Positions 1 through 64,000 of a DNA stretch of 64,000 bases are shown piece after piece. Numbering within the stretch: the stretch's first letter is position 1; every line of letters begins with the position of its first letter. Source of the DNA: Cafeteria roenbergensis. Lineage: Eukaryota; Sar; Bigyra; Bicosoecida; Cafeteriaceae. Both the position numbers and the translations under genes were made by a program. The DNA is taken from the NCBI GenBank assembly GCA_008330645.1, contig VLTN01000009.1, forward strand, positions 620,001 to 684,000, given 5' to 3'. The notes beneath the pieces were generated by a model. That model made no database searches, had not been told where the DNA came from, and was given only the letters and a program-made list of their open reading frames with translations.

Positions 1-3000
1 TCCAGCTCGCCCTCACGGACGCCAGCTCGCCCGTGGTCACCATCTCCACCAGCTCCAGCAACCGCGGCGAGATTGTGGCCGTCACGCCGGCGGCCGCTAA
101 GCTGCTCCTCGCCACCCGCGCTGCCTCGCTCATCGGGCAGAACATCTCCACCATCGTGCCGCCGCCCTTCCAGGACTTCCACCAGCACATGCTCGACGGC
201 TTCGGTCGCTCCGTCACGTCGGAGTCGTCCATCGTGGGCCACGAGCTGATGCTGCCCGTTGCCAGGCGCGACGGCACCATCATCGCGTGCAATTTGACGT
301 TTGACGAGTCGCCGCCGGACGCTGCCACCATGCAGCCGCGCCTGGCCGCGGTGCTGCACCCGGTGCCGAGCGCGCACGACCTGGTGCTCTTCGTGGGGGA
401 GGCAGACGGCTTCCGCATCGCCTCGGCCTCGCGCGGCGCCCTGACGCTCTTGGGCATCGAGCCGGAAGGGCTGAAAGAGCGGCACGTGTCCCTGACGTCC
501 TTCCTGCCGTCGTTGTCGCCGTCGTTCGTGCCGTTCATGACTCGCTCCTCCGGACGGGAGGAGCTGCGAACTCTCCGCGACGCCGCCAGCCTTGCCGAGT
601 CGGGCTCGAGCTCCACAGCCGCCACTCCCGGGCCAAGCGTGCGGCGCCCCGCCCGAGGAGCTGGCATCGGATCCGGGAGCTCGCTGATGGCGCAGGTGAA
701 GCCCGACAAGCGGGGCATCGCCAGGGTGCGAGTGGCGCCGATGCTGTCGCTCAAGGAGACGGGCCTGGTGCCGCTGGAGTTCCAGGGAGCGCCGTTCGCG
801 ACGGTTCTCGCCGGGTCGGTGCAGTGCATGCGGATGATGGGCAGCGAGGTGTTCCTGCTTCGGTTCGTGCCGACGCGGCTGGTGATCCCTGCGGGGGTGC
901 CGCTGGACGGGAGCGAGGCGGAGCTCGTGATGGAGGACTCGCCCGAGGCGGGCTCGCGACCGTCGATGGCGATGTTCGGCTCCGGCTTCAGGTCGAGTCT
1001 GGCAGGCCCCCGATCGGCCACGGATGCATTTGGAGGCATTGATCTGGGCGAAGATGAGGAAGGGGAAGAGGACGCAAGCGTTGATTCCGCAGACGTTGTC
1101 CTCAGCCAAGCCGGCATCGGCGAAGACGGGGCGGACGGCACTCCCCGCGCGAACCTGCTTCTTCCCGTGCCCCAAGCAGATGACCTGGCCCGCACAGCCA
1201 GTGGACGAGGCCAGGCTGGCGAGGGCCCGCAAGCGGCAGAGCAGGACGCCAAGCTGCTGCCCAGCCCCGACCTGCCGGCTGAGGGCGCGAACGACGCAAG
1301 CATGACGGAGCTGCTCCGGCCCGCAGCCGACTCGACGCGGCCCAAGGCGAAGTCCGAGTCGGCAGGGCCGCAAAGCTCGGAGACGGCAGCCTTGGTCAAG
1401 GGGGCCGACGAAGGCGCCGACGGAGGGTTGAGCCAGACAGTGGTGACAGCATCCGACCGCGGCGCAGCGGTCGTGCAAGTGCAAGAGAAGCCCGCCCGAC
1501 CTCTGAAGGGAGCACTCAGAACGTCTTCAGGGATGGGCGCTCTACGTGCTTCGATGATCAGTGAGCAAGGAGCCGCAATGGGTGATGTCAAGGGGTCGTC
1601 TGCCCAGATGTTTGCTGGCGGCGCTTCGTCTGCTGGAGAGTCGTCGGCCGGAGGCGCTGCCCAGGTGGGTGGACTGCTCCGAGCCGTGCTCAATCGCAAC
1701 GACGGCCGCGAAGGGGAGACGAACCGCATCCGGCTAGTGCTGCTGCTCTCGGCGACCTGCGTGCTCCTGGCATCAGCCGGGACAGCCATCTGGATCGACC
1801 GGTCGCGGGTAACGATGGAGGGGCGGTCTGAGGGCTTCAGACTGTCGACCGTGCGGATGCACGCGTTCCACGAGGCTTGGACCACGGCAGTATCCATCTT
1901 CACAAACGTGTCCCGTGCCTCGGACATCGTGCTCGCACCTGTGGATGTCCTGCACGACAGGTTCGTTGCCGCGGCCGACCGCTCGCACGATGCCGCCAAG
2001 CTGCTGCACGACGCAGGCGAAGCAGCCGGCCCGCACGGCGCTCACTTTGACCTAGAGTACCACTTCCCCATGCTAGAGCCCAGCCCAGACGGCAAGACAC
2101 CGCCCGTGGTCTCCCAGATGTCCGTTGGCGACGCGGAGACGTTCATCTACGGGATATTCGGCGTTCTCAAGGCTCTGCCCCCACACGAGTGGACGTCCAC
2201 AGCAGGGGTGCGGGCGTTCTCGACCATGGTAGTGAACGAAATCGGCTACCGGAACGCGTTGGAGAAGGGCATCGGGCAGCGGGAGTACGACTTCGCCCTG
2301 CTCCTCCCTGCCATGGCCGAGCAGATCATCTACGCTGGGACGGCCTTTCTCGTCGGTGTCATCCTCACCAGCCTTGTCGCCATCACTGTTGCCGTAACAT
2401 CGCTCTGGCGGCGGTCCATCAACACAATGCAGCTCTTCCTCACCTTCCCTGCGGAGGTGTCCGGGTCGCTCCGGCAGCTCGCATCGATCCAGCTAGAGGC
2501 CGCAGACGCAGACGGCACGGCGGGCATGGACGGCGACGAGGACGATGACGAGCCCGCGGCTCCCCGCTTCATGGCGGACGGCCCGCTGGTGACCGAAGGG
2601 GAGACCCGATCGGGACGCTTCGGGGTCGAGGACGAGTCTGAACGTCGATCGGGGGGTGTCCTCTCAGGTGGGCTTTCGCGAGCCGGAAGTCGTCGGGATT
2701 TGGGTGGAGGACGCCCACGCACTCCTGGGGATGGCAAAGACGACGAGCCAGGCGAGACCGACGAGGCGATGCGCAACCAGGTCATCAACGAGGCGGACGC
2801 AACCGCCAGATGGGAGGCTGCGCTGCAGGCCCTCAAGTCGCTGCGGCGCAGCCGTGGCCGTCGTTCAGGCTCCCCGCTGTTCCGGGACCGGCAGTTCAAC
2901 GTGTCGAACGGGTTCGTCGTCTCTTCGCTGCTGTGGCTGTTGCTGCCGGTGGTGATGATCGGTGTTTGGCTGGGCACGGTGGTTCTGGTCAGCGTGGCGT

Positions 3001-3388
3001 CGTACGACCGGTCCAACGGCCAGGCAAAGCGCATTCTCCAGGCGTCCCATGTTCGTCACCACATTGACGAGATCGAGTCGTATTCCATGCTGGCGGTTTC
3101 GAACCAAACCATCCTGCAGAATTTGCTTCGCATTCCTGGGCTGCAGCAGACGGCTGTTGACTACGATGCCACTTCCACACGGAAGCTTGCCTACGAGATG
3201 CACACCCTCGTCTACGGAGGCCTGGCCTGCTCCGCCATCAAGAGGTGCGAACTGATTGGCCCGGCTCGTGAGGGCCCCGACACAATTGCGCCAGAATCGG
3301 CCACCATGTACCTGGCGGACGGGTGTTTGGAAGTTTCGGCCGAGCAACAGGCGGAGTGCAGGACCGTTGGCGGCGGCGTTATGAACAG
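1..3388 (+). repeat. Direct paralogous repeat, copy 1 (pairs with 60550-64000)
   Basis: Base 1 aligns with 60550 and 3361 with 63973, in the same orientation about 60.6 kb apart. Similarity is mosaic. Blocks ~500-971, ~1650-2480 and ~2890-3265 are almost identical to copy 2, including silent positions. Blocks ~972-1640, ~2488-2738 and ~3266-3340 hardly align and differ in length: the first linker is 66 nt longer in copy 2 and the second 3 nt shorter. The pairing is cut off by the window end, so the true length is longer. Confidence 0.95.
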
Positions 3389-3914
3389 TGGGCTCCAGGC
3401 TGCCATTGCCCGGATCGGAAGCGTGTCACGGCAGTTCCTTGTTTCGTTCGTTGGCTCCAACCGGACCGAGGCAAACGCTCTGGAGCACTCTCTGGTTCGT
3501 CAGCTTACCGAAATGACCCATCCCCACGCTCGCGCTGGGTTCGCTCGGGCAACGGCCCACCTCATTGACAGCACGCTGGCCGTGCTCATCGACGGCCAGA
3601 ACATTGCCCTCACCGCGACGTGGGTCTTCGCTCTCGTCTACATGGGCGTCACGGCCATCTGGCTGAGCTCGCAGGTCACGCAGCTGGCGTGGCCGCTTCG
3701 CACTGCCCGCCGGCTGGTGCGGTTCCTTCCGGCAGACCTGATTCTGGCCGTGCCGAACCTGCGGCACGGACTCCGTGAAGTGGCCGCCGGAGTACGGACG
3801 AAGAAGCGGAAGCGCGAGTGGTGCAAGTGGAAGTGCTGCACGAAGCCATCGAGGCGGGTGGCCATTGCAGACGCCCCAGCTACTTCGACCGGGAGTACCA
3901 AATCGCGCTCGTGA
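1..3914 (+). CDS. TmcB-like PAS-containing multi-pass membrane protein, 3' part (partial at window start)
   Basis: The frame is already open at base 3, so only the C-terminal ~1300 residues are seen; the stop is the TGA at 3912-3914. The first ~70 residues read as a PAS domain (VTPAAAKLLLATR then SLIGQNISTIVPPPFQDFH), in the position where PAS follows the TPR-like region of tiny-macrocyst (TmcB/TmcC) proteins. Next come a hydrophilic linker (~970-1650) and at least four hydrophobic segments, near 1722-1800, 2316-2408, 2920-3005 and 3622-3664. A long extra-membrane region with several Cys lies between the last two. The tail is basic. The paralogue at 58143 onward shows the missing N-terminal half. 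The role is unknown; family members are presumed membrane sensors. No intron is needed in this part. The family call is by pattern, not search. Confidence 0.75.
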   Translation, partial: QLALTDASSPVVTISTSSSNRGEIVAVTPAAAKLLLATRAASLIGQNISTIVPPPFQDFHQHMLDGFGRSVTSESSIVGHELMLPVARRDGTIIACNLTFDESPPDAATMQPRLAAVLHPVPSAHDLVLFVGEADGFRIASASRGALTLLGIEPEGLKERHVSLTSFLPSLSPSFVPFMTRSSGREELRTLRDAASLAESGSSSTAATPGPSVRRPARGAGIGSGSSLMAQVKPDKRGIARVRVAPMLSLKETGLVPLEFQGAPFATVLAGSVQCMRMMGSEVFLLRFVPTRLVIPAGVPLDGSEAELVMEDSPEAGSRPSMAMFGSGFRSSLAGPRSATDAFGGIDLGEDEEGEEDASVDSADVVLSQAGIGEDGADGTPRANLLLPVPQADDLARTASGRGQAGEGPQAAEQDAKLLPSPDLPAEGANDASMTELLRPAADSTRPKAKSESAGPQSSETAALVKGADEGADGGLSQTVVTASDRGAAVVQVQEKPARPLKGALRTSSGMGALRASMISEQGAAMGDVKGSSAQMFAGGASSAGESSAGGAAQVGGLLRAVLNRNDGREGETNRIRLVLLLSATCVLLASAGTAIWIDRSRVTMEGRSEGFRLSTVRMHAFHEAWTTAVSIFTNVSRASDIVLAPVDVLHDRFVAAADRSHDAAKLLHDAGEAAGPHGAHFDLEYHFPMLEPSPDGKTPPVVSQMSVGDAETFIYGIFGVLKALPPHEWTSTAGVRAFSTMVVNEIGYRNALEKGIGQREYDFALLLPAMAEQIIYAGTAFLVGVILTSLVAITVAVTSLWRRSINTMQLFLTFPAEVSGSLRQLASIQLEAADADGTAGMDGDEDDDEPAAPRFMADGPLVTEGETRSGRFGVEDESERRSGGVLSGGLSRAGSRRDLGGGRPRTPGDGKDDEPGETDEAMRNQVINEADATARWEAALQALKSLRRSRGRRSGSPLFRDRQFNVSNGFVVSSLLWLLLPVVMIGVWLGTVVLVSVASYDRSNGQAKRILQASHVRHHIDEIESYSMLAVSNQTILQNLLRIPGLQQTAVDYDATSTRKLAYEMHTLVYGGLACSAIKRCELIGPAREGPDTIAPESATMYLADGCLEVSAEQQAECRTVGGGVMNSGLQAAIARIGSVSRQFLVSFVGSNRTEANALEHSLVRQLTEMTHPHARAGFARATAHLIDSTLAVLIDGQNIALTATWVFALVYMGVTAIWLSSQVTQLAWPLRTARRLVRFLPADLILAVPNLRHGLREVAAGVRTKKRKREWCKWKCCTKPSRRVAIADAPATSTGSTKSRS

Positions 3915-4180
3915 CATGTGTGAGTGAGCGTATGGTCTGAATGAGCTCATCGAGCAGGTGCAAGTCCAAAGATGTCCTCCCCCCGCCGCCCCCCCGCAAC
4001 GTTGCGCCACTCTGTGTTGGTGACCAGTGGGTGCCACAAGCATTGACTCCGTGGCTTTGCGCGCGACGACTGCGCCCGCAACGTTGTGACCCGCGTGGGC
4101 CGGCTAGCTCTCCAGGCACAGCGCCTGGACCCCCAGCCGGACACTCCCTCCACCCAGCATCGCATCTGTCACTATTCCGT
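3915..4180. other. Intergenic gap between convergent genes
   Basis: This 266-bp gap lies between the stop of the TmcB-like gene and the stop of ORC5. It contains a C-rich stretch near 3978-3993. I see no gene and no clear polyadenylation signal. Confidence 0.5.
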
Positions 4181-6031
4181 TCAGGCATGCCGTTCCGGGT
4201 CGTACACAAACTGCGCCAGGTCAACACCAGCACTCTGGGCAGCAGCGTCGACAGTTGCCTGCCCTGCGATGCAGCGGAATTTTGGGGCATCCAGCTCTCC
4301 GGCCGCGGACACTCGCTCCAGTAAGTTTAGCGAAACCAGAGTTGCGACCTCTGCTTGCAAGCCGCTCGTCGACATGGAGTCCGAAGCAGCCGAGCTGTCC
4401 GACAGCGCAAGAACCGAGTGCACGATGCACAACAAGCGGTCGAGCACGAAGGCGCGGGGACCCAAGAGGCGCTGCTGCGCCTCCTTGGCTCGAACTGCCT
4501 TGCTTTTTCGCGCTCTGCGCTGCCGGCGAGGCTTGTCGCTGTGTCCCTTTGAGAAGAACCGGGCGTCAGTATCGGGCGGATTGGTGGACGCGACATAGGC
4601 GCCCACAAGTGCGAATTTCGTGAGGTAAGGCAGCTCCACGCCCCGGGAGGGAAGTTCCAGCTTCAGCCCCGCAGGGCCGGTCGCTTCCAAATGCTGGCGT
4701 TGGGGAGCCGTGTGGCCTGTCCGCGGTGCTTCCAGGTGGGTTGCAGATGCTGCCTGTACGTCGTGGTGAAACAATCGGCCTCGAAGGCGCATTGCATCTG
4801 GTTGAATCGCTCTGCAAGCGGCCATAATGGTGCCTGCCGGCAGAGCATCGTCCAGCGGGTTTGCGCCTTCGCCGAGCAGCTTGGCCTCAAAGATGGGCCA
4901 CAACGTCCTTGCGCAAAACTGGGCTTCATCGGTGCTGCGCCCGCACACGCCAGCAAACAGGGACACAACGTGACGCGAGAACGCGCGGTAGACGGTTGGT
5001 GCAGCCCCCTCGGGACGCCGCCGAGCGACGTGATCAACAACGGCTGCTTGTGCTGGAGCAGCCGCACGGACGAGAAGGAGTCGGCGATCTGATGGCTCGA
5101 GCGCGTCGAGGACAGCAGGCGCGCAGTCCGTCACGAAGATAGGGCAAATGGCTCGCCGAGCAAGCTCGGGCATGCGGAGCAAGGCGGAGGCGCCTCCCGC
5201 CTCTAGCACCCGCAGCCGCTCTGCCGAAGACACGACGAGAAACGTGCAGGCAGACGTCGGGGCCACTTCGCGGAGCGAGCGGGCAAGCTCGGCCGGCGTG
5301 GCGGCCGAAACGGCCCTGGAGCGGAGCAAGTCTGCGCAAGCCCGTCTCCGCAGCAGCTGTTCAGCGCGGGAGGACCGAAACACAATTGACGTAGCATAGC
5401 CGCCATCGGGCGCCCCGCAAGTGGCGTGGAGCGACGCGGCCACGCCAATGCCGACGCCTGCAGCGGCGGGGCGGACGCTGCTCGAATGCGTGCCGGCCTC
5501 TTCTCCACCCGCGCCAGACCCCGCCTGGCGCGCCAACTTAGCCGCCTCGTTTCGAGCAAGGTCAAACGCCAATGCTTGCCACAGTCCTCGGCTTCCGTCA
5601 ACGTGGTCGCAGCAAACGCGGCCAACTGCCGGCAAGTCCATGCCCGGCGAGGTCCCCCACCTTGTCCTGGACTCAGCACAATACCCCAAGACGTCGAGGA
5701 CAAGGCCAACCTTGTCTTGGTCTCTGCAGCCGTGCACGAGAACCGGACCTGGAGACACGCTGCCGTCGCCAAAGGCGGCCGCCAAAAGCTCAATTGCCTC
5801 GTCCTGGCCAGGGTGCCGGTCCAGCAGCTCTTGCCATGCATCCCTCTCCGCCACAGCGGAGCCACTGGTGTCGCCAGCTCCAAAGGCCTCGCCTGCAGGC
5901 CTCGAGCCTCCGCGGGCCGGAGCAGGTTCCGGAGACCTGGGACGCTTGCGGGCTCGTCCGGCGGTTCTGGGGGCTGCTGCCCCTGCAGACGGCGCCTCTC
6001 TCTCGTCCCCTGGCCTTTCTGCGCTGGACAT
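4181..6031 (-). CDS. ORC5: Origin recognition complex subunit 5 (ORC5-like)
   Basis: This is a 616-residue single-exon frame from the ATG at 6029-6031; the open frame runs further upstream, but that part looks like promoter. ORC5 is a subunit of the complex that marks replication origins in the nucleus. The match runs through the whole protein: RHPGQDEAIELLAAAFG for the start of the AAA+ fold, CTFLVVSSAERLRVLEAGG followed by a sensor-like IFVTD strand, and the C-terminal signature ELPYLTKFALVGAYVAS, then DARFFSK, a basic insert and LLGPRAFVLDRLLCIVHS. The Walker A site is degenerate (HGCRDQDKVG at residues 100-109, no GKT) and the Walker B acid is replaced (LVVSSAE), so ATP binding is doubtful. 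About 60 N-terminal residues form a basic, disordered extension. At 616 aa it is longer than the usual ~430-480. Confidence 0.88.
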   Translation of the reverse strand: MSSAERPGDEREAPSAGAAAPRTAGRARKRPRSPEPAPARGGSRPAGEAFGAGDTSGSAVAERDAWQELLDRHPGQDEAIELLAAAFGDGSVSPGPVLVHGCRDQDKVGLVLDVLGYCAESRTRWGTSPGMDLPAVGRVCCDHVDGSRGLWQALAFDLARNEAAKLARQAGSGAGGEEAGTHSSSVRPAAAGVGIGVAASLHATCGAPDGGYATSIVFRSSRAEQLLRRRACADLLRSRAVSAATPAELARSLREVAPTSACTFLVVSSAERLRVLEAGGASALLRMPELARRAICPIFVTDCAPAVLDALEPSDRRLLLVRAAAPAQAAVVDHVARRRPEGAAPTVYRAFSRHVVSLFAGVCGRSTDEAQFCARTLWPIFEAKLLGEGANPLDDALPAGTIMAACRAIQPDAMRLRGRLFHHDVQAASATHLEAPRTGHTAPQRQHLEATGPAGLKLELPSRGVELPYLTKFALVGAYVASTNPPDTDARFFSKGHSDKPRRQRRARKSKAVRAKEAQQRLLGPRAFVLDRLLCIVHSVLALSDSSAASDSMSTSGLQAEVATLVSLNLLERVSAAGELDAPKFRCIAGQATVDAAAQSAGVDLAQFVYDPERHA

Positions 6032-6199
6032 CGCAGCAGGAGGGATCGACGCTGCTGCTCTGAACCCCTGGTCGGTCGCTGTGTCGTGCGGGTCGTGGCG
6101 CTTCCTGGCTCGGGGAGCAGCGGTGCAGAGCTGACCCAAGCGCGTGGCATCGCGCCCGCGGCTCTCCTGCGCGCCTGAGCTCCACTCGACCCGAACGAG
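6032..6199. promoter_or_regulatory. Shared 168-bp promoter region, ORC5 (-) / MRRF (+)
   Basis: The two start codons face away from each other with only 168 bp between them, so both promoters must lie here or overlap the genes. No TATA box is evident. The role is inferred from arrangement alone. Confidence 0.5.
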
Positions 6200-7506
6200 A
6201 TGGCCCTTCGCCGCGTGTTGGCGTCCATTGCCCGTCCAAGGGCCCTGGCCTTTGCAGCTGCGAGAGCCAGCGTCTGTGTGGCGAGCGTTCGCGGCCCGGC
6301 GCCCGTCAGCGCCACCTCGGTCCCCCCCGCTCGGACGTTTGCCGGCGTGGCAGCTGACGGTGAGGGGCTTTCCTTGGAACTGCTGTTGCTGGCTGCGACT
6401 TGCCACCTGCGGTGAGGCAAGGCCGTTCTCCGGCGCTCTCGAGCTGCGCTGCCCCTTGCCGCAGAAGAAGACGAGGACCCGCTGCTCGACCCGGACATGG
6501 TCAAGTTGAGCATGGAGGAGTACCTGGACGCGTTCAAGCATGCGGTTCAGCACATCCGAGGCGGTGCACCAAGCGCAGGTAAGCTCTTGGTGGTGGTGCC
6601 AGCGAAAACGTGGCAATCTTGCTTGGCGAGCCCCCACGGAGCGCCTGCTCGCCCGCTGTGCCCCCCCGTCCCCGTCCCCGTCCTGCTCGCCTCAGGCATG
6701 TTGGACCACCTGACTGTGGAGGCCTATGGTGACCAGCAGCCGCTCACTGCTCTTGCACAGACGGCCCTCCAGGGAACGACGCTCGTGGTCCGACCGTTCG
6801 ACCCTTCTGTGAGCGGGGGACTGGGGCCTTGGCTCGTGTCGTGCAACGGCACGCTGCACACCTGGATGCCAGTTCAACAGCGCGTGCGCGTGCGTGCGCG
6901 CGAATGGCTGCGAGGGCCGTGGGGCTGGGGGCCGGCCTTCGCTGCTGCGTTGTAGGCTCTGGGCCAGCGCGAAGCCGCCGTGCTGCGCCGGGTGCACGAC
7001 GCAACGCGCAGACCATTGCGGACATCGAGAAGGCAATCACGGAGGCCGACCTTGGCCTCAACCCATCGTCGGACGGCAAGACCATCAAGGCCAAGGTGCC
7101 CAAGGCCTCCAAGGAGGTCAGGGCGCACTCGCTCAAGCAACTGAGCGACGCTGCCGAAACTGTGAGCTCTGCTCGAATGGCCCGTGCTGACTGCGTGACA
7201 TAGAGCGAGCACGAGTTCTTGCGTTGCCAGTGCGCGGTCCCGCCGCCCCTTCCAAGGGCGAGAAATCGCTTGCCCTGCATGCTTGGGTGTGGCTGCCCCC
7301 CCCCCCCCCCCGCCCCGCCCTCGCAGACGAAGGTGAACATCCGAAAGCTGCGTCACAAGGTGGTTGACTTGGTAAAGAAGCAGGAGGGAGTGTCCGAGGA
7401 TGACATCTACCGCACACTGCAAGACTTGCAGACCACCACTTCGGCCGTCACGGATGCCGTGACGGCGGTGCAGCACAAGAAGAAAGAGGAGATTGAGTCG
7501 TCATGA
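6200..7506 (+). CDS. MRRF: Mitochondrial ribosome recycling factor, five exons
   Basis: Exons read as 6200-6359, 6465-6578, 6696-6808, 7012-7161 and 7327-7506. All junctions are GT-AG and all phases agree, giving 238 residues. RRF works with EF-G to split the ribosome after termination. The first ~45 residues are rich in Arg and Ala without acids, as in a mitochondrial presequence. The RRF core is clear: MLDHLTVEAYGDQQPL (domain II entry), LVVRPFDPS, then IEKAITEADLGLNPSSDG, KQLSDAAE and a charged C-terminal helix with KVNIRKLRHKVVDLVKKQE. The last intron contains a long C run just before its acceptor. The length fits mitochondrial RRFs. It is head-to-head with ORC5. Confidence 0.9.
7290..7318. 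repeat. C homopolymer run in MRRF intron 4
   Basis: A run of about 17 C followed by further C-rich sequence lies just upstream of the acceptor AG at 7325-7326. It probably serves as the polypyrimidine tract. The run length may be assembly-sensitive. Confidence 0.8.
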
Positions 7507-7670
7507 GGCAATCCCTGTGCTGAGGTTGCGCACGTTGCGCAGCCACAAGCTTGTCCGGCGCGCAGCTTTGCGCAGTGCCACCGACACGATTCGAGAATCA
7601 GGCTCACGAAAGCTCCACTCAGCATTCGTCGAACCGGAGCTCTACCAGAGCCCAGCCCAAGCACCATGTG

Positions 7671-9506
7671 CTACATCGAAGCCCCTGCCGCTGCTGTTCC
7701 GAAACTTGCTGGAATGACAGCTGGGTTCATCGCATGCCAAAAAGGCGCCAAAAAGAACGTCTGGCGCTTGAGTGCTGCCCCAGGCGCTGCTGACACAGCC
7801 CTCACCGGGCCAACCGAGTTCCCGGCCTCCCTGGACCGGGGTGACTGCATGAGAGGTTCCAGCGTGAGAAGTGACGGCGCCTTGCCTGACAGATCGGGCG
7901 GAGGGAGCGCCTCAACCGTCAAGTAGAGCCACTTCTGCGATGCTGTTGCAGAGTACAGGCCTGCCTCGTCGGCCCCAATTAGCAGCTCTGGAGTTGCATC
8001 GTCGCCCACGACGCCAGCTCCCTGGCATGCTGCGAGCCGCAGGTGCGGCGTTTGCGAGCCTGGCGCGCCCAGCTGCGATTCGAGCAACGTTCCACCTCCG
8101 GGCTCTCCCTGGACCAAGAACGGAACGCGGAAGTGCACCCCGCCTGCCAGATGCGGAGCGTCGCTGTTTACGGGGACGACTTGAAACTGCAGCGCTCTGG
8201 CCAGACCGCCTTGCTGGTCCGGGCGACCCAGGCGCACCCCGGCACCAGCCATGACAAACCCATGCTTAGACCCTTCCGCAACCAGGCTCAGGGCAGCTTT
8301 CGGATTGCGGAGGGACACAAAGAGAGGGGCTGCCGTTGCTGACGGCCAACAGCTCACAGGGCCCATGCCCACGCTGGCTGCGAGCCTGAGCGCCGGAGAG
8401 GCCGCTTTTGTGGCTGCAGCAAGCGAAGTCGACCCAGTGACGCCAGCGCCTGCCTTCTGCAGGCCGCGGAGTTCCTCGACGTCCGCCCTCGCCACTCCGA
8501 ACCTTGCCATTTCGCCCGCCGCTTGTGCTGCCGTCATGCCCTCGGTGATCGAGGCAATGGCGGCTGCCGCTTGCATCCTACTTCGAGCAGAGGCGTCGGC
8601 CGCTGCAAGCTCCCGGCTTCCATCAGTGTCGGTCAAAACAAGCTCCCACTCTTGGGTGGCTGCGGAACCGGTGATGGAACCAGAGTGCCGAGCGCCAGAC
8701 ATGGCCGGGCCGTCCACCGGAGGTCGCGACCGAGGCCCCGCCGCAGATGGACAGCGCGAATCCATGCAGCGGATTTTGCCGGCCGCGTCGAATTGCATGA
8801 TTCGAACGCGAGCTCGTCCGTTGACTCTCGCGGTGGAGTTGAACAGGATGACAGCTGCGGCCTGGGCCGACGGCAGGGCTGCGGGGAGCCGAAGCGCCGG
8901 AGCCGGGTCTGCAAGCCTTCGTCGAACCGCACGGACATCGCCCTTTCCGGAGCCCATCGCGAGCGCAGACGCCGCATTCCGGAAGTGGCTGTCGGCCGTC
9001 CGGCGCGGACAAATGACGAACACTGGCCGCTGGAACACGCCCCCGGCTGCTGCGCCACAGCTGAGCGTGACTGAGAGCCCGATTTCCTCTGGCGGGTAGC
9101 CCCAAAGCTCGGCTGCGCCAAGGCGAACTCCCCGAGAAACGTGCTGCAGCGCCGTGCCGGCGCCAGCGAGGGAGCCCAAAGGCATCGCGTCTGGAACAGC
9201 AGCCGCAAGTCCCGGCACAGCCTTGGAAGCAAGCAAGACGACGCAATCTGTCCAGCCCTCAGGGTCCAGCCACGCCATGGCAGTCTCGTCTTCGTAGACC
9301 TTGAGAAGGCGGGAGCCTCGGAACTCCCATTTGAGCCCCGCGACGAGCAGCGAAACCACGTCGTCCGGCTTGGCGCTGGCTGCCTTGGGCTTTCCGGTCA
9401 GCAATGCAAGAAGCTCGGGGGGAACCTCATACGGGTCTGGTCTGTATGGCGCAAACAAAGCGGATGGCGGTTCTGCCGATGCTGCTGGTGGCCTCTTGGG
9501 CAGCAT
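7671..9506 (-). CDS. Unrecognised 611-residue protein
   Basis: This is a single open frame from the ATG at 9504-9506 to the TAG at 7671-7673. I do not recognise the family. The N-terminus is Pro-rich (PYRPDPYEVPPELLALL), followed by a mixed alpha/beta-looking stretch with aromatic residues (LVAGLKWEFRGSRLLKVYEDE, then MAWLDPEGW). A strand-rich segment (GLSVTLSCGAAAGGVFQRPVFVICPRR) and a long Ala-rich middle come next. The C-terminal half has regularly spaced beta-like pieces (PLFVSLRNPKAALSLVAEG, FVMAGAGVRLG, ALQFQVVPVNSDAP, GGVHFRVPFLVQGE), which could be one or two beta domains. There is no signal peptide and no convincing membrane segment. Coding nature is supported by length and by charged and aromatic residues spread along the frame. 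Confidence 0.65.
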   Translation of the reverse strand: MLPKRPPAASAEPPSALFAPYRPDPYEVPPELLALLTGKPKAASAKPDDVVSLLVAGLKWEFRGSRLLKVYEDETAMAWLDPEGWTDCVVLLASKAVPGLAAAVPDAMPLGSLAGAGTALQHVSRGVRLGAAELWGYPPEEIGLSVTLSCGAAAGGVFQRPVFVICPRRTADSHFRNAASALAMGSGKGDVRAVRRRLADPAPALRLPAALPSAQAAAVILFNSTARVNGRARVRIMQFDAAGKIRCMDSRCPSAAGPRSRPPVDGPAMSGARHSGSITGSAATQEWELVLTDTDGSRELAAADASARSRMQAAAAIASITEGMTAAQAAGEMARFGVARADVEELRGLQKAGAGVTGSTSLAAATKAASPALRLAASVGMGPVSCWPSATAAPLFVSLRNPKAALSLVAEGSKHGFVMAGAGVRLGRPDQQGGLARALQFQVVPVNSDAPHLAGGVHFRVPFLVQGEPGGGTLLESQLGAPGSQTPHLRLAACQGAGVVGDDATPELLIGADEAGLYSATASQKWLYLTVEALPPPDLSGKAPSLLTLEPLMQSPRSREAGNSVGPVRAVSAAPGAALKRQTFFLAPFWHAMNPAVIPASFGTAAAGASM

Positions 9507-9816
9507 TCGCGAGTCAGCGCAACGGCGGAGCGCTGGAAAAAGTCACGCGAGCGGGCGACCTTCGGCCAAGCTCTGGATCTGGGCCACAACGCAGCCCAGC
9601 CAGCGAGCGCGGTTCGCTGCGCGCTCGCCAGGAGTGCTGTTTTGGCTCAAGGCTTTGTGTGACTACACCTCTCCAAGTTAACCTTCTCGGCCACGATTGC
9701 CCGACACAGACTGGCAGAGGGGCAGACCGGCAGCGCACCCGCCTCGTTCGCCGCCCAACTCCGGGCTCCCGCGCGCTCGCCCTTGCCCACCATCCACATC
9801 GCCCCTCGCCTTCAGC
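9507..9816. other. Intergenic gap, including the 3' flank of the FkbM repeat unit
   Basis: This 310-bp gap lies between the start of the 611-aa gene and the stop of FkbM copy A. Bases 9748-9816 belong to the duplicated unit and recur at 16618-16686. The left part has unique sequence with no gene that I can support. No poly-T is present at the repeat edge. Confidence 0.6.
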
Positions 9817-11169
9817 CTACGCACCGGGCACGTGGCGCCTCTCCTCGGCAAGACTGCACCACATGTCCAGGCCCATCCAGCCCTCCTTGAGCAGCTCGGA
9901 CAGGCGGGTCTCGCTCATGTCGAAGTTGCCCTGGACCTGCCAGCCGCCGTAGTTGCTCAGCCGGCAGCGGAAGCCCGCCTTGCCCAGACCCACGAGCTTG
10001 GGGAGCACCTCCGTGAACGGGTCGATCTTGCCAAGCCTCCAAGCGTTGTGGTTCAGCTCCATGATCAGGTTGTAGATCCGCCCCTGCTGCAGCAGACGCG
10101 CGGCGCCCGCCAGCATCGCCCCCTCGCTGCCCTCCACGTCCACCTTCATCGCCGCGATCACCACGTCGCGCTGCGGGCCGCCCGCCGGGCCAAGCACCAG
10201 CTCGTCAAGCGTCAGCATGGGCACCGGCACGGCGTCCTTGTACTCGGGCTTGCCCGTGTAGGTGCTGGCAAGGCCTTGCAGCTGGGACGGAGTCAAGTAC
10301 GGGAAGGTGCCCCAGCACCCCGTGCGGCGCTGCACCGTGTCGAAGGCGTCCACAGCGCGGTCGCCAGCGAACGCGTTGGCCACCTGAACGCGGTCCGCGA
10401 TGCCGGACGCGATCGCCTCCTTGCGGATGTACTGGGCACAGTGCGGCTGCGGCTCCACGAACACAACGGGGTACCCCAGGGTGCCCGACATGGTGCCGTA
10501 GAAGCCCGAGTTGGCGCCGACGTCGGCCATCCACACGCTGTCGTCCCCGCTCGGGCTGGTGCAGATGGCGAAGCCTTCGAGGCCGCTGCTCATCTTCGCC
10601 TTGCACCACTCGCCGTCCAGCGCGAAGGCGAAGGCCTCCATGACGTGCTTCTCGTGGGTCACGAGGTACTCGAGGATGGGGTCGCTGCCGGACCCGCTGT
10701 TGTCCACCATGTAGAACTTGCGGTCGGTCAGCTGGAAGGCGGTCGACACCTGGCGGACGGGAAAAGGCTCGCCCGCGATGCGCTCGGCTTTGAAGGCCGC
10801 GACCAGGTCGGTCTGGGACGCGAGGGGGGGCATGTTGCCAGCAGTAGCAGGCGTCGAGTCAGGCCTGCTCCCGCCGGACGCTGCCGTGGCCGCGCCCTGG
10901 TCGCGCGCGCCGCCCCGCACACCGCCGGAGGCGTGTGCATCGATGGGGGCACCGATCGCGCCGGGTCCGGCGGCGGGGGCAGCGAGCCGGGCACCGGGCT
11001 GGGCCTGGAGAAGGGAGACGGCAAGCCATCCGCCGGCAGCGCCGCCGACGAGCGCGACGGCGGCGGCAGCGGCCACGAGGCCAAGCGTGGAGGCCTGGAG
11101 CGCGACAATGGGCTTGTCCTTGGGTCCCATGCGGCGCTCGACCCTCATGGCGGCTCAGGCGGGAGCAAA
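9748..11169. repeat. Duplicated FkbM gene unit, copy A
   Basis: This 1422-bp segment matches 16618-18039 at a constant offset of 6870, with no gaps. I counted about seven substitutions. It covers the whole FkbM gene, ~70 bp after the stop and only ~20 bp before the ATG. Beyond these edges the flanks are unrelated. I saw no target-site duplication, inverted ends or poly-A trace. Confidence 0.95.
9817..11148 (-). CDS. Membrane-anchored FkbM-type methyltransferase, copy A
   Basis: 443 residues, single exon. A short basic N-terminus is followed by one hydrophobic helix (STLGLVAAAAAVALVGGAAG, residues ~19-40), so it is probably a type II Golgi or ER membrane protein with a lumenal catalytic domain after an Ala/Gly/Pro-rich stem. 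The SAM-binding fold is recognisable: motif I MADVGANSGFYG, then VVFVEPQPHC, and the FkbM signature AAMKVDVEGSEGAML. FkbM enzymes methylate sugar or other hydroxyl groups; the acceptor cannot be told from sequence. It differs from copy B by only a few residues (PSQ versus SAQ in the YLT-QLQG stretch, E/K and M/V near the C-terminus, A/T near the N-terminus). The first in-frame ATG after the repeat edge was taken. Confidence 0.88.
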   Translation of the reverse strand: MRVERRMGPKDKPIVALQASTLGLVAAAAAVALVGGAAGGWLAVSLLQAQPGARLAAPAAGPGAIGAPIDAHASGGVRGGARDQGAATAASGGSRPDSTPATAGNMPPLASQTDLVAAFKAERIAGEPFPVRQVSTAFQLTDRKFYMVDNSGSGSDPILEYLVTHEKHVMEAFAFALDGEWCKAKMSSGLEGFAICTSPSGDDSVWMADVGANSGFYGTMSGTLGYPVVFVEPQPHCAQYIRKEAIASGIADRVQVANAFAGDRAVDAFDTVQRRTGCWGTFPYLTPSQLQGLASTYTGKPEYKDAVPVPMLTLDELVLGPAGGPQRDVVIAAMKVDVEGSEGAMLAGAARLLQQGRIYNLIMELNHNAWRLGKIDPFTEVLPKLVGLGKAGFRCRLSNYGGWQVQGNFDMSETRLSELLKEGWMGLDMWCSLAEERRHVPGA

Positions 11170-11408
11170 TGTGTGCGCTAGCGTGGCGGCTGTGCGAGCG
11201 AGAGACGAGTGCGCGTCCGTGTCTTTATCGATTGGTTTGGCGCCCGCAGCCCTGACACCGCCCAAGTCGCGACGCCAGGACTCGCAAACGTGGCACACAT
11301 ACCTTTGGTTTGGGCTGCAGGCGTGCAGTGACGCTCCGGCAAGCGCCTGCACCAGTGCAGGAGGGCTCCGCGTCGGTGCGTGGGAGCGAGCGTGCCCTGC
11401 CAACTCTG
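11149..11408. other. Gap upstream of FkbM copy A
   Basis: These 260 bp lie between FkbM copy A and the stop of the next minus-strand gene. Only the first ~20 bp are shared with the region upstream of copy B, so the two FkbM copies have different promoters. Nothing else is recognised. Confidence 0.5.
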
Positions 11409-13562
11409 TCAAGAGTTGTCCTCGGAGTCTCGACCAGGCTTGGATGTGCCGCGGCCCGGAGCAGGCTCGTCTGCCAGCGCCTTTCTGATTCGCCTCCTTG
11501 CAGCGCCCGCTGCGAGAGCGGAAATGCTTCCTTGCGGCTGCTCTGCGCGCTCCTGGTGGGCCTGCAGCTTCGCGGCTGCATCGGCCTTCCTGCGAGCATC
11601 GCGCTCTTCAAGTTCCTCATCCGCCAAGTCAAGCTCAAGCGCAGCCGTGACCACGCTGCTCGCTCGATCCGCCGCACCTTGCAACCTCGACTTGGACTTC
11701 AAGGCCGCCTCCTCCGCTGCCTGGCGGAGCTGGGAGACGTCGCCACTGACGAAGGCGCTGCGCATTTGGCCGTACGCCGAACGGGCAGCGGTTCCGGCCC
11801 GCTTGCTACGCTCCTGGCCTTCTCGAAGCAGGTCCTCTGCCACGCCTTGGGAGCGAGTACGGACACCTTGGACGCCTTCGTCGGCAGTTTGCTCGGCCGC
11901 TGAAATTGCTCCTTCCGCCAGCGTCCTCGCTCGTGTGACGTGCTCCGAAACCGCGGCAGAGCGCACCGAGTCCTCCGCAGCCCTGGCTGACGCGGCAGCG
12001 TCACTTGCCCACTCAGCGAGACGCCGGGCCGTGGCCGCAGCTTCGCTGCCAGCACCTGCAGCAGTCGCTTCTGCAGCTGCTGCATCCGCAGCTCGCTGCA
12101 GCCAAGCGGCGGCACCACCGGCAGCGCCCGCAGCCCCAGCTTGTGCCGCCTGGGCAACCGAGTCGGTGTTAGCCAGCGCGGCCCGCACGTCTGCCGTCGA
12201 GGGAGCGCGCAGCAGCCTGGCGGAGGCCTCTTCGGCATCTGACTTCGCTGTCTGTAGCAGGGCGGCCTCCAGGTCCGCGCCCTCCAGACCGCTGCCGGCC
12301 ACTGCCGCCGCCAGCTTGGCCTCATCAAGGGCGCCAGGGTGCTCGCGCAAGTACCTGCCGAGGGAAGCCGAGGGGGCAACGACAGAGGGCCGAACGCAAG
12401 CTGGAGGTGAGTGCGTTGTTGACCATTCGACGCCACCTCGCAGTCCAGCCAACGCACCAATCGCGAATGCGCATGCCAGCAAGCTTGCCCTGCCGTCAGC
12501 CGTCACAGCCAGACATGGGTAGCAGGTCGGAAGCAAACACTCACATGCGGACTTCTCGTCGCTTGGCCTGCTCAAATGCCAGGATAAATGCCTCGAGCGC
12601 CTCGCCAGCTGTCTCGGTGTAGGCGCGCACGATTTCTTTGCTCCTGTCCTCGCTGCTCGCCTCCCACAGGCGGCGGGCCAGACTGCGCGCGCGCTCTGCC
12701 GAAGTTGTCACTGCGGCTCCGCCGAGGCTAGAAAGCAGGGCTCTGGGCAGGAGGCATGGGTGACACTGCTCGCGAGTGCCTGGCCACATCGGGCAGCGAC
12801 AGGGATGCTGCGCGTCCTGGCATTGTTCGGGCAACGCAGTCGGGCGCTTCCATGACAAGCTGCCTGAGCCTGGCCCACGAAACACCGTCGAGGTAGTCGC
12901 GGCACCGCAAGGAAAACAAGAAAACGGAGCTGGCCGTCGCGCCAGCGGTCGCCTGCTCACCCATGGACTCGGCGAAGGCCGCGAGCTCTTCCCGCGAGAG
13001 GCTCTCGCCCCTGGATCGCGACAGAGCGCGCGCCAGCAGCAACGCCTCCTCGCGCTCAAGGGACTTGGCTTGGTCCCGGGCCTCGGGAAGCGATACACCA
13101 CGAGCCCAGTGAGTGTCCACTGCGGGCAGAGCAGCAGGAGCACGACGGTGCTGCCTGCTCGTGAACGCGGATGCGCAGCCTGAACGCCTTGCGCGCTCTT
13201 CAAGGAGCTGGAGACGAGCCGCTCAAGCTGCCGCGTTCGCCGCAATGCAACTTGTTCTGGACGTTCCACTCCCTCCCCGGGCTTGCTTCTGGGACCTCGG
13301 AGCTGACGCTCTCACGTTTGACCAGGTCAGCGAGCGCCGCCCACCAAGCCTCTGACCGAATAGAGGCCGCCTCATTCGCTTCAGCGTCACCAAGCTGGGG
13401 GAGCGCTTCGAGGGAGACAGGCTGGCCGGGTTTGGGCTTGCGCTGGGCCGGCTTGGGCGTGGGCTCGAATAGCGGGTCGTCGCGGTGCCGGTGGTATCGC
13501 CACGTCCTGCGGTCCGGGGCGAACGCGCGAAGAGACAGCCGCGCCGTTGCACGGGGTGGCAT
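11409..13562 (-). CDS. Unrecognised four-exon protein with one membrane segment and an Ala-rich helical C-terminus
   Basis: My model is exons 13562-13316, 13119-12801, 12727-12545 and 12489-11409, whose phases agree and give 609 residues. The strongest junctions are the GTGAGA donor after 13316 with a pyrimidine-rich acceptor before 13119, and the GTGAGT donor after 12545. The exon 2/3 junction uses a weak GTCGCT donor and is less certain. The N-terminus is Arg-rich and could be a targeting sequence. The middle is helical and charged (ALLLARALSRSRGESLSREELAAFAESMG). Exon 4 opens with a hydrophobic stretch (ASLLACAFAIGALAGL), then a long Ala-rich amphipathic region with many Glu and Arg, resembling LEA-like or apolipoprotein-like helices. 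No family is recognised. An upstream ATG near 13610 in another frame could begin an alternative first exon. Confidence 0.55.
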
Positions 13563-13953
13563 AGCGCGCGGACCGCAGAGCTTTTGCTTCGGAGGCGCTC
13601 AAAGCCATGGCTGCCTCACTCGGCAATGTCGCGGTATTGCTTGCGAAGAATGCGCTTGGCCGCGCGGAGCATTGGGGCGTGGCCAGCGCCTAGCCCGCGA
13701 GCGCTCCTCTTCCAATGGAGAGGCTGGCCAACGACCTCGGGATGGAGTACTTGCCTTGGCGTGGTGTGGGTGCCAGGCCAGCACCCTCCCCCGTCGCACG
13801 CCGGCAGAGCACGCTCTGACAGGGCTCCCAACAAGCTGAGGAGCGGCCGCGAGACCAGCGCTGTGACCATCCCCCACCCCCCCCCCGCCCCCCCGCGGCC
13901 GGCCCGCGCTGCTGACCGACTAAGCTCCGAGAGGTGCACCGTTTGCGCCTAGC
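13563..13953. promoter_or_regulatory. 391-bp divergent intergenic region
   Basis: This region lies between the start of the four-exon gene (-) and the TMEM97-like gene (+), so it should hold both promoters. Long C runs sit near 13869-13895. There is no TATA-like element, and no short gene that I can support. Confidence 0.45.
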
Positions 13954-14457
13954 ATGGGGTCCCGCCGCCCGTTGGACGCTCTTGACTGGGTCATCATTGT
14001 GTACTTGGCTTCCCACGTTGCAACAGTTTTCGCAATCGATTCGCAACTCGTGTTGGCTGACGTTCTTGGACCCGACAACGTGTGGGAGCAGCTGGGGCTC
14101 GCTGATGCCCTACGCCAATGGAGCAGTCTCGTGGGGGACTCGCTCGTGTCAAACCCGCCGACGTGGTTCAAGGCCGTGATCTGGTGCGAGCTTCTGCTCC
14201 AGCTGCCGTTTTGCGCGGTCGGCGCCTGGGCCTGGGCTGCTCGGAAGGAGTGGATTCGCTTGCCCGCTGCCCTGTACGCAGGCCACGTGCTCACGACCAT
14301 GGCTCCGATCGTGGCGGTTCTGGTCCAGGACGGCGCAACGCCCCTTGGGCTGGCTGTGTATGGGCTGTGGATCCTGTTCCCGGCCCTCATGCTGACAAGG
14401 ATTGCTGGAGCTGGCCAGGACTTGTTTAGCGCCAAGCTGCAGGCCAAGCGCGACTGA
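13954..14457 (+). CDS. TMEM97 / sigma-2 receptor-like EXPERA protein
   Basis: 167 residues, intron-free, with four hydrophobic segments, the standard size and topology of the EXPERA family in the ER membrane. Diagnostic pieces are LDWVIIVYLASHVATVFAIDSQ (helix 1 ending in the conserved Asp), NPPTWFKAVIWCELLLQLPF (conserved Trp-Phe-Lys and the Glu-Leu before QLPF), WIRLPAALYAGHVLTTMAPI and a basic C-terminal tail ending KLQAKRD, which could act in ER retention. Family members bind sterols and take part in cholesterol trafficking or related sterol metabolism. The start is the first ATG and gives full-length alignment. Confidence 0.9.
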   Translation: MGSRRPLDALDWVIIVYLASHVATVFAIDSQLVLADVLGPDNVWEQLGLADALRQWSSLVGDSLVSNPPTWFKAVIWCELLLQLPFCAVGAWAWAARKEWIRLPAALYAGHVLTTMAPIVAVLVQDGATPLGLAVYGLWILFPALMLTRIAGAGQDLFSAKLQAKRD

Positions 14458-14759
14458 TGGCGTGCGAGCCGCTGTTGCGTGCTGGAGCCGCGCGCCGCTG
14501 CAGCAAACAACGCTGCTCTGTTCGAATCGCGGACGCGCAAGCACACGTCGACACCGCTCTGGTACCTGACATAGTGCCTGGCGGCTTTGCTGGGCAGGCG
14601 GGCAGCATGGCAGTCGCCTCGACTTGGCGGCGACCCCTGCCGGTGCAGAGCTGCTGCGCAAAGACTTGCAGTCGGCCGCGAACCATCTCGGTCCCGCCAC
14701 TCCCGCGACGCACAAGCAGGCGCTTGCCTCCCGCACGGGGCGAAACGTATCGTTGAAGG
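14458..14759. other. 302-bp gap between two plus-strand genes
   Basis: This is the TMEM97-like 3' flank and the upstream region of the GH5 gene. I see no gene and no clear element. Confidence 0.5.
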
Positions 14760-16406
14760 ATGGGCTGGGGCTCCTGTCTCGCCGCCCTCGCTTGCGTGGG
14801 CCTGCTGCGGTTCGCGGAAGCTGCGATTTCGGCAGCCGTCGACCCGTCGTCTCAGTCGTTTGTGCTACCGGACGGGCGCACGGCCGTGTTCCATGGGCTC
14901 AATGCTGTGTACAAGCTACCGCCTTACATTCCGTGCTGGGACTGCGGGTTCGACCCCCAGTTGTCCCTCAACCAGGGCGACATCAAGACGCTTCGCTCCT
15001 GGGGGGTCACTGCGATTCGCCTCGGCGTGATGGTGGAGGCCGTGCTCCCGCAGGCCCTGCTCGGGGAGGTCAACGACACGTACGTCGCCGCGGTTGTGCA
15101 GCTGGCGGAGCGCCTGGGCGAAGCCGGCATCTACACGCTCGTGGACGCGCACCAGGACGTTCTCAGCCGGAGCTTCTGCGGCGAGGGGTTCCCGGAGTTC
15201 GCCGTCAGCACGGGGAACCTGTCGCAGTGGGAAAAGTTTCCGTCGCCACTCCCGGTGCGCATCGACACGGACCCGACGACTGGCTTGCCGAACCTGACGC
15301 AGTGCCAAGAGGTCGAGTTTGCGCTGTTCAACGGCGCCTTCGAAGTGGGCGCCGCCTGGGGAGGGCTCTACAACAACATGACCGTACGATCCTACTTTGC
15401 CAAGCACTGGTCTGCGGTGTCACAGGCCTTCGGCAAGGCTGCTTCGTCCCAGGAGAGCCCGCTCAAGCTGCTCGGGTACGAGTTGCTCAACGAGCCAGTG
15501 CCGTACCCCATCACGTCAGCGCTTGAGCAGGGCTACGGCGACCGTGTGAACCTTCAGCCCCTGTATGACCAGCTCTATGCCGCGGTGCGGAGGCAGGACA
15601 ATTCCACCGTCGTGCTGTACGAGCCGTCAGTGACCAACATGCTCCTGGGACAGGTGTCCGGCTTCAAGTCTGGGCCCGGGGGCAGGACCGACGACGACAG
15701 GCAAGGCATGGCCTTGCACCTGTACTGCAACGCTCTCAATGCCTCGGGTGACGTCGTGAACGTGACCGACTGCGAATCGTCGCTCGACGGGCTGTTTGAC
15801 CTGGCGTCGAGCTCCTTCGCGACCGCTGGAGGCGGCCGCATGATTACCGAGTTTGGCGCCGTCGGGGGCTCGGCTGGAGACGCCGCAACACTTTCAAGTG
15901 TCCTGGACCGCGCTGATGAGTCCGGGGTTTCCTGGGCATACTGGACGTTCAAAGGCTTCAACGACATCACAACGGTCAACTCCGTCACTGAGTCGCTCTT
16001 TGGGACCGACGGCGAGCCCCAGCCGCTCAAGGCCGCAGCGCCTGCGCGGTCCTACCCCCATTTGGTCCCAGCAGCCCTCGGGGCGCCATGCCGCTTCCGC
16101 TTCAGCCATTCCAGCCCACTGAGGGAGCTTGTGGTGGAGTACACCGTTGGCAGAGCTGGACCGGGCGCTGGCGCAGCTTCCCTGACAGCTGTGTTGTTCG
16201 GAAGCCCGACATACCACTATGTGGGAGGAGCCAATGTGACCGTCCTGCCCCCCGGCGCAGGCGTGGTGCATATGGAGCAAGCCGCAGACGGCTCTGGCTG
16301 GACAGGTTGGGTGACAGTTGAGCACCCACAGGCATCTGTGGGCGTGCCTGTTCGGCTTACGCTGCAGGCACTCACACCCCAGAATGCAACGCAGGCAGCC
16401 CCGTAG
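14760..16406 (+). CDS. Secreted GH5 endoglycoceramidase-like hydrolase
   Basis: 548 residues, single exon. The first ~21 residues form a signal peptide ending near AEA. The TIM barrel begins with GRTAVFHGLNAVYKLPPY and continues with WGVTAIRLGVMVEA, YTLVDAHQDVLSR and GYELLNEPVP. The proposed acid/base Glu245 lies in NEP and the nucleophile Glu364 in MITEFGAVGG, followed by the aromatic SWAYWTFKGFND. These are hallmarks of GH5 endoglycoceramidases, which cleave the glycan from glycosphingolipids. A ~110-residue C-terminal beta domain follows the barrel, as in bacterial endoglycoceramidase II. Several Asn-X-Ser/Thr sites suggest passage through the secretory pathway. A food-vacuole or secreted role in digesting glycolipids is inference. 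Confidence 0.88.
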   Translation: MGWGSCLAALACVGLLRFAEAAISAAVDPSSQSFVLPDGRTAVFHGLNAVYKLPPYIPCWDCGFDPQLSLNQGDIKTLRSWGVTAIRLGVMVEAVLPQALLGEVNDTYVAAVVQLAERLGEAGIYTLVDAHQDVLSRSFCGEGFPEFAVSTGNLSQWEKFPSPLPVRIDTDPTTGLPNLTQCQEVEFALFNGAFEVGAAWGGLYNNMTVRSYFAKHWSAVSQAFGKAASSQESPLKLLGYELLNEPVPYPITSALEQGYGDRVNLQPLYDQLYAAVRRQDNSTVVLYEPSVTNMLLGQVSGFKSGPGGRTDDDRQGMALHLYCNALNASGDVVNVTDCESSLDGLFDLASSSFATAGGGRMITEFGAVGGSAGDAATLSSVLDRADESGVSWAYWTFKGFNDITTVNSVTESLFGTDGEPQPLKAAAPARSYPHLVPAALGAPCRFRFSHSSPLRELVVEYTVGRAGPGAGAASLTAVLFGSPTYHYVGGANVTVLPPGAGVVHMEQAADGSGWTGWVTVEHPQASVGVPVRLTLQALTPQNATQAAP

Positions 16407-16686
16407 GATGCTCTGCGTTCGCGGCCACGAGCGACCATGAGTGCCTTGCCACGGCGTCAAGGGCAGGAACAACAAGACCGGCTGTGAGGCAAATCTCATC
16501 CAGTCGCGCTGCTGCACCTGTGCTCGGACCCCAAGGGGCAAACTTCTCAAAGCGCCAGACTGGTCAAGCGCACGTCATCTGTTGTGACCGCCCGCCACCC
16601 CCTTTCACCGCCCGCACTCGCCGCCCAACTCCGGGCTCCCGCGCGCTCGCCCTTGCCCACCATCCACATCGCCCCTCGTCTTCAGC
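16407..16686. other. Convergent gap with FkbM repeat 3' flank
   Basis: This 280-bp gap lies between the GH5 stop and the stop of FkbM copy B. Bases 16618-16686 are the copy B version of 9748-9816. The rest shows nothing recognisable. Confidence 0.5.
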
Positions 16687-18039
16687 CTACGCACCGGGCA
16701 CGTGGCGCCTCTCCTCGGCAAGACTGCACCACATGTCCAGGCCCACCCAGCCCTCCTTGAGCAGCTCGGACAGGCGGGTCTTGCTCATGTCGAAGTTGCC
16801 CTGGACCTGCCAGCCGCCGTAGTTGCTCAGCCGGCAGCGGAAGCCCGCCTTGCCCAGACCCACGAGCTTGGGGAGCACCTCCGTGAACGGGTCGATCTTG
16901 CCAAGCCTCCAAGCGTTGTGGTTCAGCTCCATGATCAGGTTGTAGATCCGCCCCTGCTGCAGCAGACGCGCGGCGCCCGCCAGCATCGCCCCCTCGCTGC
17001 CCTCCACGTCCACCTTCATCGCCGCGATCACCACGTCGCGCTGCGGGCCGCCCGCCGGGCCAAGCACCAGCTCGTCAAGCGTCAGCATGGGCACCGGCAC
17101 GGCGTCCTTGTACTCGGGCTTGCCCGTGTAGGTGCTGGCAAGGCCTTGCAGCTGGGCCGAAGTCAAGTACGGGAAGGTGCCCCAGCACCCCGTGCGGCGC
17201 TGCACCGTGTCGAAGGCGTCCACAGCGCGGTCGCCAGCGAACGCGTTGGCCACCTGAACGCGGTCCGCGATGCCGGACGCGATCGCCTCCTTGCGGATGT
17301 ACTGGGCACAGTGCGGCTGCGGCTCCACGAACACAACGGGGTACCCCAGGGTGCCCGACATGGTGCCGTAGAAGCCCGAGTTGGCGCCGACGTCGGCCAT
17401 CCACACGCTGTCGTCCCCGCTCGGGCTGGTGCAGATGGCGAAGCCTTCGAGGCCGCTGCTCATCTTCGCCTTGCACCACTCGCCGTCCAGCGCGAAGGCG
17501 AAGGCCTCCATGACGTGCTTCTCGTGGGTCACGAGGTACTCGAGGATGGGGTCGCTGCCGGACCCGCTGTTGTCCACCATGTAGAACTTGCGGTCGGTCA
17601 GCTGGAAGGCGGTCGACACCTGGCGGACGGGAAAAGGCTCGCCCGCGATGCGCTCGGCTTTGAAGGCCGCGACCAGGTCGGTCTGGGACGCGAGGGGGGG
17701 CATGTTGCCAGCAGTAGCAGGCGTCGAGTCAGGCCTGCTCCCGCCGGACGCTGCCGTGGCCGCGCCCTGGTCGCGCGCGCCGCCCCGCACACCGCCGGAG
17801 GCGTGTGCGTCGATGGGGGCACCGATCGCGCCGGGTCCGGCGGCGGGGGCAGCGAGCCGGGCACCGGGCTGGGCCTGGAGAAGGGAGACGGCAAGCCATC
17901 CGCCGGCAGCGCCGCCGACGAGCGCGACGGCGGCGGCAGCGGCCACGAGGCCAAGCGTGGAGGCCTGGAGCGTGACAATGGGCTTGTCCTTGGGTCCCAT
18001 GCGGCGCTCGACCCTCATGGCGGCTCAGGCGGGAGCAAA
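16618..18039. repeat. Duplicated FkbM gene unit, copy B
   Basis: This is the direct repeat of 9748-11169, same orientation, no indels and about seven substitutions. Its right end falls ~20 bp upstream of the ATG, within GGGAGCAAA, after which the sequences differ. It sits between the GH5 and METTL21-like genes. Confidence 0.95.
16687..18018 (-). CDS. Membrane-anchored FkbM-type methyltransferase, copy B
   Basis: 443 residues, intact, and a near-exact copy of the FkbM protein at 9817-11148, with the same N-terminal anchor helix, SAM motif DVGANSG and DVEGSEGAML signature. I read five amino-acid differences: A/T in the stretch just before the anchor helix, two in the YLT-QLQG stretch (PS versus SA), E/K in DMS-TRL and M/V in EGW-GLD. 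At least two of the nucleotide changes are outside the CDS or silent. None touches a catalytic motif, so both copies are probably functional. Its upstream region is unrelated to that of copy A, so expression may differ. Confidence 0.88.
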   Translation of the reverse strand: MRVERRMGPKDKPIVTLQASTLGLVAAAAAVALVGGAAGGWLAVSLLQAQPGARLAAPAAGPGAIGAPIDAHASGGVRGGARDQGAATAASGGSRPDSTPATAGNMPPLASQTDLVAAFKAERIAGEPFPVRQVSTAFQLTDRKFYMVDNSGSGSDPILEYLVTHEKHVMEAFAFALDGEWCKAKMSSGLEGFAICTSPSGDDSVWMADVGANSGFYGTMSGTLGYPVVFVEPQPHCAQYIRKEAIASGIADRVQVANAFAGDRAVDAFDTVQRRTGCWGTFPYLTSAQLQGLASTYTGKPEYKDAVPVPMLTLDELVLGPAGGPQRDVVIAAMKVDVEGSEGAMLAGAARLLQQGRIYNLIMELNHNAWRLGKIDPFTEVLPKLVGLGKAGFRCRLSNYGGWQVQGNFDMSKTRLSELLKEGWVGLDMWCSLAEERRHVPGA

Positions 18040-18440
18040 AGTGTCCACCAAGCGAGGGCAAGAAGCGCGCGGTCGAAACCTTTGCCGATTGTCGTTCGGA
18101 ATCGAGCAGCTGTACAGCACAGCCGGACGCGCTGCAGGGCGCACGTTCAAGTGCAAGGCTTCGTTTCCGGTTTCGATTTGCATTGAAACGTGAGCTCGAG
18201 GCGATTGGTGTTGTCTTGCACTCACGAAGGGCCGCGCACAAAACGAAGCCGCTCTGCGCCCTGCTCGCTGAAACCGAGCCAACCGCATGCGCGATTCCAT
18301 GACCTTGCGCGTGTTGCTGGTGTGGCTGTTGGGCAATGCAGAACCCCGCGACTCCAAGGTGGACGCCTTAAGTCGACAGGCTTGCTTCAGGCCGGGCTTG
18401 GCGAATGGCGCTCCATGTCTCTCGTCGCCTCAGGCCGGCC
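18019..18440. other. 422-bp intergenic region upstream of FkbM copy B
   Basis: Only the first ~20 bp are shared with copy A's upstream flank. The rest is less GC-rich than the genes and must contain the copy B promoter and the 3' end of the METTL21-like transcript. A short direct repeat of CAGGCCGGCC occurs near 18431-18452, overlapping the neighbouring gene's end. No gene is seen. Confidence 0.5.
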
Positions 18441-19361
18441 TCAGGCCGGCCTTGCCCGCGTAAGCACAAGCAGCTTCACTCGTTCCCCCGGGAGCCCCGA
18501 GGCCCCGTCGGAAACGCGGAAGTCGGGGTGAATTTCTTCGTCTGTTGCCGTGGCTGCGACTCTGACTCCCAGCCTCTCAAGCGCGCGGAAGAATTCTTGC
18601 TCAGTCTCGCCGCCACGCCGCTTGTATGCCAGCAGCATCAGCTCCGCGCACGCAGGGCGGGGAGCGCCGGCGTCTTCGAGCGACCCCAAGAGGCCTGCCA
18701 CTGCTGCTGTTGCCGATGCCCAAGACCGCTCGGCCTCTGGGCCTGAGATTGGCGTCGATCCCAGCAGCTGCGAAATCGTCCGAGCAAGCGCTTCGAGCGC
18801 TGCAGCGTAGGGACACGCCGCAATGTCTGCGCCGATGACAACGTCCACGCCCCCCATCTCGGCTGTGGCTTCCTCTGTGGCGGAATGGTCGCCCCACAGC
18901 AGCTGGCGCGCCTCAAGCTTGCCGACGCGCCAGGTCGGCGCGCCCTTGTCCGAATGCAAGCCTTCCAAGTGTCGGGCTGAGTTTCGCTCGCACAGCTCCA
19001 CTGCTTTGGCATCCCCATCCGTCGCAAGGACGCGAGCGGCCCCGGCCCGCGCCGCAGCAATTGCGCTCAGACCGACCCCGCACCCCAGTTCGAGCACATT
19101 GCGGCGGCGCAGCCTCCTTGGACCGAGCTGCAACAAGAAGTCGGCCAGAACGATTGCCGCTGGGTAGACGCTCGCGCCAAAGCCAAGCGTGGTCCCGCCG
19201 CGGCCATCGGCTTCCCACCCCTGTTCGATACGAAATTCGCACCCCCGAAGCGAGAGCGTGCGCTCTGGCAGCCGCAAATGGTCAGTGAACGGCGACGACA
19301 AGCTGAATGGCACCAAGTCAGTGCATTCCGAACTGCGACAGCCTGGCGCCGCCTCGGCCAT
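18441..19361 (-). CDS. METTL21/Methyltransf_16-type protein lysine methyltransferase-like
   Basis: 306 residues from the ATG at 19359-19361. The open frame continues upstream across the SDR gene on the other strand, which I regard as an antisense shadow. The seven-beta-strand SAM fold is clear: RNVLELGCGVGLSAIAAARAGA (motif I), RVLATDGDAKAVELCERN, then GVDVVIGADIAACPYAAALEAL at the position of the D/E-X-X-Y/F motif of this family. A preceding LGFGASVYPAAIVLADFLL corresponds to the usual G-x-x-xWPAAxxLAxYL lead-in. Late pieces (ELMLLAYKRRGGETEQEFFRALERLG) match the C-terminal strand and helix. Family members methylate lysines on elongation factors, chaperones or other non-histone proteins. Substrate unknown. 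Head-to-head with the SDR gene. Confidence 0.8.
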   Translation of the reverse strand: MAEAAPGCRSSECTDLVPFSLSSPFTDHLRLPERTLSLRGCEFRIEQGWEADGRGGTTLGFGASVYPAAIVLADFLLQLGPRRLRRRNVLELGCGVGLSAIAAARAGAARVLATDGDAKAVELCERNSARHLEGLHSDKGAPTWRVGKLEARQLLWGDHSATEEATAEMGGVDVVIGADIAACPYAAALEALARTISQLLGSTPISGPEAERSWASATAAVAGLLGSLEDAGAPRPACAELMLLAYKRRGGETEQEFFRALERLGVRVAATATDEEIHPDFRVSDGASGLPGERVKLLVLTRARPA

Positions 19362-19532
19362 CGACTCGCTGACAAGCAAAGCCTGTCCCCTCGGCGCGCT
19401 TGAAAAAAGCTTCGATGGGGGTGGCGCGAATGCCTGCCTGCCCGCTTTCAGCGGCTCGGGAGGCTGGACAGAGCCCGAGGAGGCGCGATCGCTGCGCCGC
19501 GCACACACTCCCTCTCCTCGAAGCCCGGGCAA
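19362..19532. promoter_or_regulatory. Shared 171-bp promoter region, METTL21-like (-) / SDR (+)
   Basis: The start codons diverge across 171 bp. The interval has one short A run (near 19402) in otherwise GC-rich sequence. No TATA box. Promoter role is inferred from arrangement. Confidence 0.5.
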
Positions 19533-20462
19533 ATGGCAGCAGGGGCAGTGTCTCGCGTCGCCATCATCACCGGTGCAGGCACGGGGATCGGCAGGGCCCT
19601 TGCGCTTCGGCTCGCAGCCGATGGAGTCCACGTGAGAATCGGATCGAGCCCCCCTCGCGTTCCGGCCAGCGGAGGATGGCGGGTCACCTTCTGCTCGCGC
19701 TGCTTCGCTACGAGGGAGCTGTGCGTCTCGCAGATTCTGGCCGTGGGCCGTCGGGAGACACCGCTGACGGAACTGCAGCGCGATGCAGGCGGCGCGGAAC
19801 ACGTCACCCCAGTCGTGGCCGATGTTGCCAGCGCCGACGGCCGCGCCGCGATTGTCTCGGCCGCGAAGGGACACGGGCCGATCGACTTTTTGGTTCAGAA
19901 CGCGGGAACCATCGCACCGATCGCAGCCCTCGCTGACATCAAGCCAAGCGAGTGGGAGCAGGCGTTTGCGGTCAACGTGCACGGCCCGCTGTTCCTGCTG
20001 CAGGCTCTCAACGAGCGCTTGCGCCGACCTGGAGCGCGTGTTTTGCACATTGGAAGCGGTGCAGCGTCCAAAGCGGTGGGGGGCTGGACCGCCTATTGCG
20101 CGACCAAGGCGGCGTTCCTGTCGGTCTACCGGTCCATGGCGGCAGAGCTGCGGCCCGAGGGAGTGCTCGTCGGGAGCGTGCGGCCGGGCATCGTGAACAC
20201 GCCTATGCAGGTGGCCATCCGCGACGCGGACGAGGCTGCCATGCCCGACGTCAGCTTCTTCAAGGGGTTGCATGCTGCCATGGAGCCGGGTGCTGCGGCT
20301 CCTGGCTCCGCTCCGCCCTCGGGCAGCCTTGACACCCCGGAGAACGTGGCGGCCTTTTTGAGCTTCCTGCTGACCCGGTCGGGCGACGACGAGTTCGGGG
20401 CGGAGGAGTGGGACATTCGCGACGCCTCTCATCACCACAGGTGGACCACCCGCAAGGCGTGA
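19533..20462 (+). CDS. Short-chain dehydrogenase/reductase, two exons
   Basis: Exons are 19533-19631 and 19734-20462, giving 275 residues. The 102-bp intron begins GTGAGA and ends CGCAG. It is a multiple of three and has no stop, so unspliced RNA would code for 34 extra residues. Splicing joins LAADGVH to ILAVGRRETPL, which restores the usual beta2 strand and Arg-Arg of NADP(H)-binding SDRs. Motifs are the cofactor loop TGAGTGIG, NAG (QNAGTIAP), catalytic Ser in SGAAS and YCATK for the Tyr-x-x-x-Lys pair, followed by VRPGIVNTPM. This matches classical SDRs, including sepiapterin-reductase-like or 3-oxoacyl-reductase-like members. Substrate cannot be assigned. No targeting peptide is evident. 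Confidence 0.88.
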   Translation: MAAGAVSRVAIITGAGTGIGRALALRLAADGVHVRIGSSPPRVPASGGWRVTFCSRCFATRELCVSQILAVGRRETPLTELQRDAGGAEHVTPVVADVASADGRAAIVSAAKGHGPIDFLVQNAGTIAPIAALADIKPSEWEQAFAVNVHGPLFLLQALNERLRRPGARVLHIGSGAASKAVGGWTAYCATKAAFLSVYRSMAAELRPEGVLVGSVRPGIVNTPMQVAIRDADEAAMPDVSFFKGLHAAMEPGAAAPGSAPPSGSLDTPENVAAFLSFLLTRSGDDEFGAEEWDIRDASHHHRWTTRKA

Positions 20463-20862
20463 GAGCTGTGAGTGCGGCTCCGCGCACTGGCAGAGGGGCA
20501 GATTTGAGTGTGAGAGAGTGTGTCCGCGCGCGGTCGCGATTCGCGAACGTGGGCATTGGTGCTTCGGGCTCACGAATCGAAAGTTGAGGAGAACAAGGCG
20601 GGCGGCAATGCAAACCCACCAGCGGCGGCACCACAACCAAAGGGTGGGGACAAACAGGCAAGGAGCGGGGTTGGGGATCGCGAGTGCGCGGCAACTGCCT
20701 TGCCGTCGCTTCGCTGGTCAGCCCAGCCCAGCCCAGCCCAGCCACGCCCAGCCCAGCCCAGCCCAGCCACGCCCAGCCCAGCCACGCCACGCCCAGCCAC
20801 GCCAAGCCCGGTCCCAAAGCGGCTCTCCGGCGCACGGCGGCGCAATCCGTCGCAGCCCTTGC
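20463..20862. other. Convergent 400-bp region with pentanucleotide repeat
   Basis: This lies between the SDR stop and the EMC4 stop. It holds the tandem repeat listed separately and otherwise unremarkable sequence. Both transcripts must end here. Confidence 0.6.
20719..20809. repeat. Tandem CAGCC repeat with CACGC variants
   Basis: About 90 bp consist of CAGCC units interspersed with CACGC units, forming a degenerate minisatellite. It lies between two convergent genes and outside both coding regions. It has no unique spacers, so it is not a CRISPR array. Confidence 0.92.
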
Positions 20863-22048
20863 TCAGATGAAGCCCCCTGCAGGCCAAATGCGTTGAGGCG
20901 GCACGTGCTGCGGGAGCAGCGTGATCCAGTCCGCTGACGTGACTGGCAGGAGGCCGAGTTGGTACATCTTGTAGGCGACCAAACAGAATCCGAGGGAGAC
21001 AAAGAAGAGGTAAGTGAGACGGAACGGGGTCAGGTTGAGCCCCACGTCAGCAACGACCTCGAACTCTGCGAGGAGCAGGTAGCGCGCAGGAGCGTCCGCG
21101 GGATGGGGGAGTCGGGTGCGGAGCAATACGGGGCGGTTGTGTGCTTGCGAGAGAGCGCGCGAGGAGGGGGCGTGCGAAAGAGGGGGCGATGAGCTGGCGG
21201 TGCTGGAGTTGGCAATGACGACTGGCGCCAAAGCAATCCTGTCTGTCAGGCCGATTTGCAGCGTCGCGGGTCGGAGCGGACGCCGGAGACTGGGACGATG
21301 CCAGCAGGCGGCCGTGCCAATGGGCCGGAGCCTCTTTGCTCCGCCCCGCGTCCTGCTGCGACTCACGCTTGCTCATGGTTGCAATAGCAGTGACCGGCCC
21401 CATGATGAGCGGCTGGAGGATGAAGATGGTGTAGACGTTGAGCTGCGAGCCAGTCATCCACATCATGAACATGTACATGAGGAGGTTCCGGGACGGGCTC
21501 CAGGCGATCTGCGCCGAGAAAGGGACCGGCTCACAAGCACGGATGAAGCTGAATGTGGAGAGGAGGGGGGTCGGGGAGGTGGCAAGCTGCACGAGGAGGC
21601 GCGCTGAGGCGACCGGTGTGGCCCCGGCGCGTTGCTGGCCCCACGTCACGCGTCCGTGGTGGGCAGTGCCCTTCTCACGGAGCTAGCGACCTTGCGGTAG
21701 TTCGCCAAGGGGTCTCCGTCGCCCACCGCCGCGATGGTTGCATCCTTCTTGGCCACTGAGCTGACTACAGCCTGCGAGACAAGACGGTCAGCCGACGGAG
21801 CAGCGCAGTTGCGGGCCGGCCTCGCTCTCCGATACCCAGTCGCGGAGGTGCGGCACGCCACACCCTCCGAATGGCTTGTTCTGGGCAGGGGCTGGGCGCT
21901 GAGCGGGCGGGGCCGGCGGCAGCTTGACTGCGCAGCTCACCGCAAGCTCGCGCTGCGGGGCCATGCCGGGCGGCAGCAGTGCCTCGGACGCAAATTCGGC
22001 GTCTGGCTTGACCGCCAGGCCGGCGCAGCATCTCTTGGTCGACGGCAT
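20863..22048 (-). CDS. EMC4: ER membrane protein complex subunit 4 (EMC4), four exons
   Basis: Exons are 22048-21941, 21771-21679, 21508-21367 and 21065-20863. Donors are GTGAG-type, acceptors are pyrimidine-rich and all phases agree, giving 181 residues, the usual EMC4 length. EMC inserts tail-anchored and multipass proteins into the ER membrane. Diagnostic pieces are LLPPGMAPQ near the N-terminus, IAWSPSRNLLMYMFMMWMTG followed by SQLNVYTIFILQPLIMGPV (first hydrophobic pair), and LTYLFFVSLGFCLVAYKMYQ then LGLLPVTSADWI (the family's YK-x3-GLLP-x3-SDW signature). Several upstream in-frame ATGs exist, up to 22219. The one at 22048 was chosen because it gives a normal N-terminus and does not overlap the neighbouring peptidase gene. 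Confidence 0.87.
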
Positions 22049-22184
22049 TGCGCCCCGGCTCCGCAGAAACGTGGTCGAAAGCGCGGAGCCGACTGGCGAC
22101 GCTGGGCTCTGCCCGCCGGGCTCGGTCTCGCAATCAAGAGGAGCAGCGGACACTGCACTCAACTGTGCTGGTGCGGTTGCGGCC
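22049..22184. promoter_or_regulatory. Shared 136-bp promoter region, EMC4 (-) / DPP8/9-like (+)
   Basis: This is the shortest divergent spacer in the window. The two ATGs are 136 bp apart if the chosen starts are right. No TATA box. The role is inferred from arrangement. Confidence 0.45.
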
Positions 22185-25100
22185 ATGGCCGAGGCGGCCA
22201 AATTCTCTGATGATAGCAAGCTGCTCGTCTACATCGAGCGAGGCGCGGGGGGGTCGGGGCTCGTGGCGTTGCACACGGAGAGCGGGGCGACCGCGACCCT
22301 GATTTCGGGCGCCATGGCTGCCAAGCACGGTTCGGCTCGAACAAGGGCTGCTGAGCTCTTGCGTGAGCGCCGGCGTGTGCCCAAGGACGGCCTATCCGAT
22401 TTCTCCTGGTGAGGTTGCGGTGCCGCGGGGCGCCGGGCGGGGCGAGGCACCTCTTGGATCTCGCTAGTGGCGAGCACCCAACAGCCCTTTGGGCGCATTC
22501 GCGGCCGGATCGGGGTTGCCTTCCCCCGCTAGGCAGCCAGATCTTGGCGTCACATCGTTTCCTGCCTGCTGATGCTTTCCCGGGCCGCCAGCTCGCGGTG
22601 CTCGCCGAGCCTGCGCCGCGTGTCGCAGAGCGTTGCAGTGCTCGCTCATGCGTTTCGCCGCCCGCTCGCTGCCCGGCGGTGTGCGCCTGCTCGCGTCGCG
22701 GTTGTCTGGCCACATCTAGACCCCTCCTCCCTTCCTCCCTCCAATTAGCGGCCGTCTTTCTGCCGCAGGGTCCCGGGATGCCGGTCCATCATCGTGCCGC
22801 TCGGCGCTGCTATCCTCAACATCGACGCGGGCGCCGCTGTGGAAGGAGGCGATCACCAGCTCTCCGACGTCGTGTGGCCAGTCCTCGAGGTGGGGTCCCT
22901 GGCTGCCCCCATCCCGTTCCCAGCAGGCGCGCCTTCGTCGGCAGGGGACGAGGCCGACGCTCTCGCGACTGCGCTGCCGGCTCCCTGCGCCGGTGCCGAG
23001 CCCATTGACGTCAAGCCCAGCCCCTGCGGACGCCTGGTCGGATTCGTCTTGGACGACGAGCTCTGCATCGCGCGAGCAGACGGCACTGGCCCCGTCGTCC
23101 AGCTCACGTCGGGCGCACGTGGCGTGGACGGCCTGAGCAATGCCACGTCGGACTTCCTCTCCGCCGAGGAATTTGATCGCTACGAAGCCTGGTGGTGGGC
23201 GCCGGACAGCCGCTCCGTCCTCCTGCAGCGGTCCGATGAGCGCGGCGTCACTCGCGTCGTCTTCGCCCGCCAGACTGAGCCCGACCCCGAGGACGAGGCG
23301 GGCGCCACGGAGGCGCACAGGTACCCCTTCACGGGGGGCCGCAACCCCAGCATCACGCTTGAAGTGCTGTCCATCGGGGACGCCGTTTCGGCTCTTCTCG
23401 GCGACGGCCCTGCTGACGCAGCGCCGCTCCCCGTGTGGCCGGCGGCCGCCCTGGCCGGCCATGCGCCCGGACCGGCACCCGCCGGCTTCGCTCCCCCCTC
23501 AGTCCGAGCGCCCGTCTCTCGGAGCACAGCTCCCGGCCCTCGGCCCACTCTGACCCTGCACGGGTCGTGGCGGCGTCGCCCCCTCGCCCTGGGCCCGAAG
23601 CAAGCCGACGGAGTGTCGCCAGCGGACGTGTATCTTGCTGACGCAGGATTCGCTCCGGACGGCTCCGTTTTCGCGCAGGTCGTGTCGAGGGACCACTCGC
23701 GGCTCGACCTCGTCCGCTTCTGCCCCCGGTCCGGCCGAGCCGAGCTGCTCGTTCGCGAGGCCGCGCCCGGATCCTGGGTCAACACGGACAAGCTTCTCAC
23801 GTGGGTGCGCCTGACAGGCTCAACGCCGGCGACAGCATCACCCGCTGGCGCTGCCAGCGCGGCAGGGGGCGGCAAGGCCGGCGCGGGAGCGTTCTGCTCC
23901 GTGCCTGGCAGGTCGCCCTCGGTCACCGACACGCCGCCAGTGACTCCATCCAAGGGCAGCAGCCTGGCGGGGCAGCCGGCGGCGTCCTTTCCCTTCACCG
24001 GCGGTCGCGCTCGCGAGCGGCTCTACTTCGTCTGGGCCTCGGAACGGTCCGGATTCCGCCACCTCTACCTCTACGCAGCGCGCCGCGCGTTCAGCTTCGA
24101 CGCGGACCTCACGATCGCCAAAGCACGCGCCGCAGCGGCCGGCGACGACGTGTCCGCGGTGGGCAGGGAAGACGAGGACGGCATCCCCACGGGCCCTGGC
24201 GACCCCCGCCTCGTTGTCCTGTCCAACTCCGCGGAGTCCGAGGCGACGCTTCGCCGGCCGCTCACCGGCGGCGAGTGGGTGGTGCTTGACAGCGGCCCCA
24301 TGTGCGGCAACGGCCGCGGCGTCGCCGTGTGCCCCGACACGCACAGCGTCTGCTTCGCTGCCAACGCTGCCTCGCCGATGGAGCAACACGTCTACCGTGC
24401 CCCCCTCCCCGTCCAGCGAACCGCCGCAGCCGGCAGCGTTACCCCTGGCAGCTCCACGGCCACACCCGCCAGCCCGATGCCCTCCATGTCCCCCTCAGCC
24501 GCCAACACGTGGTCTCCTGGCGCTGCGGCTTCCTCCCCTCGCCGCAGCCTCCGGCCCCGCGTCGGTGCCCTCTTGGCCGAGGGCGACGTCGGCGAGGACA
24601 TGTACTCGTGGGGGCTCACACTGGGGACGTACGCCGTCTCTCAGGTCACTCCCGGCGACCGCGGGGTCTGCCGCATGGTCCTGTCGCCGGACTGCACCAC
24701 CGCGGTGATGACGCACTCCCGCCTGTCGAGGAGCCAGGGGAGCCCCGCCACGGAGGTCGTGCGCATTCGCTTCCCCGACGGACTCAGCCGAAGCTCTCCC
24801 GTCCCCGGCGGAGGCGCGGCTGGCGACGGAGGTGCCTCCCCGGTCAAGCTGTCCTCGCCGCCGGGCACCGCGCGCCGCTCCGCGCGCTCGCCGCCCCGCA
24901 CCGGGGCCGCCTCGCCCGTCAAGAGCAGGGGCCAGGACATCGAGGAAGCCGCGATGGCAGGAAGCGAAGTCGGCGACGCGGGTGGCGCCTCTCCATCGAA
25001 GAGAGACGCGGCCACCGTCGTCGGGGCAGCCGGTGGAGCCAAGGCACCGCCGCTGTCCTTCGCACTGTCCGCCCCGTGTGTGGCGTCGTCAATGGGCTTT

Positions 25101-26258
25101 ATGGCAGGCACCCGCGACGCCACTTCGCCTTCTGGCTTCGGACTGACCGTCCTGGTCGGCCTCAGCGGCGAAGCGGAGCCCCTCGTGCCGCCGCAGCCGG
25201 CCCCACCCGCCGACGCTGGCGGCGCAGCCTCGGCTGGTTCGCTGGCCGCAGCAGCCCCAGGGTCGCCGCAGCCCCAGAGCCCGCCCCTCGACCCAGAGCT
25301 TCACGCCTTCCTCTCGCCCACCGTGCCGCGCCGCATCCCCGCCGGCGATGGCGCCATCATGTTCGCGTGCCCCGCCGCCGACGGCGCCACCACCCTGTTT
25401 GGCTGCCTGCAGCTCCCCACTGCGAGCCCCGCGCGGAGCGGCCCCCCACCAGCCGTGCTTCGCGTCTACGGAGGGCCGCACGTGCAGCTAGTTTGCGACA
25501 ACCGCATGGCTCTCGGGGCAGGCGCCATCTCCGGCCTGCGGGCCGCAGGCGCTGCCGTGTTCACTGTTGACGGACGCGGCTCCTACAACCGGGGCAAGCG
25601 CTTTGAAACAGCCACGCGCTGCAGGTTCGGCCTGACGGACGTGGCGGACCAGCTGGCGGCAACCCGGTTCCTCGTCGATCGTGGCCTCGTCGACCCGAGC
25701 CGCCTTGGCGTCATGGGCTGGAGCTACGGTGGCTTCATGACGCTGATGCTCATGGCCAAGTCTGCCCCCGTCGAGGCCATGCTGCCCCCGCCTGCCGCTG
25801 CGCAGGGCGGAGACGGCTCTGAGCCCGCCGAGCTGAGCGGGTCGCCGGCGCTGCGCCGCTCCCACAGCGGGTCCGGCTTCGTGTCCTGCCCCCCCGTGTG
25901 CTTCCGGGCGGGCGTGGCCGGCGGCCCAGTTACCGAGTGGGAGAACTACGACACTGCCTACACAGAGCGATACATGAGCACCCCTTCCAAGGAGCCCGAG
26001 GCCTACGCGCGCGGGTCCGTTGTGAAGCACGTGGAGGGGCTGCGCGGCAAGGCTGCCCTGCTCATCCACGGGTCGCTCGACGAAAACGTGCTGCCCCGCA
26101 ACACGCAGCGCGTTGTGGCCCGCGCCCTCCAGCTGGGCATCGACATCGACGCCTTCTTCCTGCCTGACAGCCGGCACGGTCCTGGCTCTGCTGGCGCGGG
26201 CAAGGCGGTGGTGACCAAGAGCCTGCAACACTTCAAGCGCCACCTGAGCCTCGAGTGA
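22185..26258 (+). CDS. DPP8/9-like dipeptidyl peptidase (S9B), two exons
   Basis: Exons 22185-22408 and 22769-26258 (intron 360 bp, GTGAGG...CCGCAG) give 1237 residues. DPP8/9 are cytosolic serine peptidases that remove X-Pro dipeptides. The propeller carries the N-terminus-binding Glu pair in DFLSAEEFDRYEAWWWAP (residues ~203-220). The alpha/beta-hydrolase domain has VYGGPHVQLV, the nucleophile Ser1060 in GWSYGGF, YDTAYTERYM (a DPP8/9 hallmark), Asp1179 in GSLDENVL and His1211 in DSRHG. No membrane anchor or signal is present, unlike DPP4. The protein is ~350 residues longer than human DPP8/9 because of Ala/Ser/Pro-rich insertions in propeller loops, for example around residues 350-410, 560-610 and 700-790. 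It is head-to-head with EMC4. Confidence 0.9.
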
Positions 26259-26650
26259 GTGCTGCAGTTTTGCGCGCCTTCGGCCATGTTTGTTCATGCA
26301 TGCAACGCGCGGCGCCTTCTTGCGCTGGTCCGCGATGTTGGCAAACGCGGGAGGCGAGAGCCGGGGAGGGGGAAAGGTTCACACACGCACACATCGCACA
26401 GGGATGGGGGGCGCGGAAGTAGCACAAGGGCGCGCGCAGATACGAAGGGCTGGATGGGGCGCTGCCACAAGCAGGGGCTCCAACGGCCCTATGAAGGCAC
26501 GCCAGCCTCGAGGGCGGTGCCCCGGAAGGAGCGCCGGAGAGCTCGGCGTCAAAGTGCGGCGCCATATGCGCGAGCCGGCGGTTTTCAGATCTGGCCGCCC
26601 GCCGACGGACAGGCACCGGCATGGCTTGAGCACAGGAAGCCATCGCCGAC
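26259..26650. other. Convergent 392-bp gap
   Basis: This lies between the DPP stop and the TLC gene stop. A short CA-rich tract lies near 26380-26400. I see no gene. Confidence 0.5.
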
Positions 26651-27593
26651 TCAAGCCATTGGGACGGAGGAGGCTGTCGCTGCTGCGGCAGCCGCGGCCT
26701 TGGACGGCCGGCCGAAGAGCTGCATCAGGAGGGGCGCGAACTTGGCCACGATCCTGTAGAACCACCACACCTGCAGCGCGCTCACGCCCACCGTGGTCCA
26801 CGCGACGGCCCCGAGGCCCTTCCACGCCCTCGGGTGGTCTGCGTAGAGCGACCAGGTCATGTACGGCAGCCAGTACACGCGCACGACGGCGTACAGTGCC
26901 GTGAAGATGGCGCCGATGATCTTGAACGCCCGCGAGTCCTCCGCCTTGAGTTTTCGGAGGAACCAGAGCATGTCCAGGAAGATCGTGGTGATCTCGGAGA
27001 CGAGGAAGTGGCTGAGGAATCGCGTTCCGCCGCGCAGCCCCGCAGCCTTCCATGTCAGCGCCAGGGCAAACAGGTGGTGAATGCTGTAGTCCCACGACTT
27101 GAGCAGGTGGGCCCGGGCGAACCACGTGTCGGCTAGGAAGAAGCCTACCGAGAAGGAGAGCATTTTGCGGTGGATGCCCGAGTAGTCCAGGTCCAGCGTG
27201 TTGACGTTGGCCGCGTCGCGCCACAACGACCAGACGCTGAAGGGCACTGCCACGAAGTGGTGAAACAGCGATGTGATGTACTGCGGGGACAGCAGCCAGA
27301 GGAACCACGGAGAGGTGCGCTGGACCTGGGCTTGGGTGGGGCGTGCTTGGCACTCGGCACCGCAGGCCCAACACCCGGGGGCGGCACAACCGAGGCTTGC
27401 TCGGACTCACCGCTCTGGCCTCGTACTTGGCCTGGCTGTCAGGCAAGCCCTTCCACCAACTCATGTTTTTGCACACGATGGGCACAGCGCGGTGAATGGC
27501 CTCGAAACCAAAAGCCCAAAGCAGGCCAACCGCGTACGTTTGCAGCGCTGCGTTCACGTCCTGCTCCTCTCGCTCGGGGATGGCTGCGAGCAA
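26651..27593 (-). CDS. TLC-domain (TRAM/LAG1/CLN8) membrane protein, two exons
   Basis: Exons 27593-27411 and 27280-26651 (130-bp GT-AG intron, phase 0) give 270 residues. The protein has several hydrophobic segments typical of the TLC fold. The family's acidic/His motif is visible in WDYSIHHLFAL, preceded by a helix with GFFLADTWFARAHLL. Later segments are FLSHFLVSEITTIFLDMLWFL and VVRVYWLPYMTWSL, with an aromatic final helix VSALQVWWFYRIV and a poly-Ala tail. The N-terminus (VNAALQTYAVGLLWAFGFEA) supplies the first membrane helix. It resembles TLCD4/TMEM56-type proteins more than ceramide synthases, because no Lag1 catalytic HH..DD cluster with homeobox is seen. Lipid-related function in an internal membrane is likely. 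Head-to-head with the HEAT-like gene. Confidence 0.82.
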
Positions 27594-27935
27594 GTGGCAC
27601 GGCGGCGTCAGGCGTGCGTTTTAAAGGGAGGATCGGGTCGCTGGCCGGGCTTCGCGCAGCGGCGGTGCACAGTGGTCGCGACACGCGCGATTTCGAGGGC
27701 GGGGCGCTTGCGTTTGCGGCTGCAGCAGCGCTCGAATAGCTCGCCTCACGCTCCCCTGGCGCCAGCCCGTCACGGTGCGACGGGCGCGACATGACGGCGC
27801 CTCCCATTGCCCTCGCTGAGCTGGCCTGTTCGGGGCCAGCGTCGGGGCCTCAAGTGTGTGACCGCGCGCCTGGTCGCTGGCGGCTCTGCATCGCAGTTGC
27901 CCGCCACGCACTCTTGCGACCGCGTGCACGCCCTG
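27594..27935. promoter_or_regulatory. 342-bp divergent intergenic region
   Basis: This lies between the TLC gene (-) and the HEAT-like gene (+). The open frame of the HEAT-like gene extends upstream to 27807, so its start could be earlier. No clear element. Confidence 0.4.
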
Positions 27936-30900
27936 ATGGAGGCGTTCGAGACGCAGGCGTCGCTCGAGGACTCGCGATTCGTTCTCGCGTCGTTGGAGGA
28001 CAAGAGCGACGCGGACATTCTGGAGGAGCTGGCGATGAGGGTGCGCCGATTGCAGCTCGCCTCATCCTTCCGCTGCCAGCAGCGCTGGAAGGCCTCTCAC
28101 GGCTTGGGGCTGTGCCCAGCAGTGACAACCAAGTCCATCGCACTTCCGCCTGGGGCGCGATGGTCCATGCCGAGCCGGGCAGCGAGCGTGTGCGTGCTAG
28201 CCGCTGCCAAGTTTGATGCATTCGGATCGCAGGCCTCTCTCCGGCGCTCGCGCGCGGATCCCTTGCAGCCGCGGCTTGGTCAACGCTCCCAGAGCGGCGC
28301 AGGCCAGCAGCGCACGGGAGGCGGCCTGGAGTCCCGAGCGGGCAGCAGCGGTCGCGTCCATGGCAACGGCGGGCCAAGCCGCGCGCCGTCGCCGCAGCGC
28401 CTTGCCGTGCCTGGCCGCAGCGATGTGGCCCATACAGAGGCCGGCACGCACAGCGCCATGGCAGCCGGCCACGCGACCGGAGGCCCGATAAGGGCGGACG
28501 ATGCATGGGGCGGGGGCGCACATGCGGCCGCCGCTGATGCTGATGGGCGCGCCTGGCCCCCGCACGCAGACGATCGGCTGAGAGACGCAGGGCAGGGTGG
28601 GGGAGGGTGGGCTGGCTGGGGAGCCGACAAACGAGGGCAGCCTCCCGCTCTCTCACCGGCCAAAATTTCTGCCGGCCAGCCTTTCGACGCTGCGCTCGCT
28701 GTCGACGGACACTCCTTCCTCGGAGGGGAGGCGCTGGACAGGACCCTCGGCTCTGCGGAGGGACCTCTCGAAGTGGGTGACCTCGACGCTGCGGTTGCGC
28801 ACCTGCTGGCTGCGACCAGCGGCGAGGCGCACAAGTGCGCAGACTTCCGCAGCGGCAGCGGCAGCGGCAGCGGCAGCGGCAGCGGGAGCGGCAGTGGCGG
28901 CGGGCGATGGCACGACGAGTGGCAGTCCGGCACGGGGCACAACGGGGCACCCTCGTCCTCTGCCTTCCCCGCCTCCCACGCCGCCATCCCCACCGCGGAG
29001 GAGATCTCTCGAACTCTGGCGTCTCTCCACCGACCGCTCCCCGTGTCGCCAACCCCGCCCCGGCGGCAAAGAACGGGCAGGCCCCACGCGCCGCCAAGCC
29101 TCCCTCACAGAGGGCCAGCCGCCAGCGCAGCCCTCAGCGCCGAGGCGTCGAGCCCGCCAGGCGCCCGCTCCGCCTCCGCGTCTCCTCCACGAGCCTCGGC
29201 CCCTGTGGCCTCGTCGGTCCGTACGCCTCTGCCCGAGCCGCAGCAAGCTCCAGACCCGCTCCTCCCAGCAGAGCCATCAGAGAGCAGCCCCCACCCTGTT
29301 GAGCGACTCCCGGAAACAGAGTCGTCGCTCGGAGTCCCTCGCCTGCGCGAGGTAGCCAACTTGCTTGTGATGGAGTCCGGCGAGGCACGGCTCGAAGCTG
29401 CCGCCACGCTCGCAGAGGCGGCCGCCGGCACGGGCGGCTGGCCCTTGGCTGCAGAGCTGCTGCAGAGCCCGGTGGAGAGTGTTGCGGTCCTGGCCTCGGT
29501 GCTCGCAAGCCTGTGCCGGCTGGGGACGCTCCCCGACGTGTGGCGCGTCGCGGACCTGTCGGAGGATCGCTCTGCGGAGGCTTGGGAAGCGCCCGCCGCG
29601 GCGGGAGGAGCCGCCTTGTCGGCGTCTGGCGTTGGCGGCAGGGGCGCCGGCCGCGCTCTGTCGCCGGCCGTAGCCTTTGGTGTGGCCCTCTCAAGCTCGG
29701 CGAGGCGACGAGGCAGAGGCGGTTCCGGAGGCAATCAAGGGGGAGCCGATGGCGCGACGTCCGCAGCGCGCAGCAGCGCCGCTGGCAGCGCCGCAAGCAG
29801 AGGTCTGTGGAGCGGCCCGCAGAGTGCCGCGCACGCAGGAGATGAGGGCGGCATAGGCGGCAGCGTGGCGGGCGCGACAGGGCTGGCAGGCGCGCGGGAC
29901 AGTTGGCGACCGGACGACTCGTGGGCGTCGGGCGCGGGCGAGTTGAGCGATCACAGCGCGGGAGCTGGCGCCGGGGCTGGCGACGAGGATGTGCTCTGGG
30001 CGGTGGTAGCAGCCGTGGCTGGCGTGCTTGTGGCCACGTGCGGCGCGGCGGCCAGCCTTGCCGGGGCCAGGCAACCCGCGGCGCCGCTGGAAGCCGCGCC
30101 CCGCTCGGGCGGTTTTGGCGCCGTGACGGCTCTGCTGGCCTTGGCGGAGGCCAAGGAGGCCGCGGCCAGCGCCGCTGCAGAGCTTGTGAAGGCGGGATCG
30201 GCCTGCAGAGCCCCAGTGGCGCCGGCCCTCGAGGCGGCGCTCCGTTCCGCCGCCCACCCGCACACCCGGCCTCTGGACCCCGGCGAGGCCTTCCCTGCTG
30301 AGGTCGAGCGGCTCCGAGCAAGCGCTGTTGCCGCGCGAACAGAGGAAGGGTCTGTTCTGTGGTGCGCGGCCCCTCCAGACGCGCTGGGCCTGCTGGCGGT
30401 GCTCGCCTGCGCGCCGCTAGAGTGCGGGGTTGTGCCTGCGGCAGCAGCGTCAGCCGCGACAGCGGCAGCGGCAGAGGGTGTCACGGCGGGCAATGCTGTT
30501 GGTGACTTCGACGGAGACGCGTCTCCAAGCGAGGTGGGTGCTGCTTTTCAGCTCTGCGCCGACGTCACGCACCGCTCAGCGGCTCTGCTGGTTGGAGCGT
30601 GTGCGGACGGCTCCACTCCTCAGCAGACGGCGGCGCTGTCTGCGCTCGCCGTGGCGGTGGGCCCTGCCGTCGCTGACGTGGTAGCGACAGCGTGCCTGCT
30701 GGAGCCGGAGGGGGGGTTTTCGGGGGCGGGGGGCGACCCGGAGGGCGACGCGGCGGCGTTGCTCGTTGCGGCTTCTGCCGCAGCGTGCCTGGCCGACGCA
30801 GGCCTCGTCTCGGGCTCGCTGGCAGAACGCGCCATGTCGCTGGCGAGGACGGCAGCGGCCCGGTGCGCGCCTGATACGACGGGGGGCAGCTCTGCCTGGA

Positions 30901-33900
30901 GGCGTGGCACGGGCGCCGCAGCGGCGTCCGCGGGCCGAGTCGGGACTGCGGCGGGGTCGCAGTGCGTGCCCGGCGCCGCACCTGCTTCCGCGACTGCCGC
31001 CGCTGCTGCCGGGTCGGTCGCCCCGTCGGACGCGGCAATGTCCGCGCTGCTGTCGCTGGCGGTGAGTGCGGCGGCGGAGCGGGGAGGCGAGGAGGCAGCA
31101 GCGGCCTCGGCAGCGTCGGCGCTGAGCGCCGTCGCGGTCGGGTCGGACTCGGCGGTTTCTCGTGCTGCGGCCACACGGGCACTGGGTCGGGTCGCCGAGG
31201 CCGTGGCGAGCGCGGCGGTGGCCAGGCAGCCGGTGTGCTGGGTGGCGCGCCCATGCCTGCAGCGGGTGGGCGGCCACGGCCTCGGCGGTTCGCTGGCCGG
31301 TCGCCAGCTGGACCAGGGGTGCGAGCAGGCCGCACGCGCCGCTGCTGGTGTGAGCCTGGGTGGGCCGTCGCCCGCCTTGACCAGTCAGCTCGACGGCCCC
31401 GCGCTCAACCAGCCTGCGGCCGCAGACGGAGATGCTGGCGAGGGAACTGCGCCGGACTTGGCGCCCGGCGGACTGGCGCAGCTGCTCCCGCCGCCCGGCC
31501 GCGTCGCTGTCATCATCGTCAGTGACGCCCGCGCAGCCGCCCTGTCCGTCACCGGCTGCAGCGACTGCGCCTGGCCCACGCCCCAGGCGCAGTCCGAGCC
31601 CTATCCCAGGCTCAGTTCTGGCGGTCGAGCCGAGCTTCGCAGCCAAACATGGCGACGAAGTGGCTCTGCTTCCAGGCAGAGCCGAAGGGGTGCGTCGACG
31701 GCAGGCTCGTCCGCGGCGCTGAGCTCGTCCGCGACGATTCGGCTTCGGGGAGGGAGCGACGGCGTGCCCGACAGCGAGGGCGCCCCCACCGCACTAGCCG
31801 GCGACATCGCGTCTCTCGCGGGCTTGGGGCTGGCAAGAGGCGTGCGAGGCATGCTCCTCAGGCAGCCTCCCCACGCGCAGCTCTTTGCAGCGTCGGTGCA
31901 AGACCTGCCGTCTGCGGAGGAGCAAGTCGCCCCGTGGGAGAGTCGTGTCCATGCTGCAACTGGCACTGTTGCGGGCCCTGACGCGAGCGCCGACGGAGCT
32001 CGCCTATGGTCGCCCATCGCGCACCCGCGGGGCTGGCATGCCGGCTCGCCAGGGGCCAAGGCCCGGCGAGCAGTGTATGGCTCCGCCAGCGACGGCGCAG
32101 CCGACAGAGAGAGCCCCGTGGACCGTATCCACTCTGCGGACTCGCGCCGCTCGCCTCCCGGCGCGGGTGATGTGCGCTCAGGCAGCCTCGGTGGATCTGC
32201 CGTGCGTCGCGCTGCAATGGCGACGGCGCCGCAGGGCTTGCAATCGGTGCGCCTGAGCGCCGAGGCGGGTTCCTTGTGGCGGGCCGGGGCAGGGACGAGT
32301 CGGAGAGGAGGCGCTGCCGTCGCGCCGGCGGCCCGGCACGGCGAGACCCGTGGCCACGGGGCGCCGACGGCGGCCGCCAAGGCGCTCGGCTTGGCCGGAC
32401 CTGGCGCTGGCGGCGAGGCCGGCGCTGGCGGTTGCGGAGCAGTGCTGGTGCTGCCGGCCTCCTCGGCAGTGGGGGCTGTGCAGCGGGCCGTCCTCAGGGG
32501 CGGGAGGCTCGGGCCCGACGCACGCGCGGCCGCGCAGGCGGAGGCGCTCGTTAAGGCCGCCCGGCAGGCCGTGCCGTGGCCCGCCCAGCGCCCCGCAGCG
32601 CCGCCCCCCGGACCCGGCTATCGGCCCTCCCACGCCGAGGAGCGAGATGCAGACGTCGGCGCAGCGACCGCAGTCATGGTTCGCTGCTCGGAGGTCGTTG
32701 CGGCCCGCTCGGCTGACCGCCCGGCCCGCTCGGCTGACCGCCCGGCCCGGCCCGGCGCATCGAGCAGCACCGTCAGGCGCTGGACGGAGCCTCGCGGGTT
32801 CAGCGCCGCCACGCTTGGGGCACGCGTCCCCGTAGCGGCCGCACGCATGGCCCAGGCGCTGCCGGCAGAGCTGGTGGGGCTGGCCGCTGCGCTGTCCGAC
32901 CCGGACCCGTGCGTGCGCGTGGCGGCGCTGGAGGCGATCGGGCGAGGCTGTGAGCGGTCCGGGGACGCGCTGGGGCCGTGGGTCGTCGGTGCAGCAGTTG
33001 TGGCCGCGAGCAGTCTGCGAGAGGGGGCAGGCGACGCGGATGCGGGCGCTTCCGGAACCGGGGGGGCCGGGGAGGGCATGCGCCGGTGGAGCCGCGCCGC
33101 GCGCCGGTACGGCGGCGCGATCGATGAGGCGCTGGAGGGTTCCGGCCAGCTGAACGACGGCGCAGATCGTACCGGCGCCGTGTGGGAGGGCAGCGGGCGC
33201 GTGGACGACGCTGGGGCGGCGGCGGAGCGGGCGGCGGCGGCCGCCGTGGCGTTCGGCTCCGAGGCCGCGGCGCGGCGGTGCGCGCGCGAGTCTGCCAGGA
33301 GCGCGCGGGCCGGGACGCGCGCGGCCGCTGCGCTGCGCGCGGACCCGGCGCTGTGGACGTGGGTGCGCGTCTCGGGGTCGCACGCCGCGGCCCTGCCCAG
33401 CGCAGAGCTGGCCGTCGAGGAGGCCGTTGCTCGGCTGGGGGGCGCGGCGGACTCTGGGGACGCGGCGGCAGCGGTTGCCAGCCGCCGGCTTCTGCGGTGG
33501 GCGCGGCTGTGCGGCGCTGGCGTCGGAGCCTGGCCTGCCCCGGGCGAGACCGAAGTGCTCGTGAGGGCTCTGCCAGCGGCTGCCAGGTGCGGCCTTCGGG
33601 CTGTGGTGTCCCTGGTGGCGTCTCGGACTCGCGACGAGGACGGCTCGGTGCGAGCTGCAGCCTGCGCTTGCCTGGGCGCCCTGGGCAGCCCTGCGCTGCT
33701 GCTGCTGCCCACGGCCGGCGTGCTGCTGGCTCGGCGCGCCATCGCCGCTCGGGGGCGAGCTGGGGCGCCGGCGGCGGGCGCAGCGCGTGGTGGGCCGTCG
33801 CCTGCGTTCCAGCCTGTCCTGCGCCCCGCTGGGGGCGGCAGTGTGAGCGACAGAGCTATCAGGGAGGCCATGCTGGTCCTTGGCGGTGCTGCCGACGCGT

Positions 33901-35228
33901 GTGCTGGGGTTGAAGGGCGCGAGGGGCGAGTGCTGTGCTGTGCCGAGGCGGAGGCGATCGGCGCAGAGGCTTCTGCCAGCGTGCGAGCGGCTGCCGCGCT
34001 GGCCTGCGTCGCGCTGGCCGCGAGCCAGGCGGGGCCGGCCAAGCCCGGGCGGGAGGCCGACATCGCGGTGTCTGTCAGGCTCCGCAACGCGCTGACGGCG
34101 GCGCTGTGGCTCGGGCTGCTGCGCGGCGACTCCCCGCGGCGGGAGGCGGCCGCGGCCCTGGCGGGGATGGGCGGAACGCATGCCCCCCACGGCTGCAGCG
34201 GCGTGGACGCCCTGGAGGCCGCGGCGCTGTCCAGCCTGCGGTGCGGCATCGCCAAGGGCCTGCCTGACGTGCTGCGCCCCGGCGGCGGCAGGCGGTGGCG
34301 GGTGTGCGAGCAGGCTCAGGTGGCGGCCGTGCGAGCGCTCAGCCTGCTGCCTCTACCGGACGACGAGCCCGACGCGCCGGCCAGCCCGGCGTCCTCCTCG
34401 GCGCCTGCCGCTGACAGCGACGACGACGTCGCGGCGTGGCGCTGGGAGGACGACACGGAGGCGCTCGGGCCCAGCTCCAGCGCCGCTGCAATGGGCGCGA
34501 GGAGCGCAGCAGCCATCGAGGCGGCGGAGCAGGCTGCGCGCGTGCTCTGGCAGGTGGTGGGCGCAGCCTCAGCGGCGCACGACGACGCGGGGCGAGGCGC
34601 GGAGAGTTGGCGCCAGCCGCTCGCGGCTCCCATCGTTGCCGCAGAGGCGGCCCGGGCGCTGGCCAGGCTCGCCCACCGAGCGCGCCGGAGAAGCCTCCGG
34701 TGGCCGGGCGGGGGGCTTGTGTCGCTCTGCGACGCCGTGCCTCGTCTGCGCATCGCTGCCATGGTGCGGGGCCTGACGCGAGTGGTTGTGGCGTGTGGCG
34801 ACGGCGCTGTTCGGGATGCCGCGGCGGGGGCGCTCGCGGAGCTCGGAGCGGAGGGCGAGCTTGCGCTGACGGAGCTCGCGCTCGCCGGGGTCAGGGCTGG
34901 CGGGCGGCACAGCGGAGCAGTCTCGTCTGCGGCCTGCGGGGCTGCTGCCGAGGCGCTTGGCCTGTGCGAGGGCAGGCCCGCCACCACGCTCCTCCTGCTT
35001 GCATCTGGAGCGGGAAGCAGCTGCGGTCGGCCCGCAGAGGAGGGTGCCCTAGCAGGCCTTCGTGCGACTGGAGCGGCTGCGATCGTGAGCGCATGCGGAC
35101 TTTTGGACCCGTCCAAACGTGCTCGGCTCGCTGGGCTGGCGCAGCAGGCCGCAGAGCGACACGCGGGCGAGGCCTCGACGGCGAGGCTGTGCTCGGCCAT
35201 TGCGCACGGACTCCTGGCCCAAGTCTAG
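27936..35228 (+). CDS. Very large Ala-rich HEAT/ARM-like repeat protein
   Basis: One frame is open from 27807 to the TAG at 35226-35228. I chose the ATG at 27936 (MEAFETQASLED). A likely intron, 28041-28211, is 171 bp, in frame and stop-free. Its removal joins EELAMR to FDAFGSQASL and drops a Cys/Trp-containing stretch unlike the flanks, giving 2373 residues (2430 if kept). The first ~500 residues are disordered, with a Ser-Gly repeat. From about 29340 on, helical pairs with HEAT spacing appear (LVMESGEARLEAAATLAEAA, then GLAAALSDPDPCVRVAALEAIG, RDEDGSVRAAACACLGALGS and DGAVRDAAAGALAELGAEGE), continuing to the C-terminus. No enzyme motif or membrane segment is visible. It is probably a scaffold. 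The family is not identified further. Confidence 0.72.
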   Translation: MEAFETQASLEDSRFVLASLEDKSDADILEELAMRVRRLQLASSFRCQQRWKASHGLGLCPAVTTKSIALPPGARWSMPSRAASVCVLAAAKFDAFGSQASLRRSRADPLQPRLGQRSQSGAGQQRTGGGLESRAGSSGRVHGNGGPSRAPSPQRLAVPGRSDVAHTEAGTHSAMAAGHATGGPIRADDAWGGGAHAAAADADGRAWPPHADDRLRDAGQGGGGWAGWGADKRGQPPALSPAKISAGQPFDAALAVDGHSFLGGEALDRTLGSAEGPLEVGDLDAAVAHLLAATSGEAHKCADFRSGSGSGSGSGSGSGSGGGRWHDEWQSGTGHNGAPSSSAFPASHAAIPTAEEISRTLASLHRPLPVSPTPPRRQRTGRPHAPPSLPHRGPAASAALSAEASSPPGARSASASPPRASAPVASSVRTPLPEPQQAPDPLLPAEPSESSPHPVERLPETESSLGVPRLREVANLLVMESGEARLEAAATLAEAAAGTGGWPLAAELLQSPVESVAVLASVLASLCRLGTLPDVWRVADLSEDRSAEAWEAPAAAGGAALSASGVGGRGAGRALSPAVAFGVALSSSARRRGRGGSGGNQGGADGATSAARSSAAGSAASRGLWSGPQSAAHAGDEGGIGGSVAGATGLAGARDSWRPDDSWASGAGELSDHSAGAGAGAGDEDVLWAVVAAVAGVLVATCGAAASLAGARQPAAPLEAAPRSGGFGAVTALLALAEAKEAAASAAAELVKAGSACRAPVAPALEAALRSAAHPHTRPLDPGEAFPAEVERLRASAVAARTEEGSVLWCAAPPDALGLLAVLACAPLECGVVPAAAASAATAAAAEGVTAGNAVGDFDGDASPSEVGAAFQLCADVTHRSAALLVGACADGSTPQQTAALSALAVAVGPAVADVVATACLLEPEGGFSGAGGDPEGDAAALLVAASAAACLADAGLVSGSLAERAMSLARTAAARCAPDTTGGSSAWRRGTGAAAASAGRVGTAAGSQCVPGAAPASATAAAAAGSVAPSDAAMSALLSLAVSAAAERGGEEAAAASAASALSAVAVGSDSAVSRAAATRALGRVAEAVASAAVARQPVCWVARPCLQRVGGHGLGGSLAGRQLDQGCEQAARAAAGVSLGGPSPALTSQLDGPALNQPAAADGDAGEGTAPDLAPGGLAQLLPPPGRVAVIIVSDARAAALSVTGCSDCAWPTPQAQSEPYPRLSSGGRAELRSQTWRRSGSASRQSRRGASTAGSSAALSSSATIRLRGGSDGVPDSEGAPTALAGDIASLAGLGLARGVRGMLLRQPPHAQLFAASVQDLPSAEEQVAPWESRVHAATGTVAGPDASADGARLWSPIAHPRGWHAGSPGAKARRAVYGSASDGAADRESPVDRIHSADSRRSPPGAGDVRSGSLGGSAVRRAAMATAPQGLQSVRLSAEAGSLWRAGAGTSRRGGAAVAPAARHGETRGHGAPTAAAKALGLAGPGAGGEAGAGGCGAVLVLPASSAVGAVQRAVLRGGRLGPDARAAAQAEALVKAARQAVPWPAQRPAAPPPGPGYRPSHAEERDADVGAATAVMVRCSEVVAARSADRPARSADRPARPGASSSTVRRWTEPRGFSAATLGARVPVAAARMAQALPAELVGLAAALSDPDPCVRVAALEAIGRGCERSGDALGPWVVGAAVVAASSLREGAGDADAGASGTGGAGEGMRRWSRAARRYGGAIDEALEGSGQLNDGADRTGAVWEGSGRVDDAGAAAERAAAAAVAFGSEAAARRCARESARSARAGTRAAAALRADPALWTWVRVSGSHAAALPSAELAVEEAVARLGGAADSGDAAAAVASRRLLRWARLCGAGVGAWPAPGETEVLVRALPAAARCGLRAVVSLVASRTRDEDGSVRAAACACLGALGSPALLLLPTAGVLLARRAIAARGRAGAPAAGAARGGPSPAFQPVLRPAGGGSVSDRAIREAMLVLGGAADACAGVEGREGRVLCCAEAEAIGAEASASVRAAAALACVALAASQAGPAKPGREADIAVSVRLRNALTAALWLGLLRGDSPRREAAAALAGMGGTHAPHGCSGVDALEAAALSSLRCGIAKGLPDVLRPGGGRRWRVCEQAQVAAVRALSLLPLPDDEPDAPASPASSSAPAADSDDDVAAWRWEDDTEALGPSSSAAAMGARSAAAIEAAEQAARVLWQVVGAASAAHDDAGRGAESWRQPLAAPIVAAEAARALARLAHRARRRSLRWPGGGLVSLCDAVPRLRIAAMVRGLTRVVVACGDGAVRDAAAGALAELGAEGELALTELALAGVRAGGRHSGAVSSAACGAAAEALGLCEGRPATTLLLLASGAGSSCGRPAEEGALAGLRATGAAAIVSACGLLDPSKRARLAGLAQQAAERHAGEASTARLCSAIAHGLLAQV
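28850..28905 (+). repeat. (AGCGGC)n microsatellite coding for Ser-Gly repeat
   Basis: About nine hexamer-like units encode alternating Ser and Gly, then Gly-Gly, within the disordered N-terminal part of the HEAT-like protein. It probably varies in length between alleles. Confidence 0.9.
32701..32752 (+). repeat. Short tandem duplication inside the HEAT-like CDS
   Basis: A 21-bp unit coding for ARSADRP is repeated in tandem (SADRPARSADRPAR), followed by CCCGG repeats. It is in frame and lies in a linker. Confidence 0.8.
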
Positions 35229-35688
35229 CGTTGCGTTTGTTTTGCCACAGCGCGTGCCTCGCGCATGCCCGGCGCCTGCGCGTGGGATTGGCTGCGTGAC
35301 AGCGCGCTGCACTGTGCCCCGGCGCCCCTGGCTGCTGCATCGAACCCGCTCCGTGTCGCGCACTCCCGAGCTGGTGCCGCCAGGCCGTGCCCAGTTCGCG
35401 GCCGCACTTGTTGGCGCGTCGTGCCGGCTCGGAGCTATTTGCCGTCTGCGAAGTGATGCTGCTGGCAGCGTCGCAGCTGCGCAACAGACGCGTCGCGATC
35501 GGGGCGCCAGGGGCGCTTCAGCAGCAGCCAACGTCGCAGCCCCTCTTGAAACCTGCCGTCGACGAGTCTCGAGACTGGTCTTGGCCGGCTCTGCCGCCAG
35601 GAAAAGCCAGAGTGCAACAGCTCGCGCGCCTGCCGCTCGGCGCCACGCGGCGAAGCGCCTCCAAGGCGAGAAGCGCGCAGCTCTGTGC
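35229..35688. other. 460-bp intergenic region upstream of the DUF5054 gene
   Basis: This lies between the HEAT-like stop and the next plus-strand start. An inverted CCAAT word (GATTGG) occurs near 35286. Open frames here on both strands look like chance. Confidence 0.45.
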
Positions 35689-38600
35689 ATGCTGCTGCTG
35701 CTGGCTCTCGGGGCACTGGCCGGCCTGGCGGGGCTGGGGCACGGCGCCGCGCCCGCAAGCAAGCGAGTTCCGTGCAACCAGTTTTGGGCCGACGATCTCG
35801 AGGATGGCTGCCGCGCTCGGGGGTGCTTGTGGGACACGGCCAACGCCACCTCGTTTGCCGACTGGTGCTACATGCCCGGGGAGGGCGTGCCGCTGACTCG
35901 CGTGATCGTCGCCCAAGGTGAGCGCTGCTGACTTGCCGAGCGGACAACGTCAACCCCTCGCGCCTTGGCAGCATGGCCAGTGCCCCGGACGCGACCACCG
36001 CACCGTACGCTTGCAACGCAGGCTCACATTTCGATGCCGGGTTCGCGGACACTATCGACGCCATCGTGGGCGGGCGGTGGTTCGGCACATTCTTCCCGGA
36101 TGCCCACGCCACGGGAAAGGCGCTCGACGGCAACGCCTCGACCGACGCGCGACTGCGGTGGACGTCTCAGTCGTGGCTGACGTGGCTGTATGCGCAGGAC
36201 TGTGCTCCCGACGCCGGCCTGCCCTGCCCTGACGCTGCGTCGCTCGCCGCCTTCAACGAGAGCGTGCAGAACCAGTGGATCACGTGGCACGGCGCGCCCT
36301 TCAACGCCGAGACGGCGCTCCTGACCAGCGGGGCGCTCACCGAAGCCATCCGCCTGACCCACCGCGTCGACGACCTGTACGGCATGCCTCGGAAGCGGGT
36401 GGTGTCCATTCGAGACGTGCCCTTCCTCACGCGGGCGGCCATCCCGCAGCTCGTGGCGGCAGGCATCAACACCGTGTCAGTCGGCGTCAACGGCGGGTCT
36501 CGCCCCCCCAACCTGCCCAAGGCTTTTGTGTGGCGCGACGAGGCTTCCGGCACCAGCGTGCGGGTGCTGCTGCTGCAGGGGGGATACGGCGGGCTCCACG
36601 GGATCGGCCCGCCTGCCATCGCAAACCTCTTCGATGTCATTGTCGTGCCGGGACTGAGCACGGCGCTGGTCGTGGATTGGGCGGGCGACAATTCGCCGCC
36701 CAAAACGCCGACCCAGCTGGCCGCCGACTGGGGCCACCTTCAAACCCAGTTTCCCGGCGCCGCAATCGTGCCGGGGACGTTTGAGGACTTTGCCGCAGCC
36801 ATGGACGCGATGCCGGGCGTGGAGGACGGTCTGCCCGTCATCACGTCGGAGGTGGGAGAGACTTGGATCTTCGGGGCGGGAGCCGACCCCGTTCGCACCG
36901 CTCGCATGCGGGGGGCGTTCAGGGCGCTGGCGAGCTGCCGCGCGGCGGGTCAGTGCGACTCGGACAAGGACCCGGCCGTCCGCAACGCTACCGGGTGGAT
37001 GCTGCGCGCGGCGGAGCACACCGACGGTCTGGATCACAAGAGCACCATCACGCCCCGGGAGGCGCTGCACGCAAACTACTCCAACGCAGAGTTCCACGCC
37101 ATCGCGCGGGGCGCGCCAAGCGCGGACCCGGCGCTGGTGGGCAAGTACGAGCGGTTGGCCACGTCCTGGGTGCGCCAGCGAGACTGGTCGCTCAACTTTG
37201 CTCTGCAGGCGCTGAGGCCACCGGGCAAGCCGGAGCACCCGCTGGCCGCCGACATTGCCGCAGAATGGGCCGCGAACGAGCCGCACGTCCCGCCGCAGGC
37301 GCGCGGCAGCCCCGGCAACGCCACGTGGGTGCCGGCCTCGGCCGTGGGTGGCCTCACCTGGACGCTGGGCGGGTGGCGCCTTAGGATCAACGCCTCGACG
37401 GGGGCGATTTGCGAGGCCACCGCGGCCAACAATGCCCGCCAGTGGGTGAACGGGACGGCCTCGCCCGGTCGCGAGCTCGCCGCCCTGGAGTACATGACTC
37501 TGGATTGGGCAGACTTTGAGAACTATGAGGCCTACTTCAACTACGTGTCTGTGGCGAACCTGCTCATCGGCCCGACGACTGGCGGCGTGGACTTTGACGA
37601 CCAGGTGCTGTACGGCATCGCTGCGGCCAACGCAACGCACAAGGTCGTTCGTCCGACGCTCCGAGGCGTGTGGGTGGTCCCTTCGGCCCGCGAGGGCGCG
37701 CAAGCGACGCTGCAGAGCCAGCGCGCTGCCTCGCCGACAGCATCGCTCGTCCTCGACCTGGTGATGCCGCAGCCGTCGGTCCTGCAGGCAGGCGCTTTTG
37801 CGCGCATCTTTGTGACGGTGTCGGCCCCAGCGTCCTCTGCCGCAGCCGCCGGAGCAGGCGCAGGTGCCGGCGCCGCGGGTGGTGCCGGACTCCCGCTTGA
37901 CATCTCCGTGCAGGGCTTCAACAAGACGTCGACGCGGCTGCCGGAGGCCCTGTTCCTGCGGTTCGCTCCGGACCGCCCGGCGGCAGCCGAGCAGGCCTCC
38001 AAAGCGGCCGAGGCGTCTGCGGTCGCCTCCGGAAAAGCAGGCCTGGAAGCGGCCATGGACGCCCTCGGCGGCGCGCAGGCGCACTCGCGCTCCCGCAGGC
38101 TGAGCCCCGGGGCGCGGCGAGCCGCCGCCTCACAGGCGAGAAGCGACCGCCACGCAGCCGCAGCCCGCAGTGCAGACGAGCAGGCGGCAAAGGGGTGGTG
38201 CATGTGCAAGCTGGAGCGGTGGCTGAGCCCGTGGCCCATCCCCTGGGGCGGAAGTACCCGCTTGCACGCCGTCAGCGATGACGGCATCGCGTACTCTCCC
38301 CGGCTAGATGACGGCGGCTCCGTGCAGCCGGGCGCGTGGGCCCACGGCGCGACTGTGGGGGCGGCCATCACGAGCCAGGCGGTCGACCAGTGTGCGGCAG
38401 CGTGGCCGGCTGGATCAGCGCCCTCCAGCGGCGGCACGTGGCTCCAGATCCGATCGCTCGACGCGGCAGTGGCCTCGTTCGGCCGCCCCACGCCGCTCCC
38501 AGTGTCGACCACGTCCCCGCCAGCCTTTGGCGACGGCGTGTCCTTCATCCTGCACAACAATGCCTGGGCGACCAACTACGCGGCTTTCATCGGCAAGCCC

Positions 38601-38690
38601 ATGCCTGCTGGCGGGCCCCAGGAAGACAGCTTCAAGTGGCGGTTCCAGATCGCCAGCCACGCCGCGCCGGACACGGCTGGGCAGCAGTAG
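35689..38690 (+). CDS. Secreted trefoil-like plus DUF5054 (GH38-like) glycosidase, two exons
   Basis: Exons 35689-35917 and 36022-38690 (104-bp intron) give 965 residues. The splice restores LTRVIVAQGSHFDAGFAD, matching the DUF5054 opening in which a hydrophobic strand leads to H-x-D-x-GF, the metal-ligand HxD of GH38-type mannosidases. Conserved later pieces are RWTSQSWLTWLYAQD, WHGAPFNAETALL, RVVSIRDVPFLTRAAIPQLV, TVSVGVNGGSRPPNLPKAFV, VITSEVGETWIFGAGADPVR and MLRAAEHTDGLDHKS. The N-terminus is a signal peptide (LLLLALGALAGLAGLGHGA), followed by a ~40-residue four-Cys module (VPCNQFW, GCRARGCLWD, WCYMP) resembling a P-type/trefoil domain. The C-terminal ~250 residues are beta-rich with an Ala-rich insert. 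Substrate unknown; carbohydrate digestion outside the cell or in food vacuoles is inference. Confidence 0.83.
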
Positions 38691-39104
38691 CGGCCTTGTC
38701 TGCGGTCCCTCGCGGTTGGGCGTCGAGTGTTGGTGGCGATGCTGCGACGGGCGTGTCGCTCCTCGCGATACTTTGCCCTTGCGAATTCTGCGTTCTTTCG
38801 CGTGCGCGCGCACCAGAGGCCGCCTCGAGACCCAAGCCCCTGGCGCGCCCCCCTTCGCCCAGCGAACTCCCAACCGCTGACATCTGTGCCGCCAGAAGGC
38901 GACCACAGCCGGCTCCACACAGCAAGCTCTGCCGACCGGCACTGCGTCTTGGCCCCACATCTCTCCACGCTTGCAGAGCGTGCGGGGGGGGGGAGACGGC
39001 CCTAGAGCGCGTGGGGCGACACCCGGCCGCCGCGCAGACGCTGTCCGCGAGCGCTGGGGCTGCCCGCCCGTGAAGGGGGCGCGCTCGCGTGCTGGCCCCG
39101 CCCA
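38691..39104. other. 414-bp gap between plus-strand genes
   Basis: This holds the 3' flank of the DUF5054 gene and upstream sequence of the Tau95-like gene. A G9 run occurs near 38985-38993. I see no gene. Confidence 0.5.
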
Positions 39105-41654
39105 ATGGCAGCGCAAACCGGCAGGTGGCTCGACTCGCTGCCTCCTGGGACCCTGACCACAATCCCCCGCTCCGTGGAGGATTGTGCCACTGCGGTTGAG
39201 TGCCTTGGCGGCGCTGGCGTGGTGGCGTCGCACGCAGCGTCTCTGGCTGGAGGCAGCAAAGTCGTTTTGCCACAGCTGGCGGAAGACGAGGCCTCTTGGA
39301 CGCCAGGGTGTCTGACGCCGGCAGGGCGGGACGGCAGCATGCGACTGTTGATCGCGGTCCCGCGACCGGGGTCCAGGAAGCGCGCGCGAGACAGCGACGC
39401 GGCGGGGAGCGAGGCGGTTGCCAGGGTGCTGGCGCGACTCAGCGGGCACGTCACGTTTCCCTTCCTGCGAGCGGTGGCCGCGCCTCCGCTGTGGCGGCCG
39501 CAGCGAGTGGATTCCAGCACACTCGTGCGGGAGCTGGTGGCGGCGCGCGACCCGACAAAGTCGGCGAACCTGTTTCCGGAGGAGCTGGTCGCGTTGCAGG
39601 AGACGCGCGACGATGCAGTGGCTGCCGCCGCCCTCGCCGCGCTGGGCGACGAGGCCGTTGGGGCGGCCGGAGGGCCACCCGGAGGCGCCATGCAGCGGCT
39701 CATGGGCCTCGTGAGGGGTGCCACGGCTCGAGGCATCCAGCGCGAAGGCCACGTTCCCGCGGTGGCGCTCCCCGCAGCGTGCACTCACAGCGTGCACCGG
39801 CCAGTGGCGGGGATGCGACTGGTTCCCGAGGCGACAGCCAGGGAGGAGGCTGCGGCCGCGGAGCGAGTTCTGGACCAGAGCCCGATATCCGGGCCCAAGG
39901 CTGGCCAGGCGGGCGTGGGCCTGGGCTTCGGACCCAAGACCTCCAGGGCCCGTGCCGACGCCTGGGCGGCCGCGAAGCGGGCCGCAACGGTTGAGGTGGT
40001 CGAGCCCGGGTCTGTCCCTCGCGCGACGCAGGCTGCCATGCCAGCGCTCGCGGCTCAGCCCAGCCTCACGGCGACGCTCTCTTCGCTGGCCCCGGGAGTG
40101 CGCGAGGGTTTGCTGGTGGCTTTTTCGCTCTTCCGCCTGCGGCCGGTGTGGCAGCTCTCCACCTTGTCGGCGGTGGTGGGGGGTTCCACGTTCTTTGCCT
40201 ACAAGCCCTTGCTGGCTGCTCTGGGCATCAGCGTGACGTTCGGCGCGTTTCGCGGGTGCGTTGTGCGGCACGGGTGCGATCCAGCGGCCCCTGTCGGGCG
40301 CCGCCGCTCGTCGTCGCTGCACTCTCTGCCCGAGTCGGCGGACGCCCCGGCCGCGCCTGCGTCCCCGGCAGACCTTGCGGCAGCCATGCCCCCGGCCGGG
40401 GGCCGCGTGTGCGCCGCGTTCCAGCTGCTGAGGCGCGGAGGGGGCCTGGCCAGCGAGGCAGCGAGGGTGGCGTCGGCAGTGCCTCTGCTGGCAGGGGGTC
40501 TCTCATCGCTTCTGTCGTCGGCCGGACAGTCCCGGCTGTCCGCCACAGCGGGACAGGTGCCGCCCTGCGAGGGCCACGGGGCCGAGGAAGGCTCTGCCTC
40601 CGGCGCCAGCGGCAGGTCTAGCTTTGCGAGCGGCGCATCGACAGGCCCCGAGGACTTCCCGCGGTCTCGCCGCGAAGCCAGACGGCGGGGCGTGCTGGTG
40701 GCGCGCGTCGCCGAGGCAGTTCCTGGGGCCATGCTGGGAACGGCGCCGACCGCCATTTCGGACCAAACGGCCCGCCTTGTTGCAAAGAGCCAGCTGACTG
40801 CAGCCATCGCGGACGTGGCCGAGCCGTTGCTCGGAGTGGAGCCCGACGCTCTCCACCCGCTTGCAGTGGGCTCGGACGGGCAGCTCAGCTTGAGCGCGCT
40901 CGTGTTTGGTTCGGCGGCGGCTTCGGGCCTGGGCGCGGACGCTCACCGGGGCTCGTCCCGCGCGCTGGCCAACACCGCGGTTCCCAGCTTGTTTGCTGAC
41001 TGGCCCAAGGCGGAGAGGCCGTCGGAGGCCGCGCTGCAAGCCGCTGTCCGCATCTCCCAGAAGCGTCTCCGCGCCATCATCGCCGCGTCGCATCCCGATC
41101 ACATTCGCGAGACAGCGGCCCGGCTGGGCCCGCTCTCGTGGTCGGGGACGGAGGAAGGGTGGCTCTCTGTGGGCGCGCGGCGGATGCTCAGCAACCACTT
41201 CCGCTCGCAGCTGGCCGCCGCGCGAGAGGTGTTCGCAGCGGCCGTGCACGATGCCGCGGGCCGCGGCGAAGAAGGGTGGCGGAGCCTCGTGCAGCGGAGC
41301 AGCGTGGCGTGGAACAAGGCGCAGATTCCGCAGCCGCTCTCCAGGGAGGCGCTTGTCGCGGCAGCGCAGAGCAGCGGACCTTCGCCAGCGAAGCGCAGGG
41401 TGGAGCCGCGAGCCGAGGCGCACGCTGCGCGCAGTTCCCTTGGCGGAGCCTCGCGCTCAGCCAAGAGCGGATCTTCGCCCGCTTCGGAGGCACACACGCC
41501 TGCTGGCTCGGGAAGGGCAGCGGCGGCGTCAATGTCCCGCTTGGCCGCGCCGCCCGTCGTTGTCCCGCTGCCGAGTGCCGGGAGCGGCAGCTCGATGGTG
41601 GACGTCGGCGCGGCGCTGCGAGCAGCCGAGATCGCAGGCGGCAGGCCTTTGTGA
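39105..41654 (+). CDS. Transcription factor IIIC subunit 5 / Tau95-like protein
   Basis: 849 residues, single exon. TFIIIC recruits TFIIIB and Pol III to tRNA genes. The N-terminus resembles the Tau95 dimerisation region: LTTIPRSVEDCATAVECLGG, then a strand-rich stretch with LLIAVPRPGSRKRAR. The middle has the family's most recognisable piece, LVAFSLFRLRPVWQLSTLSA, then TFFAYKPLLAALG and RGCVVRHGCDP, corresponding to the RPIW...LP-x-VAYYF...W-x-R-x-GYDP motif of GTF3C5. Several canonical residues are replaced, and the acidic C-terminal tail of the family is not evident; instead there is an Ala/Ser-rich region of several hundred residues with a helical segment KRLRAIIAASHPDHIRETAARLG. The assignment rests mainly on the middle motif. 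Confidence 0.55.
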   Translation: MAAQTGRWLDSLPPGTLTTIPRSVEDCATAVECLGGAGVVASHAASLAGGSKVVLPQLAEDEASWTPGCLTPAGRDGSMRLLIAVPRPGSRKRARDSDAAGSEAVARVLARLSGHVTFPFLRAVAAPPLWRPQRVDSSTLVRELVAARDPTKSANLFPEELVALQETRDDAVAAAALAALGDEAVGAAGGPPGGAMQRLMGLVRGATARGIQREGHVPAVALPAACTHSVHRPVAGMRLVPEATAREEAAAAERVLDQSPISGPKAGQAGVGLGFGPKTSRARADAWAAAKRAATVEVVEPGSVPRATQAAMPALAAQPSLTATLSSLAPGVREGLLVAFSLFRLRPVWQLSTLSAVVGGSTFFAYKPLLAALGISVTFGAFRGCVVRHGCDPAAPVGRRRSSSLHSLPESADAPAAPASPADLAAAMPPAGGRVCAAFQLLRRGGGLASEAARVASAVPLLAGGLSSLLSSAGQSRLSATAGQVPPCEGHGAEEGSASGASGRSSFASGASTGPEDFPRSRREARRRGVLVARVAEAVPGAMLGTAPTAISDQTARLVAKSQLTAAIADVAEPLLGVEPDALHPLAVGSDGQLSLSALVFGSAAASGLGADAHRGSSRALANTAVPSLFADWPKAERPSEAALQAAVRISQKRLRAIIAASHPDHIRETAARLGPLSWSGTEEGWLSVGARRMLSNHFRSQLAAAREVFAAAVHDAAGRGEEGWRSLVQRSSVAWNKAQIPQPLSREALVAAAQSSGPSPAKRRVEPRAEAHAARSSLGGASRSAKSGSSPASEAHTPAGSGRAAAASMSRLAAPPVVVPLPSAGSGSSMVDVGAALRAAEIAGGRPL

Positions 41655-41801
41655 TGAGGCCTCGCGCTTGACGAGAACAAGCTCTGCTCGCTGGGCTCGG
41701 CCACAGCGGGTGTGCAATGCGCGCAGTTCCGAGCCGACGCAGCAACGTCCCAAAGCACGCGAAACAGCCGATTTGCTTCGCGCGGGCAGGCCGCACACAT
41801 T
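41655..41801. other. Short convergent gap
   Basis: These 147 bp lie between the stops of the Tau95-like gene and the giant gene. Nothing is recognised. Confidence 0.5.
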
Positions 41802-44800
41802 TCACGGCATGTCACTGAATGCTGGCGCAGACGCTGCAGCACACGCCATTCGCGCCGACAGCAGCAGCTCCAGCGCGGTGTCGACGTCCATCACTCCTCC
41901 AAGCGCCGCAGCTGCGGTCTGCAGGCGGTCCATCACGCCCCGAACGTCGTCGGCGCGCTCGGTCATGGCGGCAGCCTCAGGGGTGCGAACGACCGGCTCG
42001 TCCTCTGCAGACGCTGCAGCCGCCGCGACGGCCTTTGCACGCGCTGCAGCAGCGTCCCGGAGCTTTGAAAAGTGCATCCTGGGTCCGCGGACTGCGGCTG
42101 CCGGAGCCGCACCGCCGCCAAGCTGCGGGTCAGCGCGGGAGGCGGACGCCGCCCGCGGCGCCGCTGCGCCCGGCCCGCTGCCCCCTCCAAGCCTGCGGCT
42201 GCCCTCGTGCAGGCCGAGGGTCTGCACCACGCTTGCGCGCCTCACAGCCTTGCGGAACAACACTCGCGACGCGGACGCCGCCCGGGCCGGCTGGCCGGCC
42301 CCATCCGTGCCGCTGCGCTGGCCCAGCAGCGACGAGCGGCGGCGAGCGCGCCGTTCAGGCGGCTCCTCAGCACCCGTGTCGGCCGCAGCCGCCCTGGGCG
42401 GCAAGGACCCGACCTCGCCTGGCTGGCGCATGTTGCGGGGCAGCGAGGCCCCCGCCACGGTCGCGAGCACGCCTGCTGGGTCCGAGGGCGACGCCGACTG
42501 CAGGAGGAGGGACCGCCAGCCAGCGACGTTGGCTCCCGGGCCGACGCACCGCACTGCGACGCGGAGCAGCCTCCACGTGGTCACGGCCGTCACGCCAGTC
42601 TGCAGGCGCAGCAGCCCCAGCCCGCTCTCCCTCGCCCGCTGCCGGCTGGCCTCGCTAGCAGCGGCGGGCTCTGCCCGGGCCGAGGCGCCTGCCTGCGGCG
42701 AGCGCGGCGAGCGAGGCGACAAGCCCGATGCCGAGCCCGCGCTCGCTCTCTCGCCGGGGGCGGCGCCGGGCGCCGTCTGCGTCAGCCCGCGGGCGCGCAC
42801 ACCCGTGCCCAGGTCCGTTGGGAGGGAGGCGGCCGCCCGAGACGCGCTGAGGACGTGCGCGGCGGCGGCCGGCCCTTCGGTGGCATCGGTGTCAACGTCC
42901 ACCAGGCAGGCCACGATGCCGCACAGAGAGTCCAGCAGGGCGGCCTGGGACGCCAGGGGGGGCAGCCGGCGGAGGCACAGCCCCCCCGTGGCGGCCTCGG
43001 CCTGAGCTGTGCTGAGGGCCGCGGCGTCGAGCTCGAACGCCGACACAACTCGGGCCTCCCTCCGGCGCGACTGATAGTGCAGCCCAAACCTCAGCGCCTT
43101 GCGCTCCGGCGCTGCGGCAGGGCCGCCCCCCGCGAGGCGCGCTGCCGGGCCAAGCAGGTCAGAGACGGGCAGCCCGCTCAGCGCGACCGCCCGCTCCAGC
43201 GAGCCGCGCGCGCCCAGGGCCGACTCCTCTCCCTCCGTGGCACGCCCCAGGGCGGCGGCGCGCCGCACCAGCGCGACGCCTTCCGCAGCGGATGCGTCCA
43301 GGCCCGCCGGGCCAAACTCGGCCCGCTTCTCTGCCAGTGCCGCGCCCGCGTGCCCGCCCGCGTCCGCGTCCCACAGCTCCGTCAGGCAGCCCACCACCCC
43401 GAGAACGCGCGCGCGGGGGCTCACGGCGGCGTGGCGAACCACCGCCCGTTCGAAGAGCGCCGCCCGCCTGTCAGCCGCGAGCACGAGCTGCCGCGTCGCC
43501 GTTGTCAGCGCCGCCTGCAGCTGCTCCAGCACCAGAGCCCCCGCGCTCACAGTCACGGCCCGACGCCGCGCCTGCCCCGTGGTGCGGCGCAGCTCCTCCG
43601 ACGCCGCCGCCCTCTCCGCCGCCTCCAAGCGCAGCCCCTCGGGGGGCCACGACGCCCCCGCCGACGCGGCGCCAGTCCCGGCGCTGCCCGCGGCGGCCGC
43701 CAGCGCCACGGCCGACGGCCCTTCCTGCTCCGGCGCTGCTTTGCCCGGCCCGCCGCCGTGAGCTCTGCCGCCTGGGTTGGCAGCCGCCGCCGCGCTTCGC
43801 GCCGCCTCCTCCTTGGCCGCCACCGCGGCTCGCGCCGCCAGCAGCCTCTGCCGCAGCTCTCCGGTTCCGATGACGTCATCCACGCTCGCCGCCTCGCTCC
43901 AAGTCTCCACGAGGTACAGCCGCCACAGCCACGCCAGCAGCGTGACACGCCCGCCGTGCGCGCCACGAAGCCGCAGACGCAGGCCCGCACCCTCCACGGC
44001 GCGGTTTCGCGGCAGCTCGCCCAGCAGCGGTGACGAGGGTCCTGGGGACCTGTCCGCGCCCGGGCCTGCGTCGTAGGAGGGAACCGCGTCGCCATCGACG
44101 TGCTGAACCGCCCGCGCGGCCTCCAGGTGGCGGCGAAGCACCTGCTGCAGAGCCGAGGAGGCGGCAGCCAGGAGGGGCTCCGCCAGCGCGTCCCCGCTCG
44201 ACGCGCCGGTCAGCCCGGGGGCGAGAGGCCACGCAGCGGGGTCAGCCGTGCGCTGGGCCTTGGCTCTGAGCGATGCGGCGGCGGCCACTGCCGCCTCCAA
44301 GCCAGCGGCAGCCCTTCGACGCGGCGATGACGCCCTTGGGGAGGCCTCTCCGCCTTCTCCACCGGCGCTGGGGGCGCGGCCAGCTGCCTTGTTTATGGCG
44401 CGGAGTCGGGCCATGGCGTCAGTGCCAGCGCGCAGCACCGCCGAGGTTTCGGCCGCAAAGACCGAGGCCGACCGGGTGTCGCACGACTCGGGCACGGCCA
44501 CCGCCGCCGCCACACGAATGTCCCACTCCGGGCGGACCCCCCCTCTGCGCAGAAGCCACGCCAGGAAGGAGGACGCCTCCTCGTGGAGGGCCTGCAGGCC
44601 GGGCACGCCGTCGTCGCACCGGGGCCACCACTGCCCGCCGCTGCCGCCCGTCCCGCCGCCGCCCCGCGGGCTGCCGGTGCCAACGCCGGCTCCACCACCG
44701 CTGCCCGCCCCCCCGCCGCCGCCACCTCCGCCGCCGCCTCCGCCGCCGCCTCCGCCTCCGCCGCTGCTGCTGCTGCTCGGCCCGAGCGCCCCCGCCACAC

Positions 44801-47800
44801 CATGCGGTCCCGCAGCGTGGCTGCCCCCCGTCGCCGGCCGCCGCCCCGCGGCGCCTCCCCCCGCCGCCCCCGAGAAGGACGACTGCGACGTCAGCCTGCT
44901 GCCAGACCGCCCGGGCGCACGGCGCCCGTCCGCGTCCGTCGCGCGGCTGGCGGGACGGCTGCCACTCTTCTGGCTTGCCCGCCCTGGAGACGCCGCCGCG
45001 CGGTTTCGCCGGAACGACGACGCGCTGGAGAGGTCCGACCTCGACGGCGCAGCCCTCGCCGCAGCCGGCCGGGACTGCGAGGCCCTGCCCCCCACGCTGG
45101 GCGGCGCTGCCGGTGCGGCGCCGCTCGCGGAGGCGGCATCCAGCCCAGGCCGCGGCGGCCACTGCACCGTCGCGGCCAGCTGGGCCTGCGCTCGCGCTTC
45201 GTCTCCTGCCGTCCAGTCACCCCCGGCGCCGATGCCCGCGCCGGCAGCGCGGGGGACGCTCGTCGCCCCGCTGTCCGTTGAGTCCCCGTCCAGCGAGGAG
45301 GCGTCGCTCGCGCTGTCCGCTCCGCTGCGGCTGCCGGCCGCGCGGGAGGCAGAGCCTGAGAGACTCGCAGCGTCCGTCGTGGCCCCGCGACGGCGAACTT
45401 GCGTAATTCCGACGGCAGCGCTGTCGACGGGGTCTCGGGCAGAGCCGGATGCCACTTCGTCCGGCTCGCCGTCCTCCGCCGCCTCGTCCAAGTCCGTGGG
45501 CGGCGGCCCGAGCACGGAGGCGGCGTCGATACGGTGTGCCGGGGCGAGCACGAAGATCCGCCCGCCCTCCTCGGTGCCCACCACCTCGGCAGAGGCGTCG
45601 CCGGCCGCGGAGGAGGAGGCGACAGCCGCCCGCTCGGCAGCGTTTGCGCCGCCTGGAGAGGCAGCCGCCGGTCCCTGGCCGCCGCCATTGGCGCCGCCCT
45701 GCGGCTGCGGTGGCGCGGCGGAGGCGAAGCGCCTCCGTGCCGCGGCCCGGGGGCTTCCCTCGTCGTCGGGGCTGGCGAGGCCAACGGCCGCGGCCGAGGA
45801 CGCCAGAGCCGCTTGCGCCGCGGCACGGGCGGACCGCCTTGCCGCCGCCTGCTCCGTGAAGCCGCGTCGAATCTTGCTCCGCTCGATGAGCCGCTTAAGC
45901 GGGTCTGCCTCGTCCTCGAGGGCGTCAAGCGCGTCCTCTTCCGCCTCCTCCGCCGCGTCAGCCTCGCCCGCAGCGCCGCTCGCAGACCCCTGTCCGCCGC
46001 CAGCTTCGGCCCCCAGCCCTGCCGTCGCGCTCCAGGCGCCCCCCCCCGACCTGGCTGCCTCGCGTCGGCTCTGCAGCGCGGCCTCGCGCCGCAGCAGCCG
46101 TCGAACCGTGGCAGCGAGCTCGGGGCTTGCCCCTGGGCCGGCGGCGTTGAGCAGCCGCGGGATTCCCGACAGCTCCGCGGCGGTCACCTTGAGGGTCCGT
46201 GGCACGCTGGCCGACGCCCGCAGGCAGGTCCACCAAGACGCCGCCTCTCGCAGCTGGCCGACGCCGGCCGCTCGCCAGGTCTCGGCAGAGCTCAGGCCGC
46301 GGGCAATGGCTCTGCCTCCAAGCACCGCGGCAGCGACGGCGGCGACGTCGGCAATGTTGGCGCTGGCGGACGCCGCAGGGGCCGCAGCAAGCCCCGTCCA
46401 GCCGGGCAGCCCCGGCCCCGCTGACGCGCTTGCGTGGCCGGGCAGGCCAATGGTGCCACGAACGCCCGCACCGGCCGCGCCCCCGCCCCCCGAGGCCATG
46501 GCCATGGCTGCCCCGGAGCCGGTGCCAACCGCCGCGTGCACGAAGAGGCCGGCGAGCGGCGAGGCCGACGGGTGCCGCAGCAGCCTCGACAGGGTCTGAA
46601 CCGAGGCCGCGGCGGGCGGCGCGGAGGCTGCTGCCAGCCCGGCCGAGGACAGCCGCAGCGAGCAGGCGGGAGAGGAGGGCTCTGCTTGCGCCACGGCGGC
46701 GAGCGCGGCCGCCGGCACCGCTGTCGCGTCGGAGCGTGCCGCGGATGCGGCGCCCGCGGAGGAGGCCGCTGACGACCAGGACGACCCGGCGGCCGGCTGC
46801 ACGGCAGGCGAGGCGTCCTGGCGGCGTCCTGGCGCGGCCGCCGCATGGCTGCTCCGCGACGAGGAGCGAGCGTGGCCCGAGCGGCGCCGCCCGCCCGCGG
46901 CGTGGGAGCGCCCCCCTTTGCCCGAAGCCCTGCCCCCGCCGTCCCCGCCGCCGCTCACCGCGGAGAGCGGCGAGGCCATGGTCGCAGGCTGGTCCGGGGC
47001 GCCGCGGGCGACCGGCGAGCCGGCGGCGGACTGCTCCGCCGCGGAACGCGCCAGGTCGGCCGACGCTGCCTGCGCGCCCCTGGCGGCAGCGAGCGCCGCC
47101 GTCCGCATCGCAATCACGCGGGAGCCCCTCTCCCCGGCCTCGGCCCCCATGGAGGCCGCGAGAGCCTCGTCAGTCACGCCGTCGGCGGGCGGCAGCCTGG
47201 CGGCCACGGCCGCGGCCACAACCGCGCCTCGGGCCACCGCCGCGTCGCCCAGCCTCGCCGCAGCGGCCGCCGTCGCGTGCACGCCGCCCGGCCCCCACGC
47301 AGAGGCGCTGCCGCCGGCGCCCCAGCCCTGCGCCATCAGCCCCCCGATCGCGGCCCACGACCCTGCAGAGCCGCCGAGGGCTGCCTGCATGTGCGCGACC
47401 GCGGCGCGGCTCCCGCCGTGCGACGCCCGGCTGCTTGCGTGGTCGAACACCCCGACTCCCGCCCAGGTGTTGCGCGCCTGCCCCCGCCTGCTCGCCTCGT
47501 CGCGCATGGCCGCGCGCGCGCGGCGGTGCCACGGCCACCACGGCTCTGCCCCGTGGCCGATGTCGCCCGCCTCGCCGGGGGCCAGCCACGCGTCGGCGTC
47601 AACCCCTCCCGGCCGGGCCTCGCCGATGAGCGACGCCCCGGCGGCGATGCTGAGCACCTGAACCGCGGCCGCGGCCTCCTCAGACGCCGCCAGCGCGAGC
47701 CGGCGCTCCAGCAGCAGGCCGCTGGCCCACACGCTGGAGGGTCCCGCGGCGGCGGCGGCGGCGGCTGCGGCGCCTCCTGCGCCCTCCGCGTCCTCCGCGC

Positions 47801-50800
47801 CGCGCCCCAGCAAGGCCTGGGCCCCCGGGGCCGTGAAAGCCATCGGCTCGGCGCAGGCGCCTGCGAGCCCCGCCCCGGCAAAGCCGCCTCCGCCGCCGCC
47901 GCCTCCGCCGCTGCCGGCTGCCACCAGCGCCGCCCAGGCCCCGGCGCCCAGCCCGTACGGCGACGACAGCGCGGCCGCTGCCAGGTGCGCTGCCTCCCCC
48001 GCTGCGATGGCGTGAGCGGCGCTCGCTGGCAGGCTCGTGTCGAACCCCGCCCCGCCTCCGGCCCCTGCCCCCGCGAGCATCCCGCCCGCTGCGCCCGCCA
48101 GGCGGGCCGCGCCGAGGCCGGATGCCGCGTCGGCGCCGGCGGCGATCGCGGTCGCAAGGGCCGCCGTGCGTGCAAGCCTCGCGGTCCCTGCGGCGACTGC
48201 GGCACGGCGGCGCAGCCACAGCAGCAGCACGGGCGGCTGCAGCGCCTGGCCCAGCTCCGCGTCGCCAGTGAGCACGGCGTCGGCTGCGACGGCGCACTCC
48301 GCCGCCAAAGCGCTGTTGGCAGCGGCCGCGCGCATCCGCCGGCGCGTCGGCACGTCGGCGGCGATGGGTTGCGCGGCGGCTCTGCCGCGTGCCACCCCTG
48401 CCGCCGGGACCAGCATGGTGCCGTGAACAGACGCGGCCGTGTCCGCAGGGCTCCCCACCACTACCGTCCCGGCGATGGCGGCAGGGGCCTGGGGTTGCGC
48501 GGCCCCGCTGCCCAGGCTGGCCGCCGATGCCGACTGCGAGCCCTGCGCCCAGCGAGGGCTTCGGAGGCCTGACATGGCGCGGCTGTGAGCGTCGCTCGGG
48601 CCGCGCGCCTCTCCTCGGCCGTCCGTGCGCCCGGGCCGTCCGGCGCTGCCGGCCTCGGCCGCCTCGTCGTCGTGGCCGTCGTCGTCCGCGTCAGCCTCTG
48701 CGTCAGCCAGCTCGTCGTCGCCGAGGAAGCGCATGGCAGACTGCGCAACGGCGCCGTCGCGCTGGGCAGAGGCGCGCGCCCGGGCCAGCAGCAGAGTGAC
48801 GAGCAGGCCTGGCACGGGCACGACACGCGCCGTCGGGAGAGACCACAGCGCGAGGGCGGCGGCGCGTTCCCTGGCCCAGGCACGGCGCACCGCCGCTGGC
48901 TCCGCAACCACCGCATGGGGCGCCACGGCTCCCATGGCGAGGTGCGCGGGCCCCGCGTCGGACTGCCCCATCTGACGGTCTCGCGCGTATGCCGCTGCGC
49001 CGCCCGGGTGCACGCGCAGCCGCCGCTGCAGGTGGCTCCGCGCCCGCCTGAGCGGGCCAGAGTTGTCGTCGGGGTGCATGCCGCCCCTGGAGACGCCTGA
49101 GGTGGCGACGTCCGCCACGGCGGGGTCGAGGAGCTGCCCAAACGTCACCCCTCGCTCCATCAGTACCAGGCCCCAGAAGGGGTCAGGCCGCCTGCCCACC
49201 GGCACGGGCGGGGCCCACGGCGCGGCGGGGCCAAATGCCGGCGCCAGGGCCGATGCCACCGCCGTCCACAGCTGGTTCTGGGGCGGGCAGCGAGGCAGCC
49301 GGGTCCAGCTGGCCCGGGCCCGCTCGCGCGCCCCCGTCAGCCGGTCCAGGGTGGCTGCCTCGCTCGATTGCGGGGCCGGCCACCCGCTGGGGCCGGGCAG
49401 GGTCGCCTTGCCCGCGCCAGCGCCGATCGTCGTCCAGCTGCCCGCCTCCGTCGCATCCACCTCGGAGGCCCCGTCGGGCGACACGGAGCGGCTGGAGCCC
49501 TTGCCGCCCGCCTCGCCTGCCTTGCGCGAAGCCCCCCGGCGCCGCCCAGCGCCCGATCCCGACTTGGTCGCGTCGGATGGCCGCGCGATGGACGCCACGG
49601 ACGCGCTGTCGCCGGAGGCAGCGGCGAGCCTGCCGCTCGCAGTCCTGGGCGCCCGCTGAAACAGCCGGCTCTTCAACGCCGACTCGGCCGCGGCAATGGC
49701 AGCGGCGGGGCCGCTGTCGATGGCGTCTCGCGCCACCCACTTGCGGGTGGCGGCGACGCCGTGCACGGGCACCACGGATGCCGCGGCAAACACGTCCGGC
49801 CGGCTCACGCGAGGGCTCACGCCCGATGCCTCGCGCAGCCGCGCCACGATGAGCCGCTGCACGGCCGCTGGCCCAACCGCCGCAGCATCGCTGGCGCCCA
49901 CACCGAGCAGGCCCAGCAGCTCAGCGTCCCACGCAAAGCCGCCGCCGGCCGCCCCGCCTCCGCCCGCGGCGCTGGGGGGCGGCATGTCCGGCGCGCGAGC
50001 TGCGGCGTCGGCCTCCGCCCTGGAGGCGCCGCCGGGCGCAAGTCCCGGCGCAGACGCCGCCCCGGCAGTGACCCCTGCGGCGGTCTGCCCCAGCGGGGCT
50101 GCCACGCCCGCGGCGGCCATGCCTCGCATCAGCAGCGTGCGGCCGGCAGGAGGCGCGGCAGGGTCTGCGCAGGCAAACGCGGCCAGCGCCCCCTCCCCCG
50201 CCTCGGCCTCCGCTGCGGCCTCCGCTGCGGCCTCCTCTCGCGCCGCCAGCATCTCGACGGAAAAGTCGGCAGACGCGGCCTTGGAGCCGACGGACGGCTC
50301 GCCCCTCGCCGCGGCGCGGCCGGCCACCTTGGCCGCCGCCACCTCGATCACCTCTGCCGCGCCGCGGCCACGGGCAAGGTCCGCGGCGCCCGTGGCGCTG
50401 GTTGCCGCGGCAAGGGCTGCCTTGGCCACCCGCACGTCGTCGGCGTCGGACAGCACGGCGCCGTGCGCCGCCAGCGCTGCCCGGCGAGAGTGGCAGGAGT
50501 CACCCGAGTCGCGCCACTCCCCGGTGCGCTCGTGGCTGGTCACTCCGCCAGCCGTGGGCGCGCCTCCCGGCCCGGTCTGCTGGTCGAAGCCCTGCGATCG
50601 CACTGTCTCCACCGACGCGGCACTGCTCCTGCGCCGGCGCCGCCGCGCCGTCCTGCCTGGGAGCCGCGGCGGCGGGCTGGGCCTGCCCGGGCCGTCGTTG
50701 CCGGCGGCGCCTCGCCTGGGGGAGCTGCCCCCGCCGCCGTCGGTGCCCGCAGCGGCCGACGCACCAGTGCGGCCGCCGCCGCCCTTGCGCTTGTCGCCAG

Positions 50801-53800
50801 CGAGGGACATGCCCGCTGCCGCTGCGACGGAAGAGGCTGCCGACACTGCGAGCAGCCTGGCCTCCCCTGCCCACTCCGCCATGCTCGCGATCAGCGCACT
50901 CTCGAACACCGCAGCCGCGTTCGCGTCCTCCTCCGCGGCCAGCAGTGCCAGCGCCTCCCGGCGCGACACTCCAGGGGTGAGGCGTCGGGCGACCACGTGC
51001 AGCGCGTCCACGGCTGCGGCAAGGCTCCCCACCGATGCCGGCGCCGACGAGCCGGCGGTCGCCGGCCCTTCGTCTTGCAGCGAGCGCCTCACTGCCGACG
51101 CGGCCCAGCCCGGCGCGGCGCCCGCAGAAGACACCAGCAGCGGCGGCGGGGGCGCGAGTGCTGCCAGCGCCGCCGTGAAGTGGGTTCCTGGGAACAGCAC
51201 CGAACGGCTCTCCGGAGCCTCCGGCGGCTTGGTGTGCAGCGGCAGCCAGGCGGCGCAGTCTGCCAGTGCAACGTCCAGCGCAGCGTCGGCCGACGCGCTT
51301 GCGTCGGTTCCTCCTCTGCCTCGCCGGCCAGACGCGCCCGCCGCGCCCGCAGTGACGATGACTGCCTCAGCCAGCGCCTCCGCCTCGGCCTCGGGGCCCT
51401 CTCTGGCCGACGCCTGCTTGGCCGCGCTCAGCATCTGCCGCGCCGCCCCGGGCCGCGCATCGGCCGTCCACATGCCCAATACCGCCGCCGGAACGCCCTC
51501 CGCCGCCGCGCCGAGCGAAGACGATGTGCTTTGCTGCGTCGTCTGCACAGACTCCGCCGCGGCCAGGCGCACACCGCCCCTGAAGGAGGCGCTCCTGCCC
51601 CCCGCGCCGAGCTTGGACGAGCCGTGTGCTCCGCCGCTGAAGGGCACCCGTGCCCCCGCCATCACGGCGACGCCGTTGCCCGCCGCCGGCGCGGTGCCAG
51701 CAGAGGCGGCGGAAGCAGCAGCGGTCGTGAACGACCGGCCGCGTCCAAAGCCAGCCTCGCCGAGCGAGGACGACGCAGACGGAGATGGGGACGGCGGTGC
51801 CCCGGGCGGGCGGCTGGGCTTGCCGCCAGCTGCGCCCGCCGCGCCAGACTCCGCCTGGCCTGAGTCGCCGCGCCCAGCAGAGGCAGGCTGGGTCCGCCCG
51901 CCGGCAGGAGGCACGGCCTCGTGGCCAACCGCGCCCGCCCCTCGCTGCGCTGCCGCTGGCAGAGCCTGGCAGAGCTGTCCCATGGCCGGCTGCCCGTCGA
52001 GGGCGAGCGCCCACGCGAGCGTGGCGCCGCTGCCGCCGCCGCCTTCCAGCCCCGTCCTGCCGCCCGCGCCTGCCGGCCAGACCGCGGAGTAGGCGCCAGA
52101 GGCCAGCATGTCTGCCAGCACGGCCACGCGCTCCAGCGACGGCAGCTGCGATGGGGACACGGCGTCGGCCGCGGCCAGCGCCATGTCTCCAAGGCGCTGC
52201 GCCCAGGCGCCACTGGCGATGGTGGCGAGCTTGCGACGGCGCTGTTGCGCCGTGTACGCCGCCACGAGCGAGGACGGGGCCAGCGACCCTCCGCCCCGCA
52301 GCGTAGCCCAGGCGAGCCAGCCGATGGAGGCCCCGCCCCCGCCTGGCCCGCCCGCGCCGGCGCCCGCCCCCGAAAGGTCACCGTTGTCGTCTCCGCCCAA
52401 GCCAGGCGAGGAGGAGGAGGAGGAGGAGGAAGAGGAAGCGGTGGACGATCGCTGTGCGGCGGAGTTGATTGCGTCGTCGAGCGCCCGGACAGACACGGCT
52501 CCCGACCACGCGGCCGTCGCCTCTCGAAGGCGAGGCCCGACCGTCGAGCGGTCAGCGCCTCCCCTCCACGCTCGCGCGCCGTCCAGCACAGCCGCCGGAA
52601 CTGTGGCAACGGCTGCTGCAAGCTGCCTGGCCACGAGCTGGCCGGCCGCTTCGGCGATAGTGACGGTGTCCCGATGGCGCTTGTGTGCCCGCAGCCCACC
52701 CGGACCGCCGACCCCGCCCCACGCCGCCCCGGCCCACGCCGGGACCCCGGCGGGCACCGCCCACGCCGGAATGCTGGCCACCAGGGCGGCCGCGGGCACT
52801 GGAGCCGCCGCGTCGACGCCGCCTCGCTTCCCGGCCGTGGAGACGCCTGCCTCGTCCGGAACCTGGCCCCACACGGCGTCCGGGTCGGCGGCAACGCTAC
52901 GGTCGCCGTCGTCACCCAGGATCGCGCCTCGGTGGGCGTGGGCCACCCAGGCGCTTGGACCGCCCCAGCCCCCGGTCCCAACGCGCCCCCCGCCCCCCGG
53001 TGCGTTCGCGCTCGTCGCTCCGCCGAGCGGCACCGCGGACAGCAGGCTGCGCTGCATCGTGAGCACGCCCGCGGCCCTCACGCCCCCGCGGACGGCCCGG
53101 CGCACGCGCAGCGGCCCCAGCGCCCTCAGCGCCACCGTTCGCCAAAGCAGCCCGTTGACGCGCCGCTCCAGGCCGGCCACACGCTCCTGGGCCGCCTTGA
53201 GCCCAAGGCGCGCCTCCCGGCCGCGCAGCACGACCCGCTGCAGGTCAGCCAGCAGCGCGCCGTCGTCCTGCTCCGTCACGGCCTTGGCATCAGGGGGAGG
53301 GCGCCGCGAGCTGGCGCCCGGGCTGCGGCTGCGGCTGCGGCTGCCACTGCCGCTGCCCGGTCGCGTGTCGTAGCTCGCACCGCGCTCGCCGGCGCCGTCG
53401 TCAGGCGCCGACGACGTGCGTTCGCGCAGCTTGGTTGCGGCCTGCCGAAGGGCGCGCCCTCGCGCCGTCCTCGCGTCAGTGGCCAGCACTTGCGTGTCAA
53501 CGCGGTCCACTGCGGCGGCGGCCCGGCCTTTGGCGTCGTCGGCTCGGCCACCCCCGCCGAAGCCGCCGCGCGCTCCCATCGACCCCGGCAGCCGCGGGCC
53601 ACCCGGAGCTGCGGAGGGAAGGCGGGGCCGAAACTGTCCCGCGGCGAAGGGACCCGTGGCAAGCGCGGCTGCGTCCTCGTCGTCCGCCTGCATGCGCCGC
53701 TCCTCCGCCCTGGCCTCGGCCTCGGCCGTGTCGTCCGCCGCGACGATGGCCTGCAGCGAGCGCCGAAGCACGTCCTCGCCGCACACCACGCGCGCTGCCG

Positions 53801-56800
53801 ACAGAAGCGGCCTCGCCTCCCCCAGAAGCATCCGCCCTCGGAGCACGAACGGAAGGGCAGCCTGCTTGCCGCTGCCGGCCGGTCCGTCCCGGCGAAGCCC
53901 CGCCCCGCCAGTCCCTGCCTCGGCGCCGGACCCCGGCGCTCCCACGGCGCCCTGCAGCGCAGCCGCCGACGCGCTCGAGTCGTACACGGCGAGGGAGCGA
54001 ACTCCGCCGGCGCCCGCCTTGGACCCGGCACCGGAGGGCTCGCCGGCCCCAGCCTTGGCGCTCTTCTGCGGGCCGCCGGGGTTGACCGTCCGCTGCGCCA
54101 CGTCGGAGAGCCCGAGGTCGCCGGACCGGCGAGATCCCTCGACCGCAGGGACAATGGACGTGGTCAGCATTCGCCCCACCGCCGCCACAATCACGCCCTC
54201 GGACAGGTTGCTGCCGCCCCGGTCGCTTGCCTGCAAACCCAGCGTGCTGCCGTCCGGCTGGGAGGCCGCGAGCTCTGCGAGCCACTCCAGGTTCAGCAGG
54301 GCGTCCTCGTCCTCGAGCAGCAGGGCGCGCCACTCTGACTCCCACATGGCTTCGTTCGCGGCGGGTGCCGGTGCCTGGCCCGCGTCCGTGGGCGGCTTCT
54401 CGTCGCCGCGGGGGAGGGCCCCCGTGGTTGGGGCGGCCGCACCGGGCCCTGGCCTGGTGCCCCCGATGCGGAGATGCGAGGATGCGCCCATCCGCTCAAG
54501 GGACGCCAATTTCTCCCTCTCGGCTTGGATTCGGCGCGCCTGCTCCTCCATGACGCTCTGAACCAGCGGCGAGTCAGCGGAGCGGCGCTTGGCAAGCTGC
54601 CGTGCGCGGAAGGCTGCTTGCAGAGCCGCCTTGACGGCCCCGTCACCCACTCGAAGCCAGGCGGCCAGGCCCGCAAAGAGCGCAAGCCGCTGCGCGGGAG
54701 ACAGCTCCAGCGCCAGACGCAGCACCGTCACGGCTGGCACCCCTCCGCGAACTGCGCAGCCCAGGGTCACGACCATGTCCCGCTGCTGGGCGGGCGGCAA
54801 GGCCTCGAAGCGGGACGCAAGATGCTTCCGCGGGTTCAGCAGGGCCAGCTGTTGCTGGTTCCGGCGCCGCCGGTGGAGCAAGGCCAGCCTCGCCGCCAGC
54901 CGCAGCGAGCGTCTGTGACCCTGGCCCAGCCGGGCGCGCAGGCGACGGACTTCCTGAATCGCCCAGCGGCCGTCGCCCGCGGCGAGGTGCTCCGACGCGG
55001 CTCCAGCTGCAACCGCAGCTGCCCACGACTCGGCAAACGTCAGCCTGCCAGAGTCCCCCGCGGGCCCCACCAGGTCCTCCAGACGCCCGACCTCGCGAGC
55101 TGCTGCGCTGGTTTCGCGCCGCAGCAGTGCCTGAACGCGCGCGCGGCCACCCGGGCCGGCAATTGCTGTGGCGGCTGTTCGCCCCGCCCCAACCGGGAGC
55201 GCAGCGCCATCTGTAAACGACCCGCCCGGGGCCGCTGCAGAAGCAGACTTGGCTGCGACTCTCCCCACGTCCCCGCCGCTGGAAGGAACAGGCGCGCTGT
55301 CGCTTTCTCCGATGCTGAACGTCACCGAAGCGGCTCTGCCCTTGGATGCGGGGCGTCGAGCGGCGGAAGCCGGTTTCTCTGCGCTGCCGGGCACGCCATG
55401 TGAGCGCGTGGCACTCAGTGCCTGCCCCCCGTGCCGCAGCGCATGCTCTGCTGAGCCGGATTCCGGTCTCGGGTGCCCATGCCCGGAGCCTGGCTCGGAC
55501 AGCGCAGCGACGGCGGACGCAGCAAGCCGGTCAGCCGCCAAGTTGCCCTCCGACTGTTTCGTCCAGGGAAGACCCGCCTGCTGTCCGGGGCTTCCCCCCC
55601 CCCTCGCTGGAAGTCCCAGGCCCCTCGGCACGAGGATGCAACGCGCCAATACCGACAGCAGCCGCATGGCAAGTACGGCCGCGGCCGCCTCAGCTGCGGC
55701 CTGGGCACCGCGGTCCGTTTTTGGAGCTGCAGACGCGCTCGTCGGGGCCTGGTCTGCAGGCCGGGAGTCTGTCCCCCCGCCCATGCCCTGCGAAGGAGGC
55801 TCGCGCTCGTCGGCTGGCTCATGTTGCCCCGCCGTCACGTCCCCGTCTTCCGCCGAGCGCTGGTCGCCCAACGCCCCACCACAGCCAGCGCTGCCTGCCG
55901 TAAAGGCAGCTTCCTGAGACGCAGCCGGTGACAAGGATGGCAGCGGCTGCTGCTTCGTTTGCTCGAGCGCAGAGCGGGCCCCGGTCGACGCTGCCCCTCC
56001 CCCGGCGAGCAGAATGAACATGCCATGCAGCGCGGCAGCCGCGACGAGCCGGTTGGGCACGAACACTGCCTTCTCCCCCGCGACACCATCCCCGCCGCCG
56101 CTGCTGCTGCTGCCACGGGCGGAGCAGGCCTCCTCCCACTTGGAAATGGCTTTCAAAATCGTCCCTGCCACGAGCACCGGTGAGGAGGATGAGGCTCGCC
56201 CTACATCTGCCAGCAGCTCGCGCGCAGCTTGCGCAGGCGGTGCGCCCCTAGCAGTGCTCAGGGCGCGCCGTAAGGCCGTTGCCGGCCCATCCGCCGGCGC
56301 ACGACGACTGCCTCGCGCGGCCGACGCTGCCCGCCGGCCCTCGAACCCGAGGCCCCACTCAAGAGTCGCGGCTGCCTGCTCCCAAGCAGCCGCCGCCCGT
56401 TTCAGGGGGCGCGGCAGCCCTGGCGTGTCTGTGCGCCCGGAGGCTGCCAGGGCGTCCGTTCGGCCAGTGGAGTGGCCCGACCCGATGGGCAAGCGCACGT
56501 CACTGCTTCGGCCGCCCCACAGCGGATCGGGCTGCCCAGTGCCCTCCACTGCTCGCCTCGGCACTGTGCTTCCGGGGCTCCTTGCTGCGAGCTGGGTCGC
56601 TGCGGCGGCCGCAGACGGCCTGAGGATCGTTCCGGACGCAGCACCCCAACGCGCGGCTCTGGTGTCGGACCGTGGCTGCGAGCGGGGAGGCAGTGCGGTG
56701 GGTGCCAGGTCGTTAAGTCTCCAATCGGCGTCACCTTCGCGACGAATGCTTGCCTGCGGGCGAGCAGGCTTGCGTGAGGCGCCGCTCAAACTCTGGGACT

Positions 56801-57137
56801 GCCCGGAAACGGGCAGGCCTGTTCCCGTGCTATCCTCGCTCTCCGGGACTGCTGGACCAACCATGGCAACCTTGGGCGGGCTTGGTGCGGCGGGAACCAG
56901 CAAGCGGCGCCGGCGGGCAGCTTCTGACTGAGGTGCACCTGCACGTCTCGACTCGCGGCTTGCCATCAGCCGGTCAAGCTCCTTCTCCGCGGAGCGCCCC
57001 GCCCACTGCCCACTTGCACCGAAAGCCGCCATGGCCACGGCTTTCCTCGTCCTCTCTGCGTGGCTCATGGTCGCGTTCCGTTGCTGCTCGCCCGAGCGCC
57101 GCAGCGTTTCAAGCTCTCCGGCGCTTAGAGGCTCCAT
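41802..57137 (-). CDS. Giant low-complexity protein of ~5,100 residues
   Basis: A single frame without stops spans 15.3 kb. The ATG at 57135-57137 (MEPLSAGELETLRRSGEQQ) gives 5111 residues; the open frame extends a little upstream without an ATG. Composition is dominated by Ala, Gly, Ser, Arg and Pro, with poly-Gly and poly-Ser tracts. More ordered, helical islands occur: one near 54600-55000 (RLRARLGQGHRRSLRLAARLA, then ALLNPRKHLASRFEALPP and MVVTLGCAVRGG), one with charged helices near 45850 (ALDALEDEADPLKRLIERSK) and one near 42900-43100 (SLCGIVACLVDVDTD). No catalytic motif, signal peptide or membrane helix was recognised and no family can be named. In-frame introns are possible and would shorten it. 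A structural or scaffold role is only a guess. Confidence 0.65.
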   Translation of the reverse strand: MEPLSAGELETLRRSGEQQRNATMSHAERTRKAVAMAAFGASGQWAGRSAEKELDRLMASRESRRAGAPQSEAARRRRLLVPAAPSPPKVAMVGPAVPESEDSTGTGLPVSGQSQSLSGASRKPARPQASIRREGDADWRLNDLAPTALPPRSQPRSDTRAARWGAASGTILRPSAAAAATQLAARSPGSTVPRRAVEGTGQPDPLWGGRSSDVRLPIGSGHSTGRTDALAASGRTDTPGLPRPLKRAAAAWEQAAATLEWGLGFEGRRAASAARGSRRAPADGPATALRRALSTARGAPPAQAARELLADVGRASSSSPVLVAGTILKAISKWEEACSARGSSSSGGGDGVAGEKAVFVPNRLVAAAALHGMFILLAGGGAASTGARSALEQTKQQPLPSLSPAASQEAAFTAGSAGCGGALGDQRSAEDGDVTAGQHEPADEREPPSQGMGGGTDSRPADQAPTSASAAPKTDRGAQAAAEAAAAVLAMRLLSVLARCILVPRGLGLPARGGGSPGQQAGLPWTKQSEGNLAADRLAASAVAALSEPGSGHGHPRPESGSAEHALRHGGQALSATRSHGVPGSAEKPASAARRPASKGRAASVTFSIGESDSAPVPSSGGDVGRVAAKSASAAAPGGSFTDGAALPVGAGRTAATAIAGPGGRARVQALLRRETSAAAREVGRLEDLVGPAGDSGRLTFAESWAAAVAAGAASEHLAAGDGRWAIQEVRRLRARLGQGHRRSLRLAARLALLHRRRRNQQQLALLNPRKHLASRFEALPPAQQRDMVVTLGCAVRGGVPAVTVLRLALELSPAQRLALFAGLAAWLRVGDGAVKAALQAAFRARQLAKRRSADSPLVQSVMEEQARRIQAEREKLASLERMGASSHLRIGGTRPGPGAAAPTTGALPRGDEKPPTDAGQAPAPAANEAMWESEWRALLLEDEDALLNLEWLAELAASQPDGSTLGLQASDRGGSNLSEGVIVAAVGRMLTTSIVPAVEGSRRSGDLGLSDVAQRTVNPGGPQKSAKAGAGEPSGAGSKAGAGGVRSLAVYDSSASAAALQGAVGAPGSGAEAGTGGAGLRRDGPAGSGKQAALPFVLRGRMLLGEARPLLSAARVVCGEDVLRRSLQAIVAADDTAEAEARAEERRMQADDEDAAALATGPFAAGQFRPRLPSAAPGGPRLPGSMGARGGFGGGGRADDAKGRAAAAVDRVDTQVLATDARTARGRALRQAATKLRERTSSAPDDGAGERGASYDTRPGSGSGSRSRSRSPGASSRRPPPDAKAVTEQDDGALLADLQRVVLRGREARLGLKAAQERVAGLERRVNGLLWRTVALRALGPLRVRRAVRGGVRAAGVLTMQRSLLSAVPLGGATSANAPGGGGRVGTGGWGGPSAWVAHAHRGAILGDDGDRSVAADPDAVWGQVPDEAGVSTAGKRGGVDAAAPVPAAALVASIPAWAVPAGVPAWAGAAWGGVGGPGGLRAHKRHRDTVTIAEAAGQLVARQLAAAVATVPAAVLDGARAWRGGADRSTVGPRLREATAAWSGAVSVRALDDAINSAAQRSSTASSSSSSSSSSPGLGGDDNGDLSGAGAGAGGPGGGGASIGWLAWATLRGGGSLAPSSLVAAYTAQQRRRKLATIASGAWAQRLGDMALAAADAVSPSQLPSLERVAVLADMLASGAYSAVWPAGAGGRTGLEGGGGSGATLAWALALDGQPAMGQLCQALPAAAQRGAGAVGHEAVPPAGGRTQPASAGRGDSGQAESGAAGAAGGKPSRPPGAPPSPSPSASSSLGEAGFGRGRSFTTAAASAASAGTAPAAGNGVAVMAGARVPFSGGAHGSSKLGAGGRSASFRGGVRLAAAESVQTTQQSTSSSLGAAAEGVPAAVLGMWTADARPGAARQMLSAAKQASAREGPEAEAEALAEAVIVTAGAAGASGRRGRGGTDASASADAALDVALADCAAWLPLHTKPPEAPESRSVLFPGTHFTAALAALAPPPPLLVSSAGAAPGWAASAVRRSLQDEGPATAGSSAPASVGSLAAAVDALHVVARRLTPGVSRREALALLAAEEDANAAAVFESALIASMAEWAGEARLLAVSAASSVAAAAGMSLAGDKRKGGGGRTGASAAAGTDGGGGSSPRRGAAGNDGPGRPSPPPRLPGRTARRRRRRSSAASVETVRSQGFDQQTGPGGAPTAGGVTSHERTGEWRDSGDSCHSRRAALAAHGAVLSDADDVRVAKAALAAATSATGAADLARGRGAAEVIEVAAAKVAGRAAARGEPSVGSKAASADFSVEMLAAREEAAAEAAAEAEAGEGALAAFACADPAAPPAGRTLLMRGMAAAGVAAPLGQTAAGVTAGAASAPGLAPGGASRAEADAAARAPDMPPPSAAGGGGAAGGGFAWDAELLGLLGVGASDAAAVGPAAVQRLIVARLREASGVSPRVSRPDVFAAASVVPVHGVAATRKWVARDAIDSGPAAAIAAAESALKSRLFQRAPRTASGRLAAASGDSASVASIARPSDATKSGSGAGRRRGASRKAGEAGGKGSSRSVSPDGASEVDATEAGSWTTIGAGAGKATLPGPSGWPAPQSSEAATLDRLTGARERARASWTRLPRCPPQNQLWTAVASALAPAFGPAAPWAPPVPVGRRPDPFWGLVLMERGVTFGQLLDPAVADVATSGVSRGGMHPDDNSGPLRRARSHLQRRLRVHPGGAAAYARDRQMGQSDAGPAHLAMGAVAPHAVVAEPAAVRRAWARERAAALALWSLPTARVVPVPGLLVTLLLARARASAQRDGAVAQSAMRFLGDDELADAEADADDDGHDDEAAEAGSAGRPGRTDGRGEARGPSDAHSRAMSGLRSPRWAQGSQSASAASLGSGAAQPQAPAAIAGTVVVGSPADTAASVHGTMLVPAAGVARGRAAAQPIAADVPTRRRMRAAAANSALAAECAVAADAVLTGDAELGQALQPPVLLLWLRRRAAVAAGTARLARTAALATAIAAGADAASGLGAARLAGAAGGMLAGAGAGGGAGFDTSLPASAAHAIAAGEAAHLAAAALSSPYGLGAGAWAALVAAGSGGGGGGGGGFAGAGLAGACAEPMAFTAPGAQALLGRGAEDAEGAGGAAAAAAAAAGPSSVWASGLLLERRLALAASEEAAAAVQVLSIAAGASLIGEARPGGVDADAWLAPGEAGDIGHGAEPWWPWHRRARAAMRDEASRRGQARNTWAGVGVFDHASSRASHGGSRAAVAHMQAALGGSAGSWAAIGGLMAQGWGAGGSASAWGPGGVHATAAAAARLGDAAVARGAVVAAAVAARLPPADGVTDEALAASMGAEAGERGSRVIAMRTAALAAARGAQAASADLARSAAEQSAAGSPVARGAPDQPATMASPLSAVSGGGDGGGRASGKGGRSHAAGGRRRSGHARSSSRSSHAAAAPGRRQDASPAVQPAAGSSWSSAASSAGAASAARSDATAVPAAALAAVAQAEPSSPACSLRLSSAGLAAASAPPAAASVQTLSRLLRHPSASPLAGLFVHAAVGTGSGAAMAMASGGGGAAGAGVRGTIGLPGHASASAGPGLPGWTGLAAAPAASASANIADVAAVAAAVLGGRAIARGLSSAETWRAAGVGQLREAASWWTCLRASASVPRTLKVTAAELSGIPRLLNAAGPGASPELAATVRRLLRREAALQSRREAARSGGGAWSATAGLGAEAGGGQGSASGAAGEADAAEEAEEDALDALEDEADPLKRLIERSKIRRGFTEQAAARRSARAAAQAALASSAAAVGLASPDDEGSPRAAARRRFASAAPPQPQGGANGGGQGPAAASPGGANAAERAAVASSSAAGDASAEVVGTEEGGRIFVLAPAHRIDAASVLGPPPTDLDEAAEDGEPDEVASGSARDPVDSAAVGITQVRRRGATTDAASLSGSASRAAGSRSGADSASDASSLDGDSTDSGATSVPRAAGAGIGAGGDWTAGDEARAQAQLAATVQWPPRPGLDAASASGAAPAAPPSVGGRASQSRPAAARAAPSRSDLSSASSFRRNRAAASPGRASQKSGSRPASRATDADGRRAPGRSGSRLTSQSSFSGAAGGGAAGRRPATGGSHAAGPHGVAGALGPSSSSSGGGGGGGGGGGGGGGGGGAGSGGGAGVGTGSPRGGGGTGGSGGQWWPRCDDGVPGLQALHEEASSFLAWLLRRGGVRPEWDIRVAAAVAVPESCDTRSASVFAAETSAVLRAGTDAMARLRAINKAAGRAPSAGGEGGEASPRASSPRRRAAAGLEAAVAAAASLRAKAQRTADPAAWPLAPGLTGASSGDALAEPLLAAASSALQQVLRRHLEAARAVQHVDGDAVPSYDAGPGADRSPGPSSPLLGELPRNRAVEGAGLRLRLRGAHGGRVTLLAWLWRLYLVETWSEAASVDDVIGTGELRQRLLAARAAVAAKEEAARSAAAAANPGGRAHGGGPGKAAPEQEGPSAVALAAAAGSAGTGAASAGASWPPEGLRLEAAERAAASEELRRTTGQARRRAVTVSAGALVLEQLQAALTTATRQLVLAADRRAALFERAVVRHAAVSPRARVLGVVGCLTELWDADAGGHAGAALAEKRAEFGPAGLDASAAEGVALVRRAAALGRATEGEESALGARGSLERAVALSGLPVSDLLGPAARLAGGGPAAAPERKALRFGLHYQSRRREARVVSAFELDAAALSTAQAEAATGGLCLRRLPPLASQAALLDSLCGIVACLVDVDTDATEGPAAAAHVLSASRAAASLPTDLGTGVRARGLTQTAPGAAPGERASAGSASGLSPRSPRSPQAGASARAEPAAASEASRQRARESGLGLLRLQTGVTAVTTWRLLRVAVRCVGPGANVAGWRSLLLQSASPSDPAGVLATVAGASLPRNMRQPGEVGSLPPRAAAADTGAEEPPERRARRRSSLLGQRSGTDGAGQPARAASASRVLFRKAVRRASVVQTLGLHEGSRRLGGGSGPGAAAPRAASASRADPQLGGGAAPAAAVRGPRMHFSKLRDAAAARAKAVAAAAASAEDEPVVRTPEAAAMTERADDVRGVMDRLQTAAAALGGVMDVDTALELLLSARMACAAASAPAFSDMP
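44700..44780 (-). repeat. Triplet repeat coding for poly-Ser and poly-Gly in the giant protein
   Basis: On the plus strand this is CCGCCT/CCGCCG repeats followed by five GCT-type triplets. On the coding strand it encodes about five Ser and then ~19 Gly. It is probably length-variable. Confidence 0.88.
52405..52446 (-). repeat. GAG/CTC triplet repeat coding for poly-Ser
   Basis: GAG triplets on the plus strand read as a run of about ten Ser (with Thr-Ala before) in the giant protein. Confidence 0.85.
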
Positions 57138-58142
57138 CCCGCCGCCGAGGCGAGAGATCCGCCGTCCGAGCAGACGCAGCCCCGCACAGGCTTGCCTTGC
57201 CACGTGCTTCGGGGCGGCGGCATCTCAAGGCGCAGCTGCAAGAATTGCGTGCAGAGCTCCGGCTGCAACGGCGAGGCCTGCCACACCAGCACAACGAGGC
57301 CTGGCTCCTCTCGCTCAGTGAGGCCATCAGGCATTGTTTTGTTGTCTCCTCGCGGCCCAAGCATCCGCGGATTTCGACGCCATTGCACTCGTGTTGCGTG
57401 TAGGGGCAGAGGGAGGATGGGGTCAGCGTCCCGCGGGCCCGTTGCTGCGCAGGACCAGCTGACCTGCGTCGGACGGTCTCGCACCGGCAGCAGCGCCTTT
57501 CAATCTGCTCCCCGGTCATCCACGAGTCTGTTCGCGTGCCACGAAGCGGGCCCGAACGGCCAACGTGTTTTGGCTCGAGCGTTCGGTCGGCCTCCGCACG
57601 GTTGCTGGTGACTGCTGCCGAGCTCAGGGTGGCAGGGGGTCGTGCCCGCCACGTTTTGGACAGCGCGAAGGATTCTGACCACGCGGCAGCGTCTTGCGGA
57701 AGCATCTTGCATGTGCAAGCGGGTTGGCCGCGTCGAGGGGCAGTTTGCTCTCCTGAACGCCCAAGCATTGATGGCCGCGCCCGAGCGTTTCGAAGGCAGA
57801 CCCCCACGGAGCGCGGCCTTCCCCTGATTCCAGTGACACGCCGAAACGCTAGAGAGCCTTCGGGCCAGACACAGGCCGCCAATTCCAAGCCCCGAAAAGG
57901 CCTCAGACCAGCAGCACCAGACCCCTCGCCTGCTGTTTGGCGCTGGCTTGCGCAGAACGGCGACTTCGTCCCAATTCCGCATGGCCTGCATGACCCGCGC
58001 CGGCGATGCAGCTGGCAGAGTCGTTCGCAGCATCGGAAAACCTCGCGATTGACCGCGGCCACGGCACACGCTCCGGGCAAGCGCGTGCCCCACTCAGTCG
58101 CGAAGAACGAGAGGTCCAGGTTTCCCTTCGCGAACAAGGAGC
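57138..58142. promoter_or_regulatory. 1005-bp divergent intergenic region
   Basis: This lies between the giant gene (-) and the second TmcB-like gene (+) and is the longest gene-poor stretch here. Open frames exist on both strands (for example a minus-strand frame starting at 58137), but they are rich in Cys, Trp and Arg, lack motifs and resemble chance frames. A 5' exon of the giant gene is possible but cannot be shown. Confidence 0.5.
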
Positions 58143-61100
58143 ATGGCAGCTGCCATGGAGGAGCAGTCGCCGCTGCTGGAGCGCATCGGTAACGTGCTCC
58201 TCAACGGGCTGTTCGGCCTCGGCCTCATCGCGCGCGACCAGAAAAGCAAGGCTTCCGGCCTTCGGCAAGGCTCCACGTCCTTTGGCGGACTGGGCTTCAT
58301 CCTTGCCACAGTCATCGAGGCGGGGCAGATGCTGGCATTCCCATTTTCAGCTGTGCAGACGGTGTGGCAAGGCACGATCATCCGGTCGGCCGCGTTGCCC
58401 GTGCTCACAGTTGTCATGCCTGCGTCCTTGGACCTGTGGTTTGGTCCCGCTGCTTACCAAGTGAGTCTGCCGGCGGGCACCGCCCAGCTGCCCCCAAGGC
58501 TCGGTCAAGGAGAACACGCGGCAGAACGACTGACTGCGAGGTTTGCAGGATTGGTTCGAGACACAGTCGAGGCAGCTGACTCTCAAGCCGGTGCGTCTTG
58601 CGGTGCCGCCTCGCCCCGCAGGTGATGTTCTTCCTCGGGATCGCGTGGGTTCTCATCTTCATCAGCCTCTCCGTCTCCATCGCGGTGGCGTTCATCAGGG
58701 AGAAGAAGCAGTCCGAGTTCGCCCTCAGGCTCTTCCGCGGCGTTGCCGTCCTCTCAACCACGGTGCTTTTCCTGCCCGTGTCGTCCCTGCTCTTCCGCTC
58801 GTACTCGTGCAGCGCCGGGTCCGACATCAGCGGGTCGACCGATGACTGGCTCGGCGCGGGAATCCCCTGCGACAACGTGTGGCGCATGGTTGTTCTTGGC
58901 GTGGTGGCGGTTATGCTGCTGCTCTTCTTCATCCTTGCCATGTTCGTGGCCGCCACCTTTGTCAACAGGCACCCGGGCAGCCTCCGATGGGCCGCCAAGA
59001 GCCACGGTCGCGTGGCCATCGCCCTGCTTGTCGCCAAGGTGCTCCTCACGGCCATTTTCAACGTCAGCCCGGCAGCGGCGCGCAGCCTGGGCACGTGCAT
59101 TGCACTGATCGTCGTTGCGCTGGGGTGGCTTGTGGCGCTGTACCGCGAGCTGCCAATGCTCCGGCCCGTGGCCAACGCGCTGCGCGCGGGGAGCGCGACG
59201 GCGTTCTTGTGGGCGAGCGTGGCGCTGCTCGTCTCAAATTTGATGCCGGGCCACGACGTTTCGGTCATGACATTGCTGGGCATCCCCGTCGCGGCGCTCG
59301 CTGGGGGCATGCTGGTCCTCACGGAGGCGCGCCGGGTCGTGAGCGGCAAGCTGTCCGACTGCGTCAGCGTGTCGCACATCGTGCTGTGGGCCAGCGCACG
59401 GGTGCAGGAGGCGGAGCAGATCCAGCACAAGGCCGAGGGCACTCCCGTCGCCATCGCCATCGACCGGCTCGCGTCGGCCTTCAGCCTCAAGTACATCGAG
59501 CAGACGGAAAACTACACTGACGACTCCCTCGAAGCGGACGAGGCTCGCGTGCTCGGCAGCGCTCGCCATCGAGGCGGGCCCGGGCCGTGGCAAGCCGCAG
59601 CGGCGTCGGTGGGGGGTGCCCCGCCGCTGGGCGCGCGCTCTGACTCGGAGGGCCCGCCTCGTCCTCCTGGCCCGCGACCGCTGGCGCGCACTGAGAGCGA
59701 GAGCTCGATGGTCCCTCACGGCGAGGTGGCCGCGAGCTCGAAGCCCCCTGCGCCGCGACATGGGATGCGCAGGCGGTCCGTGGTGGTCAAGGGCAAGCAC
59801 GGGTTGCACGTTGTCGACCAAGCAGCTGGTGTGTCAGGAGCCGGGGGACATGGACCGGTCAGCGGCCTGGATGCCGGCATGCCCATCGACAGCGACGCCG
59901 AGGCCACCGCCCGCCGCAGGCTGAGCCTCCTCGCCGCCGCAGAGGAGGCCTACCGCACTGCCATGAAGAGCGAGGCCTCCGGACTCGCCCTCGTCGCCGC
60001 GGCCAAGTTCTACGAGGCCTTCTCCCCTCACAAACAGCAGGAGGTCGACTGCATCGGCAAGCTCAAGGCCATGCAGCCCGCGCCCGACCTGGCCTTCGTC
60101 GTCTTCGTCCGCGGCATCGAGCTCAGCGATTCGTCTGCTGGTGATGGGAGGCTCGCCGCCATCGACCGCGTGATGTTCGAGCAGATGGCCGACGAGACGC
60201 GGCGCGCTGCGTGCCACCGCGCTGCGCTCCATGGTGGAGCTGTGGGCGCACCTGGAGCAGAAGCGGCCCGACCTCTGGCAGGTGCTGCAGACGGGCGCGC
60301 GCCTGGACGCGGACATCGTGCGGTGCGACTTCCTCTTCAGCCGCATGCTCCGCCTCAACCCCGAGTCCACGACGATCCTCCGCGCGTACAGCGGCTTCCT
60401 GTCCGGCCTGGGCTTCGACCCCGTGCGCGGCATGGAGCTCCGCAACCGCGCCGACCGCATCGACGAGGTGGCCTCCAGAAGCCGCGTGGGCAAGGTCGCG
60501 AGCGTGAGCCTCTTCTCGTACGGCGCCTCCCTCAAGGGCAACCGCCAGCTCCAGCTCGCCCTCACGGACGCCAGCTCGCCCGTGGTCACCATCTCCACCA
60601 GCTCCAGCAACCGCGGCGAGATCGTGGCCGTCACGCCGGCGGCCGCCAAGCTGCTCCTCGCCACCCGTGCAGATTCGCTCATAGGGCAGAACATCTCCAC
60701 CATCGTGCCGCCGCCCTTCCAGGACTTCCACCAGCACATGCTCGACGGCTTCGGTCGCTCCGTCACGTCGGAGTCGTCCATCGTGGGCCACGAAGTCATG
60801 CTGCCCGTTGCCAGGCGCGACGGCACCATCATCGCGTGCAATCTGACGTTTGACGAGTCGCCGCCGGACGCTGCCACCATGCAGCCGCGCCTGGCCGCGG
60901 TGCTGCACCCGGTGCCGAGCGCGCACGACCTGGTGCTCTTCGTGGGGGAGGCAGACGGCTTCCGCATCGCCTCGGCCTCGCGCGGCGCCCTGACGCTCTT
61001 GGGCATCGACGCAGAAGTGCTCAAGGACAGGCACACTCCCTTGACGTCCTTCCTGCCGTCGTTGTCGCCGTCGTTCGTGCCGTTCATGACTCGCTCCTCC

Positions 61101-64000
61101 GGACGGGAGGAGCTGCGAACTCTCCGCGACGCCGCCAGCCTTGCCGAGTCGGGCTCGAGCTCCACAGCCGCCACTCCCGGGCCAAGCGTGCGGCGCCCCG
61201 CCCGAGGAGCTGGCATCGGATCCGGGAGCTCGCTGATGGCGCAGGTGAAGCCCGACAAGCGGGGCATCGCCAGGGTGCGAGTGGCGCCGATGCTATCGCT
61301 CAAGGAGACGGGCCTGGTGCCGCTGGAGTTCCAGGGGGCGCCGTTCGCGACGGTTCTCGCCGGGTCGGTGCAGTGCATGCGGATGATGGGCAGCGAGGTG
61401 TTCCTGCTTCGGTTCGTGCCGACGCGGCTGGTGATCCCTGCGGGGGTGCCGCTGGACGGGAGCGAGGCGGAGCTCGTGATGGAGGACTCGCCCGAGGCGG
61501 GCTCGCGACCGTCGATGGCAATCTTCGGGGGCGTTGCAGGCCCAGAAAGCCGCAAGCCCTCTGCTGTGGCGTTCGGCGCCACGAGGACCCAAGTCAAGGA
61601 GTCGGACAACGACGATGACGATGATGGCGAGAGCGTCAGTTCTGCAGGAGTTGTGCTTAGCCAAGCCGACTCAGCTGGCCACGAGAAGCGCAGCACACCC
61701 AGGGCAGACGTTCTCCTTCCCTCTTCTCAAGCTGGGAATCTCGAGCGAGGACAGGAGAGCTCAGAGAGTGCCACTTTAATCCGCTCCGCGACTGGAGATA
61801 ATCCTGGTCACTCCGAGAGTGTGGCCGAAGACGCGAAACTGCTGCATCGGTCAGACTCAGCTGATGCCGAAGCAACATGCGTCAGCATGACTGATCTGCT
61901 CAACCCCAAAGCCAGCGGCGTGCGCGATCGGCGCCCGTCGCCGTCTGACACGGACTCTTCACGGCCCGAGCAGCGTCGCACGCTCGACCCGGAGAATTTG
62001 ACAGTCAGCGCCGGAGCCAGCAAGTCTGGACTGTCGCTCAAGGTTCTGGAACCGAGAACGCTACCTGCTGCCAAGGAGAGGGCATCTCGCCCGCTCAAGG
62101 GTGCACTGAAGCAACCCGGGTCGGCTGTTGGCATGGGTGGGGCACGCATGTCAGTGGGCGCCAGCGACTTCGCGTCGTCAAGCCTGGGCGAGGGCAAAAT
62201 CGTGTCGGGACCTTCCGGGACGATGTTTGGGGACGGGGCGTCGTCAACGGGCGACTCGACTGTCGGGGGCGCTGCCCAGGTGGGCGGGCTGCTCCGAGCC
62301 GTGCTCAATCGCAACGAAGGCCGCGAAGGGGAGACGAACAGCATCCGGCTGGTGCTGCTGCTCTCGGCGACCTGCGTGCTCCTGGCATCAGCCGGGACAG
62401 CCATCTGGATCGACCGGTCGCGGGTAACGATGGAGGGGCGGTCTGAGGGCTTCAGACTGTCGACCGTGCGGATGCACGCGTTCCACGAGGCTTGGACCAC
62501 GGCAGTATCCATCTTCACAAACGTGTCCCGTGCCTCGGACATCGTGCTCGCACCTGTGGATGTCCTGCACGACAGGTTCGTTGCCGCGGCCGACCGCTCG
62601 CACGATGCCGCCAAGCTGCTGCACGACGCAGGCGAAGCAGCCGGCCCGCACGGCGCTCACTTTGACCTAGAGTACCACTTCCCCATGCTAGAGCCCAGCC
62701 CAGACGGCAAGACACCGCCCGTGGTCTCCCAGATGTCCGTTGGCGACGCGGAGACGTTCATCTACGGGATATTCGGCGTTCTCAAGGCTCTGCCCCCACA
62801 CGAGTGGACGTCCACAGCAGGGGTGCGGGCGTTCTCGACCATGGTAGTGAACGAAATTGGCTACCGGAACGCGTTGGAGAAGGGCATCGGGCAGCGGGAG
62901 TACGACTTCGCCCTGCTCCTCCCTGCCATGGCCGAGCAGATCATCTACGCTGGGACGGCCTTTCTCGTCGGCGTCATCCTCACCAGCCTTGTCGCCATCA
63001 CTGTTGCCGTAACATCGCTCTGGCGGCGGTCCATCAACACAATGCAGCTCTTCCTCACCTTCCCTGCGGAGGTGTCCGGGTCGCTCCGGCAGCTCGCCTC
63101 CATCGAGCTCGAGGCCGCAGACGCTGACGAGTCGAGCGAATTTGGCGACGACGACGATGACGACGACGAAGGAGGAGCCCCCCGCTTCAGTGCAAATGGC
63201 GGCGACCAAGTCGTCGGGTTTGCGCAGGATGACGACGACGACGCGAGCTCCGAGGCGAGGTCTCGATTGCTCACGGACGGACCGGGTCGGACCAGCACAA
63301 AAGGCAGCATGGCCACTCCTCGCGCTCAGTCTGCCGCAGACGGCAAAGTGGACGAGCCAGGCGAGACCGACGAGGCGATGCGCAACCAGGTCATCAACGA
63401 GGCAGACGCAACCGCCAGGTGGGAGGCATCACTTCAAGCGCTCAGGGCCCTGAGGCGCAATCGCCGAAGGCGTGGGGGACCATCCCCGCTGTTCCGGGAT
63501 CGGGAGTTCAAGGTGTCGAACGGGTTCGTCGTCTCTTCGCTGCTGTGGCTGTTGCTGCCGGTGGTGATGATCGGCATCTGGCTGGGCACGGTGGTGCTGG
63601 TCAGCGTGGCGTCGTACGACCGGTCCAACGGCCAGGCAAAGCGCATTCTCCAGGCGTCCCATGTTCGTCACCACATTGACGAGATCGAGTCGTATTCCAT
63701 GCTGGCGGTTTCGAACCAAACCATCCTGCAGAATTTGCTTCGCATTCCTGGGCTGCAGCAGACGGCTGTTGACTACGATGCCACTTCCACGTGGAAGCTT
63801 GCCTACGAGATGCACACCCTCATCTTCGGAGGCCTGGCCTGCTCCGCCATCAAGAGGTGCGAACTGATTGGCCCGGCTCGTGAGGGCGCAACCGCCGTTG
63901 CGCCTTTCTCCGCAGCCATGTACCTGGCTGACGGATGCCTTGGCGCGCCGCCTGAGCAAGAGGCGGAGTGCAGGACCGTTGGCGGCGGCGTTATGAACAG
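58143..64000 (+). CDS. TmcB-like PAS-containing multi-pass membrane protein, second paralogue (partial at window end, frame broken once)
   Basis: Exon 1 is 58143-58460; after a 161-bp GTGAGT...CGCAG intron, exon 2 starts at 58622 with VMFFLGIAWVLIFISL. The N-terminal half has about eight hydrophobic segments, then a Ser/Pro-rich loop and a TPR-like helical region (AEEAYRTAMKSEASGLALVA, then FVVFVRGIELSDSSAGDG and IDRVMFEQMADETRRA), the TmcB/TmcC layout. The matching continuation (LWAHLEQKRPDLWQVLQTG, then ILRAYSGFLSGLG) lies in a different frame, so there is a frame break between ~60196 and 60231. From there the frame stays open to the window end through the PAS domain and further membrane segments, parallel to the gene at 1-3914. 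The break could be an assembly error or a real mutation. Function as for the first paralogue: unknown, presumed sensory. Confidence 0.75.
60196..60231 (+). other. Reading-frame break in second TmcB-like gene
   Basis: Upstream, frame 2 encodes conserved FEQMADETRRA. Downstream, frame 3 encodes conserved ALRSMVELWAHLEQKR. The two meet here without room for a GT-AG intron that would keep both conserved parts. The change corresponds to one extra base or two missing bases and does not lie in a homopolymer. Confidence 0.75.
60550..64000 (+). repeat. Direct paralogous repeat, copy 2 (pairs with 1-3388)
   Basis: This is the second copy of the mosaic repeat. Near-identical blocks are ~61049-61520, ~62267-63095 and ~63500-63880. 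Diverged blocks are ~61521-62260, ~63103-63350 and ~63888-63950. In 62408-63060 I noticed only two base differences from copy 1. Confidence 0.95.

Follow-up and report, generated by a model that had tools for sequence, protein, structure and literature searches.

Gene A, a membrane-sensor gene of Cafeteria roenbergensis, is a mosaic of its paralogues, because it matches gene B in the ectodomains and gene C in the linkers while B and C are evenly diverged from each other. Genes A and B lie at the two ends of the DNA analysed here, hereafter the window, which is a stretch of 64,000 nucleotides (C9:620001-684000, C9 being a contig of the 36.3 Mb, 167-contig genome); gene C is the neighbour of gene A on its upstream side. 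Judging from the sequences, the pattern is very probably best explained by interlocus gene conversion in short tracts among membrane-sensor paralogues. Gene conversion as a process is already known; the remarkable feature here is that the apparent swaps of two ectodomains follow the domain layout closely. If correct, conversion in a probably free-living protist both keeps a large receptor family constant in its core and relocates its outer and inner modules, and, should the same be true across strains, receptor diversification by module exchange versus point mutation alone becomes testable. Whole-gene trees and rate tests on the TmcB-like family would mislead, since the parts of one gene differ in history. 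Among the matches listed, our literature search returned no report of gene conversion in the TmcB-like family; by title and abstract start, none of the listed matches on TmcB was about this family and none of the papers on conversion in Cafeteria was on point.

TmcB-like genes in the window

By their domain content, genes A and B are members of a TmcB-like family (Table 1). The Pfam domain TPR_TmcB (PF25474) lies above its curated cut-off in all five of the five proteins given, with the B fragment scoring 48.6 bits; the window part of A begins downstream of that domain and has no match to it. A genome search placed TPR_TmcB at 38 sites, 37 of them over the cut-off (one of these only together with its neighbours), with four of the 38 coming from two genes on contig C59, and the domain was found in none of 14 control genomes. 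Six of the seven closest copies (A, B, C, E, F and G) are on C9 and the seventh, D, is on C34. By inspection, and with exon limits that are predicted, each of the seven has a first exon, one intron at a shared position and a long exon of 1894-1996 codons.

Table 1. Genes A and B and their parts (window positions).
Feature	Position	Strand	Basis or remark
Gene A, 3' part	1..3914	+	open frame, codon alignment; Pfam TPR_TmcB in full long exon
Gene A, start	upstream of window, C9 about 617.6 kb	+	locus L030; 1956 codons in the whole long exon
A: end of TPR/PAS core, homogenised with B and C	1..979	+	97.2% to 60550-61528
A: linker 2 (probably cytosolic), common to C, diverged from B	1074..1505	+	A=C 205 informative sites, 0 contrary
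A: ectodomain 1 and flanks, common to B, diverged from C	1686..2288	+	A=B 173 sites, 4 contrary
A: linker 3 plus neighbouring helix, common to C, diverged from B	2481..2984	+	A=C 132 sites, 10 contrary
A: ectodomain 2 with the final helix, common to B; diverged from C in ectodomain	3015..3809	+	A=B 212 sites, 15 contrary
Gene B	58143..64000, continues beyond window	+	locus L032; introns predicted from sequence
Gene B exons	first exon 58143-58460; intron about 58461-58621; long exon from 58622	+	read off sequence
B: frame break, one base more than A, C, D, E, G	60195..60205	+	six-copy alignment; real lesion or residual assembly error
B: end of TPR/PAS core, counterpart of 1-979	60550..61528	+	blastn block
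B: linker 2, no second DNA match in genome	61521..62260	+	35% protein identity to A linker 2
B: ectodomain 1, counterpart of 1686-2288	62301..62903	+	placed from blastn block; A ectodomain 1 matches B at 99%
B: linker 3 (limits of preliminary description), diverged from A and C	63103..63350	+	A-B 151/414 nt, B-C 143/411 nt
B: first part of ectodomain 2, common to A	63630..64000	+	blastn and informative sites; start approximate

Along the long exon of A, hydropathy and Pfam place six hydrophobic segments first, then a disordered stretch and the TPR/PAS core; linker 2 follows, and after it each ectodomain sits between two helices, with linker 3 separating ectodomain 1 and its helices from ectodomain 2 and its own. 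We infer that the ectodomains face outwards and that the linkers lie in the cytosol. Four cysteines of ectodomain 2 are invariant in nine of nine copies. The PAS label of the core comes from Pfam matches that all fall under the cut-off, and a sequence search of solved structures gave only weak matches to the FixL PAS domain (E 0.013-0.11). With Pfam matches admitted up to E=1, the five proteins yielded no MCP or histidine kinase signalling domain and no C-terminal class III cyclase domain, the C5 and C51 proteins among them not being known to be complete.

Alternating blocks and partner switching in gene A

The preliminary description of this DNA had noted that A and B alternate abruptly between near-identical and divergent stretches, and this is what we see. 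blastn aligns the two genes in three blocks: the end of the core (97.2%), 1607-2514 with 62222-63129 (97.1%) and 2730-3388 with 63339-64000 (90.2%); between the blocks, where the linkers named in that description lie, there is no DNA match. Silent sites behave as claimed: measured as uncorrected pS in windows of 40 codons, synonymous divergence within the blocks is mostly 0-0.2, with a maximum of 0.32 reached in ectodomain 2, whereas the linkers mostly give 0.4-0.84; it is uneven and jumps from near 0 to near saturation. The term 'unrelated', by contrast, has to be given up for the linkers, as linker 2 of A and that of B align as protein with 35% identity over 215 columns (E=6e-17) and are diverged homologues. 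At the nucleotide level linker 2 differs at 206 of 405 aligned positions between A and B and at 3 of 426 between A and C, and linker 3 at 38 of 420 between A and C (see Table 1 for B). In ectodomain 1, A and B differ at a single position out of 537. The first half of ectodomain 2 has 4 differences in 258 nucleotides and the second half 36 in 267, the latter being the short diverged piece of the extra-membrane domain that had been remarked on. Over the core the differences number 30/1536 (A-B), 27/1539 (A-C) and 21/1536 (B-C).

Agreement at silent sites would also be expected if purifying selection acted on the conserved blocks at the nucleotide level. Indeed, no part is more conserved than the core in any comparison made, and D itself comes to a pS of 0.20 from A in one stretch. 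However, the same positions vary freely in other pairs: for ectodomain 1, pS is 0.01 between A and B, as against 0.59 (A-C) and 0.60 (B-C), which refutes nucleotide-level purifying selection for the ectodomains. Between A and 15 more distant copies core pS is 0.36-0.70, so that silent sites of the core do change. We regard selection of this kind as the least probable of the alternatives weighed here; the recent gene conversion proposed in the preliminary description is upheld by silent sites that agree where other pairs are saturated. The low pS of D is confined, with values of 0.51-0.63 beside it, and hints at a possible exchange between contigs, to which the permutation test described below lends no support.

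When C is brought into the comparison, the partner of A changes along the gene. With the limits of ectodomains and linkers fixed after the runs had been inspected, 346 informative sites in the two ectodomains join A to B and 8 join A to C, whereas in linkers 2 and 3 the counts are 11 and 324, and in the rest of the gene 83 and 124; the observed contrast was reached in 1 of 895 circular shifts of the site labels. The longest runs comprise 204 A=C sites (linker 2), 148 A=B sites (ectodomain 1) and 47 B=C sites (first disordered stretch), while in 2000 shuffles they did not exceed 16, 18 and 7, respectively. The first disordered stretch is thus a third combination, in which B equals C and A is different, and the version in A has no DNA match in the genome outside A. 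(This search and those for linker 2 were genome-wide, with very common words skipped.) Within the same limits, chosen after inspection, synonymous codons tell a similar story: A and B differ at 53 of 128 in the linkers versus 13 of 323 in the ectodomains (p 1e-21), A and C at 14 of 262 versus 107 of 204 (p 2e-32), and B and C evenly, at 58 of 131 versus 110 of 210 (p 0.15).

The switch points of A lie inside or adjoining conserved membrane helices. The simplest history would be one in which neighbours A and C have a common backbone and the ectodomains of B were brought into A, which would leave A with a C-like backbone and both B ectodomains. Because A-B divergence differs between the ectodomains (0.2% in ectodomain 1; 1.6% and 13.5% in the halves of ectodomain 2), we infer at least two conversion events into A, which would be of different age, with transfer probably directed from B to A.

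A quite different reading would be that A and B arose by recent duplication, owe their identity to descent and afterwards had their linkers replaced by cassettes from a donor store. Such a view gains from a tandem array on contig C24, where copy 1 is 98-99.5% like copies 2 and 3, non-coding DNA included, except in two coding islands, and from the partner that linker 2 of A has in C. Its premise fares badly: the first exons of A and B are 86.4% identical, as against 97.5% for A-C (84.5% for B-C), and introns and flanks are unlike too, differences that rule out A and B as simple recent duplicates. Furthermore, the linkers of A and B are homologous, the ectodomains of A switch partner as well, and the even divergence of B and C weakens the idea of replacement. 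The donor linkers that had been envisaged were found only in part, since linker 2 of A recurs in C (91%) and nowhere else, and linker 2 of B matches B alone, so that these searches revealed no independent reservoir of linker cassettes. Cassette replacement is, in our judgement, very improbable. The accompanying picture of a constant core with swapped linkers describes the A-B pair but not the family, given that A and C have common linkers and differing ectodomains; as read from the alignments, exchange among the paralogues moves ectodomains as well as linkers.

Formal tests bear on the same question. A Sawyer-type permutation test was run on the seven copies (21 pairs), with columns dropped if any copy had a gap, which removed most of the linker sequence. 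On 2787 polymorphic columns, 15 of the 21 pairs are at the floor of p 0.0005 and the six pairs with D are not, in line with the recombination suspected in the preliminary description; when restricted to 538 silent columns, 14 of the 21 retain a global p<0.02, the pairs with D are again without significance, and the A-B pair loses global support (p 0.43; pairwise p 0.006). AU tests on eight segments favour A+B for the ectodomains and reject A+C and B+C (p 0.017, 0.017; 0.002, 0.009). For linker 2 they favour A+C, the alternatives (0.066, 0.067) not being rejected, and for the core A+B, with the alternatives (0.078, 0.088) again not rejected; the first helix block favours A+C, with only B+C rejected (0.042). 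No grouping is singled out for linker 3, the last helix or the first disordered stretch.

Recurrence in other copies and competing explanations

Similar mosaics are seen in other members of the family. In E, F and G the core (~1.6 kb) is 98.1-99.3% identical, while the downstream sequence is 71-80% identical in short pieces or unaligned; by these comparisons A, B and C have a homogenised TPR/PAS core, as do, separately, E, F and G. In the latter trio the longest run of E=F sites is 39, versus at most 13 in shuffles, with the other two kinds of run within the shuffle range. An array of three copies on C51 has a pS of mostly 0-0.2 in the core, mostly 0.4-0.8 in the linkers and 0.2-0.55 in the C-terminal part. 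The C24 array (C24:109501-130500, L045-L047) is a tandem triple, 98-99.5% identical in coding and non-coding DNA, in which the islands separating copy 1 from copies 2 and 3 measure about 370 and 440-520 bases; their position and composition suggest that they are linkers. Only one of the three C24 copies has a full-length open frame (2092 codons).

Could A be a chimeric consensus of B and C created by assembly or polishing? The Cafeteria strain BVI assembly, from which this DNA probably comes, was polished with mapped short reads according to the accessible part of its report (PMC6972860), and the frame breaks of B and F in near-identical blocks, as well as the single full-length C24 copy, are what residual errors in repeats would be expected to leave. 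Mapping errors, however, would not be likely to raise identity from about 70% to 99% across 500 bases, mosaics with other break places occur in E-F-G, C51 and C24, and A holds sequence that is unique in the genome, namely its first disordered stretch and its intron. Assembly error is therefore an unlikely cause of the mosaic, and we rank the chimera just above nucleotide-level selection in probability. As for the frame breaks themselves, those in B (window about 60200) and F (L036) are each of one base and may be real or residual assembly errors.

Another possibility is that cDNA of one gene, made by reverse transcription of its message, recombined with another gene, homogenising the coding parts alone. 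This would fit the finding that for A, B and C neither the introns nor the 400 bp flanking the coding part on each side score above the best of 200 shuffles, against 84.5-97.5% identity in the first exons. Yet by inspection the intron is retained at one place in seven of seven copies, an 18-bp match between E and F reaches into the intron end, and C24 is homogenised in non-coding DNA as well; moreover, in yeast duplicates homogenisation limited to coding DNA was described with no cDNA invoked in the part of the report available (PMC3924837). A cDNA route is accordingly most improbable in our view, somewhat less so than an assembly chimera but more so than cassette replacement. Regarding the introns, those of L030, L031 and L032 occupy the same place with no detectable common sequence, though the adjoining A-C exons are 97.5-98.8% identical; searched as candidate repeats, the introns of A and C have one genome copy each.

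Under interlocus gene conversion, the mechanism we prefer, tracts of some hundreds of bases would be exchanged among paralogues. Since conversion requires homology, the conserved membrane helices and the TPR/PAS core would keep being reset, whereas fast-changing linkers, introns and flanks would lose homology and then drift; an occasional tract anchored in conserved helices would transfer a whole variable module. The raised GC of the converted parts would be a by-product of conversion bias. GC at fourfold sites does go up as silent sites become more alike (for A, B and C, Spearman 0.66 in 46 windows; for E, F and G, 0.92 in 32), and in fugu protocadherins an elevated GC3 of the converted parts served as an argument for conversion (PMC1852091, in part). 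GC3 is, however, also higher in the core than elsewhere in the single-copy D (0.82 vs 0.72, 0.68) and C5 (0.95 vs 0.88, 0.91), so that the signal may partly be codon selection, while C32 has no core rise (0.80 vs 0.75, 0.85). We thus take the rise of GC with silent identity as supportive only.

Conversion may diversify sensing. A stronger version, which we consider rather unlikely, is a combinatorial sensor generator in which the helices would serve as exchange points and the two ectodomains would move as a co-adapted pair, independently of the cytosolic linkers and with no dedicated recombinase. If this were true, new pairings of input and signalling would arise in a free-living flagellate, and the ectodomain pair would be a two-module sensor like NasR or PilJ.

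Ectodomain folds, known systems and other window features

The predicted folds of the ectodomains may resemble the four-helix ligand domains of bacterial chemoreceptors (PcaY_PP, Tar, PilJ) and NasR, going by VIA-align comparisons of Foldseek candidates, helical bundles being generically high-scoring; Foldseek with the C-terminal model gave no match at E<=0.001. In sequence, ectodomains 1 and 2 are not similar (hhalign probability 0.2). Unlike MCP-type chemoreceptors, the five proteins have no match to a bacterial signalling domain.

Several known systems invite comparison. As in mammalian TLR1/TLR6, where, in the part of the report available to us (PMC2077338), repeated conversion preserves the likeness of tandem receptor paralogues in one part and the remainder diverges, the TmcB-like copies combine homogenised and diverged parts; they differ from TLR1/TLR6, which have one such region of 300 residues, in their several alternating parts and three-way mosaic, and the proteins are unrelated. 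Paralogues in fugu protocadherin clusters are likewise about 99% identical in one sharply bounded part, silent sites included, with raised GC3 there, but they have a single boundary per gene, and the accessible text (PMC1852091) does not describe separate exchange of ectodomains and inner linkers. Similar in part order are the transmembrane adenylyl cyclases of Trichomonas, with 6-8 helices, a conserved cytosolic domain and helices around two extracellular domains, among which one daughter gene with two parents was described (PMC2914791, as far as its available part goes); the likeness is one of part order, and the five proteins here (long exons or parts of them) have no cyclase domain match.

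The window contains a second near-identical gene pair, a direct repeat of 9748-11174 and 16618-18044 with 99.4% identity over 1427 bp, in which a reverse-strand frame (9817-11148) matches FkbM-type methyltransferases. On the minus strand, 41802-57203 holds an open frame of 5133 codons, mostly 72-80% GC, which may be a by-product of high GC. Two further open frames have domain matches: 27807-35228 (2473 codons) to HEAT repeats, and 22794-26258 to prolyl oligopeptidase / DPP IV-type peptidases.
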